From NCBI GenBank assembly GCA_018902385.1, contig JABSSW010000024.1, positions 248,001-312,000 of the forward strand: a DNA stretch of 64,000 nt. The letters are read 5' to 3'. The translations under genes were made by a program, and so were the position numbers. Positions 1-64,000 of this stretch are shown piece by piece. Origin of the DNA: Physcia stellaris (lineage: Eukaryota; Ascomycota; Lecanoromycetes; Caliciales; Physciaceae). The notes below the pieces were generated by a model. The model saw only the letters and a program-made list of their open reading frames with translations. It did not search any database and was not told where the DNA came from. Positions within the stretch are counted from its first letter, which is position 1, and every line of letters begins with the position of its first letter.

Positions 1-3000
1 ACCCCGGACAAGATGGAGAACGTACCAAATCTCTGCAAAAGGCTTGCCATGCGCCCAGGCGTAGACTACTTCCATTAGCTGATACTTGAACCCTTGGACG
101 TATTCATCTTCATTGAGTGCTAGTTTGCTCTCTTGGGACACCTTCGATATGATCCTTGCCTTCGCCTGTAATTCCCTATAAGGTTTGGCCAACTCTTCTT
201 TGAGAGCCGGACACTCGGCTTTCTCCTCGAAGATGAAGCAGCTGAGGACAGCGGCACATAGCTCGGGTGAAAGTTCGTTGAAGAACCGATCAAATAGAAG
301 CTCGCTAAGTAGCAGCTCGTCTCCGGTGCTGATTTCGCAGGCTACTCGGGCTTTGAGTTGCACTACTTCGGCATCGTTGATGAAGCCAAATCGGCGCAGG
401 ACACGCTTGCGGCATTTCAATTCGTCTAATTGCATGATGGAGAGAGCAATGGAGATTTGCTTCTTCACTGCTTTGATCTTGTCCAGAACTTCCACTTTGT
501 CAGCATACTGGTTGTAGAGTTCCGGCAGGCGAGGGGAATTGTGTAAAGGATTGGACAGCAGGCGTGATTCAAGCACTTCGATTTTCTACATCATGATTAG
601 CAGACGTATCAAACATGAGCAATAGGAGTATTTACCCTAAGTAATTTCTTGAATCCGGCGTCTTTTATGCCCATGTTCTCAATAGGATCCAATATAGCAA
701 TACCATCCGGAAATCTCCGATGAACCTCGTCGAGCATTTTCTTGACCTTGTTCTTCTGCTCTTGTGATCTCAAATCATCGGGAAGAAACAGTCTGACATG
801 TCCGATATACTCAATACATTTGAGCATCACAGGAATAGTATCAATTTTTCCTTGTTCGCCTTCCGCTGGCGGCCGAATACTGTGGGACAACTCATGGACG
901 ATTTGGTTTTTGCCCGGTTTGCTGTCAGCAACTTGAAGAAGCACGTCAATGATGAAGGACTCCTGCGGCTTCAAGTCTTCTTGTTTCTGCCCTCGGTCGA
1001 GCTTCACTGGAAGGAAGTTCACTACAGCACCCCAACCGAAATCTTGGTTCTCATATTTTATCTTAACCAGTCGGCCAGGCTGCATAAACTGCAGGGAGTA
1101 ATTCGGATGATTTATGACGTCCCGCATATCCTCCGTGTATGTTTTGAGCTGTTGCCGTAAATCGTAGCATTCCTTGACCAAGCTTTCGTCGGCAATGTCG
1201 AAATCGGCTTTTTGGGCCTCAAGTTCGTGCAGCTGTTTCTCAAGTCCAGAGACGCTGGCTGTATTCTGGAATTGATAAAAGCATCTCTCTAGCATAAACT
1301 CAGGGGAGATACCCTCTACTCTCATCAGGTTCAAGATCATATTGTAGCCTAGGTAGAAGGCCGAGTTCAATTTGTCTTGTTCACCACGGACAATTTCCTT
1401 TGCCACTCCAGGCTCCATTTTCTCATCGATCATCATGATGACGATACCTCGATCATCGAGACCACGCCGTCCAGCACGCCCGGACATCTGAACAAATTCC
1501 GAAGGACTTATCCATCTTTGAGTCTTGCCATCGAACTTTCGGACACTGGTGAAGACTACGGTCTTTGCCGGCATGTTCAGACCAATTGAGAATGTTTCAG
1601 TAGCAAACAAGACCTTAATCAAGCCTTCCTGAAACAATATCTCGATGGTCTCCTTAAGAATGGGCAAGAGCCCTGAATGATGGATACCGATACCACGTTT
1701 GAGGAGTGGCAGGATATTTTGGATCTGCGGTAGTTGTTTGTCTTCTTCTGAAAGCATTCCCAATGCACTATTGAACACCTTCTCAACCATTGCCTTCTCC
1801 GAGTCCTCGTTGAAGGTTAGGTTGCTCATTTGAAGAGCAAAAGACTCGCAGTTATTCTTACTGAAGCTGAAAACAATGACCGGATTGTAATTCTTCATCA
1901 TAATCATCTTGACAATCTTATAGATATCGGAGGGACCTTTGGTGCCACCTTTGTTGATCTTCTTATCTTTCCCTTTCCCTTTTCGCTTGGCCATCGCATC
2001 TGCCGGATCATCGCCTTGTTTTTCTGCTATCGTCGTCATGGCTTTATTGAAGTTGTCTTCGCGGAATATGCCTTTCTCGTCAACCACCAGATGTATGCCG
2101 TCAGCGCCGGCAGGGAAGAAGTAATGTTGTAGAGGAGTAGGTCGGAAGTCGGTGTATACGACATGGCATGGTTGGCCATGAGTTTTTGTAATCCATTCAG
2201 CGAACTGCATTGCGTTGGGTATTGTGGCGGAGAGAAATACATATCGAACTTTGTCTGGTAGCAGGATTATAGTCTCTTCCCACACGACACCTCGGGCTTC
2301 TCGAGTCAGCTTTGTTCGCTCAAGGTCGAAGTTGCTGTTTCTTACTCTTATCTCGCATGTAATGGATCTCATCAAAGATGACCCAGGCTACTTCTCGCAT
2401 GATTTCAGATCCTCTGTACAACATCGATCGCAGAATCTACCAGTATCAGCATCCTGATTAATTTCGGGGCCCGCGTACGTACTTCTGTGGTCATGACCAG
2501 ACATGTTGCGGTCGGGTTGATCGTTACGTCTCCTGTCATCAGCCCGACATCCCCAAACTCTTCCGCAAACTCGCGATACTTCTGGTTGCTAAGCGCTTTG
2601 ATAGGACTTGTATATATCACCCTTTGATTATTCTTCAAACTCTGCGCAATAGCATACTCCGCGACCACTGTCTTGCCAGCACTTGTATGCGCAGAAACCA
2701 GAACGCTTTCGCCTCTTTCTATTGACTTAATCGAGACTTGTTGGAAAGGATCTAGCGTAAAAGGCCATTCGCGGGCAGGTTTCTCGGGCGACTTGTGCTC
2801 GGAGAGAGGAACATAGGCATAGTCTGGAGGTAATGCGACCTGATGCCTGACTTGATGGTGTAGCACTACAGCATCCCCCTCTTTCGAAGGCTGGAGTCCA
2901 GCAGAAGCAGCGACTTCCCGTGACTGCTCTGTTTCGAAAGCGTCTGTGACCACAGGTTCTGCCTCCGCCTCACGTCTCTGGCGTTTCGGGTCGGGTTGTT

Positions 3001-3226
3001 GTATACCATTTTGCTCTACTTGAGCTATGGCGCTGTCGGTATTACCATTCGGCGCTTCCGACATAGGCATGTCCTCATCGCCGTTGGTGGTGCCGAGTAC
3101 TTCTTTGACCTCTCCATTTGCCTGCCTCTTCTTGCTTCTGTCTTTCTTGGCTTTCTGCTTTGCGATATCAGTGGATCTTGAAGCGCCGGATGGCTTATCA
3201 TCTATGGCATCGAAAAATTCATCCAT
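1..3226 (-). CDS. MTR4: ATP-dependent RNA helicase Mtr4/Dob1 (3' end outside window)
   Basis: Ski2-like DExH RNA helicase that feeds RNA to the nuclear exosome as the motor of TRAMP-type complexes. Exons by frame and splice sites: 3226..2483, 2436..2346, 2296..636, 585..<1. The start at 3226 opens an acidic and basic nuclear-type N-terminus. Motif I (AHTSAGKT) lies near residue 180, the DEIH box ([11 protein letters not shown]) is in the 91-bp second exon, motif III reads SATIPN and motif [12 protein letters not shown]. The arch/KOW-like insert follows (exon 3), and the last exon begins the DSHCT domain, cut by the window edge. All three introns are 46–50 bp with canonical ends and the frame is intact. 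It diverges from VTC1, sharing a 373-bp upstream region. The family assignment is firm; Ski2 is less likely because of the Dob1-type motif context and N-terminus. Confidence 0.95.
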
Positions 3227-3599
3227 CTCGGCCGGCGATAGCAGTGTTAGTGGTTGGGAACTTTAAACAATGATTTTCAAGAGTGCACGATAATCTTTTT
3301 CGACGCTTAGCGCGGGAATTGCCGAGCCTTCTCTCCGCTTCCGCTTTCCCCGCCGAATCTCAAGGTCACCTTTTCCGATCCTACCACTCTCTGTCTGAAC
3401 CCAATTGACGTATGTCGACTACAGTTACATCAATCTGGACGAGGTATCCATAAACTGTATCCCAGAGTAAGGATCTAAAACAACAGTCACAGCAATCGGA
3501 TCGCAAAGCATCAACTAGAGCACACAAGGTACCCCAGCATCCCCACATCTCACCCTCAAAAGCCTACACTGACCCTTCCCCAGCACACCCTCCCCCAAA
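3227..3599. promoter_or_regulatory. Divergent upstream region MTR4/VTC1
   Basis: 373 bp between two start codons on opposite strands, so it must hold both promoters. I see no clear TATA box. The part next to VTC1 is rich in C and A, as in many fungal leaders. Confidence 0.6.
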
Positions 3600-3992
3600 A
3601 TGTCCACCGCCCCCCTCCTCGCCTCAGCCCCCACCAAAAAAATCGCCCTCCCCGTCCGCGTCGAGCCCAAAGTCTTCTTCGCCAACGAACGCACCTTCCT
3701 CTCCTGGATGAACTTCGCCGTCATCCTCGGCACGCTCTCGGTGGGGCTACTGAACTTCTCCCACGACAACGTCGGGCAGGGAAGCGCCATCGCGTTCACG
3801 GTGGTCGCCATAATGACGATGAGCTATGCGCTGTACTCGTACCACTGGCGGGCAAACAAGATCCGCATGAGGGGCAGTGGGGGGTTTGATGATCGGGTGG
3901 GGCCGACGATGTTGGCGGTTGCGCTCGTGGCGGCGGTGATTGTGAATTTGGTGTTGAGGTTGGTTAAGGAGGGGGAGAAGAAGGGGAAATAG
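3600..3992 (+). CDS. VTC1: Vacuolar transporter chaperone subunit Vtc1
   Basis: Single-exon 130-residue protein of the DUF202/VTC1 family. In yeast Vtc1 is the small membrane subunit of the VTC complex, which makes polyphosphate from ATP and moves it into the vacuole. The sequence shows the family pattern: a short N-terminus, the conserved segment [17 protein letters not shown] (residues about 21–37), then three hydrophobic helices (about 38–54, 64–80, 101–120) and a lysine-rich tail ending KKGK. The conserved Arg and Glu of the ERTFLSW motif are present. Length matches the family (about 130). The ATG follows a C-rich leader. No intron is needed. Confidence 0.95.
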
Positions 3993-4481
3993 AGGGTCTG
4001 GGGACTGGGTCAATAATGAAGCTGAAAAGGTCTAGAATTTGCGAGAAACTTCTTGGGATGTCTACCTTGGGCTGTGGGCTTATGGGCCGCTGGGCACATC
4101 GATCGTGTCTCCGCCGGATCAGAGGGCAGAGAAGCGGTTGTGGAGGTGCCGCACTGTTTATAAAGCACATGATACGTGTAAAAAGGGAGGAAAAATTGCT
4201 TGACCGCGTTTTGATTTCCGTAGCAAAAGCAAGCTCCGTGGGTATCTTTCTAACAAAGCCATCCGCGCCAGTCCCAATGATTCCCTTGAAATGCCTAAAA
4301 TATCAGCAAGTACTAGCTCTAGATCGATGTCCCCTCCCCAATCACTCGCTGCTCAATGCAACTATGCATCTTCCCTCATGTGTGGGCCACTTCGAAGTCT
4401 TAGGCATTCGTCTGTTCACTATCCACACTGTTAGCCAAGGGAAAGCAAAACCAGAAACCCAAGCCTTTAACGAAGATCAAC
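3993..4481. other. Convergent 3' region VTC1/Alba gene
   Basis: 489 bp between two convergent stop codons. It holds both 3' UTRs; I see no convincing gene or repeat in it. Confidence 0.6.
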
Positions 4482-5384
4482 TCACCCAAAAACGGCCTTA
4501 AGCCCAGGAACCGGCACTCTCGACACATAAACCGTCATCTGAGGCACAACCCTGATCTTCTTCGGATTCCGGTCATACGCCATAATCTCCCGACGTCCCA
4601 TGGTCTGAAAGGCCGCCTCTTCATCATCTTTAAAACCACCAGTAGCTTGCAAATCCTCTCCCCCTCCCTCCATCGCCACATCCTGCTCTCCCTCCGCACT
4701 CGAAGCTTGCTCCTTCTGCCAAGCCCGCAGCGTCTTCCCCCCCGTTTCCTTCTTCCCTTTCTTTTCTTTCACCTTTAGATCCGTCACCGCACCCTCGAGC
4801 GCACAATACTCAAACCACCGCTCCCCCTCTTCCTGGATAGCTCTCTTCGCGATCTCGACCACGCTGACCATTTTCGCAATGCAATTCCCCTTGGCGCACA
4901 GCACCACGACTCCCGCTTTAGTTTTACTTTCCCCAGCATCGGTCGGAGTGATGGGAGTAGTAGGGAGCCGGGTTCTGGTGAGAAGATGCCGGACTTTCTG
5001 CTCGATTTTGCTGGACGAGAGGATGGACATCGAGGTGAAGTTGAATCGCGGCTGGAGATGCGCGAGGGAGGCGGGAAGACGGTGGGGGGGTGCCCAATTG
5101 GCGGTGTCAGCTGAGGCGGCGGGGAAGCGTTGTTGAGCAGGAGTTCCCTCGGCGTGGGGAGTTGGTAGCCCTGCGCCCTCGCTCGTCTTTTGACGTTTCG
5201 TGGGTCGGGTCTCGTTTTGCTGTGTGTTAGTCGGCTCCATGGTCGGCGATGATGATGGTGATTTCACGGCTGATGAGGGTTTTGGTGGCAGGTTGGGTTT
5301 AGGTGAGTTTCTGTCAGTTGGAGGGGGTCCAGGCTCTTTCACTTCCATTGCACCTTCCTTGTCCTTTTTTAAGAGCTTGCCCAT
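4482..5384 (-). CDS. Alba-domain DNA/RNA-binding protein
   Basis: Single-exon 300-residue protein. The N-terminal third is Pro/Ser-rich with a nuclear-localisation-like RPTKRQK patch. The Alba-like fold starts near residue 115 (FTSMSILSSSKIEQKVRHLL), continues through the KAGVVVLCAKGNCIAKMVSVVEIAKR region and resumes after a charged insert at YDRNPKKIRVVPQMTVYVSR close to the C-terminus. Alba proteins bind nucleic acid in archaea and eukaryotes, and relatives sit in RNase P/MRP (Pop6/Pop7/Rpp25 types). The split of the last strand by an acidic low-complexity insert is common in fungal members. Exact function (RNase P/MRP subunit or translation-related Alba) cannot be told from sequence. A GT follows the final Gly codons, but the TGA stop is in frame and the ORF is complete. 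Confidence 0.75.
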   Translation of the reverse strand: MGKLLKKDKEGAMEVKEPGPPPTDRNSPKPNLPPKPSSAVKSPSSSPTMEPTNTQQNETRPTKRQKTSEGAGLPTPHAEGTPAQQRFPAASADTANWAPPHRLPASLAHLQPRFNFTSMSILSSSKIEQKVRHLLTRTRLPTTPITPTDAGESKTKAGVVVLCAKGNCIAKMVSVVEIAKRAIQEEGERWFEYCALEGAVTDLKVKEKKGKKETGGKTLRAWQKEQASSAEGEQDVAMEGGGEDLQATGGFKDDEEAAFQTMGRREIMAYDRNPKKIRVVPQMTVYVSRVPVPGLKAVFG

Positions 5385-6360
5385 GATGAGATGAAAGGGG
5401 ATTCCTTAGGTGCACCAAGTTTGTCCTCTCCCGATTATGAGATCATCCAGAGATAAGGCCCCTATTTCATTGTGATGCTTTGGAAATGGATGAAGGGAGT
5501 GGGGAGCTCAAGTATCAACAAATTGTCCATTCATCGGAAATCTGATAAGTAATGGTAGCAATTCTTCATCTTGCCCTTGCTGCATGTGTCAATGACAGCC
5601 GAAGAGCTAATAACGTCACGCTGCTTGTTACATGCTTTGCTTGCCGTCACGAAGAATCCTTGCAACTTCAGTCTGAAGAAAGATGTTCACGACTTGACGA
5701 GTAGGGAAATAAAGGTGGCAGGGGTCCATAGCTAATGTACGGTAGCGAAGCGAGGTCGATCACTGCATTAGGTTGAGGTTGGTTGCCAAATCAAGGTATT
5801 TATGGCTCTTCCACGAGTACAATCTATACTCCTAGCTATGTCATACATTAGTATGATTTCTATAAATCTCGATTGTGAATCTCCGTCCGCATTCTTTATT
5901 CCATGGACTGGTCCCAATGCAAATCGTCGTGGGTGCACTCTCACATAACCACATTTACGCGACTTTGAACATGATTAGGAATCGATGGATTTTCAAGTTA
6001 CATCCATGTGCTTTGTGCCAAGAGCGAGCAGAACCATTGCATCTTACCAGAGCATGCAACGTGAGTTGGAGACAGAAACACCGAATCTACTCCGCATGAG
6101 CGACAGTGGGGGCCAGGACTTCTGCTCGACCATCTTAAAGGCTTTCCTGATGATCCCCCGCAGGTTAGCTACCATGCAAGTTCAACCAGTCTCCTCAACT
6201 CGTAGATTCGAAGAAAGTCGGCAGCATTTCTTCTGCTTCGGTAGTATGCTTGACTTATCCTTTTTGTAGACCTTATTCTGTATCTGGATGTAGTTAACAT
6301 CACCCCGAGTTATTGCTTACAAAAACGACTAACACTGCAGCATATCTAGACACGAATCAG
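5385..6360. other. Intergenic, no gene seen
   Basis: 976 bp with only short overlapping frames (below 100 codons) that show no splice-consistent extension or family motif. It includes the promoter of the Alba gene on its left side and the 3' UTR of the DUF6594 gene on its right. Confidence 0.5.
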
Positions 6361-7353
6361 TTATGCTTTGAGGCAGAGCTCAATAAGTGTGACCTACGCA
6401 GCAGAAGACCCGAAGACTTCAGCCCTTCTTGCGTTGGTGAGAAGGCCAACGACGGCCGCGAAAAGAAAGGTGAATAAGATGATGATGCCCACTCGCAGAC
6501 CAGCTCCTCGGTTCGACACAAGCATTAGACAGACTATACCGCCGACGAGCAATAAAGCGCTGAGCAGTATCGAGATCACAGCACCAGCACGTTGAATACG
6601 GTACGCAGGCAGGTGCATCATGGAAGGCGGCAGCCTATCGTCATTATCTTCTGTACTCTACATAGCCCCTGTCATCTTTGCCCTGTCATTGCATTTCAGC
6701 TGGAGTTGCGACAAATTTACCTTGAAGAGCCAGCCAAAATAGGTTACCAGCAAATCAATCAGCCTATCAGTATCTCTAGACTCGAGAGCAACCAGATCAC
6801 CCTCTTTATCGAATATGTGCTCATCCAGTCCCCAGAGCACTGGTAGAGAGCCCAAGAAAAACCATTCCTTGAAGAGTCGGAGGGCTCGTTTCGACGGAGG
6901 TGCCAGAGCCAAAATTCGGCTTTCAAGAAGTAAGGCTTCGTCTCAATACCGTGATTGTCAGTTGCCGGACCTTACATGATTTTCAGGGGTGCTTGACAAT
7001 GACTTACGATACTCTCTCATCCGGCACTTGATCTTCGCCTGCAGCTCTCGACGCAGTCGTGCACTATCGCTGTCGTCGGAGGTATAGTGGTCCCAGAGCC
7101 TCGCACGCTGTTGAGCAGGCACGTTATTCAGGTCGTGTGTATCCTCCTTATCATAAATCTCAAGTTCATGTTCCAGACGGTGAAGCTCACTCTGCTGGTA
7201 CAGTAGGTTGCGAGCACTCAGCGAGCCAAATCTGCGATAGATAGCTTCCTGGCTGGCTCCGGCGATAAAATGGCTGAAAGACGGGAAGCCATCAAGACAG
7301 CGGCGTGCAGGCAGGCTTGGTAGAGCTCCTAGCTCTATGTCCGTGTCATCCAT
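6361..7353 (-). CDS. DUF6594 membrane protein (first copy)
   Basis: 285-residue protein in three exons: 7353..7008, 6935..6721, 6657..6361. Frames join exactly, and the junctions give the family-typical MREYP-LLLESRILALAPP and WLFKSTEDNDD. DUF6594 is a large fungal family of unknown function: an N-terminal helical region and two or three C-terminal membrane helices. Here the motif FSHFIAGASQEAIYRRFGSL is at residues 24–43, a heptad-like stretch LLYQQSELHRLEHELEIYDKED follows, and two to three C-terminal hydrophobic segments start at VISILLSALLLVGG. Introns are 72 and 63 bp. A second member lies at 42738–43817. It is probably a membrane-anchored accessory protein; no enzymatic motif is visible. 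Confidence 0.85.
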
Positions 7354-7726
7354 ATTTCAATGAAATCGAAATCCAATGAGAACAAAGTACAGTAGGAATG
7401 AAAATGTCCTACGTGGTCGCCTTGTTTCGAGCACTGCCCCTCGTCGCCTTTCGTCGCTCTGCGTCAACGTGCATAATGAAGTAGCTTCTATCTCACCTAA
7501 GATCTCACGGAATTGATCTATTAATATAGCAAAAGCTGCCGACCACAAAACATATATCCCTTTCTTATTCAAAATGAAATTGCTGGACATTTCACCCAGT
7601 CAAATTTACAGAGGGTGCTTTCCAGACATTACAATTCTCTTTCACATCGTTACCTTGGTAAAGAGCACGTGAACCACCTTGCATTTCGAGCTATATAAAA
7701 AGAGAAAAACCGAAAAAACCGACATC
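7354..7726. promoter_or_regulatory. Divergent upstream region with TATA-like box
   Basis: 373 bp between the DUF6594 start and the small gene at 7727. TATATAAAA at 7692–7700 is a good TATA match, but it lies only 27 bp from the chosen ATG, so the leader would be very short. Confidence 0.4.
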
Positions 7727-8213
7727 ATGGGTAGAGGATCGTATGATACAGCGGTCATCCCCAAGCCCAAACCACCAAAAAGGAAGCCAGACAGCAAGAT
7801 AGAGGAAGAACGTTACCGACGCGACCGGTGGCATCACCAGTACGGATTCCAGGGTGAAAAGGCGAGCGCAAGTGAGCGAGCTGCAGAAGAACAGCGGAAG
7901 ATGGACTTCTGCAATGGCATTGATGTTGTACCGGTGTCAGGCTCAAAGAAACCTCCACTGGAGCATCGGTAGCCGCATTACTCCTGTTGAGCGGCTTTTA
8001 CGGCATCGTCGGGAGCCGTTATCTACATTGGCGGACAACAGCATGCAGTGGAAAGGAAGCGACAATACACGTCTTTTCCAGCACCCAAGTGGACACATAT
8101 ACGAGAGAGCAAGGCTAAAAGTACCAGAAATTTGGACCCCTAAGACGATGCGGGAGCTAGCGAAGCGAGGCGAGGACGATCTTGCATTTGCTATTTTGGA
8201 GTGCATCGAATAA
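7727..8213 (+). CDS. Small protein of unknown function
   Basis: Two exons, 7727..7968 and 8042..8213, joined across a 73-bp GT–AG intron (donor GGTAGCC, acceptor CAACAG) give 137 residues without a break. I do not recognise a family. The first exon is basic and Lys/Pro-rich (KPKPPKRKPDSK), followed by a charged helix (EEERYRRDRWHHQYGF, then SERAAEEQRKMDF). The second exon carries HPSGHIYERARLKVPEIWTP and a predicted helix ending FAILECIE. Both exon frames look like protein, and the intron size fits its neighbours, but without transcript data the model is an inference. An in-frame ATG lies upstream at 7679. No signal peptide or membrane segment is seen. Confidence 0.45.
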
Positions 8214-9368
8214 ATTCCTCTACAACGTACACGGGAAGATCAAGAATTTGCAAAGTTTGTACTACCCTCACCGCTAACGATAATGTGGGGTTTCTACCCG
8301 AGGATAGCTGTGAAGGCGCAGGGCAGCATCAATAATTACGTCCTCGAGATGCAAGTAGTTCAACAAGATTAAACATGGTCTAGAGCGCAAGCCAAACTTT
8401 GGTTGTCACACTTTCATATGCAAAGAAGCTCTTTCGTATATTTTATGTCGGTCACGTCACACGCATCACCGCATTGCTGTTTCATGTCTTGGCAAACATG
8501 TGGGACAGGTGACGTTTGAATCGGTTAAACTCGGTGGTTCCACCTTACCTCTCCCCCACCTATGCAAGCCTATTCGAGCGATTTTTCATGTCAAGGGGCA
8601 GTCTCGGTAATACTTTTCATGTGAAGACAGAACATCATACAGAGTGATGTAGTCCAGTGTGGGAATCTGCCAATCCCGATAAGGCCGACGAGGCCGATAA
8701 GGTGCATGACAAGCTAGCCAATCACAGTCTGGTTGGTGGCGATTCCCCTTAGCGTCATGATTAATCAGGTCTAAAGATGGTTCGCCCAGACTTTCTCCTG
8801 CACTTCCCTTGATCCCTTTCCCACTTCTCTGACACTGACGCGGCCCGAAAGTCTCCCCTGTTTCTGTCTACTCTCTCTCGCATCGAATCGACGGTGTTTC
8901 CTTCATCTCACCACTTCATCTCATCTTCTTTCAATTTCATGCCCAACTGCCACCCACTTGCCTTATTCCTTTTTAATTCATTTAATCAGTCACGTGTGTT
9001 GACTGCTTCACACGATTTGTAATCACTCCCGCCCATTTGTTTGGTCTTCATTCCGGTCGCTTGCCCAGCGTCAACGCTTCGCGCCTTCTGTCACCACCGT
9101 CACACTCCCTATTCACAACTGTCGTTACTATTCTCACCTTTCGAGAAGCATCGTCTGGACGATTCTTTGTACCAACATACAGAATCAATCTGAATGCCCT
9201 CCCGCGACTGGACTAGCTAGCTTAGCACATCGCCAAGACTACATTGACCTTTGACAGCTACAGACAATTCGACTAATTCATATACCTCGGTCTTCTTTCC
9301 AACCTAGTATATTGGATTCCGACACTTGTTCCAAGGAAGTCCCCGCGATTCTGACTGTGTCGCATGGC
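8214..9368. other. Intergenic and long 5' leader of the AHC1-like gene
   Basis: 1,155 bp without a supported gene. From about 8,770 to 9,290 the plus strand is rich in C and T, as expected of a promoter and long leader for the gene starting at 9369. Confidence 0.5.
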
Positions 9369-11488
9369 ATGTTTTTGCTTCCATGGAGCACCGCAGCGAG
9401 CGAGAAGGTGCTACCAGAGCCTCCCAAGCTGGTTCCCCCAAAACCATTGTCCAACCCCATGAGTCATGTCCCTCTTTTCAACAAGCAAAAGAGGAAACGG
9501 GATTCTTCTGGAAATGAAGCGAGGTCACCTAAAAGAAGGCATGAACCGAATCCCATCGCGACTTCCATTTCTGCAAATCCGGTAGCGCCTCCTATTCTGG
9601 AAGCTAGTCAAAAGCCTGTAAGCCATGCTGAAAGAACTCTCACTACCCCCAAAGGACGCATAGCGGAAGGCGAAGACGCATCGCAACCAGCAAGACAAGA
9701 TAATATCGACAAAGCAAGCTCTGCTTACGATATCATGAATTCAACCCCCCTTCAACAGACCATTGAATCCCAATTCAGCCTCGAAATCTTACTTAAGCAT
9801 AGAGAACTGCGCCTGATAGATCAAGAACTCGCCAAATGTCAGGTGGCTTTGGAACAGCTCCGGCGTTGCGAGATTATGCCCTATCCTGCCTCATCCTCGG
9901 ATCCAAACGTCATGGCTATGGCCAGTAGCGGTACTGGGCCATCTTATAGTGCCCAAACACAGTCGTCAGCTCCATGGGGTGTCACAGAAGGACCATACGC
10001 TCGACATTACGCGCAATGGCTCATCCCGGACCCTGCTTTCGGCGACAGCGTTTCGGAACAGCTTCGTCTTCAGCTGGACGGGACAGTGTTGCCTGACCGT
10101 GCGACGCGCGGATCGATGTCAACCAAGTCTCACGGTGCGTCTACGCGTGCGCAGCGTGGTTCTGCCCGCGAAAAGCTGCATGCTTTACCTCATGGCTACC
10201 CTGAGCCCAAGGAAGATAAAGGTCCGATGATTGTCAAACGATCAACCGACGGTCACATGGTGAAGCTGGTGTGTTTGGATTGCCGACGCGAGAATTTTAA
10301 CAGTGCTCAAGGGTTCATCAATCATTGTCGAATTGCTCACAGTCGAGGTTTTGCAAGTCATGATGCAGCGGCTATTGCATGCGGTGAAGAGGTGGAAGCC
10401 GATGCGCCGAGTAGTGTTCCAGGTGGCTCAACAGGGCAGATTAACCCAGCCGCTGGGCTAGTACATCCACTGATCAGATCTGCTCTCTTGACAAATGCAA
10501 CTCCTCAATTGTCACCAGCCACACAGCAGCGGCGCAAAAGGGCCCAATCCAAAGTGACGATGTCTCGCCATTCTGGGAAAAGCGATGGCACTAACGACAT
10601 TCCCTCGGCAGCTCACGCAGGACCATCATCACAGCTCGACCTGCAATCACCTTTTCCATTCAAGCCGTCACCTCATACACCACATCTCTCTGCCCTGTTT
10701 GCGAAGACTGGTCGAGGTGGAGACTTGGATGAGATGGTCACGGAAGCCATGAGGAAGCCCGAACCTGAGACTCCCCTGACCGAATACGCTGACGACGAGG
10801 ATGAGGACGTTGAAGAATCCATAGAGCAACCAGAATCTCGGAGGCATGGAACGCTTGGCGTCATCCGTGGTGGTGGGCGACTACCTGCCCGTTCAGGAAT
10901 GTCTCCGGCCCCTTCGGAGCGCACACCAACTTTGAAGAGTGCTGCAAGACCCACGCCTCGAAGACCAGACTACCTCAACACCTTCGCACCCAGCTCGGCT
11001 AAAAATGAACAATCTTTTTCCGAGCCGACCTACGTCTCACACCCCCACCATTGTGACACTCAAACAATCGCCAGCCCACCCATAACATCTCCGACCCTGA
11101 ACCTCAGCCCGAACACGCTCGAATCGCACCAAGCCCCCAGCCTTGTATCCGACGACGGGGACTACGGAAACACTCATTCCGATTTCGAATCCGAGACACC
11201 CAGCTCGGCCATCGCATCCGACGACGAAGACACCTTTGAAGTCGAAGTCAAAGACTCGGAACAGCAAATGGACCTCGATGCCCCAAGCGGCTCATCCGGA
11301 GCAGACTACGGGCTCAGCAGCAAGCCGCATCATCATGCGCCACAGTCTGCGAGGCCACGACCGAGTGCGCTGGTCAGGAGACATCCTGCGGAGAGGGGTT
11401 CGAGCAGAGAAGAGTGAGCTTCCAGAGTCCGGTTCCGAGTCCGATACCGAGGGGGAAGGGTGCGGCAAGGAGGAAGGGGGGCAAGTAG
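9369..11488 (+). CDS. AHC1-like C2H2 zinc-finger protein, frame broken near 3' end
   Basis: An open frame runs from the ATG at 9369 to a TGA at 11417 (682 residues). A zinc-finger-like block sits near residues 299–325 (LVCLDCRRENFNSAQGFINH, then CRIAHSRGF), with a C-x2-C and later His/Cys residues. This matches the AHC1-like C2H2 domain of fungal ADA/SAGA-linked acetyltransferase proteins. The rest is low-complexity nuclear sequence with a KRKR patch and acidic runs. The frame ends abruptly at RGSSREE. One frame over, a basic tail (RRVSFQSPVPSPIPRGK, ending KGGK and TAG at 11488) continues at once. A single missing G in GGGG at 11395–11398 would join them. An upstream in-frame TTG at 9312 is not a likely start. 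The assignment to AHC1 is by resemblance only. Confidence 0.65.
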
Positions 11489-12943
11489 ATCTCTTGTCGT
11501 GGACCACCCCTATCTTTTGCTTTTCTTTCGATTCTTTTGACTTCAACACAAGCGAGGCGTTTGGGCGGGGTTGTGCTTTCAGCGCATGATGTGCGTGTTG
11601 CGGGCCAATACATTTATTTGGCTGGATGGAGATTTGCAGGAAAACGCTGTTTGTTAGCGGCGTAGCAGTAGCTTTGCGAGGATGGGTGATGGGGGAAAGG
11701 AAGAGGGAGAGTTGTATGATTAGTGGGAAGAATTAAGAGATAGAGAAAAGAAGCAGCCAGCAACAGCTTTAGCACACTTAGCAGAGCAGTTTAAGCTGAG
11801 CCTTTTACTCCAATCTGTGTCAACCCGAGCCAGGGGGAATTACGTTCTTTTCGTCTTGCTGTCGATGTTACGTAGGTTGGATGGTAAAAGCCATTTGAGA
11901 AAACGAATCGAGGTGCAAGAGTTTGAAATCGGCTTTGGCTACCCAATCCCTCGTGGCAAGCAGCACCTCCAACCCTACGTTTTCCTCACACGGCTACGAA
12001 AGGCCGTGAGCACAAAAGAGTTGACCGACAGAATTCCCGAATACTTCACAATCATCACGTTGTGTATCGTTGTTCCATAAGTGGACCAATATGCCTGGGG
12101 TTGGTTGGAGGTGTCCCGAATGATTTTTGCTTGTCGGGTCCGTCTTTCACGTTACTCCCCCCCCTCCCCTTCGCCCTCTCCATTACATGCCCTCCGTAAT
12201 GCCCTCAGTATTCAAACCGTATCTCCCCTTCATCCCCCCGTTCCTCTCCCCCACCCCCCACCCGTTCCACCGTATCCAGTCCAGTCCAAAACAAAAACAA
12301 CCAAAGTCCCAGGAAGTATGTATGGTACAGAGAGAGGAGGGAGGAGTGATCCGACGGTAAAACCAACAGTCAGAGTAGAGTAGGATTAGGAAAAAGGCCC
12401 ACAGCGCAGAAACAACGACGAGCGGGTGTAGAACAATGGCAAAAGGGACAAACCAGTGGGGTATACTAGCTGGTAACGATTACATATTACAAGAGTAGGA
12501 AATAGCAAAATCCTCTGTATTTCTTTTTCAGATGAGAAATAACAACGGTACTATCAATCTCCTCCAAAAAAAAAAGAAAAAGAAAAAAACGGGGGGCGAT
12601 TGGGGATGGAGAGGGCTGTTTTTGCTGGGGCTTGCCTGAGAAGGACTTGGTGGTAAGAGTAAAGATCTCATTCCCCGCCCTCACTGCAAACCTCTGTTAC
12701 TATTTGCCTCCCTACGTCCATACTGCCATATCCCCCATTCGCCGAACAGTCTGTCCGGCTGTACAGAAAAAACCCATATACTTATGCAGCGCACTACACT
12801 ACGTAACAAAAAAGAAAAAGAAGGAAGGTCCTGAACGCACGCCGCAAAGGGGGAAGAAAGAATGCTCGATTCCTCCCAAATTTGTGATAAGTGTACGCGC
12901 CTCTGCTATTTGCCGATATCCCATGTGCCCCCTACAATCCTTC
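11489..12943. other. Intergenic, low-complexity stretches
   Basis: 1,455 bp between convergent genes. It contains a C-rich tract (about 12155–12290) and an A-then-G homopolymer stretch (about 12567–12597). Frames of up to about 147 codons at its right end are antisense or overlap the RSP5 3' end and have no family motif. Confidence 0.5.
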
Positions 12944-15916
<2,973 letters not shown>

Positions 15917-16718
15917 TTTGGCTGAAGAGCCTCACCCAGCCTTCACAGACTGCGCTCTATGCTTCTTGGAGTTCGCTCTTTGCACACACCAATGGTCTGA
16001 TAATGGGCCTCGACAAATCGAGTACTCTCGCGGTTTCGTTGACTAGGCCAGTTTTAGGTCTGTTCAGGCGATTGTGGCAGTGCAAAGGCGAGTCTTCAGT
16101 GTGTCTAGCCCGCTTGCAGGCCAGTCATGATGTGTCGTTCTCCGATAGAAACCAATACAATTCAGTCAATTTCGATAGCAAGTAGTCGAATGATCAGACT
16201 ATTGGCGAGGAAAAGGCGGTGCGCAGCAACACTCAGACCGTCTGGTGTCAAACAGGATGCGGGGGTGCTTCAGTTTCGGAGAGCCGCCGCTTCCAAAGAT
16301 AGTCTCAACCAACCGCGTCCGAGAAGAACGTGGTGATTCTGGAGAATATTCGAGAGCTTGTCGAGGAGATGGGCCGATACTCTGGGAGACTTTGTTCGAG
16401 GTGGTACGATGCACCCTGGACTTGGTCCGCCGCTTGGAACACTCTATGAGGTAATCGTCAATTCGGTAAACACCGTTGATATTGGGAAAATGGATACTTG
16501 GGTGCAGGGATTCACTGATGATTTGATGAACGTGTTATCAAGATTTTATGTCAATCGATCAGTGTTCTTTATTATCAACAGAATTGGAGCCATCTCCCAA
16601 ATGCCTGTCGAGCCCGTCAAGACACTCCGCGCCTTCCGTTTCAGAGACGAACCTCTTTTGAGACATCCTGGAACTTCCTCAATAGCAGTACAGTGATAGC
16701 AGGTCGATTTTGGAGTAG
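15917..16718. promoter_or_regulatory. Region upstream of RSP5, downstream of PAB2
   Basis: 802 bp on the shared minus strand: 3' end of PAB2, then the RSP5 promoter. Short plus-strand frames here have no motifs. I see no repeat or RNA gene. Confidence 0.5.
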
Positions 16719-17587
16719 CTAATATGGAGCGTAGCCTCTCGGTCTGCCTCTGTAGCCTCCACGGTAACCTCCGCCTCGAGGAGCGTATCCACCCCTATCG
16801 TATCCTCGATCATACCCTCCACGACCATAGCCACCTCTCCCACGAGGTGGTCCGCCCCGTCCACCGCGACCTCCACGAGTCATTCCTGGAAGATTGGTGC
16901 GCTTTGGTACGACCTGAAAGGAACATTAGAACATATGCCAGATGAGATATTGTAAAATAAAAAACACACCTTGAGATTTCTACCTCTGAACATACTCTCA
17001 TTAAGCACAAGAGCCTGGTTCACAAGATTTGGCTCGGTGAACTCCACATACGCATACCTGCATCATTCCATTAGCCGTCCATCTCTTGCCAGGCAGCGAG
17101 AAGGTAGAAAGATGGTTGATATGTGACATAATGGTATGGATGCCATTCATGTTTTCCCAGGAAAGACCAACCCTTTTGGATGCCCAGTGAACTTGTCTAA
17201 AAGTATAGTGACTCGGTTGATGGAACCGCAGCTTTGGAAATGCGACTGGATCTCTTCCGGCGAAGCGCCATAGTCGACATTACCCACGAAGATGCTTCGT
17301 GCGTCGATATCCTCCTTGTCTTCTCGCAAATCATTGTCGGTCTGGTCCAGCGAGGCTTGCATCTCGCGCAGCTTGGCTGCCTCGGCCTCCATCTCCGCGA
17401 CCCGTCTCTTCATTGCCGATATTTCTTCCTGTACCACGAGGCATCAGTCCTTGCTCTTGAATCTCTCGTTGAAGCTCCTGAATTGAAACGGAAGATATGA
17501 AAGAAATCCATCTCTTACTTCGTCATCGCCACCTTCATCACGGTCTCGGAGGTGTTCATCTTCATGCTTTATGCCATTGTCCGACAT
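16719..17587 (-). CDS. PAB2: Nuclear poly(A)-binding protein Pab2 (PABPN1 type)
   Basis: 202 residues in four exons: 17587..17519, 17428..17172, 17057..16970, 16913..16719. An acidic N-terminus leads to a coiled coil ([20 protein letters not shown], about 24–50), then one RRM. RNP2 is [10 protein letters not shown] (about 66–75) and RNP1 KGYAYVEF spans the exon 2/3 junction. A Gly/Arg/Tyr-rich RGG tail (about 150–202) follows, typical of arginine-methylated PABPN1 proteins. It binds nascent poly(A) tails and links them to 3' processing and exosome turnover, so it is functionally close to MTR4 elsewhere in the window. The donor of intron 2 is GTTGGT; the others are canonical. It diverges from CCZ1 over about 400 bp. 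Confidence 0.93.
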
Positions 17588-17990
17588 GATGCTTGCAGCA
17601 GAATGGGTCTTGCGCGCAGTCTCAACGAACGTTTGTAGACGAAGACTTTAAGAGTTCGACTCAAATGTGAGAATATAAAGAGAGTAAATGCGGGAAGCTA
17701 ATGTTGAACCGAGGAAGCTGAGCGATGCGGTGTGATATGGTGGTATAGTCAATGATTGATGAAGGTCCGTTCATCAAGTCAACAGTACACTGCATCCGGA
17801 TCGAAGCTCTCGAATTATTTGGACACGGCTGCGCTAGTTTAGCGCCAACTCTCTGACACGCTAGTGCAACGTGCAGGACTGTCAGTCTGTCCGGCGTCCG
17901 CTTTCGCCCTCTCGCCGCTTCCGTCACTCTATCGTCAGATCTCGGTTCTCCTGACTGAGGACTCATCGCAGATTGCGTGGTCATCATGCA
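17588..17990. promoter_or_regulatory. Divergent upstream region PAB2/CCZ1
   Basis: 403 bp between opposite start codons. No distinct TATA box or repeat is visible. Confidence 0.5.
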
Positions 17991-20609
17991 ATGTCCAATT
18001 CTGGTAACCGACTAGGCGTCACTCCCGCTTGCCTCTCTTCCTTGGCAATCTACAACCCTTCTTTAGGCACATCTGAAGAAAGTCTTGATGAGCAAATTGT
18101 CTACTATTACTCCAAAGGGGATGGGGAGAGGATTGGAAGAAGGTCAGCTAGCAATGATGATCCCGAACAAGAAAACAAGGAAAGAAATGAGCGGCTGCGC
18201 CAGATTGGGTTGGCCCAAGGCATGGTTGAATTCGCAAAGTAGGTCACTAGACTACCCCCTTTCGATCGCGATTTTGGCTGAATACACTTATCCAGGGGGT
18301 TTTCTGGAGGCAAGGCGGTAGACTCAATTGAGACTGAAAAATGCCGAATCATTCTTCACGAGTTGGAGTTGGGATGGTGGATTCTCGCGGTATGGCTGAT
18401 TCATACTCTCGGTTCTTGCCTCTGATGTCCTTTCTAGTCTATTGATCTGACTTGCATTACAAGCGTTTCCGAAAAGTCTACCAATGAACAGCCGCGTTCG
18501 ACGAAAGAGTACTCCAGCAGGGAGGTTGCTTCGCCCGCTCTTCTACTTCAACAGCTTCTCAGAGCTCACCGTACTTTCCTCCTCCATCATGGCGCCAGTC
18601 TTGGCGAGCTATACATTCGAATGGAAAGGTCGAAATTCTGCAAGTTTCTAAAGCGATACTGGAATCATTTCATTTGCCGGTGGGATGTATTGCTAAATGG
18701 CAATCCTGCCCTTGGCCTATTCAACGGTTTGAAGCTTGCTGCAGGTGGAGAGCTGGGTGTGGGAGTTGGAGAAGAAGAATGGGGAAGTGGCGAACGTGAA
18801 GTTCTGGAAGCATTCATTGGCAGGACTGAGGGATTGGTCGATATGGTTGTATCACGGTTTGGGGATGCGCCCGCGCCAATTACATCCCATTCCAATCCCA
18901 CTACAGTGACGGCCCAAACCCAGTCAGCCTTTTCATCCAGTTGGCAAGCAAACGGTGCACATCCTAGGCCATCGGATGGAGTGATATTCTCGGGCATTGG
19001 CACCATCACGCGTACTTCAGTTAGAGACGTATCGTGTTGGGCAGAGGATCTCTTCAGGTATGGTCAAGATACTTATGGAGTCAGAGACAATCCATCTTCG
19101 GCGCGTTGGCGAAGACGTCGCAAGCCCAGTATTGAAAGAGACCTCTCACAACCACATGAAAGCCCTACTCATGAATCACCGGGGACCTCGGACCCACGGG
19201 ATACACGAAAGCGTACAAGCTCGAGTGTCAGACAGCAGTCGCTAAAAGGGTATAGTATTCCCCGTTCGCTGATCATTACGGATACAGGCGTGTCGCAGGC
19301 TGCATCTTCGAAGCCATCAGAGAACCCTCCAGTGCCAAAAGAACGAAATCCGGAAAACGAGGAGAGTTCGAGTAATGTAACCGAGACTGGTACCGAGACT
19401 ATGATGAAATACTTAACTCTGGGCGTCTACGGATCTAAGTGGGGAATACCGTTCAAAAGACCGCCCGAAAATCCTAAGATTTCAAAGCTCCGTGAAGATG
19501 AGAGAGCAAAATCAGATTCATCAGGTCGGGGATCAAGTAGCTCACGCTCAGTAAAAGTATTAGACGACATGCCTGGTCACTATCTAATCGGGTTTCAAGG
19601 TGACCTCGAAGGCACTGTCGAAGAAGATGAGCGGGATGAAGAGACCTGGGAAGAACGGGCGCTTCGACTATCTGACGAGAGTCAGAGTAGCCGTACAATG
19701 ATACGTACTTTGCACGTGCGGAGAAAAAAATCAATGGAGGTAACAGGGAGTAGTAGCTCGATCATAACCAGTACGCCTTATGACAATCGATAAATCAGCT
19801 ATAACGATGACGATACTAACAATTATAATCAGTAAAGGAGAATTCTTCACCCGTCAAAACCTATTCTGATAGACTTAGAGTTGTTGTATATGTCGTAAGA
19901 TCATTCATACAATCCTGGACCAAGGCTCGCCGCTGACACTCTTTAGCAAGAACCTTTCATGTTTATATGTCTTTTCGAGCTTCAAACCGACGCATTAGCC
20001 ATACCTACCTTCTATCGCTCAATCCATCATCAATTAGGGCCACTGCAACCGCCTCTATTGATATCAACTACACCGGATAAAGCCTCTGCGCGGCTCTGGG
20101 AAGCCTCACTTCCGAAAAGCACCGCTTCGACGCAAAGCTCGCAACCTATCGGTGATATGGTGTTCGATCCTACAAAGCTTACCATACACACCACCATCCC
20201 AAACATCCCCGAACCAGAAACTTTAAAGATGGAAAACAACACATCCGAGACGGCACCCTGGTCTAGGATAGAGGCACTAAACGTGTATTCGCAAATACTG
20301 AGTACGTACGAGTCCACTCGCCGACGAAATTTTGAGTTGGAAAGAACTTGCAAAACGAGTCGCGGCTGGTGGGTGGTGTGGATGCGTCTTCCCGAACCTA
20401 CTGAGCCCTCAAATTCAAGCTTATACCGTGAAGCATTCCTCATTAGGAAGGCAAGCGATTACACAGCCCCTAAAGCGAGGAATGTCAGTGCTAGATTTGG
20501 CCGAGATGTGACTCCTACTAATACCGGCTGGGGTCCGGGCAAACTCGCTGAAGGCATTGGCATTGATACAAGACAGTACATTGAAGGTCTTCTCACTTTG
20601 AACAGATAA
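17991..20609 (+). CDS. CCZ1: Ccz1, subunit of the Mon1–Ccz1 Rab7 exchange factor
   Basis: 799 residues in five exons: 17991..18238, 18296..18389, 18438..19770, 19833..19894, 19947..20609. Mon1–Ccz1 activates Ypt7/Rab7 on late endosomes, autophagosomes and vacuoles. The N-terminal longin domain begins LSSLAIYNPSLGTSEE, continues RQIGLAQGMVEFAKGFSGGK and GWWILA, and ends around REVLEAFIGRTEGLVD. A long disordered Ser-rich middle follows. The C-terminal module includes FLFELQTDALAIPTFYRSIH, ELERTCKTSRGWWVVWMRLP and GWGPGKLAEGIGIDTRQYIE, all typical of fungal Ccz1. The intron at 19771–19832 has a perfect fungal branch site, TACTAAC. The start at 17991 is preferred to the out-of-frame ATG at 17986. 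The gene is intact. Confidence 0.93.
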
Positions 20610-21490
20610 CAGCTAATCAACTATATCGACAACGTTGATCTTTGACACGCCTATCATTGGTCTTCTGCCCATATCTGGTGAAGGTCAGGCCTTGTGGGAT
20701 GAGTAGGTATGCACTTGAAGGCTTTTAACGCAGCCACGGGCCACGGCCAAACGGTAATTATTGACCCCCAAAACAGAAACTTAGGCTCTAATCAAAGAGG
20801 CTGCCTGCTAAAGTTGGTGATTGGTGCGCTTTTTAGTTTTTCTGCAGAAGCGGCCGAGTCTACTACTCTTAACGAAGATCTTTCCTTGCGTGCCGTAAAT
20901 CCTACAGAGATCCCGCTCTTCGGTGCGGACGTTTGCAGTCGCCAAGCGATGGTCACATGGCACATTGTTTCAGAATACCTGCAGGAACGTCACATCTTCA
21001 CGGAGATTTTTTGCTATTCCAGTATTGGGACCTATGAGTGGTGAGGTCTGCTTTTGAATGCACCGAGCACTAAGCATCAAACCAAGGCAATCGGAACTTA
21101 AAGTAGCTCACCCATCATGCATTTAAGACGATAATGTAATAAATGTCATGAAGCTAGCGATCGCTTCTGCCTCTTAGACTTCCTGCAATCGGTTTAGTAA
21201 AGAGTTAGGAAGGTGTATGGCAACGACGTCAAATACCCTTGAACACCGCCGTTCTCCTACTACATTTCGACTTCTCCTTCCGATCAAAAACTAACTCTAC
21301 AGCAGTGAGATCTATTCAGTATTGATCAACTCACTTCAAAGCTACTCCTTTACCTAATCTGGACGGAGGAAAAAAATAGAATCTTATGACCAGCCTCCAT
21401 GCTATAGATGCTGAGGCTTTGGTCACAGGATAATTCGGACTTTACAACCCAAATTCCCTTTCCTTGAGCTGAGTCCGCATCAGAGCTTCA
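20610..21490. other. Intergenic, no gene supported
   Basis: 881 bp. A 111-codon frame (20709–21044) has no motif, signal or splice-linked extension, so I do not call it. The right part is the promoter region of the membrane-protein gene at 21491. Confidence 0.5.
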
Positions 21491-23048
21491 ATGGCTCAAG
21501 TATACACACTTACGGCACCGAGTCCCCCAGGCTTGACGCCTCCACCTGATGTGATCCCAAGCTTTTCCAATCCATTCTCAATGCAGCCTTACCAAGTTCT
21601 TACAATAGCTTTAAGCATAATCGCTACTACCGTACTGGTGTTTGCGCGCATGTACACAAAGATCTTCATCATGAAATCTACGGTATGGGAAGACTGTAAG
21701 TGATCATTTCGATCTCACCGCCTGACATTCCTGCGAAGATTGTATTGATGTTGAACAGACACTTGCTGCATCGGTTGGGTACGATCATTGTTCCTGCTTG
21801 AGCTACCACAAAAAACACGGATGCAATCTCGTGTTGCCGAGCTGATATGTTTAGGCTTTTTTCATAGCCTTCATGGGTGTCCAATATCCTCTGGGTCAGC
21901 ATGGAGGGGGCGTTCATCAATGGAACATCGCATATTGGGATGTGCAATTCAATTGGCAGGTGAGCGGATACAATTGCCAGACATCAATTTTCGTCATATT
22001 CTAACGTCGGAGTATCAGTGGTCGAACTATGGCGATATGGTTTACAGCATCTCCCTCGCCTTCACCAAAATCTCCATACTACTTCTCGTCCTACGGATCT
22101 TCCTATCCGTTCAACGCGATAAATTCTGGTGGCTCACGCAATTTCTCATCGTCGTGAATTCAATATTCTATACGATCTTCTTCTTCGTACCTGTGTTCCT
22201 CTGCTTTCCACGGGCTAAGATATGGACCCCTGATATGCCGGGACACTGCCTCAAGATTGAGATCTTATACCTGGCCAGCGCCGGTTTCAACATGGTCTCT
22301 GATATTGCGATGCTGAGCGTGCCAATCTACTTGATCTGGAACCTACAAATGTCCACTCAGCGCAAGATTGGAGTCTCGCTTATCTTTGGCACTGGAGCCC
22401 TGTCCGTGAAGCCTTTCTCGTCCTCCAGCGCATTCGGGTCTCACTAATCGATTCGTAAGGGCTTGTATCTCCAGCATGCTTCGTTTAGCATACACCGTAA
22501 ACCTCACCAAGACCGCAGACTTCACCTACGTCAAAATGCAAGGTAAATCTCTACCGCATATCTTAGTCCATCTCTAGAGCTAGTCCAATGCTTTAAAATA
22601 TATTGTCCGCGCCAAAGTCATGTTTTGCGACTCCCCACCTTACCGAGAATTGCAAAAAAAGTTGACACTGAAATCACGTTTAGGTGTGATGTGGGCATTC
22701 GCCGAAATCGCGTTCGGCCTTGCCTGCAGCTGTTTCCCAATCCTCCCCCGCCTGTATCAGCACGTTTCCGCTGTCGCACCCTACAGTACGTCTGCGCAGG
22801 GATTGCGGAATGAGACCACCAAAGCTTCGGTGTCGGCCGCTGCGAAGCAAGGCACACAATGGGGCAATAATGCAAGGGACAAGGGCGGGCAGTGGATACA
22901 TTTGGACGACCGAAATGTTCCCGGTCTGCCGTCGAGAACGACGATTGACGTGCAGCAGAGAAGTGGGGATGACGATGCGCTCGAGGACGCAGTGGAGGGG
23001 AAGGAGGTTGACTCGGTTAATGGGGACTTGGAGAGGGGGAGGAACTAG
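21491..23048 (+). CDS. Pth11/rhodopsin-domain seven-helix membrane protein
   Basis: 386 residues in six exons: 21491..21695, 21759..21778, 21855..21959, 22019..22401, 22460..22542, 22684..23048. Phases all join, including a 20-bp micro-exon. It matches the fungal rhodopsin-domain family (PF20684-like; often called Pth11-like or integral membrane protein). The first helix is YQVLTIALSIIATTVLVFAR, followed by MYTKIFIMKSTVWEDY, the Gly/His loop PLGQHGGGVHQWN, the conserved block VYSISLAFTKISILLLVLRI, and a charged cytoplasmic tail from about residue 290. Such proteins act as possible surface sensors in filamentous ascomycetes; the ligand is unknown. The last intron (141 bp) is longer than its neighbours. 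No CFEM domain precedes it. Confidence 0.85.
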
Positions 23049-23406
23049 GCTTGGAGATGGTGGTGGATATTTCCATCTCGTTGATCACCTTTGAGCACGG
23101 CAGCAAATACAAATGGCTTTTGATATGTGGTTTCATCTTCGTTCCACACGTCTCACCGTGAGTCACCCAATGGGAGACTCCTAGCTCTTGGCACCTTGGC
23201 GGACTGATTTCTTCTCGATTGGGCCGCCTGGGGAAATTGCAAGAGACTCCAAATATTAATAGACAAGAAAAGGGTGTCACAAACAATCCCGAACACAGCC
23301 TTCCAATCGTTCTGCTAAGTCTCACTCACGAGCTTCATAATGGAATCTTCATGCTCAGAGCTGTTCCTCAAATACTTGTCCTCACAACTCTTACCTCCCA
23401 ACCAAC
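23049..23406. promoter_or_regulatory. Upstream region of the GH76 gene
   Basis: 358 bp between two plus-strand genes. Nothing more specific is visible. Confidence 0.4.
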
Positions 23407-24902
23407 ATGTTTCCCCAGCTGTACCGCCGCACTCTGCCACTCCTTCTGGCCAATCCATTGCTCATAGCGGCTATCTCTCTAGATGTGTATGATCAGTGTG
23501 AGTAGGATCTCCGCTTGCGTGTGCTGAATTACCAAACTGACCTCTGCAAGCATCAATCAAGAGCGCTGCGCAAATAATAGCAAAAGACTTGATTGCCTAT
23601 TACAAAGGAGATGGCGCCGGTGTGGGACTATTCGCGGACGAATACAACTGGTATGAAGTTGGCGGAGTATGGTCTGGTATGATTGATTATTGGGCATACA
23701 CTGGAGACGACCAATACAATGACCTTGTTCAACAAGCGCTGGCTGGTCAGAGAGGGCCGAACAACGATTACATGGTTCCCAACCAGACAAAATCAGAAGG
23801 CAATGACGATCAAGGTTTCTGGGCCCTGGCTGCGATGAACGCGGCTGAGAAAGGGCTGCCGACTGCCTCTGGCTCCCCAACCTGGCTCGACCTCGCAAAG
23901 AATGTCTTTGACTTGCAAGTCGCCCGGTGGGATACCAAAACGTGCAACGGAGGCCTCAGATGGCAGATTTTCAAGTTCGAGTCTGGTTATGACTACAAGA
24001 ACAGCATATCGAATGGAGCCTTTTTCCAATTGGCCGCACGTTTGGCAAGTTTCACGGGCAATCAGACTTACAGCGACTGGGCGAAAAAGAGCTACGACTG
24101 GACCAAGTCAATCGGCTTGATCACTAATGACTTTGATGTTTACGATGGAGTAATGACAGCGAACGGTTGTAAATCGCCAACCCGACTACAGTGGAGCTAT
24201 GTTTCTGCTTGCTTTACTTATGGCAGCGCAGTGATGTATAATCACGTATGTGCAATCCTTACTCCAACCCAAAACGGAGGGCGGAGGACTTCTCAACCTG
24301 AATGCTGATTGGTTTAGACATCCGACTCGAGCTGGCGAGACCGGACGAACAGCTTCTTAAACGCGACACAGCTGTTTTTCAAAAACAAAAACAGCCAGGG
24401 AGTAATGACGGAAGTAGCTTGCGAGTCTCACGACACCTGTACGACCGACATGTACGCCTTCAAAGGGTATGCAGCTCAATGGCTTGGAGCCATACCCCCG
24501 GTCGCGCCCTACGCTTCTGACTTTCTCTCACCTTTACTGCGATCGTCGGCTCAGGCCGCTGCGAAGCAGTGTTCCGGAGGCAAAAATAAGACCGCGTGCG
24601 GATTCCAGTGGACAGCTTCCAAATATGATGGCAAGACGGGTTTAGGCCAAGAGCTGAGTGCTTTGAACGTGGTGCTGGCAAACCTGGCCGTGAAGAGCAC
24701 TGGGCCGGCGAATGCCACCTCGAGTAGCACGCGGACGACATCGGCAGGAAGCCGTGGGCAAGGTGGCAGCAGTGCAAACACGACTGGCTCGGCGTCAGCA
24801 GCTCCGCAGCCGTCAGGATCTGGATCGACGGGTTTGGGCAACTTGATGGCGGGCAATGCTGTCTTATGGGGTGTGCTAGCAGCAGCTTGGTATCTTTTAT
24901 AG
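23407..24902 (+). CDS. GH76 endo-1,6-alpha-mannosidase, GPI-type (Dfg5/Dcw1 family)
   Basis: 456 residues in three exons: 23407..23497, 23551..24245, 24318..24902. The family (Dfg5/Dcw1) transfers GPI-linked mannoproteins to cell-wall glucan. A signal peptide covers roughly residues 1–24 (LPLLLANPLLIAAISLD). The GH76 core starts SSIKSAAQIIAKDLIAYYKG and contains NDDQGFWALAAM, which carries the catalytic Asp pair. It continues CNGGLRWQIF, NSISNGAFFQLAARLA and the C-terminal ELSALNVVLANL. A Ser/Thr/Gly-rich spacer and a hydrophobic tail (AVLWGVLAAAWYLL) form a GPI-anchor signal. Both introns are canonical. The gene is intact and of normal family length. Confidence 0.93.
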
Positions 24903-25936
24903 AATAATGTAGATACTCAATTGAACAATATCAGATAGCATCATCTTTCACTCTACCAGCTGAAATATAGTTTTGGATCTAGAAGCTATCCATCCATCTT
25001 AGGTATGTACTGAGCGTTGGCGGCGCTGTCGGGCCAAGTGTACCAACGCAATTAGTGACAAGGCAAACGTGAAACACAATCTAAGGGAGCTTGGTGACTG
25101 AAAGGCCGCTGCTCTGAGGTGATACGAGCTCGAGGAAGCCCACAGACCAAGTCTCGCCAGGAGTAAGGATTTAGATTATAGTTGGGACAAGATACAGTCA
25201 TCCAACCTCGAAGCCAAAGCCTGACAGTCTGCATACTTCAAGATGGACTGTGCGTGATCAACTACCCTAGTGCCAAGGTATGTCGAGGCTATGCTTGCTG
25301 TTTCGAAGAGAAACAAAGGAAGGGAAGGTTGGTGGTGCAGCTTTTGTGCTACTGCTGGGCCTTGTTGGCTCCAATCGGCCTTACCAAGCATGGGATGTCC
25401 TGCATTATTGTTTGGGCCTTTGCACACAGTTACACGAATGAGATGGCGGAGTGAAAGGATTGATGGAGTGAGGCTCGAATCATCCGGTCCTGATCTGAAT
25501 GCTGATTCGCTCGTAGCTGCATCCATGCGGCTAACGCTAGCCGGGCCGAGACAACTTCTTTCTTACCCCTGAGCAAGTTCAGGGCAGGCAGTGGGGGATT
25601 GTGCATAAAGCGCATTGCCCCAGCTTTTGCCTGCTTCCCTCCCTCACCAACATCTTTATTTCGCTCTCTTTCCTCTGCAGCAAGCTGTCCTTCTGACAAG
25701 ACACTCTCTTGTCTATCACCTTCTTTTTTTCGCTGCTCTGTGAGATCAGCTTCCATTCTTTTACAGCCAGTCCTGCATTCTTTGTTCACATTCCTTTGCC
25801 CAAGCACCGCCCGAACCTGACAAGCAGACTGTGAATACATTGTCCAGACAGATCGCTAGACGATTGAAACGCCCATCACAACTTCAAGAACCCTGACCTC
25901 GCATATTCTCGAAACAATATTTTCCGTCCAGTCAAA
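24903..25936. other. Intergenic and 5' leader
   Basis: 1,034 bp. A 136-codon minus-strand frame (25430–25840) lies across what looks like a C/T-rich fungal leader and has no motif. The last 300 bp upstream of 25937 are pyrimidine-rich. Confidence 0.45.
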
Positions 25937-26902
25937 ATGAAATCAATCAACATCGTCGCTGTCGCCTCCCTCCTCGCCTTGGCCTATGCGACTCCGGTGG
26001 AGAAGCGTGATTTGGTGATACACACTGTCATTGAAGAAGTCACCGAAACCGTAGACACAACCACGACCATCTGGGTAAAGCCGACTGCTGCTGCCCACGC
26101 AAACTACCAATTGCCAAAGCACCAACACCATCATCACTCCCACCAGTCAAAGCCTGCGACTACATCAACTTCGACATCTGCTCCGTACGTCGCTCCAGTC
26201 CCGACGACCCCCAGCTCTACTTCGACCAGCTCTTCCACCAGCGTCTATGTTCCACCATACACCCCACCGGTCGTGCCAACAACCTCTGTTTCCATACCTC
26301 CTGTGGTTCCGGAAACAACCCCAGTGCCAGTCGTTCCAGTTCCTGTAGTTCCGGAAACGACCCCAGCGCCAGTTGTTCCAGCCCCTGAGCCTACAACTCA
26401 AGCTCCAGTCCCGGTGCCAAGCACTCCCTCCACGTCGCCAACTGAGTCGGGTGGTGCATGCGGACAAATCGGTGGTACATGCTCCGGAGACATCACTTAC
26501 TATCAAGCTGGTCTTGGCGCGTGTGGATGGACCAATGATGGCAGTTCCGAAGACGTCTTTGCTCTCGCTCACGGTATGTCTCACTATTCCAAGGAACTCA
26601 TTGTTCGAATAGAAAATGTTCTAACATGGCTTAGGCATGATGGGCGAACAATCCAACGGCAACCCCTTCTGTGGCCGTATGGCGACTATCAAGGTGCCTG
26701 GCAAGCCAGCCGTCACTGCCAAACTAGTCGACAAGTGCATGGGCTGCGTAAGTCGCCTCGGGTCTATCGTACACTTCAGTTGATCGCTAATACGTGTCAT
26801 TAGGAGGGCCAATCCATTGATTTGTCCAATCATCTCTTCGACCAGCTCTGCGACGAAGCCACTGGACGTTTACACAATGTGGAATGGTCCTTCACCACCT
26901 AG
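25937..26902 (+). CDS. Secreted RlpA-like/expansin-fold protein (Asp f 7 type)
   Basis: 282 residues in three exons: 25937..26573, 26635..26747, 26804..26902. A signal peptide (residues 1–18, [12 protein letters not shown]) is followed by a KR dibasic site and a Thr/Pro/Val-rich low-complexity linker. The C-terminal domain of about 110 residues has a double-psi beta-barrel pattern: [20 protein letters not shown], then [41 protein letters not shown] and [12 protein letters not shown]. This is the fold of RlpA, expansins and the Aspergillus allergen Asp f 7. It is probably an extracellular, wall-associated protein; catalytic activity is unproven for such fungal members. Repeats of VPETTP in the linker are visible in the DNA around 26310–26370. 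The gene is intact. Confidence 0.88.
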
Positions 26903-27738
26903 ATACTACCAGCTTCGACGGGATATGCTAGGTACACTAGCTCAACCGGACTGCAGCAAAAGCTGGTCCTGACAGATATGTTGGATATGACGACGGATGG
27001 TGCTGTGCATCTAACGACTCTCTTAGTGAACAAACTACTTTGTAGATAGGTCAAGTTCTCTGCGTAAAAATTCAAGTTGCAAAGTCAAAATACGATCAGT
27101 GTTGCTTCATGACTGTGTCTGTCACGTTGGTCCATCTCGATACAGTTTTTGTGGGCGCTGTTGTTCAACTGGTCTGTCTGAGGTAAGACTTTTCTCCAGC
27201 CTAGTAAAGGTCTTACGCACTCCACCCACGTCGTCGCCAGTCACAGAACAACATCATTCGTAGCTTCGGTCTTTTCCAGACGGCCTTCTGGAATTCGGAC
27301 TTGTGGCTTCGGCTCGGCTTTAACTCGAAAAGGCCGTTTCTGCGAATTGGAAACCCCGCTTGGCACTACCCAGTACTACAACAAATGGTGGTGTGAAAGG
27401 CCGCGTACTGCTTCATGGGTAGCTGACTGAATCACACGGGCCATTGGACGATTGTAACGAGTAGTCAATTCTGTTTGGTTTAGTTGCAGGTAGCTTCGTT
27501 AATCAGTGAAGCCCTGGCTGACGACGACAGTTGATCTCGTACCACTTAGGCTTTTGTTGATGCCTAGAGAATGTGAAGTATAAAATCTCCCTTCTGGCTT
27601 TTCTCGTTGAGTTTAAACTTCACTCCATTACTTAAATATCTTAATCATAGTTGCTACAGGCCTGTTCAGATTAATAAAGTTAGAGTGTTCGTCAACGCTC
27701 AAGATTACGTTTGCACGCTTCCAATTTCTACGCTCACT
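26903..27738. other. Intergenic, no gene seen
   Basis: 836 bp with no motif-bearing frame. The right end includes an upstream in-frame leader to the next gene; the first plausible ATG for that gene is 27739. Confidence 0.45.
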
Positions 27739-29102
27739 ATGGATGGATCTGCTCCTCCCCCATATATGCCCAGCGTTGGACATCTAGCATCTGATTCCAG
27801 CACACGAGGTATCAGCTCGCCACCTTCCTACTATACTGGACTTCCAAGCCAAGTCAGTCTCCGTGGTGGCTACATCAGGCACGAGGCGACAATGGAGGAA
27901 CATCCTTCCGCTGCATCCTACTTCGAGGAAAGGCCTTGCGCTATGCACAGTCACGCCCCTGTACTCAGGTACCCTCTAACCATAGACCCAGGTGTCACTA
28001 AGCTGGACATTGCTTTCCCGCAGCCGGAGCAGGATTACCGGGCGAGAGATGTCACGGACAGTGACTGGCATACATTCCTCAATTACCTACTACCTAATGG
28101 AGCATCCGACAGTGAGCACAGTAAAAATGACGAGTATGCTAGCCCTCGGCAGCAATCCAGAATTAGGGGCGTAATCAATGAATGGAACGAAGGGTTCTTT
28201 AACCCCGAGGGATCCTAATTCAATACGAGCGCAACGCCTCTACGACCTCATCAGTCAGATCGACTTCTTCGGAAATCCCGGTATCTTTCCATTCTTCAGG
28301 AACACAAGATCTTCCAACCTGTTACCGTGGCCATTCTCAAGGAGATAGCCACCACGAGGAACAATACACCCACTACCGCTTACCTAGGCCGAAGCACAAC
28401 TCTCATCACCGCTCATCCTCAACTTCATCCAGCTCATCATCATCGTCCTCGTCTTCCGACTCCTCGGTCGACTCCATCTCCTCCAAAGATTTAAACGGGC
28501 TAGACCAATCCCAGATCCAACAAGCCATATCCAACTTCCGCACCACAGCGCACACCACAAGCCTCCCTGCAGCCATCAACCAGCTACGCGCCCAGCTTCG
28601 CGCCCAGCACCGCGCGGGCGGCTTCTCTACCCGAGGCAACAATGGCATAAATCATGCCCAGCTGCGCGCGGAGTGCCGCCAACTTAAAGCTCAGATCAAG
28701 GATGAGGTCAGGACTATGAAGCATGCTCGGAGGGAGCAACGACAGGCGTGGAGACAGACGAGGAAGGAGACGAGGAAGGAACGCAGGGGAATGAAAAGGG
28801 AGGCGAAGAAGGAGAGGAAAGAAATGAAGAAGGAGGTGAAGCGGGAGGCTAAAGCAGCTTGGAAGGAGGCAAAGAGGGAGTGGAAGGCCGAGAGGAAGGG
28901 GAAGAAGTATGGGGGTGGGTTTAGGGGTGGTGTGGATGAGACGGGGGAAGGTGTGGATCATGTGACGAGGGGAGTGCAGCAGATGGGGACCGGAATGGGG
29001 ATGGTGAGGTCGCAGGAGAGTTTTCCTATAAGGCAAGAGACTGGTGTGATTGGAAATGGTGAAGGTATCGTCAAAGGTTCAGAAAAGGAGTTGAAGATCT
29101 AG
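27739..29102 (+). pseudogene. Conserved coiled-coil fungal protein broken by a one-base loss
   Basis: Two frames form one gene. The first (ATG 27739) contains the fungal-conserved blocks ARDVTDSDWHTFLNYLLP and VINEWNEGFFNP, then reaches TAA at 28216. The second frame is open from there to 29102 with no stop. It gives RGIL right after NP, a Ser-rich run, two similar QLRAQ/QLRAE helices and a long Arg/Lys/Glu coiled coil (about 28690–28910). The break is in CCCC at 28203–28206; one extra C would give FFNPRGI, the sequence I expect in this family. No intron fits, because the conserved residues are adjacent. Restored length would be 454 residues. It is either a real mutation or an assembly undercall. 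Function is unknown; no enzymatic motif is seen. A start further upstream (27607) is possible but less likely. Confidence 0.7.
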
Positions 29103-29395
29103 GTGTTTATTACCCTCCAGTCATTAGCAGAACAATGGATAGATATCGCTGCTCTTGACGTTACTTCAGGACAATCTTGGGAATATTATTCATAATCGTT
29201 GACGTGCTGACATCAATTTCATTGGTTTGAACGTAGAGAATACAAACAGGAGAATCAGTGAAACCGCTTCCTTTAAGTACACGAAAGATTCCAGAAATAC
29301 CTATGCGACTTCGATATTAAAGTGGATTGTTGATGCCCCCCGCGTCATCCCACTTCCACCGCGAATAGCCGAGCCATCCAGTCACCAATCATGCA

Positions 29396-31061
29396 ATGTC
29401 AACCACCAGTAGGAAGACAAACTCACCTATTGATCTTGACTTCACCCTCCGAAGAGTCTTTGGAAAGGCCGCTTTCAGGTAAAAGAACCTTATAATCGCT
29501 CTCAGTCGATCCCTGATTGAATAACATCGCGCAGACCTTACCAGCGAGAGATTATCACTGCGGCACTCGAAGGCCACGATGTCTTTGTTCAAGCAGGTGA
29601 GCTCTCTGTTGCTCTCTATGAGTTCCAAACTGACTTCGCAACACTAGCAACATCGTTCGGAAAAAGCCTTTGCTATCAATTGCCTGCTGTCATCGATCAT
29701 GGCATTACGGTTGTCATATCACCGCTTCTTGCCTTGATGAACAATCAAGTTGCAGCACTTCAAGCAGCAAATATAGTAGTAGCAACACTCAATTCCAACA
29801 CTCCATATTCCGACAAGAAGGCCATTATCGACGATCTCAAGTGTGGTATGCGAATCTCGGACTGCAGAAACATTCTCGTTCCTGACTTGCGTCAGGGCAC
29901 CCTCTGACCAGATTGCTGTACATAACGCCAGAATATACGCTTACAGAGACCTTTCGAACACATCTCAAGACGATCTACAATCAAGGCGAGCTCTCCCGGA
30001 TTGCGATTGACGAAGCACATTGCATTTCGGAATGGGGTCATGATTTTCGTCCTGCTTATTGCCATCTGTCTCACTTTCGCCAGACTTATCCTACAGTCCC
30101 TATAATCTGTCTCACAGCAACCGCTACGCCATCTGTCCGCAACGACATCATCAAGACCTTGACACTCGACCCAACGAAGATTAAAACTTTCTGTACGAGT
30201 ACCAACCGCCCAAACCTACATTACGAAATCCGCTTCACGAACGACGAACATGATACACGCTTTTCCTCTCTTCTTACCTGGCTTCAAGCCATCTATGCCC
30301 GCCGATCACAATCACCTTCAGCACCAAACGTTCGTCCTACCGCCGTCTCCGGTATAATTTACACCTCCTTCCGTAATTCCTGCGAAGATCTCGCGTCGCG
30401 TCTCCGTTCCCACAGTATCGGTGCCGCACCTTACCACGCCGGTCTCTCGAATCTGGATCGCGTTGATACACAGCACAAATGGCTTGTGGGAGAAGACGGG
30501 TACGATATCATCGTTGCGACTACAGCATTTGGGATGGGTATTGACAAGCAGGATGTACGCTTTGTGATACATTGGTGTGTACCCAAATCATTCGAAGGCT
30601 ACTACCAAGAAGCGGGAAGGGCGGGACGTGACGGAAAAGCTGCTGCCTGTATCCTGTTTTACTCAAGAGAAGATCGAGATCGGGTTGCATATCGAATTAG
30701 CAAAGATGCTGGGAATAGTGGCGGTCACGATCAGGAGAAAGGACCTAGCACCCAAGTCAAAGGTCGCTCAGACAGTTTTCAGAGTCTAGTCAAGTATTGC
30801 GAAGGTACGGGACGGTGTCGTCATGAATTCATTCGAGAATTTTTTGGCGAGGGAAAAAGCGTAATTGGTGGCTTTGACTCGACAGAGCACGGAAAGGGCT
30901 TGAGTGGTAACGTGATGTCAATCTGCGACTATGCTTGTGATTACTGCAAAGATTCAAAAGACTTAAAGGAGAGAAAGCGAGAAGGGCTAGCAAGCGAGGA
31001 ATGGGTCAGTACCCAGAGAGAAAGAGGTGGTGATAGCTTCTATGGGGAGGGGTGGGATTAG
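29396..31061 (+). CDS. Short RecQ-family DNA helicase
   Basis: 502 residues in four exons: 29396..29478, 29535..29596, 29648..29845, 29896..31061. Motif 0/I region: FRPYQREIITAALEGHDVFV and the Walker A AATSFGKSLCYQLPAV. Motif II is DEAHCISEWGHDFRPAY (DEAH box), motif III LTATATPSVRNDI, motif V ATTAFGMGIDK and motif VI YQEAGRAGRDGKAA. The RecQ zinc site follows (YCEGTGRCRHEFIREFF, then CDYACDYC). There is no HRDC domain and the RQC part is short. It is therefore the small fungal RecQ, not the large Sgs1/QDE-3/BLM type. Expected role: 3'-to-5' unwinding during recombination and fork repair. All splice sites are canonical and the frame is intact. Confidence 0.9.
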
Positions 31062-31922
31062 ATCCAGCTTAAGTCGACTGCTGATTTGAAAGGCAGAATC
31101 AACACCCTCTCTCACACTGACTAGTAGGCTTGTGATCAATAGGGACAAGCAAGGAAGCAGCATACTGCAGGGACCCAAAAGATTCTTAGTCTGAAGGCGA
31201 ATGGTCCTATGTCGTATACGTCAGAACCTAATACCACTTAATCGTAAGTTTTGTTAGATCTGGTTGTAATCATAATGATACTAATGACCTTAGGCTGTTA
31301 ACGAGTTCCGAAATCTCTGTTTGAACTTCCAAATCATTACTTTCCATTTTCATTAGTCCACAAGCTTCGATTCATGGCCATCTTCTTTCTCCCTTCACAA
31401 GATCGCATCACACAAGGAAGAAGCCTTGTTGAAGGTGCATTATTACACTCCCTAGAAGCAGCTATCAACTTCACTCCTTCATTTGTTTCGGGACAATCAT
31501 TGATGGTGACGGCTATCGGCACCCACCATGTTGACCATCGGTGTCACAACTTTTGATGCAGTCTGTCCTTTTTCTTCTCTACACAATAATGATGGGAATG
31601 GCTGTATAACTTGCAGATGACTCTTCGTGTCATACTCTAAGCCCTGATTTTTATTTCTCCATTTCCTTTCTAGACATGTTCCCGTCATTGGAGCCTCTAC
31701 GTCGACTTTTATAATGACTGCAGTCTAGACCGTCAAGAAACCATGACTTTGTTTGGAAACCGAGCATCTAGCTCACGATTCAATATTGTACCTCAAACTC
31801 AATTCTTCCCCTAAAGAATTAAAGTGTACAGATATTGTTTCAGCAATCACAGATTGCAACATCCACCAACAGTACATCACGAACCATCCATCAAATCCGC
31901 GTCAGCCCGCCAAAGACCAACC
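31062..31922. other. Intergenic, promoter side of the repeat-protein gene
   Basis: 861 bp with no supported gene. An in-frame ATG at 31824 lies 99 bp upstream of the chosen start, but the signal peptide begins only at 31923. Confidence 0.45.
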
Positions 31923-34900
31923 ATGTATTTTAAACATCATCTTGTGGCCCTCTTCGCAGGCCCCTTCATCCTTATCTTTGCATTCACCACCCCAGCAGCT
32001 TCAGCACAAACATCCTCTCCAGCCCCCGTGTCTCCACCCTTATCATCGACTGCACCGCCAACAATAACAGCCAATCTGGCGGACCCGACTATCTCGAGTC
32101 AATTCCAACTCGGCCTCAACAACGGCCTCCGAACCCTCTGTCTCGGGCCCCAAAGCAGCATTCAACCTCCAGACAACCATGCTTCAGCCCCTTCACCCAG
32201 CCAAGCGTTGAAGTTGACAATGCAGCATATCCAACCCTCTTCCGGTGCCGGGATGGCAGCTGAAAGCTTTAGCACGGTTACGCAAGTCACTACGGAATCG
32301 ACGGCATATGAGACCGAGTTACTGAAGATCACTACCGTCACTGCGTGGATTGACGTGCTCAGTTTCTTGGACGCCGGGAGTGGGATGCAGACGGGTACTT
32401 CGTTTCGAGGAGCATCACTAGGAGTAAATGAGAGAGCAAGAGCGAACGGAGAAGTATTGGTCACGGTCACGAGGACGCAGATTGCTACCCAGACGGCGGT
32501 CGTCAAGGAGGTGGCTGTTACGGCACTGATCTACGTTCTCTCATACCCTGCCTCGAGTCTCACAGACGCGGCGATTACGACGGCTTATTCGAACCCAGCG
32601 CCTACTTTGCTTCGTGCAGGGAATGGCACTAATATATCCCAGAACCTGCCGAATCAGCAAGCTGCCTCTCAAAATCAAGCCGAGATGCTACAGGCTTTTA
32701 AAGATGGTTATGCGCTAGGAAAAGAAATGGAGAATCCTTGCGGTCCGGCGCGTGCACCTGCTCTAGGTGCTGTAGGTAAGACGGAAAATGTGCGGAAAGG
32801 TCTAGGGGAAGGGGTTCTCGATCTGGTCGGTGTTGAGCCTGACAATACGGGATCTGGCCATAGATTAAGAAGGCAGAACCACGATGTTTTTGAGAAGCGA
32901 ATTGGAGGATCCGGAGCTCATGGAAGCGGAAGTGGAAGCGGAGGCCGAGGGGGCAGCGCTCACACAGGTTCAAATATTGTTGGGTCGGCCACCTCATGCG
33001 CAACCCACACGACAGCTATACATAATCTACTAATCACAGCCCTAGTTATTGGCTTCTCGGTTTTTGGAGCTGGAGCGTCAACGGCGGATTTCTCGGGCAG
33101 TTCTTCAGCTATCTCGACTTCAATGGAACTTAAAGCTTCGGATCCCACAGAATCCTTACCTTCAAACTCGTCTCCATTCGTCACAAACACCTTGCGCTCA
33201 CCCACCAATCTCCGACTGGACTCGCTCACCAGCCTGGAGAAGAGAAGGGGAGCACCGGCAGCAGCAGCGACGGTAGCAGATCTAAATTCAGGTGCGACTG
33301 CTCGACCCAGCTCACCACCGATCCGACTCCTCCTGGTCGTCGCCCTGCTGTTTGTGCTGTTCACCACCAGAGTCACAGCTGGTACCACAGCTGAGCCTGG
33401 ATCCGTGGTCGTTGATAATTTGGCCGTTACTCGACACGTGAGTGCTACGGTACCAGAAACTTTGAGATCCCGAGAGGTCGATCCTACTTCTACAGAGGCC
33501 GACACCGCTCCTTCAGGCATGGGAAACAGCGATGAAGGGAACAAAAGGCTCAAAGGCGGGGTTTACGTTAGCACGGGTGCACGCCCTCGCTCAACGGCAC
33601 CAACAAGATGGGTATTCTGGATCATTGTTCTAGTCACCAGCTTGACCACTTTTGGGGCGAACGCTACTCATGTGCACTCTAGCATTGACTCTACGGCTAT
33701 CACAAAGCTGGCGTATAGCGTCGACAAGTCTCCTACCCGGCTTGCATCACCCCGTCAAGCTCCTCACCATGAAACGAAGCAAATCACAAACAAGTCACCC
33801 AACCCCTTCATCGCAGCACGACAGCAGCTAAGTGGTGGTGGATACGATATCACCCCGGTGCCCCTGGTAATGTGAACGGCCCAGGCTATCACATCGTGCC
33901 AAATCAACTTTGCAGTGCTAAGTACGATTACAACTGCGGTGATGCTTCATTGGGAGCAAGACCGTCTATAAAGCTGGCCCTTCTTACTCTTTACTTCTTG
34001 TTCGGTTGCGGATTTGTCAGTGCTGCTGGTTCAGCTATTACTACACGAGATACGACAGATATTCTAGATCTCGAAAACTTTAATCCTACATATCCGCCCT
34101 CCAACACTTGTACTACTACGACTTCGCTGCCTACTTTTGTTTCGGGGCCTGGAAGCTCAGATACGGAGATGGACGCCCGACCTACTAAGCGCGTGAGGTT
34201 CCTGCTCGGAAAGGAGCGTCGCAGTAGTATTCCCGAGGAGAGGGAATCGACACGTATAAAGCAAGACTTGATCAAAGGAGGGGCAGGGAGATCAACGAAG
34301 CCCAAGCCCAAGCCAAAGGATATCGCAACTCGCCGGCCTCGATCGCATTCTGCTCCTATTCTTGGCCAACATACGAACTCAATCTTGACGACCGCTTCAA
34401 TTGCCCTGGTTTTCGCGATCTCGATCAGTGGCTGCGCGGCATTGCCCAGTCTCTCAGCCCCAGAAGCCTCGTCGGCCATAAGTCTTCCAACGCATATCCT
34501 ACGGTCGGTGGACACTGGACTTCCGTCTTCTACGGCGTTGGCTCATCGTGAAGAGCAAGGAGAGAGCCAACCAGATGATGAGTCAAAACGGCAGCACCAG
34601 CAGAGCGGCGGCACCAGCGGTAGTGCTGGAGGATGCTACGAAAATTGCAAAAGTGCTTCAGCTCCCAAGCCAAGGCCAAGGTCCCTTCTCTGGTCTTCCA
34701 TTCCCCTCCTCCTCATGCTACTCGGTTGCACAGCGTCGACCACCTTGATATCCACTGAAGCTTCGTCGACCATAAATCTTCCAACGCATATCCTACGGTC
34801 GGTAGACACTGCACTCCCGTCTTCTACGGCGTTGGCTCATGGTGGAGGTCAAGCGAAGAATGTCTCGGACAGCGATACTGACAAAAAAAATCGCGGTTGC

Positions 34901-36741
34901 GGCCCCCATGGGTGTCCCCACTCCTCATCTCCCAAAATCTGCTCAACCTCAATCATCCGGCCTTCCCTTCCTCTTCTCTTCATCCTCCTCAACTACATCA
35001 CCGGTGCCGCAGCCTCAGACAACGTCTCTACTGTCGAGCCCCTATCCACAGACTCGACTCAACCGTGCGAAGACGGGCTGGATCCGTCTCCAATCGGCTC
35101 ACCTCCCAATGTTACCCCCGTTGCCAATAACCAACAAGCAGGAACTCTCCAAGCCGCTCAAGCAGCCGAAGGTTTCCCAGTCACCTCAGGGACCCCGAGC
35201 TATAAAAGAAACGCCATCGCCCGCCGTGTGGCGACTGGCGCTACGCTTCACAATACCTCCAAGGCCACCCAATCAAGATTGCCCTCCCCACTGCTACTCT
35301 TCGGCATCCTAGCGCTTTTCTTCGCAAACCAAACATCGGCGCTCACGCTCGGAAGCTCGGCTATGGCTCGCCGCGCTCTACCTGACATCCACGCCCGTTC
35401 GCATCGTCCTGAGCCCTCAGCCGCGGAACCGGAGCCGGTAGCAGTGATCCTGCCCCAAAAGCTGGAGATGTCGGAAACCGTCGTAACCGAATCTGAATCT
35501 ATATTCGAATATTGTGTCCAAATGACTGACGATGAAGGAATGGAAGATTGTTATGAATACATATCCGTTGAATATGGGCTGGAGAGATCCGAAACCGTCG
35601 CTTTTAGATCTGATTCTAGACTCGGCGGGGTCCAAATATCTGGCGAAGAAGAAGAAGAAGGCTGTTATGAAAGCATGGAGGATGGAGTCGAGGGTGCGAA
35701 CCCCAACGCTGGTCACAGGAATCTTGCCGTACGCTCAACCCCAACGCCGGTGCCCCTTCCGACTCCCATGCCCGTTCCTGTTCCTGATCGCCCTGAAGAC
35801 TCTGCAGCCGACCGATGCAACCAAATGAGCAACGACGGGGAAAGAGGAGATTGCCTGGCTGCAGTGAAAGCCGGACCTGCTCCGAACACCCTTGGAAACT
35901 CTAGAGCCGAACAGTGCAACCAAATAAGCGATGAAGCAGCAAGAAATGATTGCCTGAGCACCCCCGCTAGCCATCCTCGAAACCTAGACGCGGCGGATAC
36001 AATCGCACGTAGGGAAGTCGTCACAGGCGACGAGTGCGAACGTCTGCCCACAGAAGAAGAACAACATGATTGTGAGCTCGAAGCTAACGGTGGAGCCGCC
36101 AAACGGGACCAGAATGAGAACACCCCCGCTAGCCATCCTCGAAATTTTGATAGACGGCAGGATGGTGCGGTCGCCAGCGCTGGGCAGGAAGACATCATTG
36201 AGTTTAGCTATGATGACTCCACCCCCGTCCTCGAAAGCTACACAGACGGCAAGATGGTGCGGTCGCCAGCGCTGGGCAGGAAGACATCATAGAATATAGC
36301 TATGATGACCACCCCGCTACCCGTCCTCGAAATATAGACAGACGGCAAGATGGTGCGGTCGCCAGCGCTGGGCAGGAAGAGACCATCGAGTTTAGCTATG
36401 ATGACACCCCCGCTACACGTCCTCGAAAGCTAGACAGACGGCAAAACGTCGACCCTGAATACGCCGTATGCGCCAATATGACTGACCAGCAAGAGAAGGA
36501 AGGCTGTTTAGAAGGCCAAGACGATGGACCCGAGGGTGCGAACCCCGACGCTGGGCAGACTGAGACCAGGGATCTCGGCGCCACCTCCCCCACCGAAGGC
36601 ATCGCGAGGAGGGATCTCCAGGCCCGCTGGGAGACGGCGTCGAACAAAGGGGCGATTATCGCCATATCTTGTACTATTGTGGTGTCGATCCTTGTCGGGT
36701 TGTTTTTTACCTTAGTGAAGAGGAGGACTAGGGCGGAGTAG
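31923..36741 (+). CDS. Giant protein with nine tandem signal-peptide-like segments
   Basis: Three consecutive frames fill 4.8 kb almost without a gap: 31923–33875, 33872–36292 and about 36217–36741. Joined they give about 1,606 residues. I recognise no family. Residues 1–29 are a signal peptide (VALFAGPFILIFAFTTPAAS). Eight more segments of about 20 hydrophobic residues recur, each preceded by Arg/Pro and followed by small residues: LLITALVIGFSVFGAGAS, IRLLLVVALLFVLFTTRVTA, WVFWIIVLVTSLTTFGANA, LALLTLYFLFGCGFVSAA, SIALVFAISISGCAALPS, SIPLLLMLLGCTASTT, LPLLFILLNYITGAAAS and LLLFGILALFFANQTSA. Ser/Thr-rich spacers with dibasic sites separate them. Five C-x11-C modules and a C-terminal helix (AIIAISCTIVVSILVGLFF) end it. 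The frame breaks sit in C runs (33854, 36222); a 44-bp intron at 33872–33915 is an alternative for the first. Confidence 0.5.
34463..34840 (+). repeat. Internal 84-bp duplication in the repeat-protein gene
   Basis: Copies at 34463–34546 and 34757–34840, 294 bp apart (a multiple of three). They differ at only a few positions and encode EASSAISLPTHILRSVDTG versus EASSTINLPTHILRSVDTA, then LPSSTALAH in both. This shows recent duplication of a whole hydrophobic module. Confidence 0.9.
36152..36441 (+). repeat. 96-bp tandem repeat near the 3' end of the repeat-protein gene
   Basis: AGACGGCA-A/G-GATGGTGCGG starts copies at 36152, 36244 and 36340, and a partial fourth starts at 36436. Spacings are 92, 96 and 96 bp. 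A full copy is 32 codons (RRQDGAVASAGQED, then IIEYSYDDHPATRPRNID). The first copy is 4 bp short, which throws the reading frame. Confidence 0.9.
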
Positions 36742-38039
36742 AAGCGGGGTTGATGGGATTGGGGTTATATTACTTTACTTGGGGCACGGAGGGGGGAGGG
36801 GGAGATGTTTTGAGTGTTGTGTATGTATGTATGTTGGTAGGGTGGGATTGAATAACGGGAGATATTTGCGTGCGGATTTTGGGAAGCTGGGACTTCTTCT
36901 AACAGAAATTTGAATATCGGTTTTGGACATCTTCCCTTGTTGCTTCCATTTCCAAACCTCATCGTCTCGCTAACATCCCTCCCCTTGTCTGTCCATTCTA
37001 TTCTACGTACTATTTTTGCACCCTTCTCCCATGACACAACATCCATACACAACGGCCGAACACGCACACACTCGATCATGGACAACGCACTTATATTATT
37101 CTCTAGTCGTGTGGAGGGAAAATCTTCCACGCTCCATCTACTCTAACATAATCATGAAACGGAGCACTGATCTCGAAAACAGTGTCAAAGATAACGTCCA
37201 GAGGTAGAGAGACCAAAAAAGAAAACGAAGGCCGAATTCGATACGTATCCAACAGTCCAAAGAAATCAGCATGGCAATATATCCTCTTCTCTCCACCCCA
37301 TCTCTTCCCTCCCACGATCAGCTTCTTCGTTCTCCTGCGCCCACCCCTAAACCCCAAAAAGCACAAACCCCAACACCGCACCCCCGATCACAAGTCCCAA
37401 GATTCGCGTCGTCGCCGTCTCGCTTCCTCACACCTGCCTGTGTCTGTGTCTCTTTTCTCGTTCTCGTTCTCAGGAGCGGGGAAGGATGGGATTTGAGGTT
37501 TTCTAGGGGGAATGAGGAGGAGAAGATTGTTGAGAAAGGGAAACATTTGGGCGTGGTTGTTGATAGAAGTTTGATTTGAATTGAGATGAGCGGCCCCATA
37601 AAGGAAAAAAAAAGATTAGAAATAGATGATAAAGATGGGAAAAGAGAGAAAAAGACACTCTGCTGTAAGAACGAGTGCTGTGTGGGTCTGCGAATGGGAG
37701 CGAAGGGTTTGTGCTGGGAGAAGGGCAGAGGAGAGAACTAGAAGAGAGGATTCGGAATATTGCGTTTTTATTTTGGGGGATTGGGGGAGAGGGATGGGAT
37801 GAGTTGATTTAGTTGGTGGGTTTGTGGAGGTGATGGATGATGGATTCCGGGGGGGGATGGTTCTGGTGGTAGAAGATAGGGGCTGAGAAGAGAACAAAAA
37901 AAGCGGCAGAAGAAGGACGAAGCGTGAGTAGTGAAATGATAAAAGAAAATAAAGAAGTTGATTAAAGAAAAAGTAAAAAAAAAGAATAGAGAGAAAATTT
38001 CCAATTCGTAAATTGCGAATTTTAGATGAAAAATGATCG
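36742..38039. other. 3' flank of the repeat-protein gene, low complexity
   Basis: 1.3 kb without a supported gene. Purine-rich stretches occur near 37600–37800 and A/G runs near 37950–38000, grading into the AT-rich island. Confidence 0.45.
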
Positions 38040-40380
38040 ACAACTGTTGACGAAGAACAGAAAATAACTATTTTAATAATTCAAACATCATTTTCATCAA
38101 ATATCATTTTCATCAAACATCATTTTCATTTTCATTTCATTAATATCAATATTTTTTTTTCGCTGTTGAATTTTTCTTTCATCTTTTTTCATTTTTTTTC
38201 TTCTTTTTTTTCGCGTTTTTTTCAACTTTTCATTTGTATTTTTTTGCTCGCTGATTCTGCAATCATTTCTGAAATTAAAATTTTATAATTTTTAGTGCGC
38301 GAAAAGCAAAGCTTGACATTATTTTGATCAATAAAATCGTTGAATTTTTTGTTTTCGAATTGATTTATTAACATACATCGATTCGAAAATTTCGAAAATC
38401 GCATTTTTGATTTTTTAAATTTTCACATTTTTTTCGTTTTTATTGTCAGACATTTCATGAAACTTTTTCAGCATGCATCGATATTGCAAATCGTCGTTTC
38501 GTATTCTGAACATGCAAAACTGATTTGAAAAAAACGAAAACGAATTCATTTAATTTTCTTGTCGTTGAAATTTATTTCGATCAATGTTTTTCGTTTCGAT
38601 GTGACATTTTCATTTTGTTTGCAAAATTCACAATATTTTTTTTCGTTTATTTTTTTGATATGATGATTAAATTTCTTAAACATTTTTTTCGTGTACATGA
38701 TCATGTAATCGAAAATGTAAAAAAAATATTTTTTTAGCGAAGCAAATGAATTTCGTCGATCAACAAAATTTTCGAACATTTTGATTGCAATTGTGCGTTG
38801 AAATTCTATGTAAATTATACGAATTTTCGAATTCAAAAGCTTGTAAAATAAGTAAAAATTGATTACAAAAATCATTAAAATGTTGATTCATGATTTTCAT
38901 CAAAATTTTCGATTTTTGATAACAATAAAAAAGTAAACGATTTTCATTTGTGCATTGTTGTCGATATCACTCATGTGCTTGTTGTATTGTCGTATAAATT
39001 TTGAAAAAAAAAAATTTTCGAGATGTATATTTTTCGATGAAATGTTTTTTCGTTTTATCGAATTTTTGTAAAATTTCTCGTCGAAATCTTGAAAAATATG
39101 AATCGTAATGAAATACTGAATCGTGAAATTGTTTTGAAAAACAGCGCAAAACATTTGATTTTTCTGTGATCAACGTTTACATTTGATTTTCGAAAAATTT
39201 GTTGTTGTGAATATTAAAATTTCTCAATCAATTTTTTTCGTAAAAATGTTTCGAAACTTTAACAACGATGTTGAATAATCGTTTCGAATTTTGATCGTAT
39301 CGAATATATCGTGATCGCGTTTTTTCAATTCGATGATCAATTTGACGTTGTTGAAAAAATTGTTCAAAATCAAAACGTAATTTTCGACGTTTTGATAAGA
39401 AATATTTTCGATCAACTGAGTAATCACGCGAACAAAATTCGAAAATTGATTTTTTTTGAATACGAATATGTTCAAATTTTGATTAATTTTCAAATTTGCA
39501 ACGTCAAATTTCTTGAAAATGTAAAAAAATTCAACAAATAATTTCCATCTGCTATATCATAGTATTTGTAATTTTTTTTATTTGTTTTCACGTTCAATTT
39601 CATGATGTGTACATTACGAATTTTACATATATTCAACGTTTCGTCAACAGCAAATCAATTAAACGAAATTCAATATTTCAAATTAACGAAACGGAATCGT
39701 TGTAAAAAAAATCGAATTTTCGATATCATTCAGAATTTTTGTCGTCGATATTATCGTTTGAATTGTTGATTTTCAAACAACATTTAATATTTTCGAATCG
39801 ATTCAATGACATGACGTTTTTGACGATTTGTATAACAAATTGATCGTTATAAAAATTTCAATACGTTTCATGACGTTTACAATCGCAAAAATTCATAATT
39901 AACAAAATATCAATAAAAACGCACATTTTTTGTTCGTCGTTGACATTTTTTTAAAATCGTTGAATTTAATGTTCACGTAATTTTTGAATTTTCATTTTAC
40001 GTCGAATGATTGTATTGCGATTTGTATATTTGATCAACAATTCGATATTGATCATGTTAAAATAAAAATTGAACAATTCGTAAAAATCGTTTCGTATGAT
40101 TTCGAACACGAAATTAAATTTAACAAATTTTTTTGCGATTTGCAATGATATATAATTGTTTAAAAAAAAAAATAAATTATGCAAAATTTGACGCAAAATT
40201 TTTTCAAAATCGATTTTTTCTTTTTCAAATTTTTATTGAATTTTCGAATTTCGAAAAATTCATTGTTTTTTTTTCCGGAAATTTCGCGCTCGTCAATTTT
40301 CATTTTGATCAGATATATTAGCTGTTAAAATCACAAACTCGTCAAATATGCAAAAAATAAATAAATAAAATGTAATGTGC
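38040..40380. repeat. AT-rich island (mutated repeat DNA)
   Basis: Base composition changes sharply at both ends: inside, runs such as ATTTTCGA, TTTTTTTC and AAAATTTTCG dominate, and G and C are scarce apart from CG in TTCG contexts. This is the appearance of transposon DNA heavily mutated C-to-T (RIP-like). It contains the copia relic described separately. I found no long terminal repeats. Confidence 0.8.
38220..39500 (-). mobile_element. Decayed Ty1/copia-type gag-pol (relic)
   Basis: Degenerate minus-strand frames show weak copia hallmarks in the right order. At 39493–39224 is a gag-like segment (LIENISYQNVENYVLILNNF). Near 39150–39070 a zinc-knuckle-like stretch with its Cys/His and Gly partly replaced is followed by DEKFYKN. 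At about 38980, DNNAQMKIV stands where a protease D-S/T-G-A would be. At about 38650–38560, KKYCEFCKQNENVTSKRK resembles the C-x2-C of the gag-pre-integrase. At 38360–38250, FENKKFNDFIDQNNVKLCFS is followed by a degenerate S-E-M-I where integrases read NG-x2-ER. Reverse transcriptase and LTRs are not seen, so it is truncated or beyond recognition. The identification rests on motif order in mutated frames. Confidence 0.5.
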
Positions 40381-41636
40381 GAAAATATCGAGGTGAGAGG
40401 TGTGGGAAGGTCAGAAAAACAAACAAACAGTTTCACTTACGTGCCAAGCAATTAGCGCCGAACTAACGGCTTGGCGGTGATGGCTGCAGAGTCAGCGGGC
40501 AAAGAAATACCTCCCAGCTCTCCCCCTTTCTCTCCCTTCCTCATCCTCCCGTTCGTTCGAGTAATCAAAAACATCCATTCACGAAAAACACTGCATATAA
40601 TCAACTTTGAAGAAAGGCTTGAAGCGCTTGATTGAATGCTGCAGGCTAAGAAGTTAGGGGCGTGAATGATGGAAAGTGAGCTGGGGGAGTGGGGATTGGG
40701 GATTAGGGGTTGAAGATTGGGAGTGGGGAGTGGGGAGTGGGGAGTGGGGAGTGGGGAGTGGGGAGTGGGAGATTGGGGAGTGGGGGAGTGGGAATTGGGT
40801 TGGGAATTAGGGGGTTAGGGGAGTTTGGGGGATTGAGATTGAAGGCTTCGGGGGGATTGAGGAGGTTGGGAGGGGATCGGTGAGATTGAGAGGTTGAGAA
40901 GTGAGATTTTTGAACCAAATACCCTTCCATTCATGTAAAAGTAGATAACCCCGAACTCTCGTCAGCCGATTCCGAGGTCTTAGAATTGAGATTTTTCTTC
41001 CTTCCCCTCCTCAAAGCGACCGATCTCCGGAATCTTAGGAATGGAGGTTCAGGAGTGGAAGGGAGCTTTTCAGGAAGAAAATGCTACAGCATTAAGCTGA
41101 TCGCTCGAGCTGCAAGGGCTGGGTGGATGAGGGGGTTGAGACGATGATTTAAGTCTCTTGCCCATCGATGTGGTGTAAGGGAGACACTTTTTGCTGCACG
41201 GGAAAAGAGAAAGGGAGGAAGAAAGAAGAGGAAGCAAAAGGTTAAGAAAGAAAACAGAAAAAGCCGGGAAGACAGAATGTGAAGGAAACGCCGAAAAGAA
41301 AAAGAAAATGCGAAGAATGCTACCCGGGCCAATTTTGCTCCAAGCGGTTTATGATTGTAAAAAGAAAGAAGTAGAAGATGCTGCAGCTGAAAGAGATAAA
41401 GAGATGATGATGCGTGGGAGGATCGGAAATGGGAGGGGGGCTGACATCAACATGGTATCTGATTCCCATATCGCAATAATCGAAACAACAGTCTGCCTCA
41501 AGAGCGCCCATCCCCCCGACAAAATCAAGAAACAGCCGCACAAAAGCTAAATGCTGGCATAGTCTCCTTCCCCCGTTTGAACTTCTCCATCCATAATCTT
41601 TCCACCCTCCCCACCCCACCCCTCCCCCCCTCCTCT
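40381..41636. other. Flank of the AT-rich island with a G-rich minisatellite
   Basis: 1.26 kb without a supported gene. It contains the GGGGAGT array at 40719–40769 and purine-rich DNA at about 41200–41330. The 119-codon plus frame at 41191–41550 is antisense purine-rich sequence. Confidence 0.45.
40719..40769 (+). repeat. GGGGAGT minisatellite
   Basis: About seven perfect copies of the 7-bp unit GGGGAGT in a row, within a longer G-rich stretch (about 40680–40880). Runs of four G every seven bases could form a G-quadruplex. Confidence 0.9.
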
Positions 41637-42126
41637 CTAACAAGCACACCCACTCGGCAAGTCCCGACACGGACACGGATCCTTCCCCATCTGACTCCTC
41701 ACCACACACATCAGTATGAACGCCGCGAACACCGTCGCGATCGTGGCCCCAATGATGATCTTCGTTCTTTTCGAGAGACCGTCTATGCCGGCGCCGATAT
41801 CTGCTTGGCGTTTCTGGGTGCGTTTTGAGTTTTTTCTGGGATTGGATTTGGGGGATTGAGGGGGAGGTTGGTGTGGTGGTGGGGGAGGTTGTGGGAGAGA
41901 GATTGGGTGGTGCAGCGCCATCAGACCGGCTGATGGGGGTGTGCTGCTGCATATGTAGTTGCCATTGTCTGTGAATATGGTGATGGCTAGTCGAGTCGAG
42001 TTGCAGAACGGGATCAGCAGCCTCCGGTGTCCTGAGTACGAGCGCCGATGTCGGCGCTGCGATTATGAGTGAGAGCAAGGGCAGCAAGACTCCGAGAAGT
42101 ACTAGGAGGCGACGGCGCGGAGACAT
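41637..42126 (-). CDS. Small signal-peptide/transmembrane protein (model uncertain)
   Basis: The ATG at 42126 starts a clear signal peptide (RRRLLVLLGVLLPLLSLIIA, then APTSA). One frame over, a second segment holds dibasic sites and a membrane helix: KRTQKRQADIGAGIDGLSKR, then IIIGATIATVFAAFILMCVV and a Cys-rich end (DPCPCRDLPSGCAC). They join if a 91-bp intron (41926–41836, donor GTCTGA, pyrimidine-rich, acceptor TCCCAG) is removed, giving 132 residues. Otherwise a one-base difference in a C-rich run separates them. The layout (signal peptide, low complexity, dibasic sites, C-terminal helix) resembles the ends of the giant repeat protein at 31923–36741. I know no family. The unspliced 268-codon frame ends in unlikely sequence. 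Confidence 0.4.
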
Positions 42127-42737
42127 AGCGCTGTTTTGTATCGTTCGGTGGAGATTGAATTAATGTGTTCGCGGGGTTTGGAGGTGCGGCGAACACCCCT
42201 TGCAGCGAGAGGAATAAACAGTTGCCACGTGGGTAGATAGACCCTTGAACGGAGGGCGTGGATTGCAAGTAGCCGATAGCAGACACGTAGGAGGAAATTC
42301 AGATAGCAGAAAGCAGGAAATGGAGGTAGTAGAAATACAAAAGGAGACAGAGAGTAGCAAACAGCAAAACCTTCAATCAGTGTCGTACGTCCAGCGCTTG
42401 CTTTGCTACATTCTTCATGCCATATACCTTATATATACTCTTACCCCTCCTCGATCGGCTAAGGAATTCATAGTCGTAAGGTGACTGAGCCTTGATTGCT
42501 AGTCATGAAAGGTGAAACTCTCAGTCACGAAAGCCTGAATTAATAGGACCGGTCACAACATAAAGGGCTTTTGGTACTCACTCAAGCTTTGCATCTACGT
42601 TCCCGATGAACGAGTATCTTCCAACTTTTCTTTCTTTCCCGCTTCCTCTCACGCACCCCGTTTTCCTACGGCATCTTCCATGAAATTAGCATCATACCTC
42701 TAGTCTAGCTGTTGTCATTTCTTCGCCATCATTAAAC
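42127..42737. promoter_or_regulatory. Divergent upstream region
   Basis: 611 bp between the small membrane-protein gene and the second DUF6594 gene. No repeat or RNA gene is seen. Confidence 0.4.
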
Positions 42738-43817
42738 ATGCCATACGAACCGAAAGGATATCCCAGGCTCGCATCTTTGATGAGCCACGAGAAAGACGTA
42801 GCCATCTTTCGCCGCTTCGATGAATTGAATCTTCTCAGCCTTCTGGCGTTGCAGGCAGACATAATCGACTTGGAGAAGGACCTCCACCAGGAATGGCATA
42901 TCGAAGATATTTTAAGCCAGGAATCCAGGCAAGAACAGTCGGATCGTGTCCTCGACGTTGAAAACTTCAAGCAAGCTAGAGAGAGTAACAGCTTCCAATA
43001 TCAGAAAATTAATGTTCTTCGTCACAAATTGAAAGAATACAGTTAGTCATAGCTCATCCCCGTTGACCATTAACAATCAGAGCCTACTGACTGCTGTAGA
43101 TGAGTTGGCCCTTCAAGGTAAGGGAATGCCGGACCTAATCATGCATCATGCGGTCTCGAATCCACGCGAGTAACTTAACATTGAGTAGTATCACAACTCA
43201 ATGCGCTTGAGGACCCGATATCATCTCAGTTGGAGGCACTCAAAGATTGGTTGAGAGATCTCAACCGCAAACCTTTCTTGACTGGCTACGAAGCCGAGAC
43301 ATGGGTTGAGGACAGGACCAACCGGTACATGTGCCTCAAACCCCCGAGTGCCGAAAGCGATCCCTTTACGCGGTACACGTCCAACGTTCTTCTCGATCTC
43401 TACCATCATCTAGTCGGCCAGACTGTCGGTACTGGCCAAACCCTCGATACAGCCACAGGTCATACGTCCTATAGCAGCGCTTCTATTAGCAGGGTCAGCA
43501 ATATCATCACCATCATTCTTGCTTCTATCCTCCCTGTCCTTTCCATCTATGTATTGAATCAGCAGTCGACGGTCAACCAGCGAATCTGGGTCAGCGCTGC
43601 TTTCAGTGCAGCGTTCGCATTCACTATAGCGGTGTTTAGTTCGGCAAGAAGGGTCGACATCTTCTTAGCTACCGCGACGTGAGTGCTTTCTTGAGTAAAG
43701 GATTTGCGTCTAGGAACAAAAAACTTACAGGAAAGCAGGTTTTCCGTGGTGGAAGCCGTGTTCATTGGGGCTGCGATTCAAGGATCCACATCCGTCGCGG
43801 TCAATACAGGAACCTAG
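42738..43817 (+). CDS. DUF6594 membrane protein (second copy)
   Basis: 297 residues in four exons: 42738..43041, 43100..43117, 43189..43678, 43736..43817; the second exon is only 18 bp. The N-terminal family motif is GYPRLASLMSHEKDVAIFRR, then FDELNLLSLLALQADIIDLE. The exon junctions restore the conserved LKEYNELALQVSQLNALEDP. Three C-terminal helices follow: IITIILASILPVLSIYVLN, IWVSAAFSAAFAFTIAVFSS and, after ARRVDIFLATAT, RFSVVEAVFIGAAIQGS. This is the classic DUF6594 layout and is closer to the family norm than the copy at 6361–7353. Function is unknown. The gene is intact. The last acceptor (GGAAAG) was chosen over TTACAG because only it keeps the frame. Confidence 0.88.
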
Positions 43818-44679
43818 AACAACTTGTCCGTGCTCGCCACGGTTGAAGTGATCCTCCAGCGATATTGAGGGTTCTGTTCACCCTGCAACAACCACCAGTC
43901 ACCTACCATTCATACTCTGTTTCATTGACGAAAGAATAATACGGGCTATGAAACTGTTATATAGTTGTACTGAGAATTGAGTGGAAATAGAATGAATGAC
44001 TGACGGCACATATACGATTGGAAATTACCTGCTTCCATGGCACGCTAGGCTACTTAACCTGCCCCAGAAAACATGTCCATGCTCCCCTATGTGTAAGCAA
44101 ACAACCCGTCTCAGCTCCACTGCTACCCGTGGAAGAGAATTAGTAAATAGTAGAGGGCAAATGTTGGATTTTGGTCGATAAGGGTCTATATTGAGATACG
44201 TTCCTCAAGATTCCTCGACGCACATCTTGGATCATTTCTTTGAGCTTTAGCTAGCCTCATTGGAGCGACCCCTTTTCCGTAGCAGTGACTTAAGTGCCAG
44301 AAATGTTTTAAGAGGTAGATGATCACATCGGATGGCCTACTCAACGGTATTTGGTTTATATTTGTCGATACTCGAGTCTGCACCAAGGGACAGGCTTGAT
44401 TTTCTTTCGCTTTCGCTGATGGAAGCTATTGGGCCAGGATTCAACCGCAAGGCAATTTGAGAGGAAAACGCTGGGCTTTTTCTTGGGGCTTTTTCTTGAT
44501 ATTGCTATTTAGGGTTAACTTTTGCAATCTAGGGTTGAACGTCGTTATCAGATGAAAATTCCGTCCGGCAAATTAATGCTCTAGTGACTACCGAGACTAC
44601 CTTATTTGAACAGCATTGAGAGACGACCTTCCAATGATCTCCTGAAACGACTACAATCATTTTTTTCTTGTTTTTCAGC
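43818..44679. other. Intergenic, no gene seen
   Basis: 862 bp with only short frames lacking motifs. Confidence 0.45.
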
Positions 44680-45419
44680 ATGGCTCAAACGAAAGATGGC
44701 ACCGAGACAGCGGCTATAGCGGTAAGTTGGCGAGTCATTCCTCAATTGATAGAGAGGCTCAGACTGAGTACAAGTAGAAACAATAACCGCCTCCATTGAC
44801 CCGCATCCGAAACAATCAACGCCGTTCTCGAGCTCGCCGAAAAGAATACATTCAAGAGCTAGAGAAGCAGGTACAAGGGGTCGAGCGTGTCTGTGCTCAA
44901 GCTAGCATGGAGACGCAGGCTGCGGCTCAGAAAGTCGCCCGGGAGAACACGCAATTGCGCGCCTTTGCTAAGGTTGCATGGTATTACAACCCCCGGGGCC
45001 ACTCATGCCCACATAGAGTGAATGGAGGTGCAGGAGAGGTACTCTCAAGAACAAAGTCACAGCTCTGTACTTGAGGGAAAGACGAGAATTGTCCAGGCTG
45101 ATGTTGGAATGGCTACAAAGAGTGCAACACCAGTGTTACACTACTAGTCGACATCCTCGCAAATCCTGACACGTCTATTACACCAACCTCGTCTATGAAT
45201 TCTAATTCAAGGCCTCTATCATCATCAGGCCTTGCGTCGCCCCCTGTGGACATACAGCCATCAACGTCTCATCAGTCACCTCCTGGACCTAGACCTCTAG
45301 ACGTCCAACACATTGAGCATGGTGGACAAGTCCCAGCGGAGATTCAGGACGATGCCACATCTTGTGAGACTGCAGCTTGGATCATTGCGAATTCGCGTGG
45401 ACATGATGATGCAATATGA
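44680..45419 (+). pseudogene. bZIP transcription factor, inactivated
   Basis: Exon 1 (44680..44721, MAQTKDGTETAAIA) and a 56-bp GT–AG intron lead to exon 2 at 44778. Exon 2 reads KQ, TAA stop, then PPLTRIRNNQRRSRARRKEY and IQELEKQV: a fungal bZIP basic region with the start of its zipper. The stop stands where one codon precedes PPLTR. The zipper frame runs to about 44963. There a one-base shift in GCCTTTGC would continue LLRLHGITTPGATHAHIE and then meet TGA. The C-terminal part resumes at about 45130 (LLVDILANPDTSITPTSS) and ends DDATSCETAAWIIANSRG at 45419. So at least two stops and two shifts break the gene. It sits beside the terpenoid genes and may once have regulated them (inference). 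Confidence 0.7.
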
Positions 45420-45468
45420 CCTCCACCTCTTCATATGATGATTGATTTTCAGCAAAGCTATCATGATC

Positions 45469-47146
45469 TCACAGCCTGTTCACATCGAAGCTCTTTCTCA
45501 ACCTCTCACCATACTTCATCATCGCCCATGGAACCGGTATACACGCCACGGCAATGAATCCTAAAAGGCTATTGCCCCAGCCGAGTCCAAGTGATGCATA
45601 CATGCTCTGACCAGCCAAAGGTAAAAGGGCACCCATGATGCTTCTGACCACTGTGTTTGCTGCCAGGGCACTCGCTGCATAAATGGTGAATGCATCAACA
45701 AGGTAACTCGTTACACACATAAAGACGGCAATATTACCGATACCAACCAAGGCTGTACCGATGATAGGGACGATCCAGTGCGTCTTGTACTGAGCTGACC
45801 ACCCATAGAGGAAAAGACCTGCTGGGATGAAGAACGCACCCACCACAAGAGGTGGGAGACGGTACTCAGGTTCCATGACTCCCGACGGTGACTCGGGTGT
45901 TGGTTTTGATTTGGCTTTGAGGATACGGTCGGAAACGGCGCCGATGACGAAGAGCCCTAGCAATGAACCCACACCAACACCAAGATATGAGAGGCCAACG
46001 GACTTTGTTGGGAACGCGTATTGTTCTTCAAAGACGAATGTGAAGGTCGCAAACATAAGATATTGATATCCATACACGACACCGACGTAGATTGAGCAGG
46101 CGAAGACGATGGGTGAGAAGATGAGAATCTTGGTTGGTCGAACAATAGCTCGAAGGAACAGCTGTTGCACGGTCAGACCACTGTCCCGCTTCGAACGCAG
46201 ATCGGTGTTTCCGGTTTCTTTATTGAGACGTAAGGTTTTGCGCTTGAGGAGCACAGTCGTGTAGGTCTCGCGTAGGAGGAGAACAGAGATGATGGTGAAG
46301 AATCCGCCGACTATTGTAAGAACCCAAAAGACCCATCTCCAGCCGCGAGCGGCTACGAGGTATCCTCCAGCTACAGGTCCAATGACCGGTCCAAGTAAAG
46401 GTCCGAGGGCATAGATCGCAATTACACCTCCTCGTTTCTCTTGTACGATAAGATCTGCAATGGTACCGCCGCCTACGAGAAGAGCAGATCAGTATATCGA
46501 AGTCAACGGAGCAAGCAAGGGATAGAGAGAAATATAATGTACCATTCGTTACAGGCGCAGAACCAAAGCAACCTTGGAAAAACCGAAAGGTGATGAGCAT
46601 GCCGAGATCTGTACTGACCGCACAGGCAACAGAGAATATAATAAATCCGATGTTACAAATGTGATAAATAATCGCTCTGCCATACAGCTCTGATGCCGGA
46701 GCCAGTATCAGAGGCCCGATTGCGAATCCAAGGACGTACACGGAAACCACGAACCCAGCCAACAACGTGTTCGTGCTGTGGAATTCGGCCATGATTTCAG
46801 GGACACCAGGCGCGAACATGGAAGAGGCCAGCGGTGTGACAAAGGTCAGTGCGCTGACTATACCGACATTGATTGTTTTTACGCCGGCACTAAAATTCAT
46901 TGGATTTGCTGGGTCATCGGGGCCGTCCCAGTCTACTGTGTTTGGGTCGACAACTGGGGCTTTCTCAACCTCTGCTGATGTATCGACGAGCGCGGCATCT
47001 TGGTTTCCGCCGTCTGTGATGGAGTTGTCGACAGATAGATCTGAACTTGTTGCCTTGCCGCTATCTGTAGATGTCTGGACAGGCATGGAATCTCGTTTTT
47101 CTACATCTGTGGGCTCCAGCACAGGCGGGGCCGAAGTCGTAACCAT
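45469..47146 (-). CDS. MFS drug/metabolite exporter (DHA1-like)
   Basis: 535 residues in two exons: 47146..46543 and 46472..45469 (70-bp intron). A long acidic cytoplasmic N-terminus (about 90 residues) precedes VDWDGPDDPANPMNFSAGVK, typical of fungal DHA1 multidrug transporters. Twelve hydrophobic segments can be traced, with the motif-A-like LAPASELYGR after helix 2, GGTIADL after helix 4 and RGWRWVFWVLTIVGG near helix 6. Motif C-like GPLLGPVIGPVAGGY lies in helix 5. It lies next to the chimeric terpene synthase and is a candidate exporter of its product (inference). It is intact, so the locus keeps its exporter although the adjacent bZIP is dead. Confidence 0.9.
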
Positions 47147-48108
47147 GCTGCTGGCGGTGCCTAGTTTGACGAAAGAGGTTTCTTGCTAACCTTATCTGCC
47201 CTTGATATTAGAAACAGTGTATCTCACAGTCCTGGGCAGGTGGACGTTCGATGACTTATTCGGTAACGATTCAAGGAGGGAGAGGCTGGATGAAGTTTGG
47301 ATTCCGCTTAAAAGAATCAACGGGTAGCTGCGCTCGTTTTGCCTTGTCTCATCTGCATGTCAGCACGGAGGTAGGCCTATGTCCGCTAATAAGGCCGTGT
47401 TTGGGCACATTCTTATCATACTCGGAACACGGAAGACCTTGCGAGGGGTTATGCTTACAGATAGTACCACAATGCAGATCGCTACACCGATCAGTCGAAA
47501 CTCGAAGGTGGTGGGTAGTACGAGCGAGTACGAGGTACTTTTCGAAGCTGTCAAACGGCGCTAGGCCCTATCGGCACCGGAAACGCCAAGATCCGATGGA
47601 ATGGGAAATAATAATCATGGGAAAGTGCATCTTATTTATGTACATGTCCGGAATCACACGTCAAATCGCGCTTCTATCTTTGATTACATACGAGACTACA
47701 CATCACCTCTATCATCACTACGCGCGATTAGACATCAAAGACGGGCTTTATTGGAGATGTCATATATCGGCAGACCTAATTTGGTACTCCGGAAGTGATC
47801 CTCACTTCCCGTCCACCTCTATGTCCTGTATCATCGGGTGCACGGCTATCTGAGAGCGGTGGGGTAAACAACTTACCCAGCAAAAGTCCTGACTCCTGGA
47901 TCTGCTTTGGTTGACGAGAAGGAAATAAGGTGCAGCCTTGCGGGTTTGAAGGAACCCGAGAGGCTAGAGCTGCCCATCAACACGAACCTCGACCATCATG
48001 GAGAAAATCAAATCTTAATTGTGTCCATGCAAGTAGCATCTCATCAATAATCGTTACTGCATTGCCCGAATCACGGGCCATCCAACACACCCAAGCGAGG
48101 ATTGGCAT
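47147..48108. other. Upstream of the MFS gene, downstream of the terpene synthase
   Basis: 962 bp. A 200-codon plus-strand frame (47251–47853) has no motif or plausible composition, and I treat it as chance. No clear regulator site can be named. Confidence 0.4.
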
Positions 48109-50748
48109 TCAAATCTTCAGCATCGCAACAATCAACCTGAACTCCAAATTCTCGACTCCAAATTCCTTCTCCAACTCCTCAACGCTCTTCTCCACTTCCG
48201 CATGAAGTACACCTAGCATTTCTGCAGTAAATTTCAAACTGCCCTCTTTCTCCATCATGTCAAGAATGGTTTGCTTGTGTGCCAAACTCGATTGATCTTT
48301 CACACGCCGTTGAGTCAAGATATTCCGAAGGACATAGTCACCGGACATGGAATGGATAAGGTGAATGAGTGGTAGTGAGTATTTTCCCTCATCGAGGTCT
48401 TCACAGAAGCCTTTCTGCTTTGTGTACTGATATTAGTTAGTCTTTCTTCCAGAATGGGAGAAAATATTGGCATACCTCCAGTGCCACCAAATTTTGGTAG
48501 TCATCTCGAGTTTGATAATATCGCCCGAAGGCACTGACAAGGCTGCCAAGATCGATTTTGAAAGGCCGGGTAGAGTGGACTGCCATGAGACGAGAGAAAA
48601 GCCTGAAAAGACCTCCGGTTTCTACAGATGATCAGTGTGTCCCTCGATGCGCCCGAAATCGTAAGACTTACTGTTCTCGACCATCTTGAAGTACTGATCC
48701 ACCGAAGGACAAATAAGATTACTAGTCCAGTATAGATCCAGACTTTGGCCGACATAGAGGTTCTTCAATTCCTCTGAGAGCAGAATCGTCAATGTCGGTT
48801 CGCAGTAGGACAGACTTACTGACCAGTAAAAATCGTGAGGCTTTCCACGTCACCAAGTTTCTGTACCTCCTCCAACGCTCGAACAATCTGGTAATTTGCA
48901 GAATTTACTGTCTGCCCTGCTCCAAATATTGTGTGCGTTGATGGCTTTCCTCGGCGGAGTCGTGATCCATCCTCCAAATCATCAAGCCTGTGATGTGTCA
49001 ACAATTTGTGATTGATAGATCACGTGGATGCACTACATCAGTGAGGCACTATGGAGCAGTGAGATAATCGATTTGATTCTCTCCAATTTCAACGAGGGCA
49101 CAAGGCACCAGACATTCAAGGCGTCGATTGCTTGCTCTCTGACCCCTTTCGACGGAAGGGAGCTTATATATTCGTATGGTGCTTGAATGACCTGTTGGGC
49201 AGTATTTAGCAGTGTGCTTTCAGAATAAGAGCTCAAGGGTATGGCCCTCGTATCTAACTAACCTTCGAAGACAAGTCCTCCACGTTTTGTTGGAGCACAC
49301 AACCTGTATGAAGCTCAGTAGCAACGGAAGCTCGAGTGGTGGTTTCGTCATGCAAACCTGCCCCTCCAAGGCCATTAAGTTTTTGGGTTGCAAAGACGTT
49401 AACAAGGCTAGTATCAACCATCCCGTTGCTGGATGTATCGTCGCACCTCAGAGATTGCGTTCCACTCGAATGATTCGTGACTTCGGCTGTTACGGATGAG
49501 ACTTCGCCATTGCTAACGCCGTTCGTCTTTGCGGTTTTTGGGTCGAGCGAGCCGTTTGGACGCGTGACCTCCCCTTTTGTGGAGCTCTTATCGCTTCTGG
49601 GAATCCCATTTTCCATCCAATCAAGCTGTCTTTCGTTATAAGAGGACCAACGATGATACCTGGGACAATCCAAACTCCAAACAAGATTTCCGCTCAAGCT
49701 GTAGAGGAGAGCCTCGAGATACTTCTTCAGCTCTACCGATACATCGGTTCTCTTCATTGTTTCTTCACCGATCCTCCGAAAGTCAACAATAGTCGCCTTA
49801 ATTTTTACTCGACATAATGCTTTGGCTTCCTCCTCGGAGATGCTATGTTCCTCCATCAGTACCGAAATGACATTAACAACATAATCTTGTCCCAAGGCTA
49901 CTGAGGTTTCGTATTTTTTTTGCCATGAGTAGAGGTCGTTCGTGAGGCCCAGATTTAAATATGCGGTATTGGCCAGCTCGTGGCAGAGATCCAACTCTTC
50001 TTTAGGTATACTTATACCCATTCCAAAAGTTACCATGCCGTACCAGAACCTGTTCCTCAATTAGCTGCAGCTACTTTCAAGGATTCAAAATAACCGACAT
50101 TGTACCTATGTCTACCATTCGATATGCAATGTACTCGGCTTCTGTTTTGAAGTGGGTTTGATGTTGACGACCGGAGCCCAGTTCTGCGAATTTAGCCCAA
50201 GCTTTCATTGTGAATGCCAGCATTTCCAGAGCAATCTTGGATTGGATTGCCCTCTTTCCTGATACAGCATTCTCGATTTTTCCCGTCGCGGCTCCTTGTT
50301 CAAATGCAACCATCAAGTCATTATTGTGTAATTCTCCCTGTGTCTCATCAAATCTTGTTCCTGTAGAGATTTGTGAGACTTACAAGAGATGCGATGTCCG
50401 TAACATCTGTGTAAACATTAGCAATTCAGTACACAGAATGTAAGACGAACAGATCTCGTCATTTCGCTTACCATCATGCAGGAAAGCCAATTCGTTTGCA
50501 TAACCCAGGACCCCCAACCTTTCCGGCAAACATTCCGGAACAGTGATAGCCATGAAATTCCACCTCGGTCCTAGGCCACCCTTATAAAACCCTAGAGGCC
50601 CAACATATTCTCTCCAATCCTCCTGGCATCTTAGAGTCTCAATCTCTTCGAACTCCGGGTTATGGTGGCATCTGAGGGGAATACCCTCACAAAGGCCTTC
50701 AGTTTCATAAGTTGCGGGGTCTACGACTGTAGAGAATCTGAATTCCAT
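48109..50748 (-). CDS. Chimeric terpene synthase (cyclase + prenyltransferase), PaFS-like
   Basis: 733 residues in nine exons: 50748..50472, 50406..50384, 50337..50099, 50049..49263, 49191..49037, 48987..48824, 48773..48672, 48621..48476, 48417..48109. The N-terminal class I cyclase opens [20 protein letters not shown]. Its Asp motif is FLHDDVTD (D92, D93, D96). The NSE region is [11 protein letters not shown] (N217, S221), but residue 225 is Lys where Glu or Asp is expected. A variable linker (about 330–440) joins the C-terminal polyprenyl synthase: [20 protein letters not shown] (FARM D496, D497, D500), RDDYQNL (SARM 622–626) and [20 protein letters not shown]. Such enzymes make C20/C25 polyprenyl diphosphate and cyclise it (fusicoccadiene, ophiobolin types). 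All introns are GT–AG, with the rare donors GTCGGT and GTCAGT. The product cannot be predicted. Confidence 0.95.
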
Positions 50749-53022
50749 GTTCTCGGACAGGGCGAAATAGATTCCAAAGTATGTAATGGAAGGGCTATAT
50801 GAACGAGAACCGCGGGCTTGAAAGATGACATCTAAATGTAAGCACCTATATAGAAATACTCCAAATCAGGCTTGCATTCAAAGACCGCAAGACTTGATTC
50901 CGATGCAACGTCAGCGAGGCTCTCCACGATCCCACAGTGACTTCAAACTGAATCCTTCGGGGACGAAAGATTCTGTCAGTGTCAGCTCTGTCATGCATGC
51001 CTCGACGCCTCGTTCTCGTTCGTTGAAACGATCTTGTCCGGCGATCCTTACTCTTCTCGGAATCAGGCAGATTCCGTTACTACGATAGTAGCCGAAGGTC
51101 AGAACCCTTCTCCGCTAAATCCTGGAGGGCCCACCTCAAAGGATTAATAATCTCGAAAGGCCCAAACATCAAAATCTCGTTCCCTACCTTACAACCGCCA
51201 CCACACCATGGCCAAAGGTAAACCCGACTGTTACACACGTGAAAAGCGTTATCTAGAGGTCAGTGAGGCTTGAATTCTCGGCGATTCCAAATCAGTTGCC
51301 GATCAGCAGTCAGTCATTATAATGATACACTCAGCATTGAGATAAACTAATCAGATTAACCGAGACTTGGCGCGCTTATGCACATAACCATTTCTGCCTT
51401 CATAGCATGCACCAAGCAATGAAAATGACGCAGACCTTGATATTCTGACAGTTGATAGGCAGTTGGCGTGTGTCCAATGAACATTTTGTGTGGTGTCACC
51501 AAACATCCCTCCCACAGCTCGGATAATTGCTACTGGCGGAACTACTTGATCAACTCCGAGATTGGACACGGCGCAGAGGATCAAAACTTAAGATAAGTCC
51601 GAGCTAGCACCATCCGTGCCCGGCGGCCAGGTGCATCTCTTTCGCATTTTGATATGATCCTCTGCACGCTTCGAGGTGCCATGTACGTGGTGCATCGTCA
51701 TAGATTGGCAGTAAGTCTGCCATGCTACATGCAGAGACCCAGAACATCACTCGCCAAGCTACAACTTGTGCAACATGTCTCTGTATTATATGTGTTACAT
51801 TCAAAGAATCAACTGAATCATACCCTCTTTGTGGCAAAGCTCTCAAAATATATTTGGGTTTGAGTTGAGATTGTGATACAATGCGCACCTCAGGGCTCTT
51901 TCATTGACGGAATTTTCGCTCTTGGGAGCAACAAAGCTTGCATGACATCTACAGCAATGATCAAATGGTGAGTGACAGACCATAATGGCAGCCGCTGTGC
52001 TAGTCAGCAGCAACGCGAGTTGCGACACTGCCAACCCCATCCAATCCTACTTGATACTATAAGCCGTTACGTGGCTTAAGTCGTTTACAAGAGGATCAGA
52101 TCAGCCGGGCTTATCTTCCCGTCGTCACTTTTATTGAGAATGACCAATTGCCTCTGACCATGGAGGTAGTTTCAGGCGACAGCCTTGAAAAGAGCATGGT
52201 ATTTTCCCCAATGTAACCTGCCATCGGCTGTCGGGTCAATGCATCAAGGCCGATCAGTCAAAGGAGCGGCTCAGCAGATGAGACGCCTGCCGGAGGGGGG
52301 TCTCTTTACCCAATCACGGAGACTTTCCTGCTGTAATGCAGCCAGCATATATCAACCATCCTTTATGCAGTATCTCAAACGATAAGCTACCCTGCTCTTG
52401 TGAGACCACGGGAATTTATCGCTATCATGCAGTCAGCATCCAACGACAATCATTTGCCTTGCATCTCAAATGATTGGCTGCTATCCTTTCTACGAGACTT
52501 CGGGCGTTGTATTGCTATGCAGCCATCACACAGTCAGAGTACACTTCGTCATACGATCGTCTTACCAATCAATCATGCAGTCATCATGCAGTCGTCCCGC
52601 TGTCAACCATTGCCTTGTTGTGATCAAAAGTTATACGTTTTGGGGTACACGATTCCTTAATCATTGAATACGATACAAGTCGTATCCAAACAGAAATTAA
52701 AGTGAAAGAGAACTACAATACGCAGCTTTCTCTTATCTAGGGCGAATGAGGATGAAGTGAGAAAGATATTACAATGACCCAAGGATGATTTCGGAACGAG
52801 CTTTATAATACTGTAAGTGAAGCTCTGAGTCTCAGGATGCCACCACCCCAGCCTCCAGTGGTACAACAATCTATGGAGGATGGAGACAGGGATATTCGAA
52901 TGCTACGTTACAATGTATACGTACCTAAGGAGTAAGCGAGAGTCCTATTAGCATAAGATTATATGTCTTTCTCCTGTAAGTTTTCAGCTCTCACTCCCTC
53001 AAACCTCTATCTCTAAACATAT
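50749..53022. other. Long gene-poor gap in the terpenoid locus
   Basis: 2.27 kb between the terpene synthase and P450 starts, so it carries both promoters. From about 52190 to 52630, ATGCAG and neighbouring words (CAGTCAGCAT, CAGCCAGCAT, CAGTCATCAT) recur in a degenerate way. I recognise no gene or transposon. Confidence 0.5.
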
Positions 53023-55195
53023 ATGCCCACATCAACAATAGAAAACAACAGTAACATGGAATCATTGCTCCTCAAAATCCGGCTTTTCGCTTCTGAAAGC
53101 TCGTTGTTGGCAAAGTACGGTACGCTTGCTACAGTTTTTGGTGTGACCTTGTGCATATACGGCCTCGCACTGGTCATTTATCGTCTTTACTTCGATTCTT
53201 TAGCGAAATTCCCTGGCCCGAGAATCGCCGCTGCCACCGGATGGTATGAGTTCTATTACGATGTGATAAGAAGGGGACAGTATATATATAAGATTGAGGA
53301 GATGCACAAGAAATATGGTACAGTGAGATTACTTTCTTCGCCCTTTCCACTGTCGTACAGTCGCATGGCAATATATATGCATAGAAGAATCAGGATTCCA
53401 CTCAATCAGTCGCAGATTTGAGGCCTCCCAGAAAAACATTGGATCGGACAGTCTCGAAATTCTCCTCTCCTAGACTCCTAGTCATAAGTTAATGCTAGAC
53501 AGGCCCTATCTTGCGAATCAATCCCTACGAGATTGTAATCAATGACCCAGAATTCTATAACGAAGTCTATGTCGCCGGCAATACCCGACGCACGGGGATT
53601 TGGCCGCGCTACAGGAAAGGTATCGGCTTCGATGGTATATCTCTCGCACCCTATCTATTGCTTAAGCTAATCCGAGAAAGGTTCTCATACAATGACTAAT
53701 AACCATGAATTACACCGCCGCCGCCGCAAGCCCCTCGAGCCCTTCTTTTCCCGCCTTGGCATCGACAGGATGGAAGGGATGATCATCGAGGAAGTTAAGC
53801 TACTAGACACCCGGTTGGAGGAAATGAGAGGATCAAAGAGAGTTGTTCGGCTGGATCACGTATTCTCTGCATTTGCTGGGGATGTGATCGGAAGGATATG
53901 CTGCGAGACGCCGCCGAATATGATGAAGGAGGCCGAGTTTGGTGCGCATTGGTAAGTCGTCGCGTATCTGACGTCGTTGAGGACATATTGCATTGACACA
54001 AAGATAGGCATGATCTGATTGAGAGGATTGTAAGGCAGCTTCTTTTGTTCATGCATTTCCCTGTATTGGTCACGTAAGTCTCCTTGTACCAACAACTTCC
54101 GGAGAGCGGACTGCCCCTAACGATGTTCAGCTTGGTTCGAATGTTACCCACGGATTCTCTATTCCGCATCTATCCAGGAGCCGCAGGATTCAATTCGTTC
54201 CGCAAGGTAAGATCTCACACCCAAGTCTAGGGAGAGCTTCACTATGCAACTTGCCAGCTCACAACATCCATCAGCTCGCATTGCAGCACATCATAGACTC
54301 CAAGCGTGAAAATCTGAGTCCTGAAAAGGTGGACGAGAATGCGACAAGCTCCATCTTCCGACACATTGTTTCTAGCGACATGCCTGAATCCGAACGATCA
54401 ATTGAACGGCTGAGTAGAGAAGCGATGGTGCTTTTCGGCGCCGGTACAGCTACGACTGCACGTACAATGGGCTTTATGTCTTATTACATTCTTCGCAATC
54501 CCCACATGAGGGAGCGTCTCGGAAACGAGCTGAAGGATATAATGGCTGCTTATCCTAACGACCTGCCGAGATGGTCTGATTTGGAGAAACTGCCTTACTT
54601 ACAGGCAATCATCAAAGAGGGTCTTCGGTAAAATGCCCCAACTAGGAATTTGCATGGGAAAGTTTTCGCTAACTAACAGCGAAATAAGCTTGAGCTTTGG
54701 TGTCATGCGCCGTCTTCCTCGCTGCTCTCCAGATGTTGCGCTCCAGTATAAGCAATGGACCATTCCCAAAAACACCCCAGTTGGTATGGGGGCATATATG
54801 ATGCACACCGACCCAGAAGTCTTCCCGGAACCTTTCAAATTCATTCCCGAGCGCTGGCTGGGCGATTATGACCCCAAAATGAACAGAAACTGGGTTCCTT
54901 TCACCAGAGGGTCGAGGAATTGTTTGGGCATCAAGTAAGAAGACCACCCGCTCTCGATCTTGCCACAAAACATTCTATTGCAACTCTGTTTTTGGTCGAA
55001 GCCTCTTAACTGACAACCAAATGTTATAGTTTGGCTTATGCTGAAATGAACTGGGCACTGGCCGTCATTTTCAGACCCAATGCCGCGAAATTATCGTTGT
55101 TCGACACCGATGAGTCGGACATTGCGCAAGCAGTGGACTTCCTGATGCCCCTGCCTAAACTGGATAGCAGAGGGACCCGTGTTATGGTGAACTAA
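53023..55195 (+). CDS. Cytochrome P450 monooxygenase
   Basis: 534 residues in eight exons: 53023..53317, 53503..53634, 53681..53951, 54008..54073, 54131..54206, 54275..54627, 54689..54934, 55030..55195. An N-terminal anchor (LATVFGVTLCIYGLALVIY) is followed by the FPGPRIA hinge. The I-helix reads LFGAGTATTARTM (about 334–346), the ExxR is EGLR (395–398) and the haem loop FTRGSRNCLGI holds Cys476, matching FxxGxRxCxG. The layout resembles fungal CYPs such as the trichodiene-oxygenase group that act on terpenoids; the subfamily is not assignable by eye. It lies next to the chimeric terpene synthase and is the likely tailoring enzyme (inference). Intron 1 is 185 bp, longer than the others. No lesion is seen. 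MESLLL at residue 12 is an alternative start. Confidence 0.93.
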
Positions 55196-56205
55196 GAGAT
55201 TGGACTCAGATGACTGCGCTCCCCGAGTAGAACACTACCAGTGATGTCTTCGTTAGCATCACATAGGACAAGCAGCGAGCACGAGCGAAAGCCTGGAGGA
55301 GGCAGAACAAAACAATGCCATTTATCGAGATATCATGGCCGACATCATATATATCAATTCACGAAACTAGAGTCCTTCTCGAGTCGGGTACCGCCCAGCT
55401 CTCGAAATCGAAGGAGCACGATTTACGGTTACTGCAATTATCGATCCTGTGATGAGAATGTTACAGATCAGATAATGAAATCCTCAATCTCAAGTTGAAC
55501 ATTTCAATTTATTATTGGTGCATGCGTTCACCCGTTCATGCGACAGATATTGTAACTCTCCCGATCTTGCGTGGGGCCGTCATGCCCAAGCCATTTGGTC
55601 TTTAGGATGCGGTACGAGCCGGTCCCGGGCTTCTGGGGCGGTTGGAGCCCTACGATATCGTAACTGGATCGTTTAATCCTAGTTGACGCAGTGGGAATTA
55701 GCGTGACGCCGTTACATGTTTTTCATATTTCGTTCACGCGATTTTCACTTTCTTCATTTCGACGATATTGAAGCTGCAAAACAAGACGGCGGAACTGTTC
55801 GAGAAAAAGTAATCGTTTTCGACAACGACAACGACAACGGCAATATATCGACGGCGAGGGAAAGCTTTTTCCGTTGCTCACTATGTGAGTCACACTTAAA
55901 CTTACTCGAGACGTGACCTGCATATGGTGGAGATTGCAGTGGCTTGGTTGGGCCCCCTACATGTACAAAAAAAGAATAGAAACGTCTGCAGTTTAGAAGC
56001 ATCGGTCTATCGCACGCTCCAACGCCTAGGCTCCTTCATGCAGCCTCTTCAAGGACAGCACTACGAAACTATTTAAGCACAGTCCAACAAAAAGGATGCT
56101 GCGTCTGACTCGAGGAATCCAATGTAATCAATAACGTCAAGCTAGTCTATACTAAGCTTCTCCCTTCCCACAGGTCTCTGTCTTTGATAGCTTGACGTGG
56201 TACAT
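55196..56205. other. Intergenic, no gene seen
   Basis: 1,010 bp. Short frames only; none has a motif. Confidence 0.45.
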
Positions 56206-56232
56206 TCAGTCCTCCCATTCCCATCTACCTCC

Positions 56233-56625
56233 CCCCTCCGCATCCAATTTGTGAAATTTAGCGCGTTTTTTTTTATTAAAACTATTACTACTCCACGAAA
56301 TATACATATATTTCAATATAACTTAGTAGAGAGTATCAATAGTATACAAGTATTTAATCGTTGCAATATAAAGTCGTTTCGACTAAAAAAGAGTGCAATA
56401 CAAGTGTTCTGCTTTATAATAAGGTCTGAAAACGTGTGAAAACGATTCAAAGTATACTAGTGATCTCAATAGACCTCGAAACGACTTTATATTGCAGCGA
56501 TTAAATACTTGTATACTATTGATACTCTCTACTAAGTTATATTGAAATATATGTATATTTCGTGGAGTAGTAATAGTTTTAATAAAAAAAAACGCGCTAA
56601 ATTTCACAAATTGGATGCGGAGGGG
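56233..56625. mobile_element. Foldback (hairpin) element with 150-bp arms
   Basis: 56233–56382 and 56476–56625 are inverted copies, identical except for one mismatch in the stretch I checked (ATCGTTGC against ATCGCTGC). They flank a 93-bp spacer. Outer ends read CCCCTCCGCATCC. Arms are AT-rich, including a run of nine T. No protein is encoded. It interrupts the last codons of the ACR3 pseudogene. A target duplication is not clear because the junction lies in a G run. Confidence 0.92.
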
Positions 56626-57373
56626 ATCCACGTCGCCACATACACCAGCGCCAGCAACACCGGCATTTCGATGAACGGTCCCACCGTCGATGCCAAAGCT
56701 TGGTAGCTGTCTGCTCCAAAGACCGCAACTGCAACTGCGATTGCGAGCTCGAAATTGTTGCTCGCTGCCGTAAAGCTTTGAGTAGCAGAGACTTTGTACG
56801 CAATCCCAAGCGGTACGTGACGTAAAGAGTGACGGAAAAGATTATCAAGAAGTATAGAACGAGTGGCGCTGCAACCCTGACCACGAAGACAGTCTGATGG
56901 ACGTCCTGATGGCCCTAGGAAGCGAAGAGGACCAGGATTGTGGAAAGAAGGCCGATCAAGGACCAGGGACTCGCCCACTTGATGAACATCTTTGCGTACC
57001 ACTCATCCCCAGCAAACTTCCGGAGTACAAACCGAGTGGCAATCGCGGCAGCCAGAGGGATCCCAAGAAAGACCGCGACACTTTTGGCAACGAGCATGGG
57101 CTGCTGTGGCACTAATCGCTCTAGGCTGCGGGTGACCTAAAATTTACCAGGAGCCCACCGGGAGTCCCGCCTGAAACAGTCGCTTAAAGATTTAGTGCCA
57201 GTTTGCACCAGCTCGTGGGATAGGCTACCTGGCTGGCATTGTCGTCGCTGCTAATGACTTTGGTAAAGTATAGCGAGTGTGCATAGAGGACTATTTGAAG
57301 AATAGGATTTACGGCGACGAGAATGGCACAGTGTTCATTGTCGCCGCCAGCCAAGCCAGTCCAGATCAAGGCC

Positions 57374-57571
57374 TATCCCATGCACCGATATGGCATTGGC
57401 GGATTTAGGCGGCGTTATGGGCGCCGCTAGGCGGTGCGGGTGGTCGAGCCCCCTAAGCTTCAGGCCCCACACGCATGCAGCTTTTGCTGGTGGGGGCCTC
57501 CGAACACAAGTCTCTAGGCGACCTTTTAGGGGACAAATGTCTAGTGCCACCCTCTATCGGTGCATGGGATA
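57374..57571. mobile_element. 198-bp MITE with TA-flanked terminal inverted repeats
   Basis: TATCCCATGCACCGATA at 57374–57390 recurs inverted at 57555–57571. Taking the outer TA on each side as the target duplication leaves a 15-bp inverted repeat and a body of about 194 bp, GC-richer than the arms of the nearby hairpin. Removing it leaves a normal intron of about 53 bp in the ACR3 pseudogene (GTCAGT donor, GATAG acceptor). TA target sites suggest mobilisation by a Tc1/mariner-type transposase (inference). Confidence 0.85.
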
Positions 57572-57906
57572 TCGGAAACTTGTCAATTCGGGATTCCTGT
57601 GGTCGACAATGGGAGACTGACCATGACAATACAACGCGCCAAACCAACCAATATGAGGCCTTCCCAGAAACCAGTGTTTTCGGGAAGGAAGGCTCATGCT
57701 AGTGTAGGCTTTATCCAGTCAGCAAAATGTAGTCAACCAAATATCTGACGGGGCAACCAAAACTCTACTTGCCATCAATAGTGGTGCCACAATCCAATTC
57801 AGGAAGATACTGATTGATCCAGGTATCTCGGTTGCGAAATACACGATGAAGCGTTCTAAGTCGTGTTTTGCAGAGTATCGGGTACATGATCCCCAGCAGC
57901 CCAATA

Positions 57907-58001
57907 GCTATGCAACATTGTCAGCAATCCTCATGACTAAACCGGACTTTTGAGGCTATGCAACATTGTCAGCAATCCTCATGACTAAACCGGACTTTTG
58001 A
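57907..58001. repeat. 48-bp tandem duplication inside an ACR3 intron
   Basis: 57907–57953 and 57955–58001 are identical over 47 bp. On the minus strand each copy ends in TTGCATAG, so the intron after VPI carries two equal acceptors and is 48 bp longer than its single-copy form. Confidence 0.95.
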
Positions 58002-58286
58002 CGCTCTCACCAATTGGAACAGAGACTCCAACAGAAAACCCTCTCTGCAAAGCCGGGCCAGTGGAAGGGACAGAGTTGCCCAGGAGAATGCCAATGAGCA
58101 TGGCGAGAAAGATCCATGCTGCGAGAAAGCGGTCCAGCCAGCCTAGGCCTTGAAAACGGATGCCTTGGTGTTGTCTGTCGGAGTGGACTGCTTCTCAATA
58201 TCTCCTGGAAGCGTGTACTCAAGCTGTGGATCAGTCTGTAATGGGGCGTTAGGTATCGATCCTCTGGCTTTTCGAAAGAGTGGCAT

Positions 58287-59705
58287 ATTGGTAGTCCTGT
58301 GGGCCGCTTCAGATCAAGGGAGAGGGAAGCGGTGGTATTTCTCAGTGTCGCTATCGAATTTCATCTAGCAACAACAGAGATATGGTCTCTAGCTACCGCT
58401 TTAAATGGCATCTAACTCTGCACGGCGATCTTTTATGGTTAGCGTTGGCCTGCAGCATCGACTAATCAACGTGAAGGAGTGACATTCTCTCCCTGCAGAT
58501 GATTCTGCGCCCCTAGCGAACCGCCATACAAAGTACCCAATTATTAAGTCGCAATTTTTTTCAACGCACTTAAACGGGTTCATTATGATTCGCATGGCGC
58601 CTTGTCCCAATGTGTTGTCAATAAGACCATTACTCCTCGCTTTCTGCCCGCCATCCGCGCTGCCTTACACACACGGCGATGTCAGCAGCAACCCCAATGC
58701 CCCATCCACGGAGAGTCTTACTAATAAGCAGCTTATCAGTCTGCCCGCTGCAGAGTCCAGCCTTGTTCAATACCATTCAAAAATCCTGCGCGGCTTGAAA
58801 CGAAGTAGAAAGCTCGTACATTAATCTCAAATTGGTCAATCTGCGTTGAAACGACATGGATAGCGCAGGCTGATGTCATTATCAAGTCTGATCGATTTGC
58901 GTGGCACCATTAACTTATACATCGATCCCCTACTCAAGCTCTATATCAGAGTCTGCGAATTAACTCTCATAATTGATTGGCTGGATTTTCCAAAAGCTGG
59001 GTTGAATCTCGCTAGCAGGTTGGAACTGAAGACCCTGGTCTTTTTCGCTGAGGGCTCTAGATTCTGGTTAATTAGAAGGTTTGGATTCCCTTTCGACGAA
59101 ATGACGAACCCACGAACCCACCAACTCATGTAAGCTTGCATGCGCAATCTCTCGAAATAAAATGGTTTTTGTACGAGTTTCTGACCTTATATTTTTTTTG
59201 CAATGAGTTTCTGAGGGGACAACGACTTCCGGTGGAGCGGTGAGGATTCATTGTGGTATTTTGTTACATATGGGTGGGATTCTGTTGCTGGCGAGATGGT
59301 TCGCGCTATTACATACTCGTACAGCAACGGAGCACTGCAAACCTCGAATCGTTTTGAGCCTCAAAACCGTAAAGCAACCCTGCATAGATACCTGGCAGGC
59401 TACTGGCAGGTCGACGCTACTGGAAGGCCAACGATACCGCAGGCCAACGACGATATCTATCAATCCCGTGGAATGGTGCTCATCTCGGCCTACCTTATTT
59501 ATTAACTTATGAATACAATCAATATCAGCCTTAATGATTATTAGTCAACAGTCCTGAAAAAAGCCAACGACTACATGGTCGGCAAACATAGACATGAAAC
59601 AGAAATATAGATCATCTCCCTTCAGACATGACCCATCAAAAATACTGTGCCTTCATTTAACAGCGCAATAGACATCCGCCGACACCATCAAGTAACAAAA
59701 TCTAA
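58287..59705. other. Intergenic, no gene seen
   Basis: 1.42 kb with frames up to 90 codons, none with a motif or splice-linked partner. Confidence 0.45.
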
Positions 59706-61347
59706 TTAGATTTCCAGAGTCGTGTACTTCGCCAACAAATCGTTGACAATCCGTTCAGCCATATCCTCATCTAATCGCTCAGCTCCTTCATCGCCGTGTT
59801 CCGGATCTAGGTTATCATTGTGGTTTCTCTCGTCTACCTCAATATCAACCTCGTTCATAGCGTCCTCGGGCATATAGGAGCCTCTGAGCTGGGCCACGGG
59901 TAGGGCCTGATGAGTATCAGACATGCCATGAAGCTGAGAGCGATGACGCTCATGGGAGCGACGACGCTCATAGGAGATGTGACGCTCATGCCATGGTGTT
60001 TCCTGGTCCTTTAATGCGGAACAATCCAGTAGGATAAGAATGCGCCTCACTGGTGTTCCTGTTCTCGGGTCTTTTGACGATGACATCTTGTGAAATGTGA
60101 TCCTAGATATCGTAGCCCCTCTATGAGTTTCTTGAAACCTTTCTATAAGACGTAATTCGATACTGGACATTTTTGATAATTGCGTGAAGACATCGTCTCT
60201 TCTCCACCAACTCAGCTTGTGTAATTGGCGTTGAATATCAGTCTGTTTGAGGGGCAGTTCTACGATATCCCAATTAAAAACGTCGGCATGGGGATTGAAA
60301 TCAAAAACCGGTGTGGCAAGACGTGCTTCCAAGATGGTCTCCCTCGTACTATATGACGATTCAAGACTTTGCTGAGGCGTATCGTTGACCTGTCTAACAT
60401 TGGCTGGCTCACGTCGTTTCGACCGACCGAAATGCTCACGGTCTGGAGTGATAACCGCTCTCGCCTTCGCGGTTCTGGCTGTCGGACGGAAGCGGAAGCG
60501 TCTCCGTATCTTCGGTTTAACGGCGCCTGATTGCTTCGTTTGAGAAGAATCGGGTTCCGATCCATTCGCTAGCGGAAGGTCAGGACCCTCCTGCGCTAAC
60601 GCTTGTAGCGCAGGAGGGTCCTGAGCTAATGGAGGCACTGTCGCCACAGGGATCTCGCCCTCGTTTATATCCAACCGCTCATTAGTAGGCTCGTCCTGGG
60701 GCGAAGTAATCTCTTTTTTGGCTTTTGAGGAAGCAATGGTTTGACTCAAAGCAACGATGGCGCTAACGAGTAATGAGTGATCATCTGCTGTCAAAGATGA
60801 CGGTAGGTTCCTTTCTCCAGATTAGCTTGAGACGAGAAGCGTACCTGGGTACCGCTCACAGTGCCGCGAGCTTCTTAGAGTATGCCAAAGTAGTCACTTG
60901 TAGAATCAACATCAACGTCTCCCGAGCGTCCCTTAGATCGATGCAAAGTCTATCAATGCCTGGCTGGAAAAAAGGCCATTTGAGGGCTTCGAGCTTTGAA
61001 AGAATAACCTTCCCTGGTATCGTGTCTTTCTGTTGTAGTTGCTTGCTAGATTTCATCAAGACGTCTTTGAGAGCCTCAAAGATTCTTTCGCATGCCTCAG
61101 CCGAAGCTTGAGTGGTATGAAGACTGTTATTGTTGAAAATGCTGGTAGCTGCGTTTTCGTCCGATGAAATCATCAGCTCACCGATTTGTTGAAGAACATT
61201 GGAAGTAAGAGATACAGCGCTTCCAATCGACCTGATACGATCTGCAGCAGTAGTCACTTGATTAGAGAATGAGATAAGTTTTATGGAGGTTTGTACACCA
61301 GCTGTAGCGATCGCTAAGATCGAAGCAGCGATACCGACGCCTTCCAT
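59706..61347 (-). CDS. STAND-type fungal N-terminal-domain protein without NACHT
   Basis: 530 residues in two exons: 61347..60860 and 60810..59706. The acceptor GAGAAAG was chosen because it alone joins the frames (KLAALNLPSSLTADDHSLL). Residues 1–160 match the helical fungal N-terminal domain of STAND/NACHT proteins (PF17111-like): GVGIAASILAIATAGVQTSI, then a long amphipathic helix, ACERIFEALKDVL and LCIDLRDARETLMLILQVTT. In full-length receptors a NACHT or NB-ARC ATPase follows. Here comes only a disordered stretch (about 180–300; basic patch RRRFRFRP) and a C-terminal domain (FNWDIVELPLKQTDIQRQL, FTQLSKMSSIELRLIERFQE) I do not recognise. No Walker A is present. It may be an orphan signalling adaptor in programmed cell death or self-recognition (inference). 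Confidence 0.75.
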
Positions 61348-63597
61348 ACTGGTTTCAGGACCTGAGATAGTGTCTCTGAGATATTAGCGAGGACAATGAG
61401 GGGAGAAAGAGCTTATATCTGCTTGAGAAGGGGCTCTGCGACTGCAGACGAGTTTCAAGTCACGCTCAGCCTCGCTCCCCGAATTGATATGCAGCTAGAC
61501 TCCCGCTAGACTTGACTCAGTATTATGTAGCTAAAGCTGCTGTGTAACGTCCATGACGGGGGTGCCAGAACTCTTGGCCGTCTTCCCTGGGCTACTCTCC
61601 ACACCAAGAATATTCGATCTGTCCCGGAAATCCAGGATTTTCGATTTTCGGAGGCCCTGCGGAGATAAAAGTACGATGTTGTGATTTTCTTTTTATAGTT
61701 GGCTACTTGGGCTTTTCTGACTTGTAGAGATGACATATGTCTACCCATCAACGAGCGGGTGAGCCTCGCGAGCACTTTACGATGGCCCTAGACATCATTC
61801 ACAAAGAACTGATGTCAGTAGCTATGATCGGTGCTTCTGGTGGCTATGTACGTGACTCTCAGCTGTCCGTGATACACGCAAAAGAGGCATTTTGTACAAC
61901 CGAGTATACCTGGCTGACACCGCGTACAGGGGGTTCGCCATTATCGGTAGGCTGTAAAGCTGAAAAACTCGAAGAGACACGTAAGGCGATAATAACGAGA
62001 TACTGACCAGATTGCTATTAGGTTCCCTCCAGGCTTGTGGAAGTCAAACTTCAGAACAAGGGAGACGCAACACTTTTTGATTCCCCGACGATGCTTCCAA
62101 GGAGCAAGCAGCTGTTGAGTATGACGTCGAAACAAAGAGTACGTATGTACTTTTAGCTTCCGGGGGGGGCGCACTAGACGCATTTGAGCTAATATGCTAC
62201 ACATCGGGTTAGCACGGTAAGAAAAGAGGATAACTAGCACAGAGGTAGAAGGGCACGAGATCAGGGCCCGATACGGTCAATAAATGAGTGTATGCTCCTG
62301 GTTGTAAGGTGGGTTAATTATCACTATCTAGGAGGGTGCTACAGGCGGTTTTGTACAAGGTCGAATGCCAAGCATTTAAGGCTAGTCACGTGCCACATGC
62401 AATATGGGCCAATTACCAGTTTCTTGTTACTCCCCTGCAACATGGTATCAATTGAGGGCTTGACTACAATCCGAAAGGAGCTTCGCTGAAGACTCTTGGC
62501 TTCGCTGAGCCCGCGACATTGGATTCGAACTCGTGAAAGCTGGAAACGAACTCGTGAGTTCGTAAGTTCTGTCAGAGTTTACAGCGAAGCCCACGGCCCT
62601 CAGCGAAGCCGAGAACTTCGCTGAAGTTCTTTGGTTTCGCTCGAAGTTCTGTCACCAACTCACGATACGACACACATCCGAGATGCTAAAATGAAATGTA
62701 TACAACTTTGGGTGGGATTAAAGGCTTGATAACGAGATGGTTCACACCCTTCTTTGACAAACCTTGACCTGCGAGCTGTTCTGTTAATCACATTTATACG
62801 ACAATGATGAGACACTTCAAGTCCCGAATCAAAGCAAGCTCAAAAAGCCCCGAAAACGCCCTAGCAATCAGAATTGAAAGAGTTCTCGCGACAATTCTGC
62901 TCACATCGGCTTGTCATGAGATCACGTGGTTTGTGTCTCTCCCGCTACCTATCTCAAACGCAGCTCCCTTTCTAGAGCCGATCAGGTAGAATTTTTTCTC
63001 CCTATCAAAGGCAGTATTATTAGCGCCGCAGAGGTTGTCGTAGGCGACGGCACTCAACTTAACCGCAAAGGTAGAATAATACAACATGGTCTTGGCGTGG
63101 GGATGATATGTCCGTGAGATATGCACGGTTTTATATGCGGCATCTTGACGTTTGGAGACGAACTGCACTACGGAATGACAGCAACCCGTTGGCTGTAGCA
63201 CCAAATCCTGTGATGCGCTTAGATCTTCACCAATTGGAACCATTCCTTCAGCAACGTCCCGAGCCCACTTTATATTTCCGACGCGCATATCACGGACATA
63301 AAACAGCCGAGTACGAGAATAGAAGCGATATCTCACTTTCCGGCCAACGGCTGGATACGAAGTTTTGGCCAAGTCGTACATTGAGCCGACTGGTTCCCAA
63401 TGCTCAACGAATATCGCACCGAGCAGCTAAAACTGCAGGCCACGTACGATAAGGTGAAAAAGCGTTTCATTCGAGCTCTTAAAAAGCCTCGACTGACGCC
63501 ACTCCGCTCTACCATGCAACACATATCTATTGAAAGCCTCTACATTATTCACTATTCCTAACTACGATGTTAGACCCTGGTTCCAGACCTTAGCTCG
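61348..63597. other. Gene-poor interval with short repeats
   Basis: 2.25 kb. From about 62480 to 62680, CTTCGCTGA and its reverse complement occur several times, with AACTCGTGA words between. A 155-codon minus frame (62914–63381) has no recognised motif, signal or splice partner, so I leave it uncalled. No transposon ends are seen. Confidence 0.5.
62480..62680. repeat. Cluster of CTTCGCTGA direct and inverted repeats
   Basis: At least five near-copies of CTTCGCTGAAG or its reverse complement (CAGCGAAG) lie within 200 bp, interspersed with AACTCGTGA/G words. The copies point both ways. Confidence 0.75.
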
Positions 63598-64000
63598 ATG
63601 AGTCTAACATTTCGAGTGCTCTGGCTCTTGATATCCATATCAGTCACACATGCGTATCCAAATCAAAGAAACGTGCTTCAGCAGCCAACGTTCCACATCG
63701 AAAAGGATCCGAGAAAACCCCTATGGCGCAATGTAACATCGCAGCAAGTCTTCAGTCTCAAGACCAACCGCATCAGAACTCAATGGCACGATAACCTCTC
63801 GCTACTCAAGAGAGGGGCTCCAGATGCGGTGTCTATCCATGTAGATCCACATCACCTCTTCGCATGGACGCCCATCAAGCTGGGTGGTCAGTCTGATCCC
63901 CCTATTCGATGCAACATAGCTGACGTAAGTCCTGGCAACAGTGCAGCAGCTAGGCCTAATGCTGGACATCGGATCAACCCAATTGTAATAACCCCCACCC
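63598..64000 (+). CDS. Secreted protein, 5' part only (runs off the window)
   Basis: The ATG at 63598 starts MSLTFRVLWLLISISVTHAY, a textbook signal peptide with likely cleavage after THA. The frame stays open to the window end. A perfect donor, GTAAGT, lies in phase after residue 109 (GAC|GTAAGT at 63925), so the first exon probably ends there. The mature part seen (VFSLKTNRIRTQW, LLKRGAPDAVSIHVDPHHLF) has a KR site and no family I recognise. No stop or second exon is in the window. Upstream lies gene-poor DNA. Confidence 0.6.
   Translation, partial: MSLTFRVLWLLISISVTHAYPNQRNVLQQPTFHIEKDPRKPLWRNVTSQQVFSLKTNRIRTQWHDNLSLLKRGAPDAVSIHVDPHHLFAWTPIKLGGQSDPPIRCNIADVSPGNSAAARPNAGHRINPIVITPT

Follow-up and report, generated by a model that had tools for sequence, protein, structure and literature searches.

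Locus and open reading frames

The window is the whole 64,000-nucleotide stretch of Physcia stellaris DNA analysed here (C24:248001-312000), and the genome searched comprises 43,974,083 bases in 147 contigs. It was found that positions 31923-36741 (plus strand) hold three overlapping open frames, not one:

31923..33875, plus strand: open frame 1, from the ATG, 651 codons including the stop; N-terminal signal-like segment, N-terminal domain and cores 2-4
33773..36292, plus strand: open frame 2, 839 codons from stop to stop; cores 5-9 and four Cys-x11-Cys repeats
within 33773..36292, plus strand: a fifth Cys-x11-Cys repeat of open frame 2, without the first Cys
36217..36741, plus strand: open frame 3; the remainder of the 96-nt repeats, one Cys-x11-Cys repeat, the predicted C-terminal membrane anchor and a KRR tail

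An earlier note on this DNA had described 4.8 kb of almost stop-free sequence encoding one protein. The long open frames are there, but two frame changes had been passed over. From stop to stop, the three frames span 686, 839 and 174 codons. When 300 surrogates of these 4.8 kb were drawn from a first-order Markov model, their longest frames had a median of 166 and a maximum of 325 codons, against the 839 of frame 2. Over 17 windows of 300 nt, starting at 31800, a full codon score that penalises stops ranked the expected frame first in 15, while the synonymous part of the score did not discriminate between the frames. The locus seems to encode, across three frames, an unfamiliar secreted or membrane protein.

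Of the 53 open frames in the window with 140 codons or more, 30 were put through a Pfam survey, as were the three focal frames. The neighbours, which point to fungal DNA, include an MTR4 helicase, Alba, WW, HECT, fungal rhodopsin, GH76, a RecQ-like helicase, DUF6594, MFS, a terpene synthase and P450. The three focal frames matched no Pfam-A family at E values up to 1, in agreement with the view that no known family has this layout. Among solved structures, frame 1 had three matches judged to be due to chance (the best, E 0.041, pairs a 64-residue stretch with a release factor), and frame 2 had one at chance level (E 0.73). Rfam gave no match at gathering scores over 31000-38000. Among the best candidates scored in its own genome, the locus stands alone, whether the query was DNA, frame 1, frame 2 or the piece with modules 6-7. 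No relative was found in prokaryote genome contigs with frame 2 or in viral contigs with frame 1, as expected of fungal DNA. Since the locus has no Pfam match and no relative in these collections, which hold no other fungus, it may be lineage-restricted. A UstYa-linked RiPP precursor was also considered and rejected, as none of the 20 PF11807 matches in the genome, among the best candidates scored, lies on contig C24.

Hydrophobic cores and their spacing

A 17-residue hydropathy window was run over frames 1 and 2 joined. It revealed 11 hydrophobic peaks; in 2000 shuffled versions of the protein, the number averaged 1.8 and never exceeded 6. Nine of the 11 were counted as cores; the peaks at residues 133 and 191 (scores 1.53 and 1.62), both in the N-terminal domain, were omitted, and core 8, which was retained, scores just 1.64, hardly above them. 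The nine cores and the C-terminal segment are as follows.

31941..31991, plus strand: core 1, the N-terminal signal-like segment (hydropathy scan)
33027..33077, plus strand: core 2 (hydropathy scan)
33327..33377, plus strand: core 3 (hydropathy scan)
33609..33659, plus strand: core 4 (hydropathy scan)
33974..34024, plus strand: core 5 (hydropathy scan)
34394..34444, plus strand: core 6 (hydropathy scan)
34700..34750, plus strand: core 7 (hydropathy scan)
34964..35014, plus strand: core 8 (hydropathy scan)
35279..35329, plus strand: core 9 (hydropathy scan)
36649..36717, plus strand: C-terminal hydrophobic segment followed by KRRTRAE and the stop, a probable type I membrane anchor at the end of frame 3

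All nine signal-like cores that had been noticed earlier were recovered. A high count is not peculiar to this frame, however: when stops are translated as Lys, 1, 0, 8, 4 and 3 peaks appear in the remaining five frames of this DNA, the eight being in an antisense frame. The case therefore leans more on the spacing and the flanks of the cores than on the bare number of peaks.

The gaps among the eight internal cores are 100, 94, 107, 140, 102, 88 and 105 residues (mean 105, SD 15.5), and only 2 of 20,001 random placements were equally even. The 107-residue gap crosses the first frame change, and another choice of junction would move this value by some residues. Core 1 lies 362 residues before core 2, off the regular pattern.

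Flanks of the cores

The thresholds and windows were picked with the sequence already in view, so the P values of the layout tests are guides only. An RP dipeptide occurs within 20 residues upstream of six of the eight internal cores, and six of the nine RP dipeptides fall in these pre-core windows (binomial P 0.00026; P 0.0009 with 15 residues and P 0.0019 with 30), which bears out the remark that Arg/Pro precedes the cores. The same is true of the small residues said to follow them: small-x-small triplets after the cores average 3.6, compared with 1.8 and 1.4 in two pieces of transporters from the window and 0 in a piece of its rhodopsin.

The net charge before the core exceeds that after it in eight of the nine cores; there is one tie and no opposite case. 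When residues were shuffled within linkers, eight cores were reached in 1.3% of shuffles and the summed difference of 23 in 0.26%. In control pieces taken from the window, this bias was seen in 1 of 4 segments of MFS A, 2 of 7 of MFS B and 0 of 3 of the rhodopsin, and the opposite one in 2 of 4, 5 of 7 and 2 of 3, respectively; the control pieces do not alternate cleanly either. The two omitted peaks of the N-terminal domain have net charges before and after of -3/0 and 0/-1, and the bias is not clearly common to them.

Charge bias, small residues and even spacing all support the predicted signal-peptide-like nature of the cores. From hydropathy, charge and small residues, an N-terminal ER signal peptide is predicted for frame 1. 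Could the cores be an artefact of composition, in which low-complexity coding DNA yields hydrophobic stretches by accident? The eight antisense peaks would suit this explanation, but 11 peaks were never reached in the protein shuffles, and the core spacing and charge bias are improbable by shuffles as well; I regard it as highly improbable. Several small genes, each beginning at or near one signal-like module, are if anything a still poorer prospect. All cores have the trailing small residues of signal peptides and nearly all have the charge bias, but the eight internal cores have their nearest preceding Met 30 to 188 residues away, the frame is open through successive modules, and the first ATG of frame 2 comes only downstream of core 5.

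Linkers and dibasic sites

Linkers 2-8 contain 19-33% Ser/Thr. The joined frames 1 and 2 have 15 KR/RR sites, compared with 7.2 in shuffles (P 0.003), while the number of linkers having such a site is seven of nine against 4.5 expected (P 0.06). The description of Ser/Thr-rich spacers with KR/RR sites is accurate for most of the array, but linkers 4 and 7 have no site. In-silico cutting of the joined frames at every KR/RR produced 16 fragments, one of which is a single residue. The predicted pieces that bear cores are 317, 115, 100, 200, 85, 206 and 49 residues long with one or two cores each; because linkers 4 and 7 lack sites, two pieces hold two cores each. The KR/RR excess would fit a putative cutting of the linkers by kexin.

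Under the positive-inside rule, successive segments of a multi-pass membrane protein should alternate in charge bias. The mostly uniform charge bias would sit badly with regular alternating membrane passes, a comparison weakened by control pieces that do not alternate cleanly themselves. Neither sequons nor KR/RR sites alternate between odd and even linkers here. It is nevertheless conceivable, though unlikely, that the product is an uncut multi-pass or mucin-like surface protein, with all or some of the cores spanning the membrane, glycosylated linkers and incidental KR/RR sites. The even number of internal cores, the C-terminal anchor with its basic tail and the Ser/Thr content of linkers 2-8 would agree with such a protein, as would the marginal excess of linkers with KR/RR. 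The doubled number of KR/RR sites disagrees with it, and so does the shared charge bias of eight of nine cores, which only 1 of 4, 2 of 7 and 0 of 3 segments of the multi-pass controls have.

Duplication and repeats

The sequence contains the following repeats.

34430..34559, plus strand: first copy of the duplication, covering the end of core 6 and its linker; 81% match to the second copy
34724..34853, plus strand: second copy of the duplication, covering the latter half of core 7 and its linker
35513..36507, plus strand: Cys-x11-Cys region; five repeats with an invariant Cys pair and one more without the first Cys
36124..36444, plus strand: tandem repeat with a 96-nt unit; 3.4 copies, spaced by 92 and 96 nt, a net 4-base difference

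A linker-by-linker comparison revealed that one of 36 pairs, linkers 6 and 7, is recognisably duplicated beyond shuffles (the best 14 of the 36 pairs were listed). The duplication step is 294 nt or 98 residues, near the mean core spacing. For the tandem modules proposed earlier, homology is thus supported by sequence at linkers 6 and 7, and by spacing and RP at the others. Growth of the array by duplication is likewise visible in that one pair and not in the others.

Frame 2 encodes a 76-nt repeat near 35640, and frame 3 encodes another copy of it near 36482. In six repeat pairs, some with a common copy, the coding frame had a pN/pS of 0.80 and the two alternative frames had 1.08 and 1.33, which may be a weak sign of coding constraint.

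The two frame changes

33866..33922, plus strand: likely place of the first frame change, from frame 1 to frame 2; approximate, with several weak intron candidates, none convincing

This position is approximate because frames 1 and 2 overlap from 33773 on. The second frame change, near 36.22 kb, coincides with the net 4-base difference in the 96-nt tandem repeat. Since the 76-nt repeat and the Cys-x11-Cys unit continue in frame 3, it is most simply supposed that frames 2 and 3 were once one.

GT-AG pairs of correct phase were scored within set ranges. The best candidates at the first and second junctions scored 5.9 and 6.4, and random places had a median of 6.3 and a 90% point of 8.0. However, junctions of Pfam-supported genes scored 6.5 (MTR4) and 7.2 (MFS), so that the score separates poorly; the test is weak, as the MTR4 junction lies nearly at the random median. 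A plausible GH76 intron (24246-24317) falls just beyond the set acceptor range, and other acceptors with the same donor gave 8.3. A 44-nt candidate at 33872-33915 (score 5.4) serves as a working model only.

The gene may be broken, variable or misassembled. Since the frame changes twice as assembled, the present allele may not yield the full product. One possible, though not very likely, explanation is a decaying gene, namely a former surface or secretory protein that was split by the two frame changes and whose described product has been lost. It would account for two frame changes without a convincing intron, the second of which is a length difference in a tandem repeat, for a pN/pS only weakly below 1, and for a single copy without relatives in the collections searched (own genome, prokaryote contigs and viral contigs). 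On the other hand, two interruptions of a frame that is open over the rest of the 4.8 kb amount to little decay; the first junction may be spliced, given how poorly the intron score separates; and the second break lies inside a repeat, the kind of sequence that is prone to misassembly and to length variation.

A candidate secretory precursor

I tentatively favour the explanation that one fungal gene, restricted to its lineage, occupies the locus or did so until recently, and that its product is a large precursor of the secretory pathway that would be cut by kexin; this explanation has a fair way to go before it could be called probable. Stated more broadly, the best reading is a secretory precursor or surface protein of units of about 100 residues, probably kexin-cut. 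The open frames beyond chance, the even spacing, RP, the KR/RR excess, the charge bias, the 294-nt step, the 76-nt repeat found in both frames 2 and 3 and the weak pN/pS signal were counted for the precursor. Counted against it were the two frame changes, with their best intron candidates around the random-place median, the uniform charge bias and the linkers that fail to alternate, the missing KR/RR in linkers 4 and 7, the two omitted N-terminal peaks, the uninformative synonymous codon signal, the antisense frame with its eight peaks and the lack of relatives in the collections searched.

For such a precursor, the chain would enter the ER via core 1, and all or some of the internal cores would lodge in the membrane. 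Because the internal cores are even in number, a lumenal Cys-rich region and a cytosolic KRR tail are conceivable. Golgi kexin would then cut those linkers that reach the lumen; a cut at every KR/RR would release pieces that hold one or two cores and measure 49 to 317 residues, and these might decorate the cell surface or wall. The array may have grown by duplication of units of about 98 residues followed by rapid divergence.

Cutting by signal peptidase at each module of a single chain is doubtful. Once a chain has been brought into the lumen by its first signal, the next core should act as a stop-transfer sequence. Thus, at most every second core would present its C-terminal side to the lumenal signal peptidase. 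A more extreme arrangement is a concatemer of prepropeptides, in which a unit of signal sequence, pro-segment, kexin site and Gly-rich peptide was duplicated head to tail. One chain would carry about nine signal sequences, each helping its own segment across the ER membrane, and kexin would separate the segments after translocation. I consider this improbable.

Comparison with known systems

The proposed kexin-cut precursor was compared with several known kinds of protein. Precursors of the Ustilago repellent Rep1 type have kexin sites and yield hydrophobic or amphipathic surface peptides. By description, the locus is similar in its kexin sites and hydrophobic pieces, while its cores are signal-peptide-like and about 105 residues apart and it has a C-terminal anchor. 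Mucin-like single-pass surface sensors such as Msb2 or Wsc consist of a signal, a Ser/Thr-rich ectodomain, a C-terminal anchor and a basic tail. All of these have counterparts here, but there are eight additional hydrophobic segments, KR/RR sites and no Pfam match. In viral polyproteins with internal signal sequences, stop-transfer segments alternate with the signals. The present frames also have several internal signal-like segments in a single chain, but these are single cores with mostly the same bias, and none of the three frames has a Pfam domain.

A published parallel is with KEPs, KEX2-processed repeat proteins. In Le Marquer 2019 (PMC6339444), cutting a KEP at KR or RR must leave four or more fragments, each of at least two residues, and predicted membrane proteins are dropped by TMHMM. 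The available parts of Umemura 2020 (PMC7329392) mention no membrane-segment filter. In KEPs, the peptides between the sites are identical or nearly so. Here too there are an ER signal-like start and many KR/RR sites parting the segments of one precursor, and the 16 fragments of joined frames 1 and 2, one being a single residue, compare with the four of the survey. In contrast, one of 36 linker pairs is alike (from the best 14 of 36 listed, and not by the survey's pipeline), and hydropathy indicates eight internal cores and an anchor, whereas the 2019 pipeline drops predicted membrane proteins. With two of these features present and two lacking, the locus is partly KEP-like and is not classed as a KEP. 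Among the titles and abstract openings listed from the open-licence literature, none describes a fungal protein with tandem signal peptides.

Should the gene prove broken or misassembled, it would matter far less. If it is one translated chain with eight evenly spaced internal segments, most of them of signal-peptide polarity, it would offer a natural experiment on how the translocon deals with successive segments that favour one orientation. Such a chain would also suggest that there are fungal precursors of a class removed by the design of the 2019 KEP survey, which discards predicted membrane proteins (PMC6339444).

Repeats within the focal region, and the frame upstream of it

Repeats in which two cysteines are separated by 11 residues were found in the C-terminal part of the focal region (31923-36741, + strand), a putative secretory or surface protein spread over three reading frames. 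A Pfam scan of frames 1-3, with E-values up to 1, assigned these repeats to no known family.

29886-31058: RecQ-like helicase frame (matches to Helicase_C, RecQ zinc-binding and DEAD); the immediate upstream neighbour of the focal region
35513-36507: Cys-x11-Cys repeats (five with both cysteines)

Elements downstream of the focal region

38237-40448: AT-rich element (GC, 25%)
39552-39926, - strand: piece with a DDE_Tnp_1_7 match
40684-40792: tandem array of a 7-base unit (consensus GGGGAGT, 15.4 copies), just past the AT-rich element
45472-54628: pieces of an MFS transporter, a terpene synthase and a P450, near one another

Three more copies of the AT-rich element exist in the genome, with 84-90% identity. 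The DDE_Tnp_1_7 profile of Pfam, which is of the piggyBac type, matched the minus-strand piece with an E-value of 3.7e-7 when TGA was read as Trp. Although the AT bias is strong, the dinucleotide ratios of the element (TpA/ApT, 0.45; CA index, 1.46) do not look like those of classical RIP. Further downstream, the proximity of the transporter, synthase and P450 pieces points to a possible terpene gene cluster.
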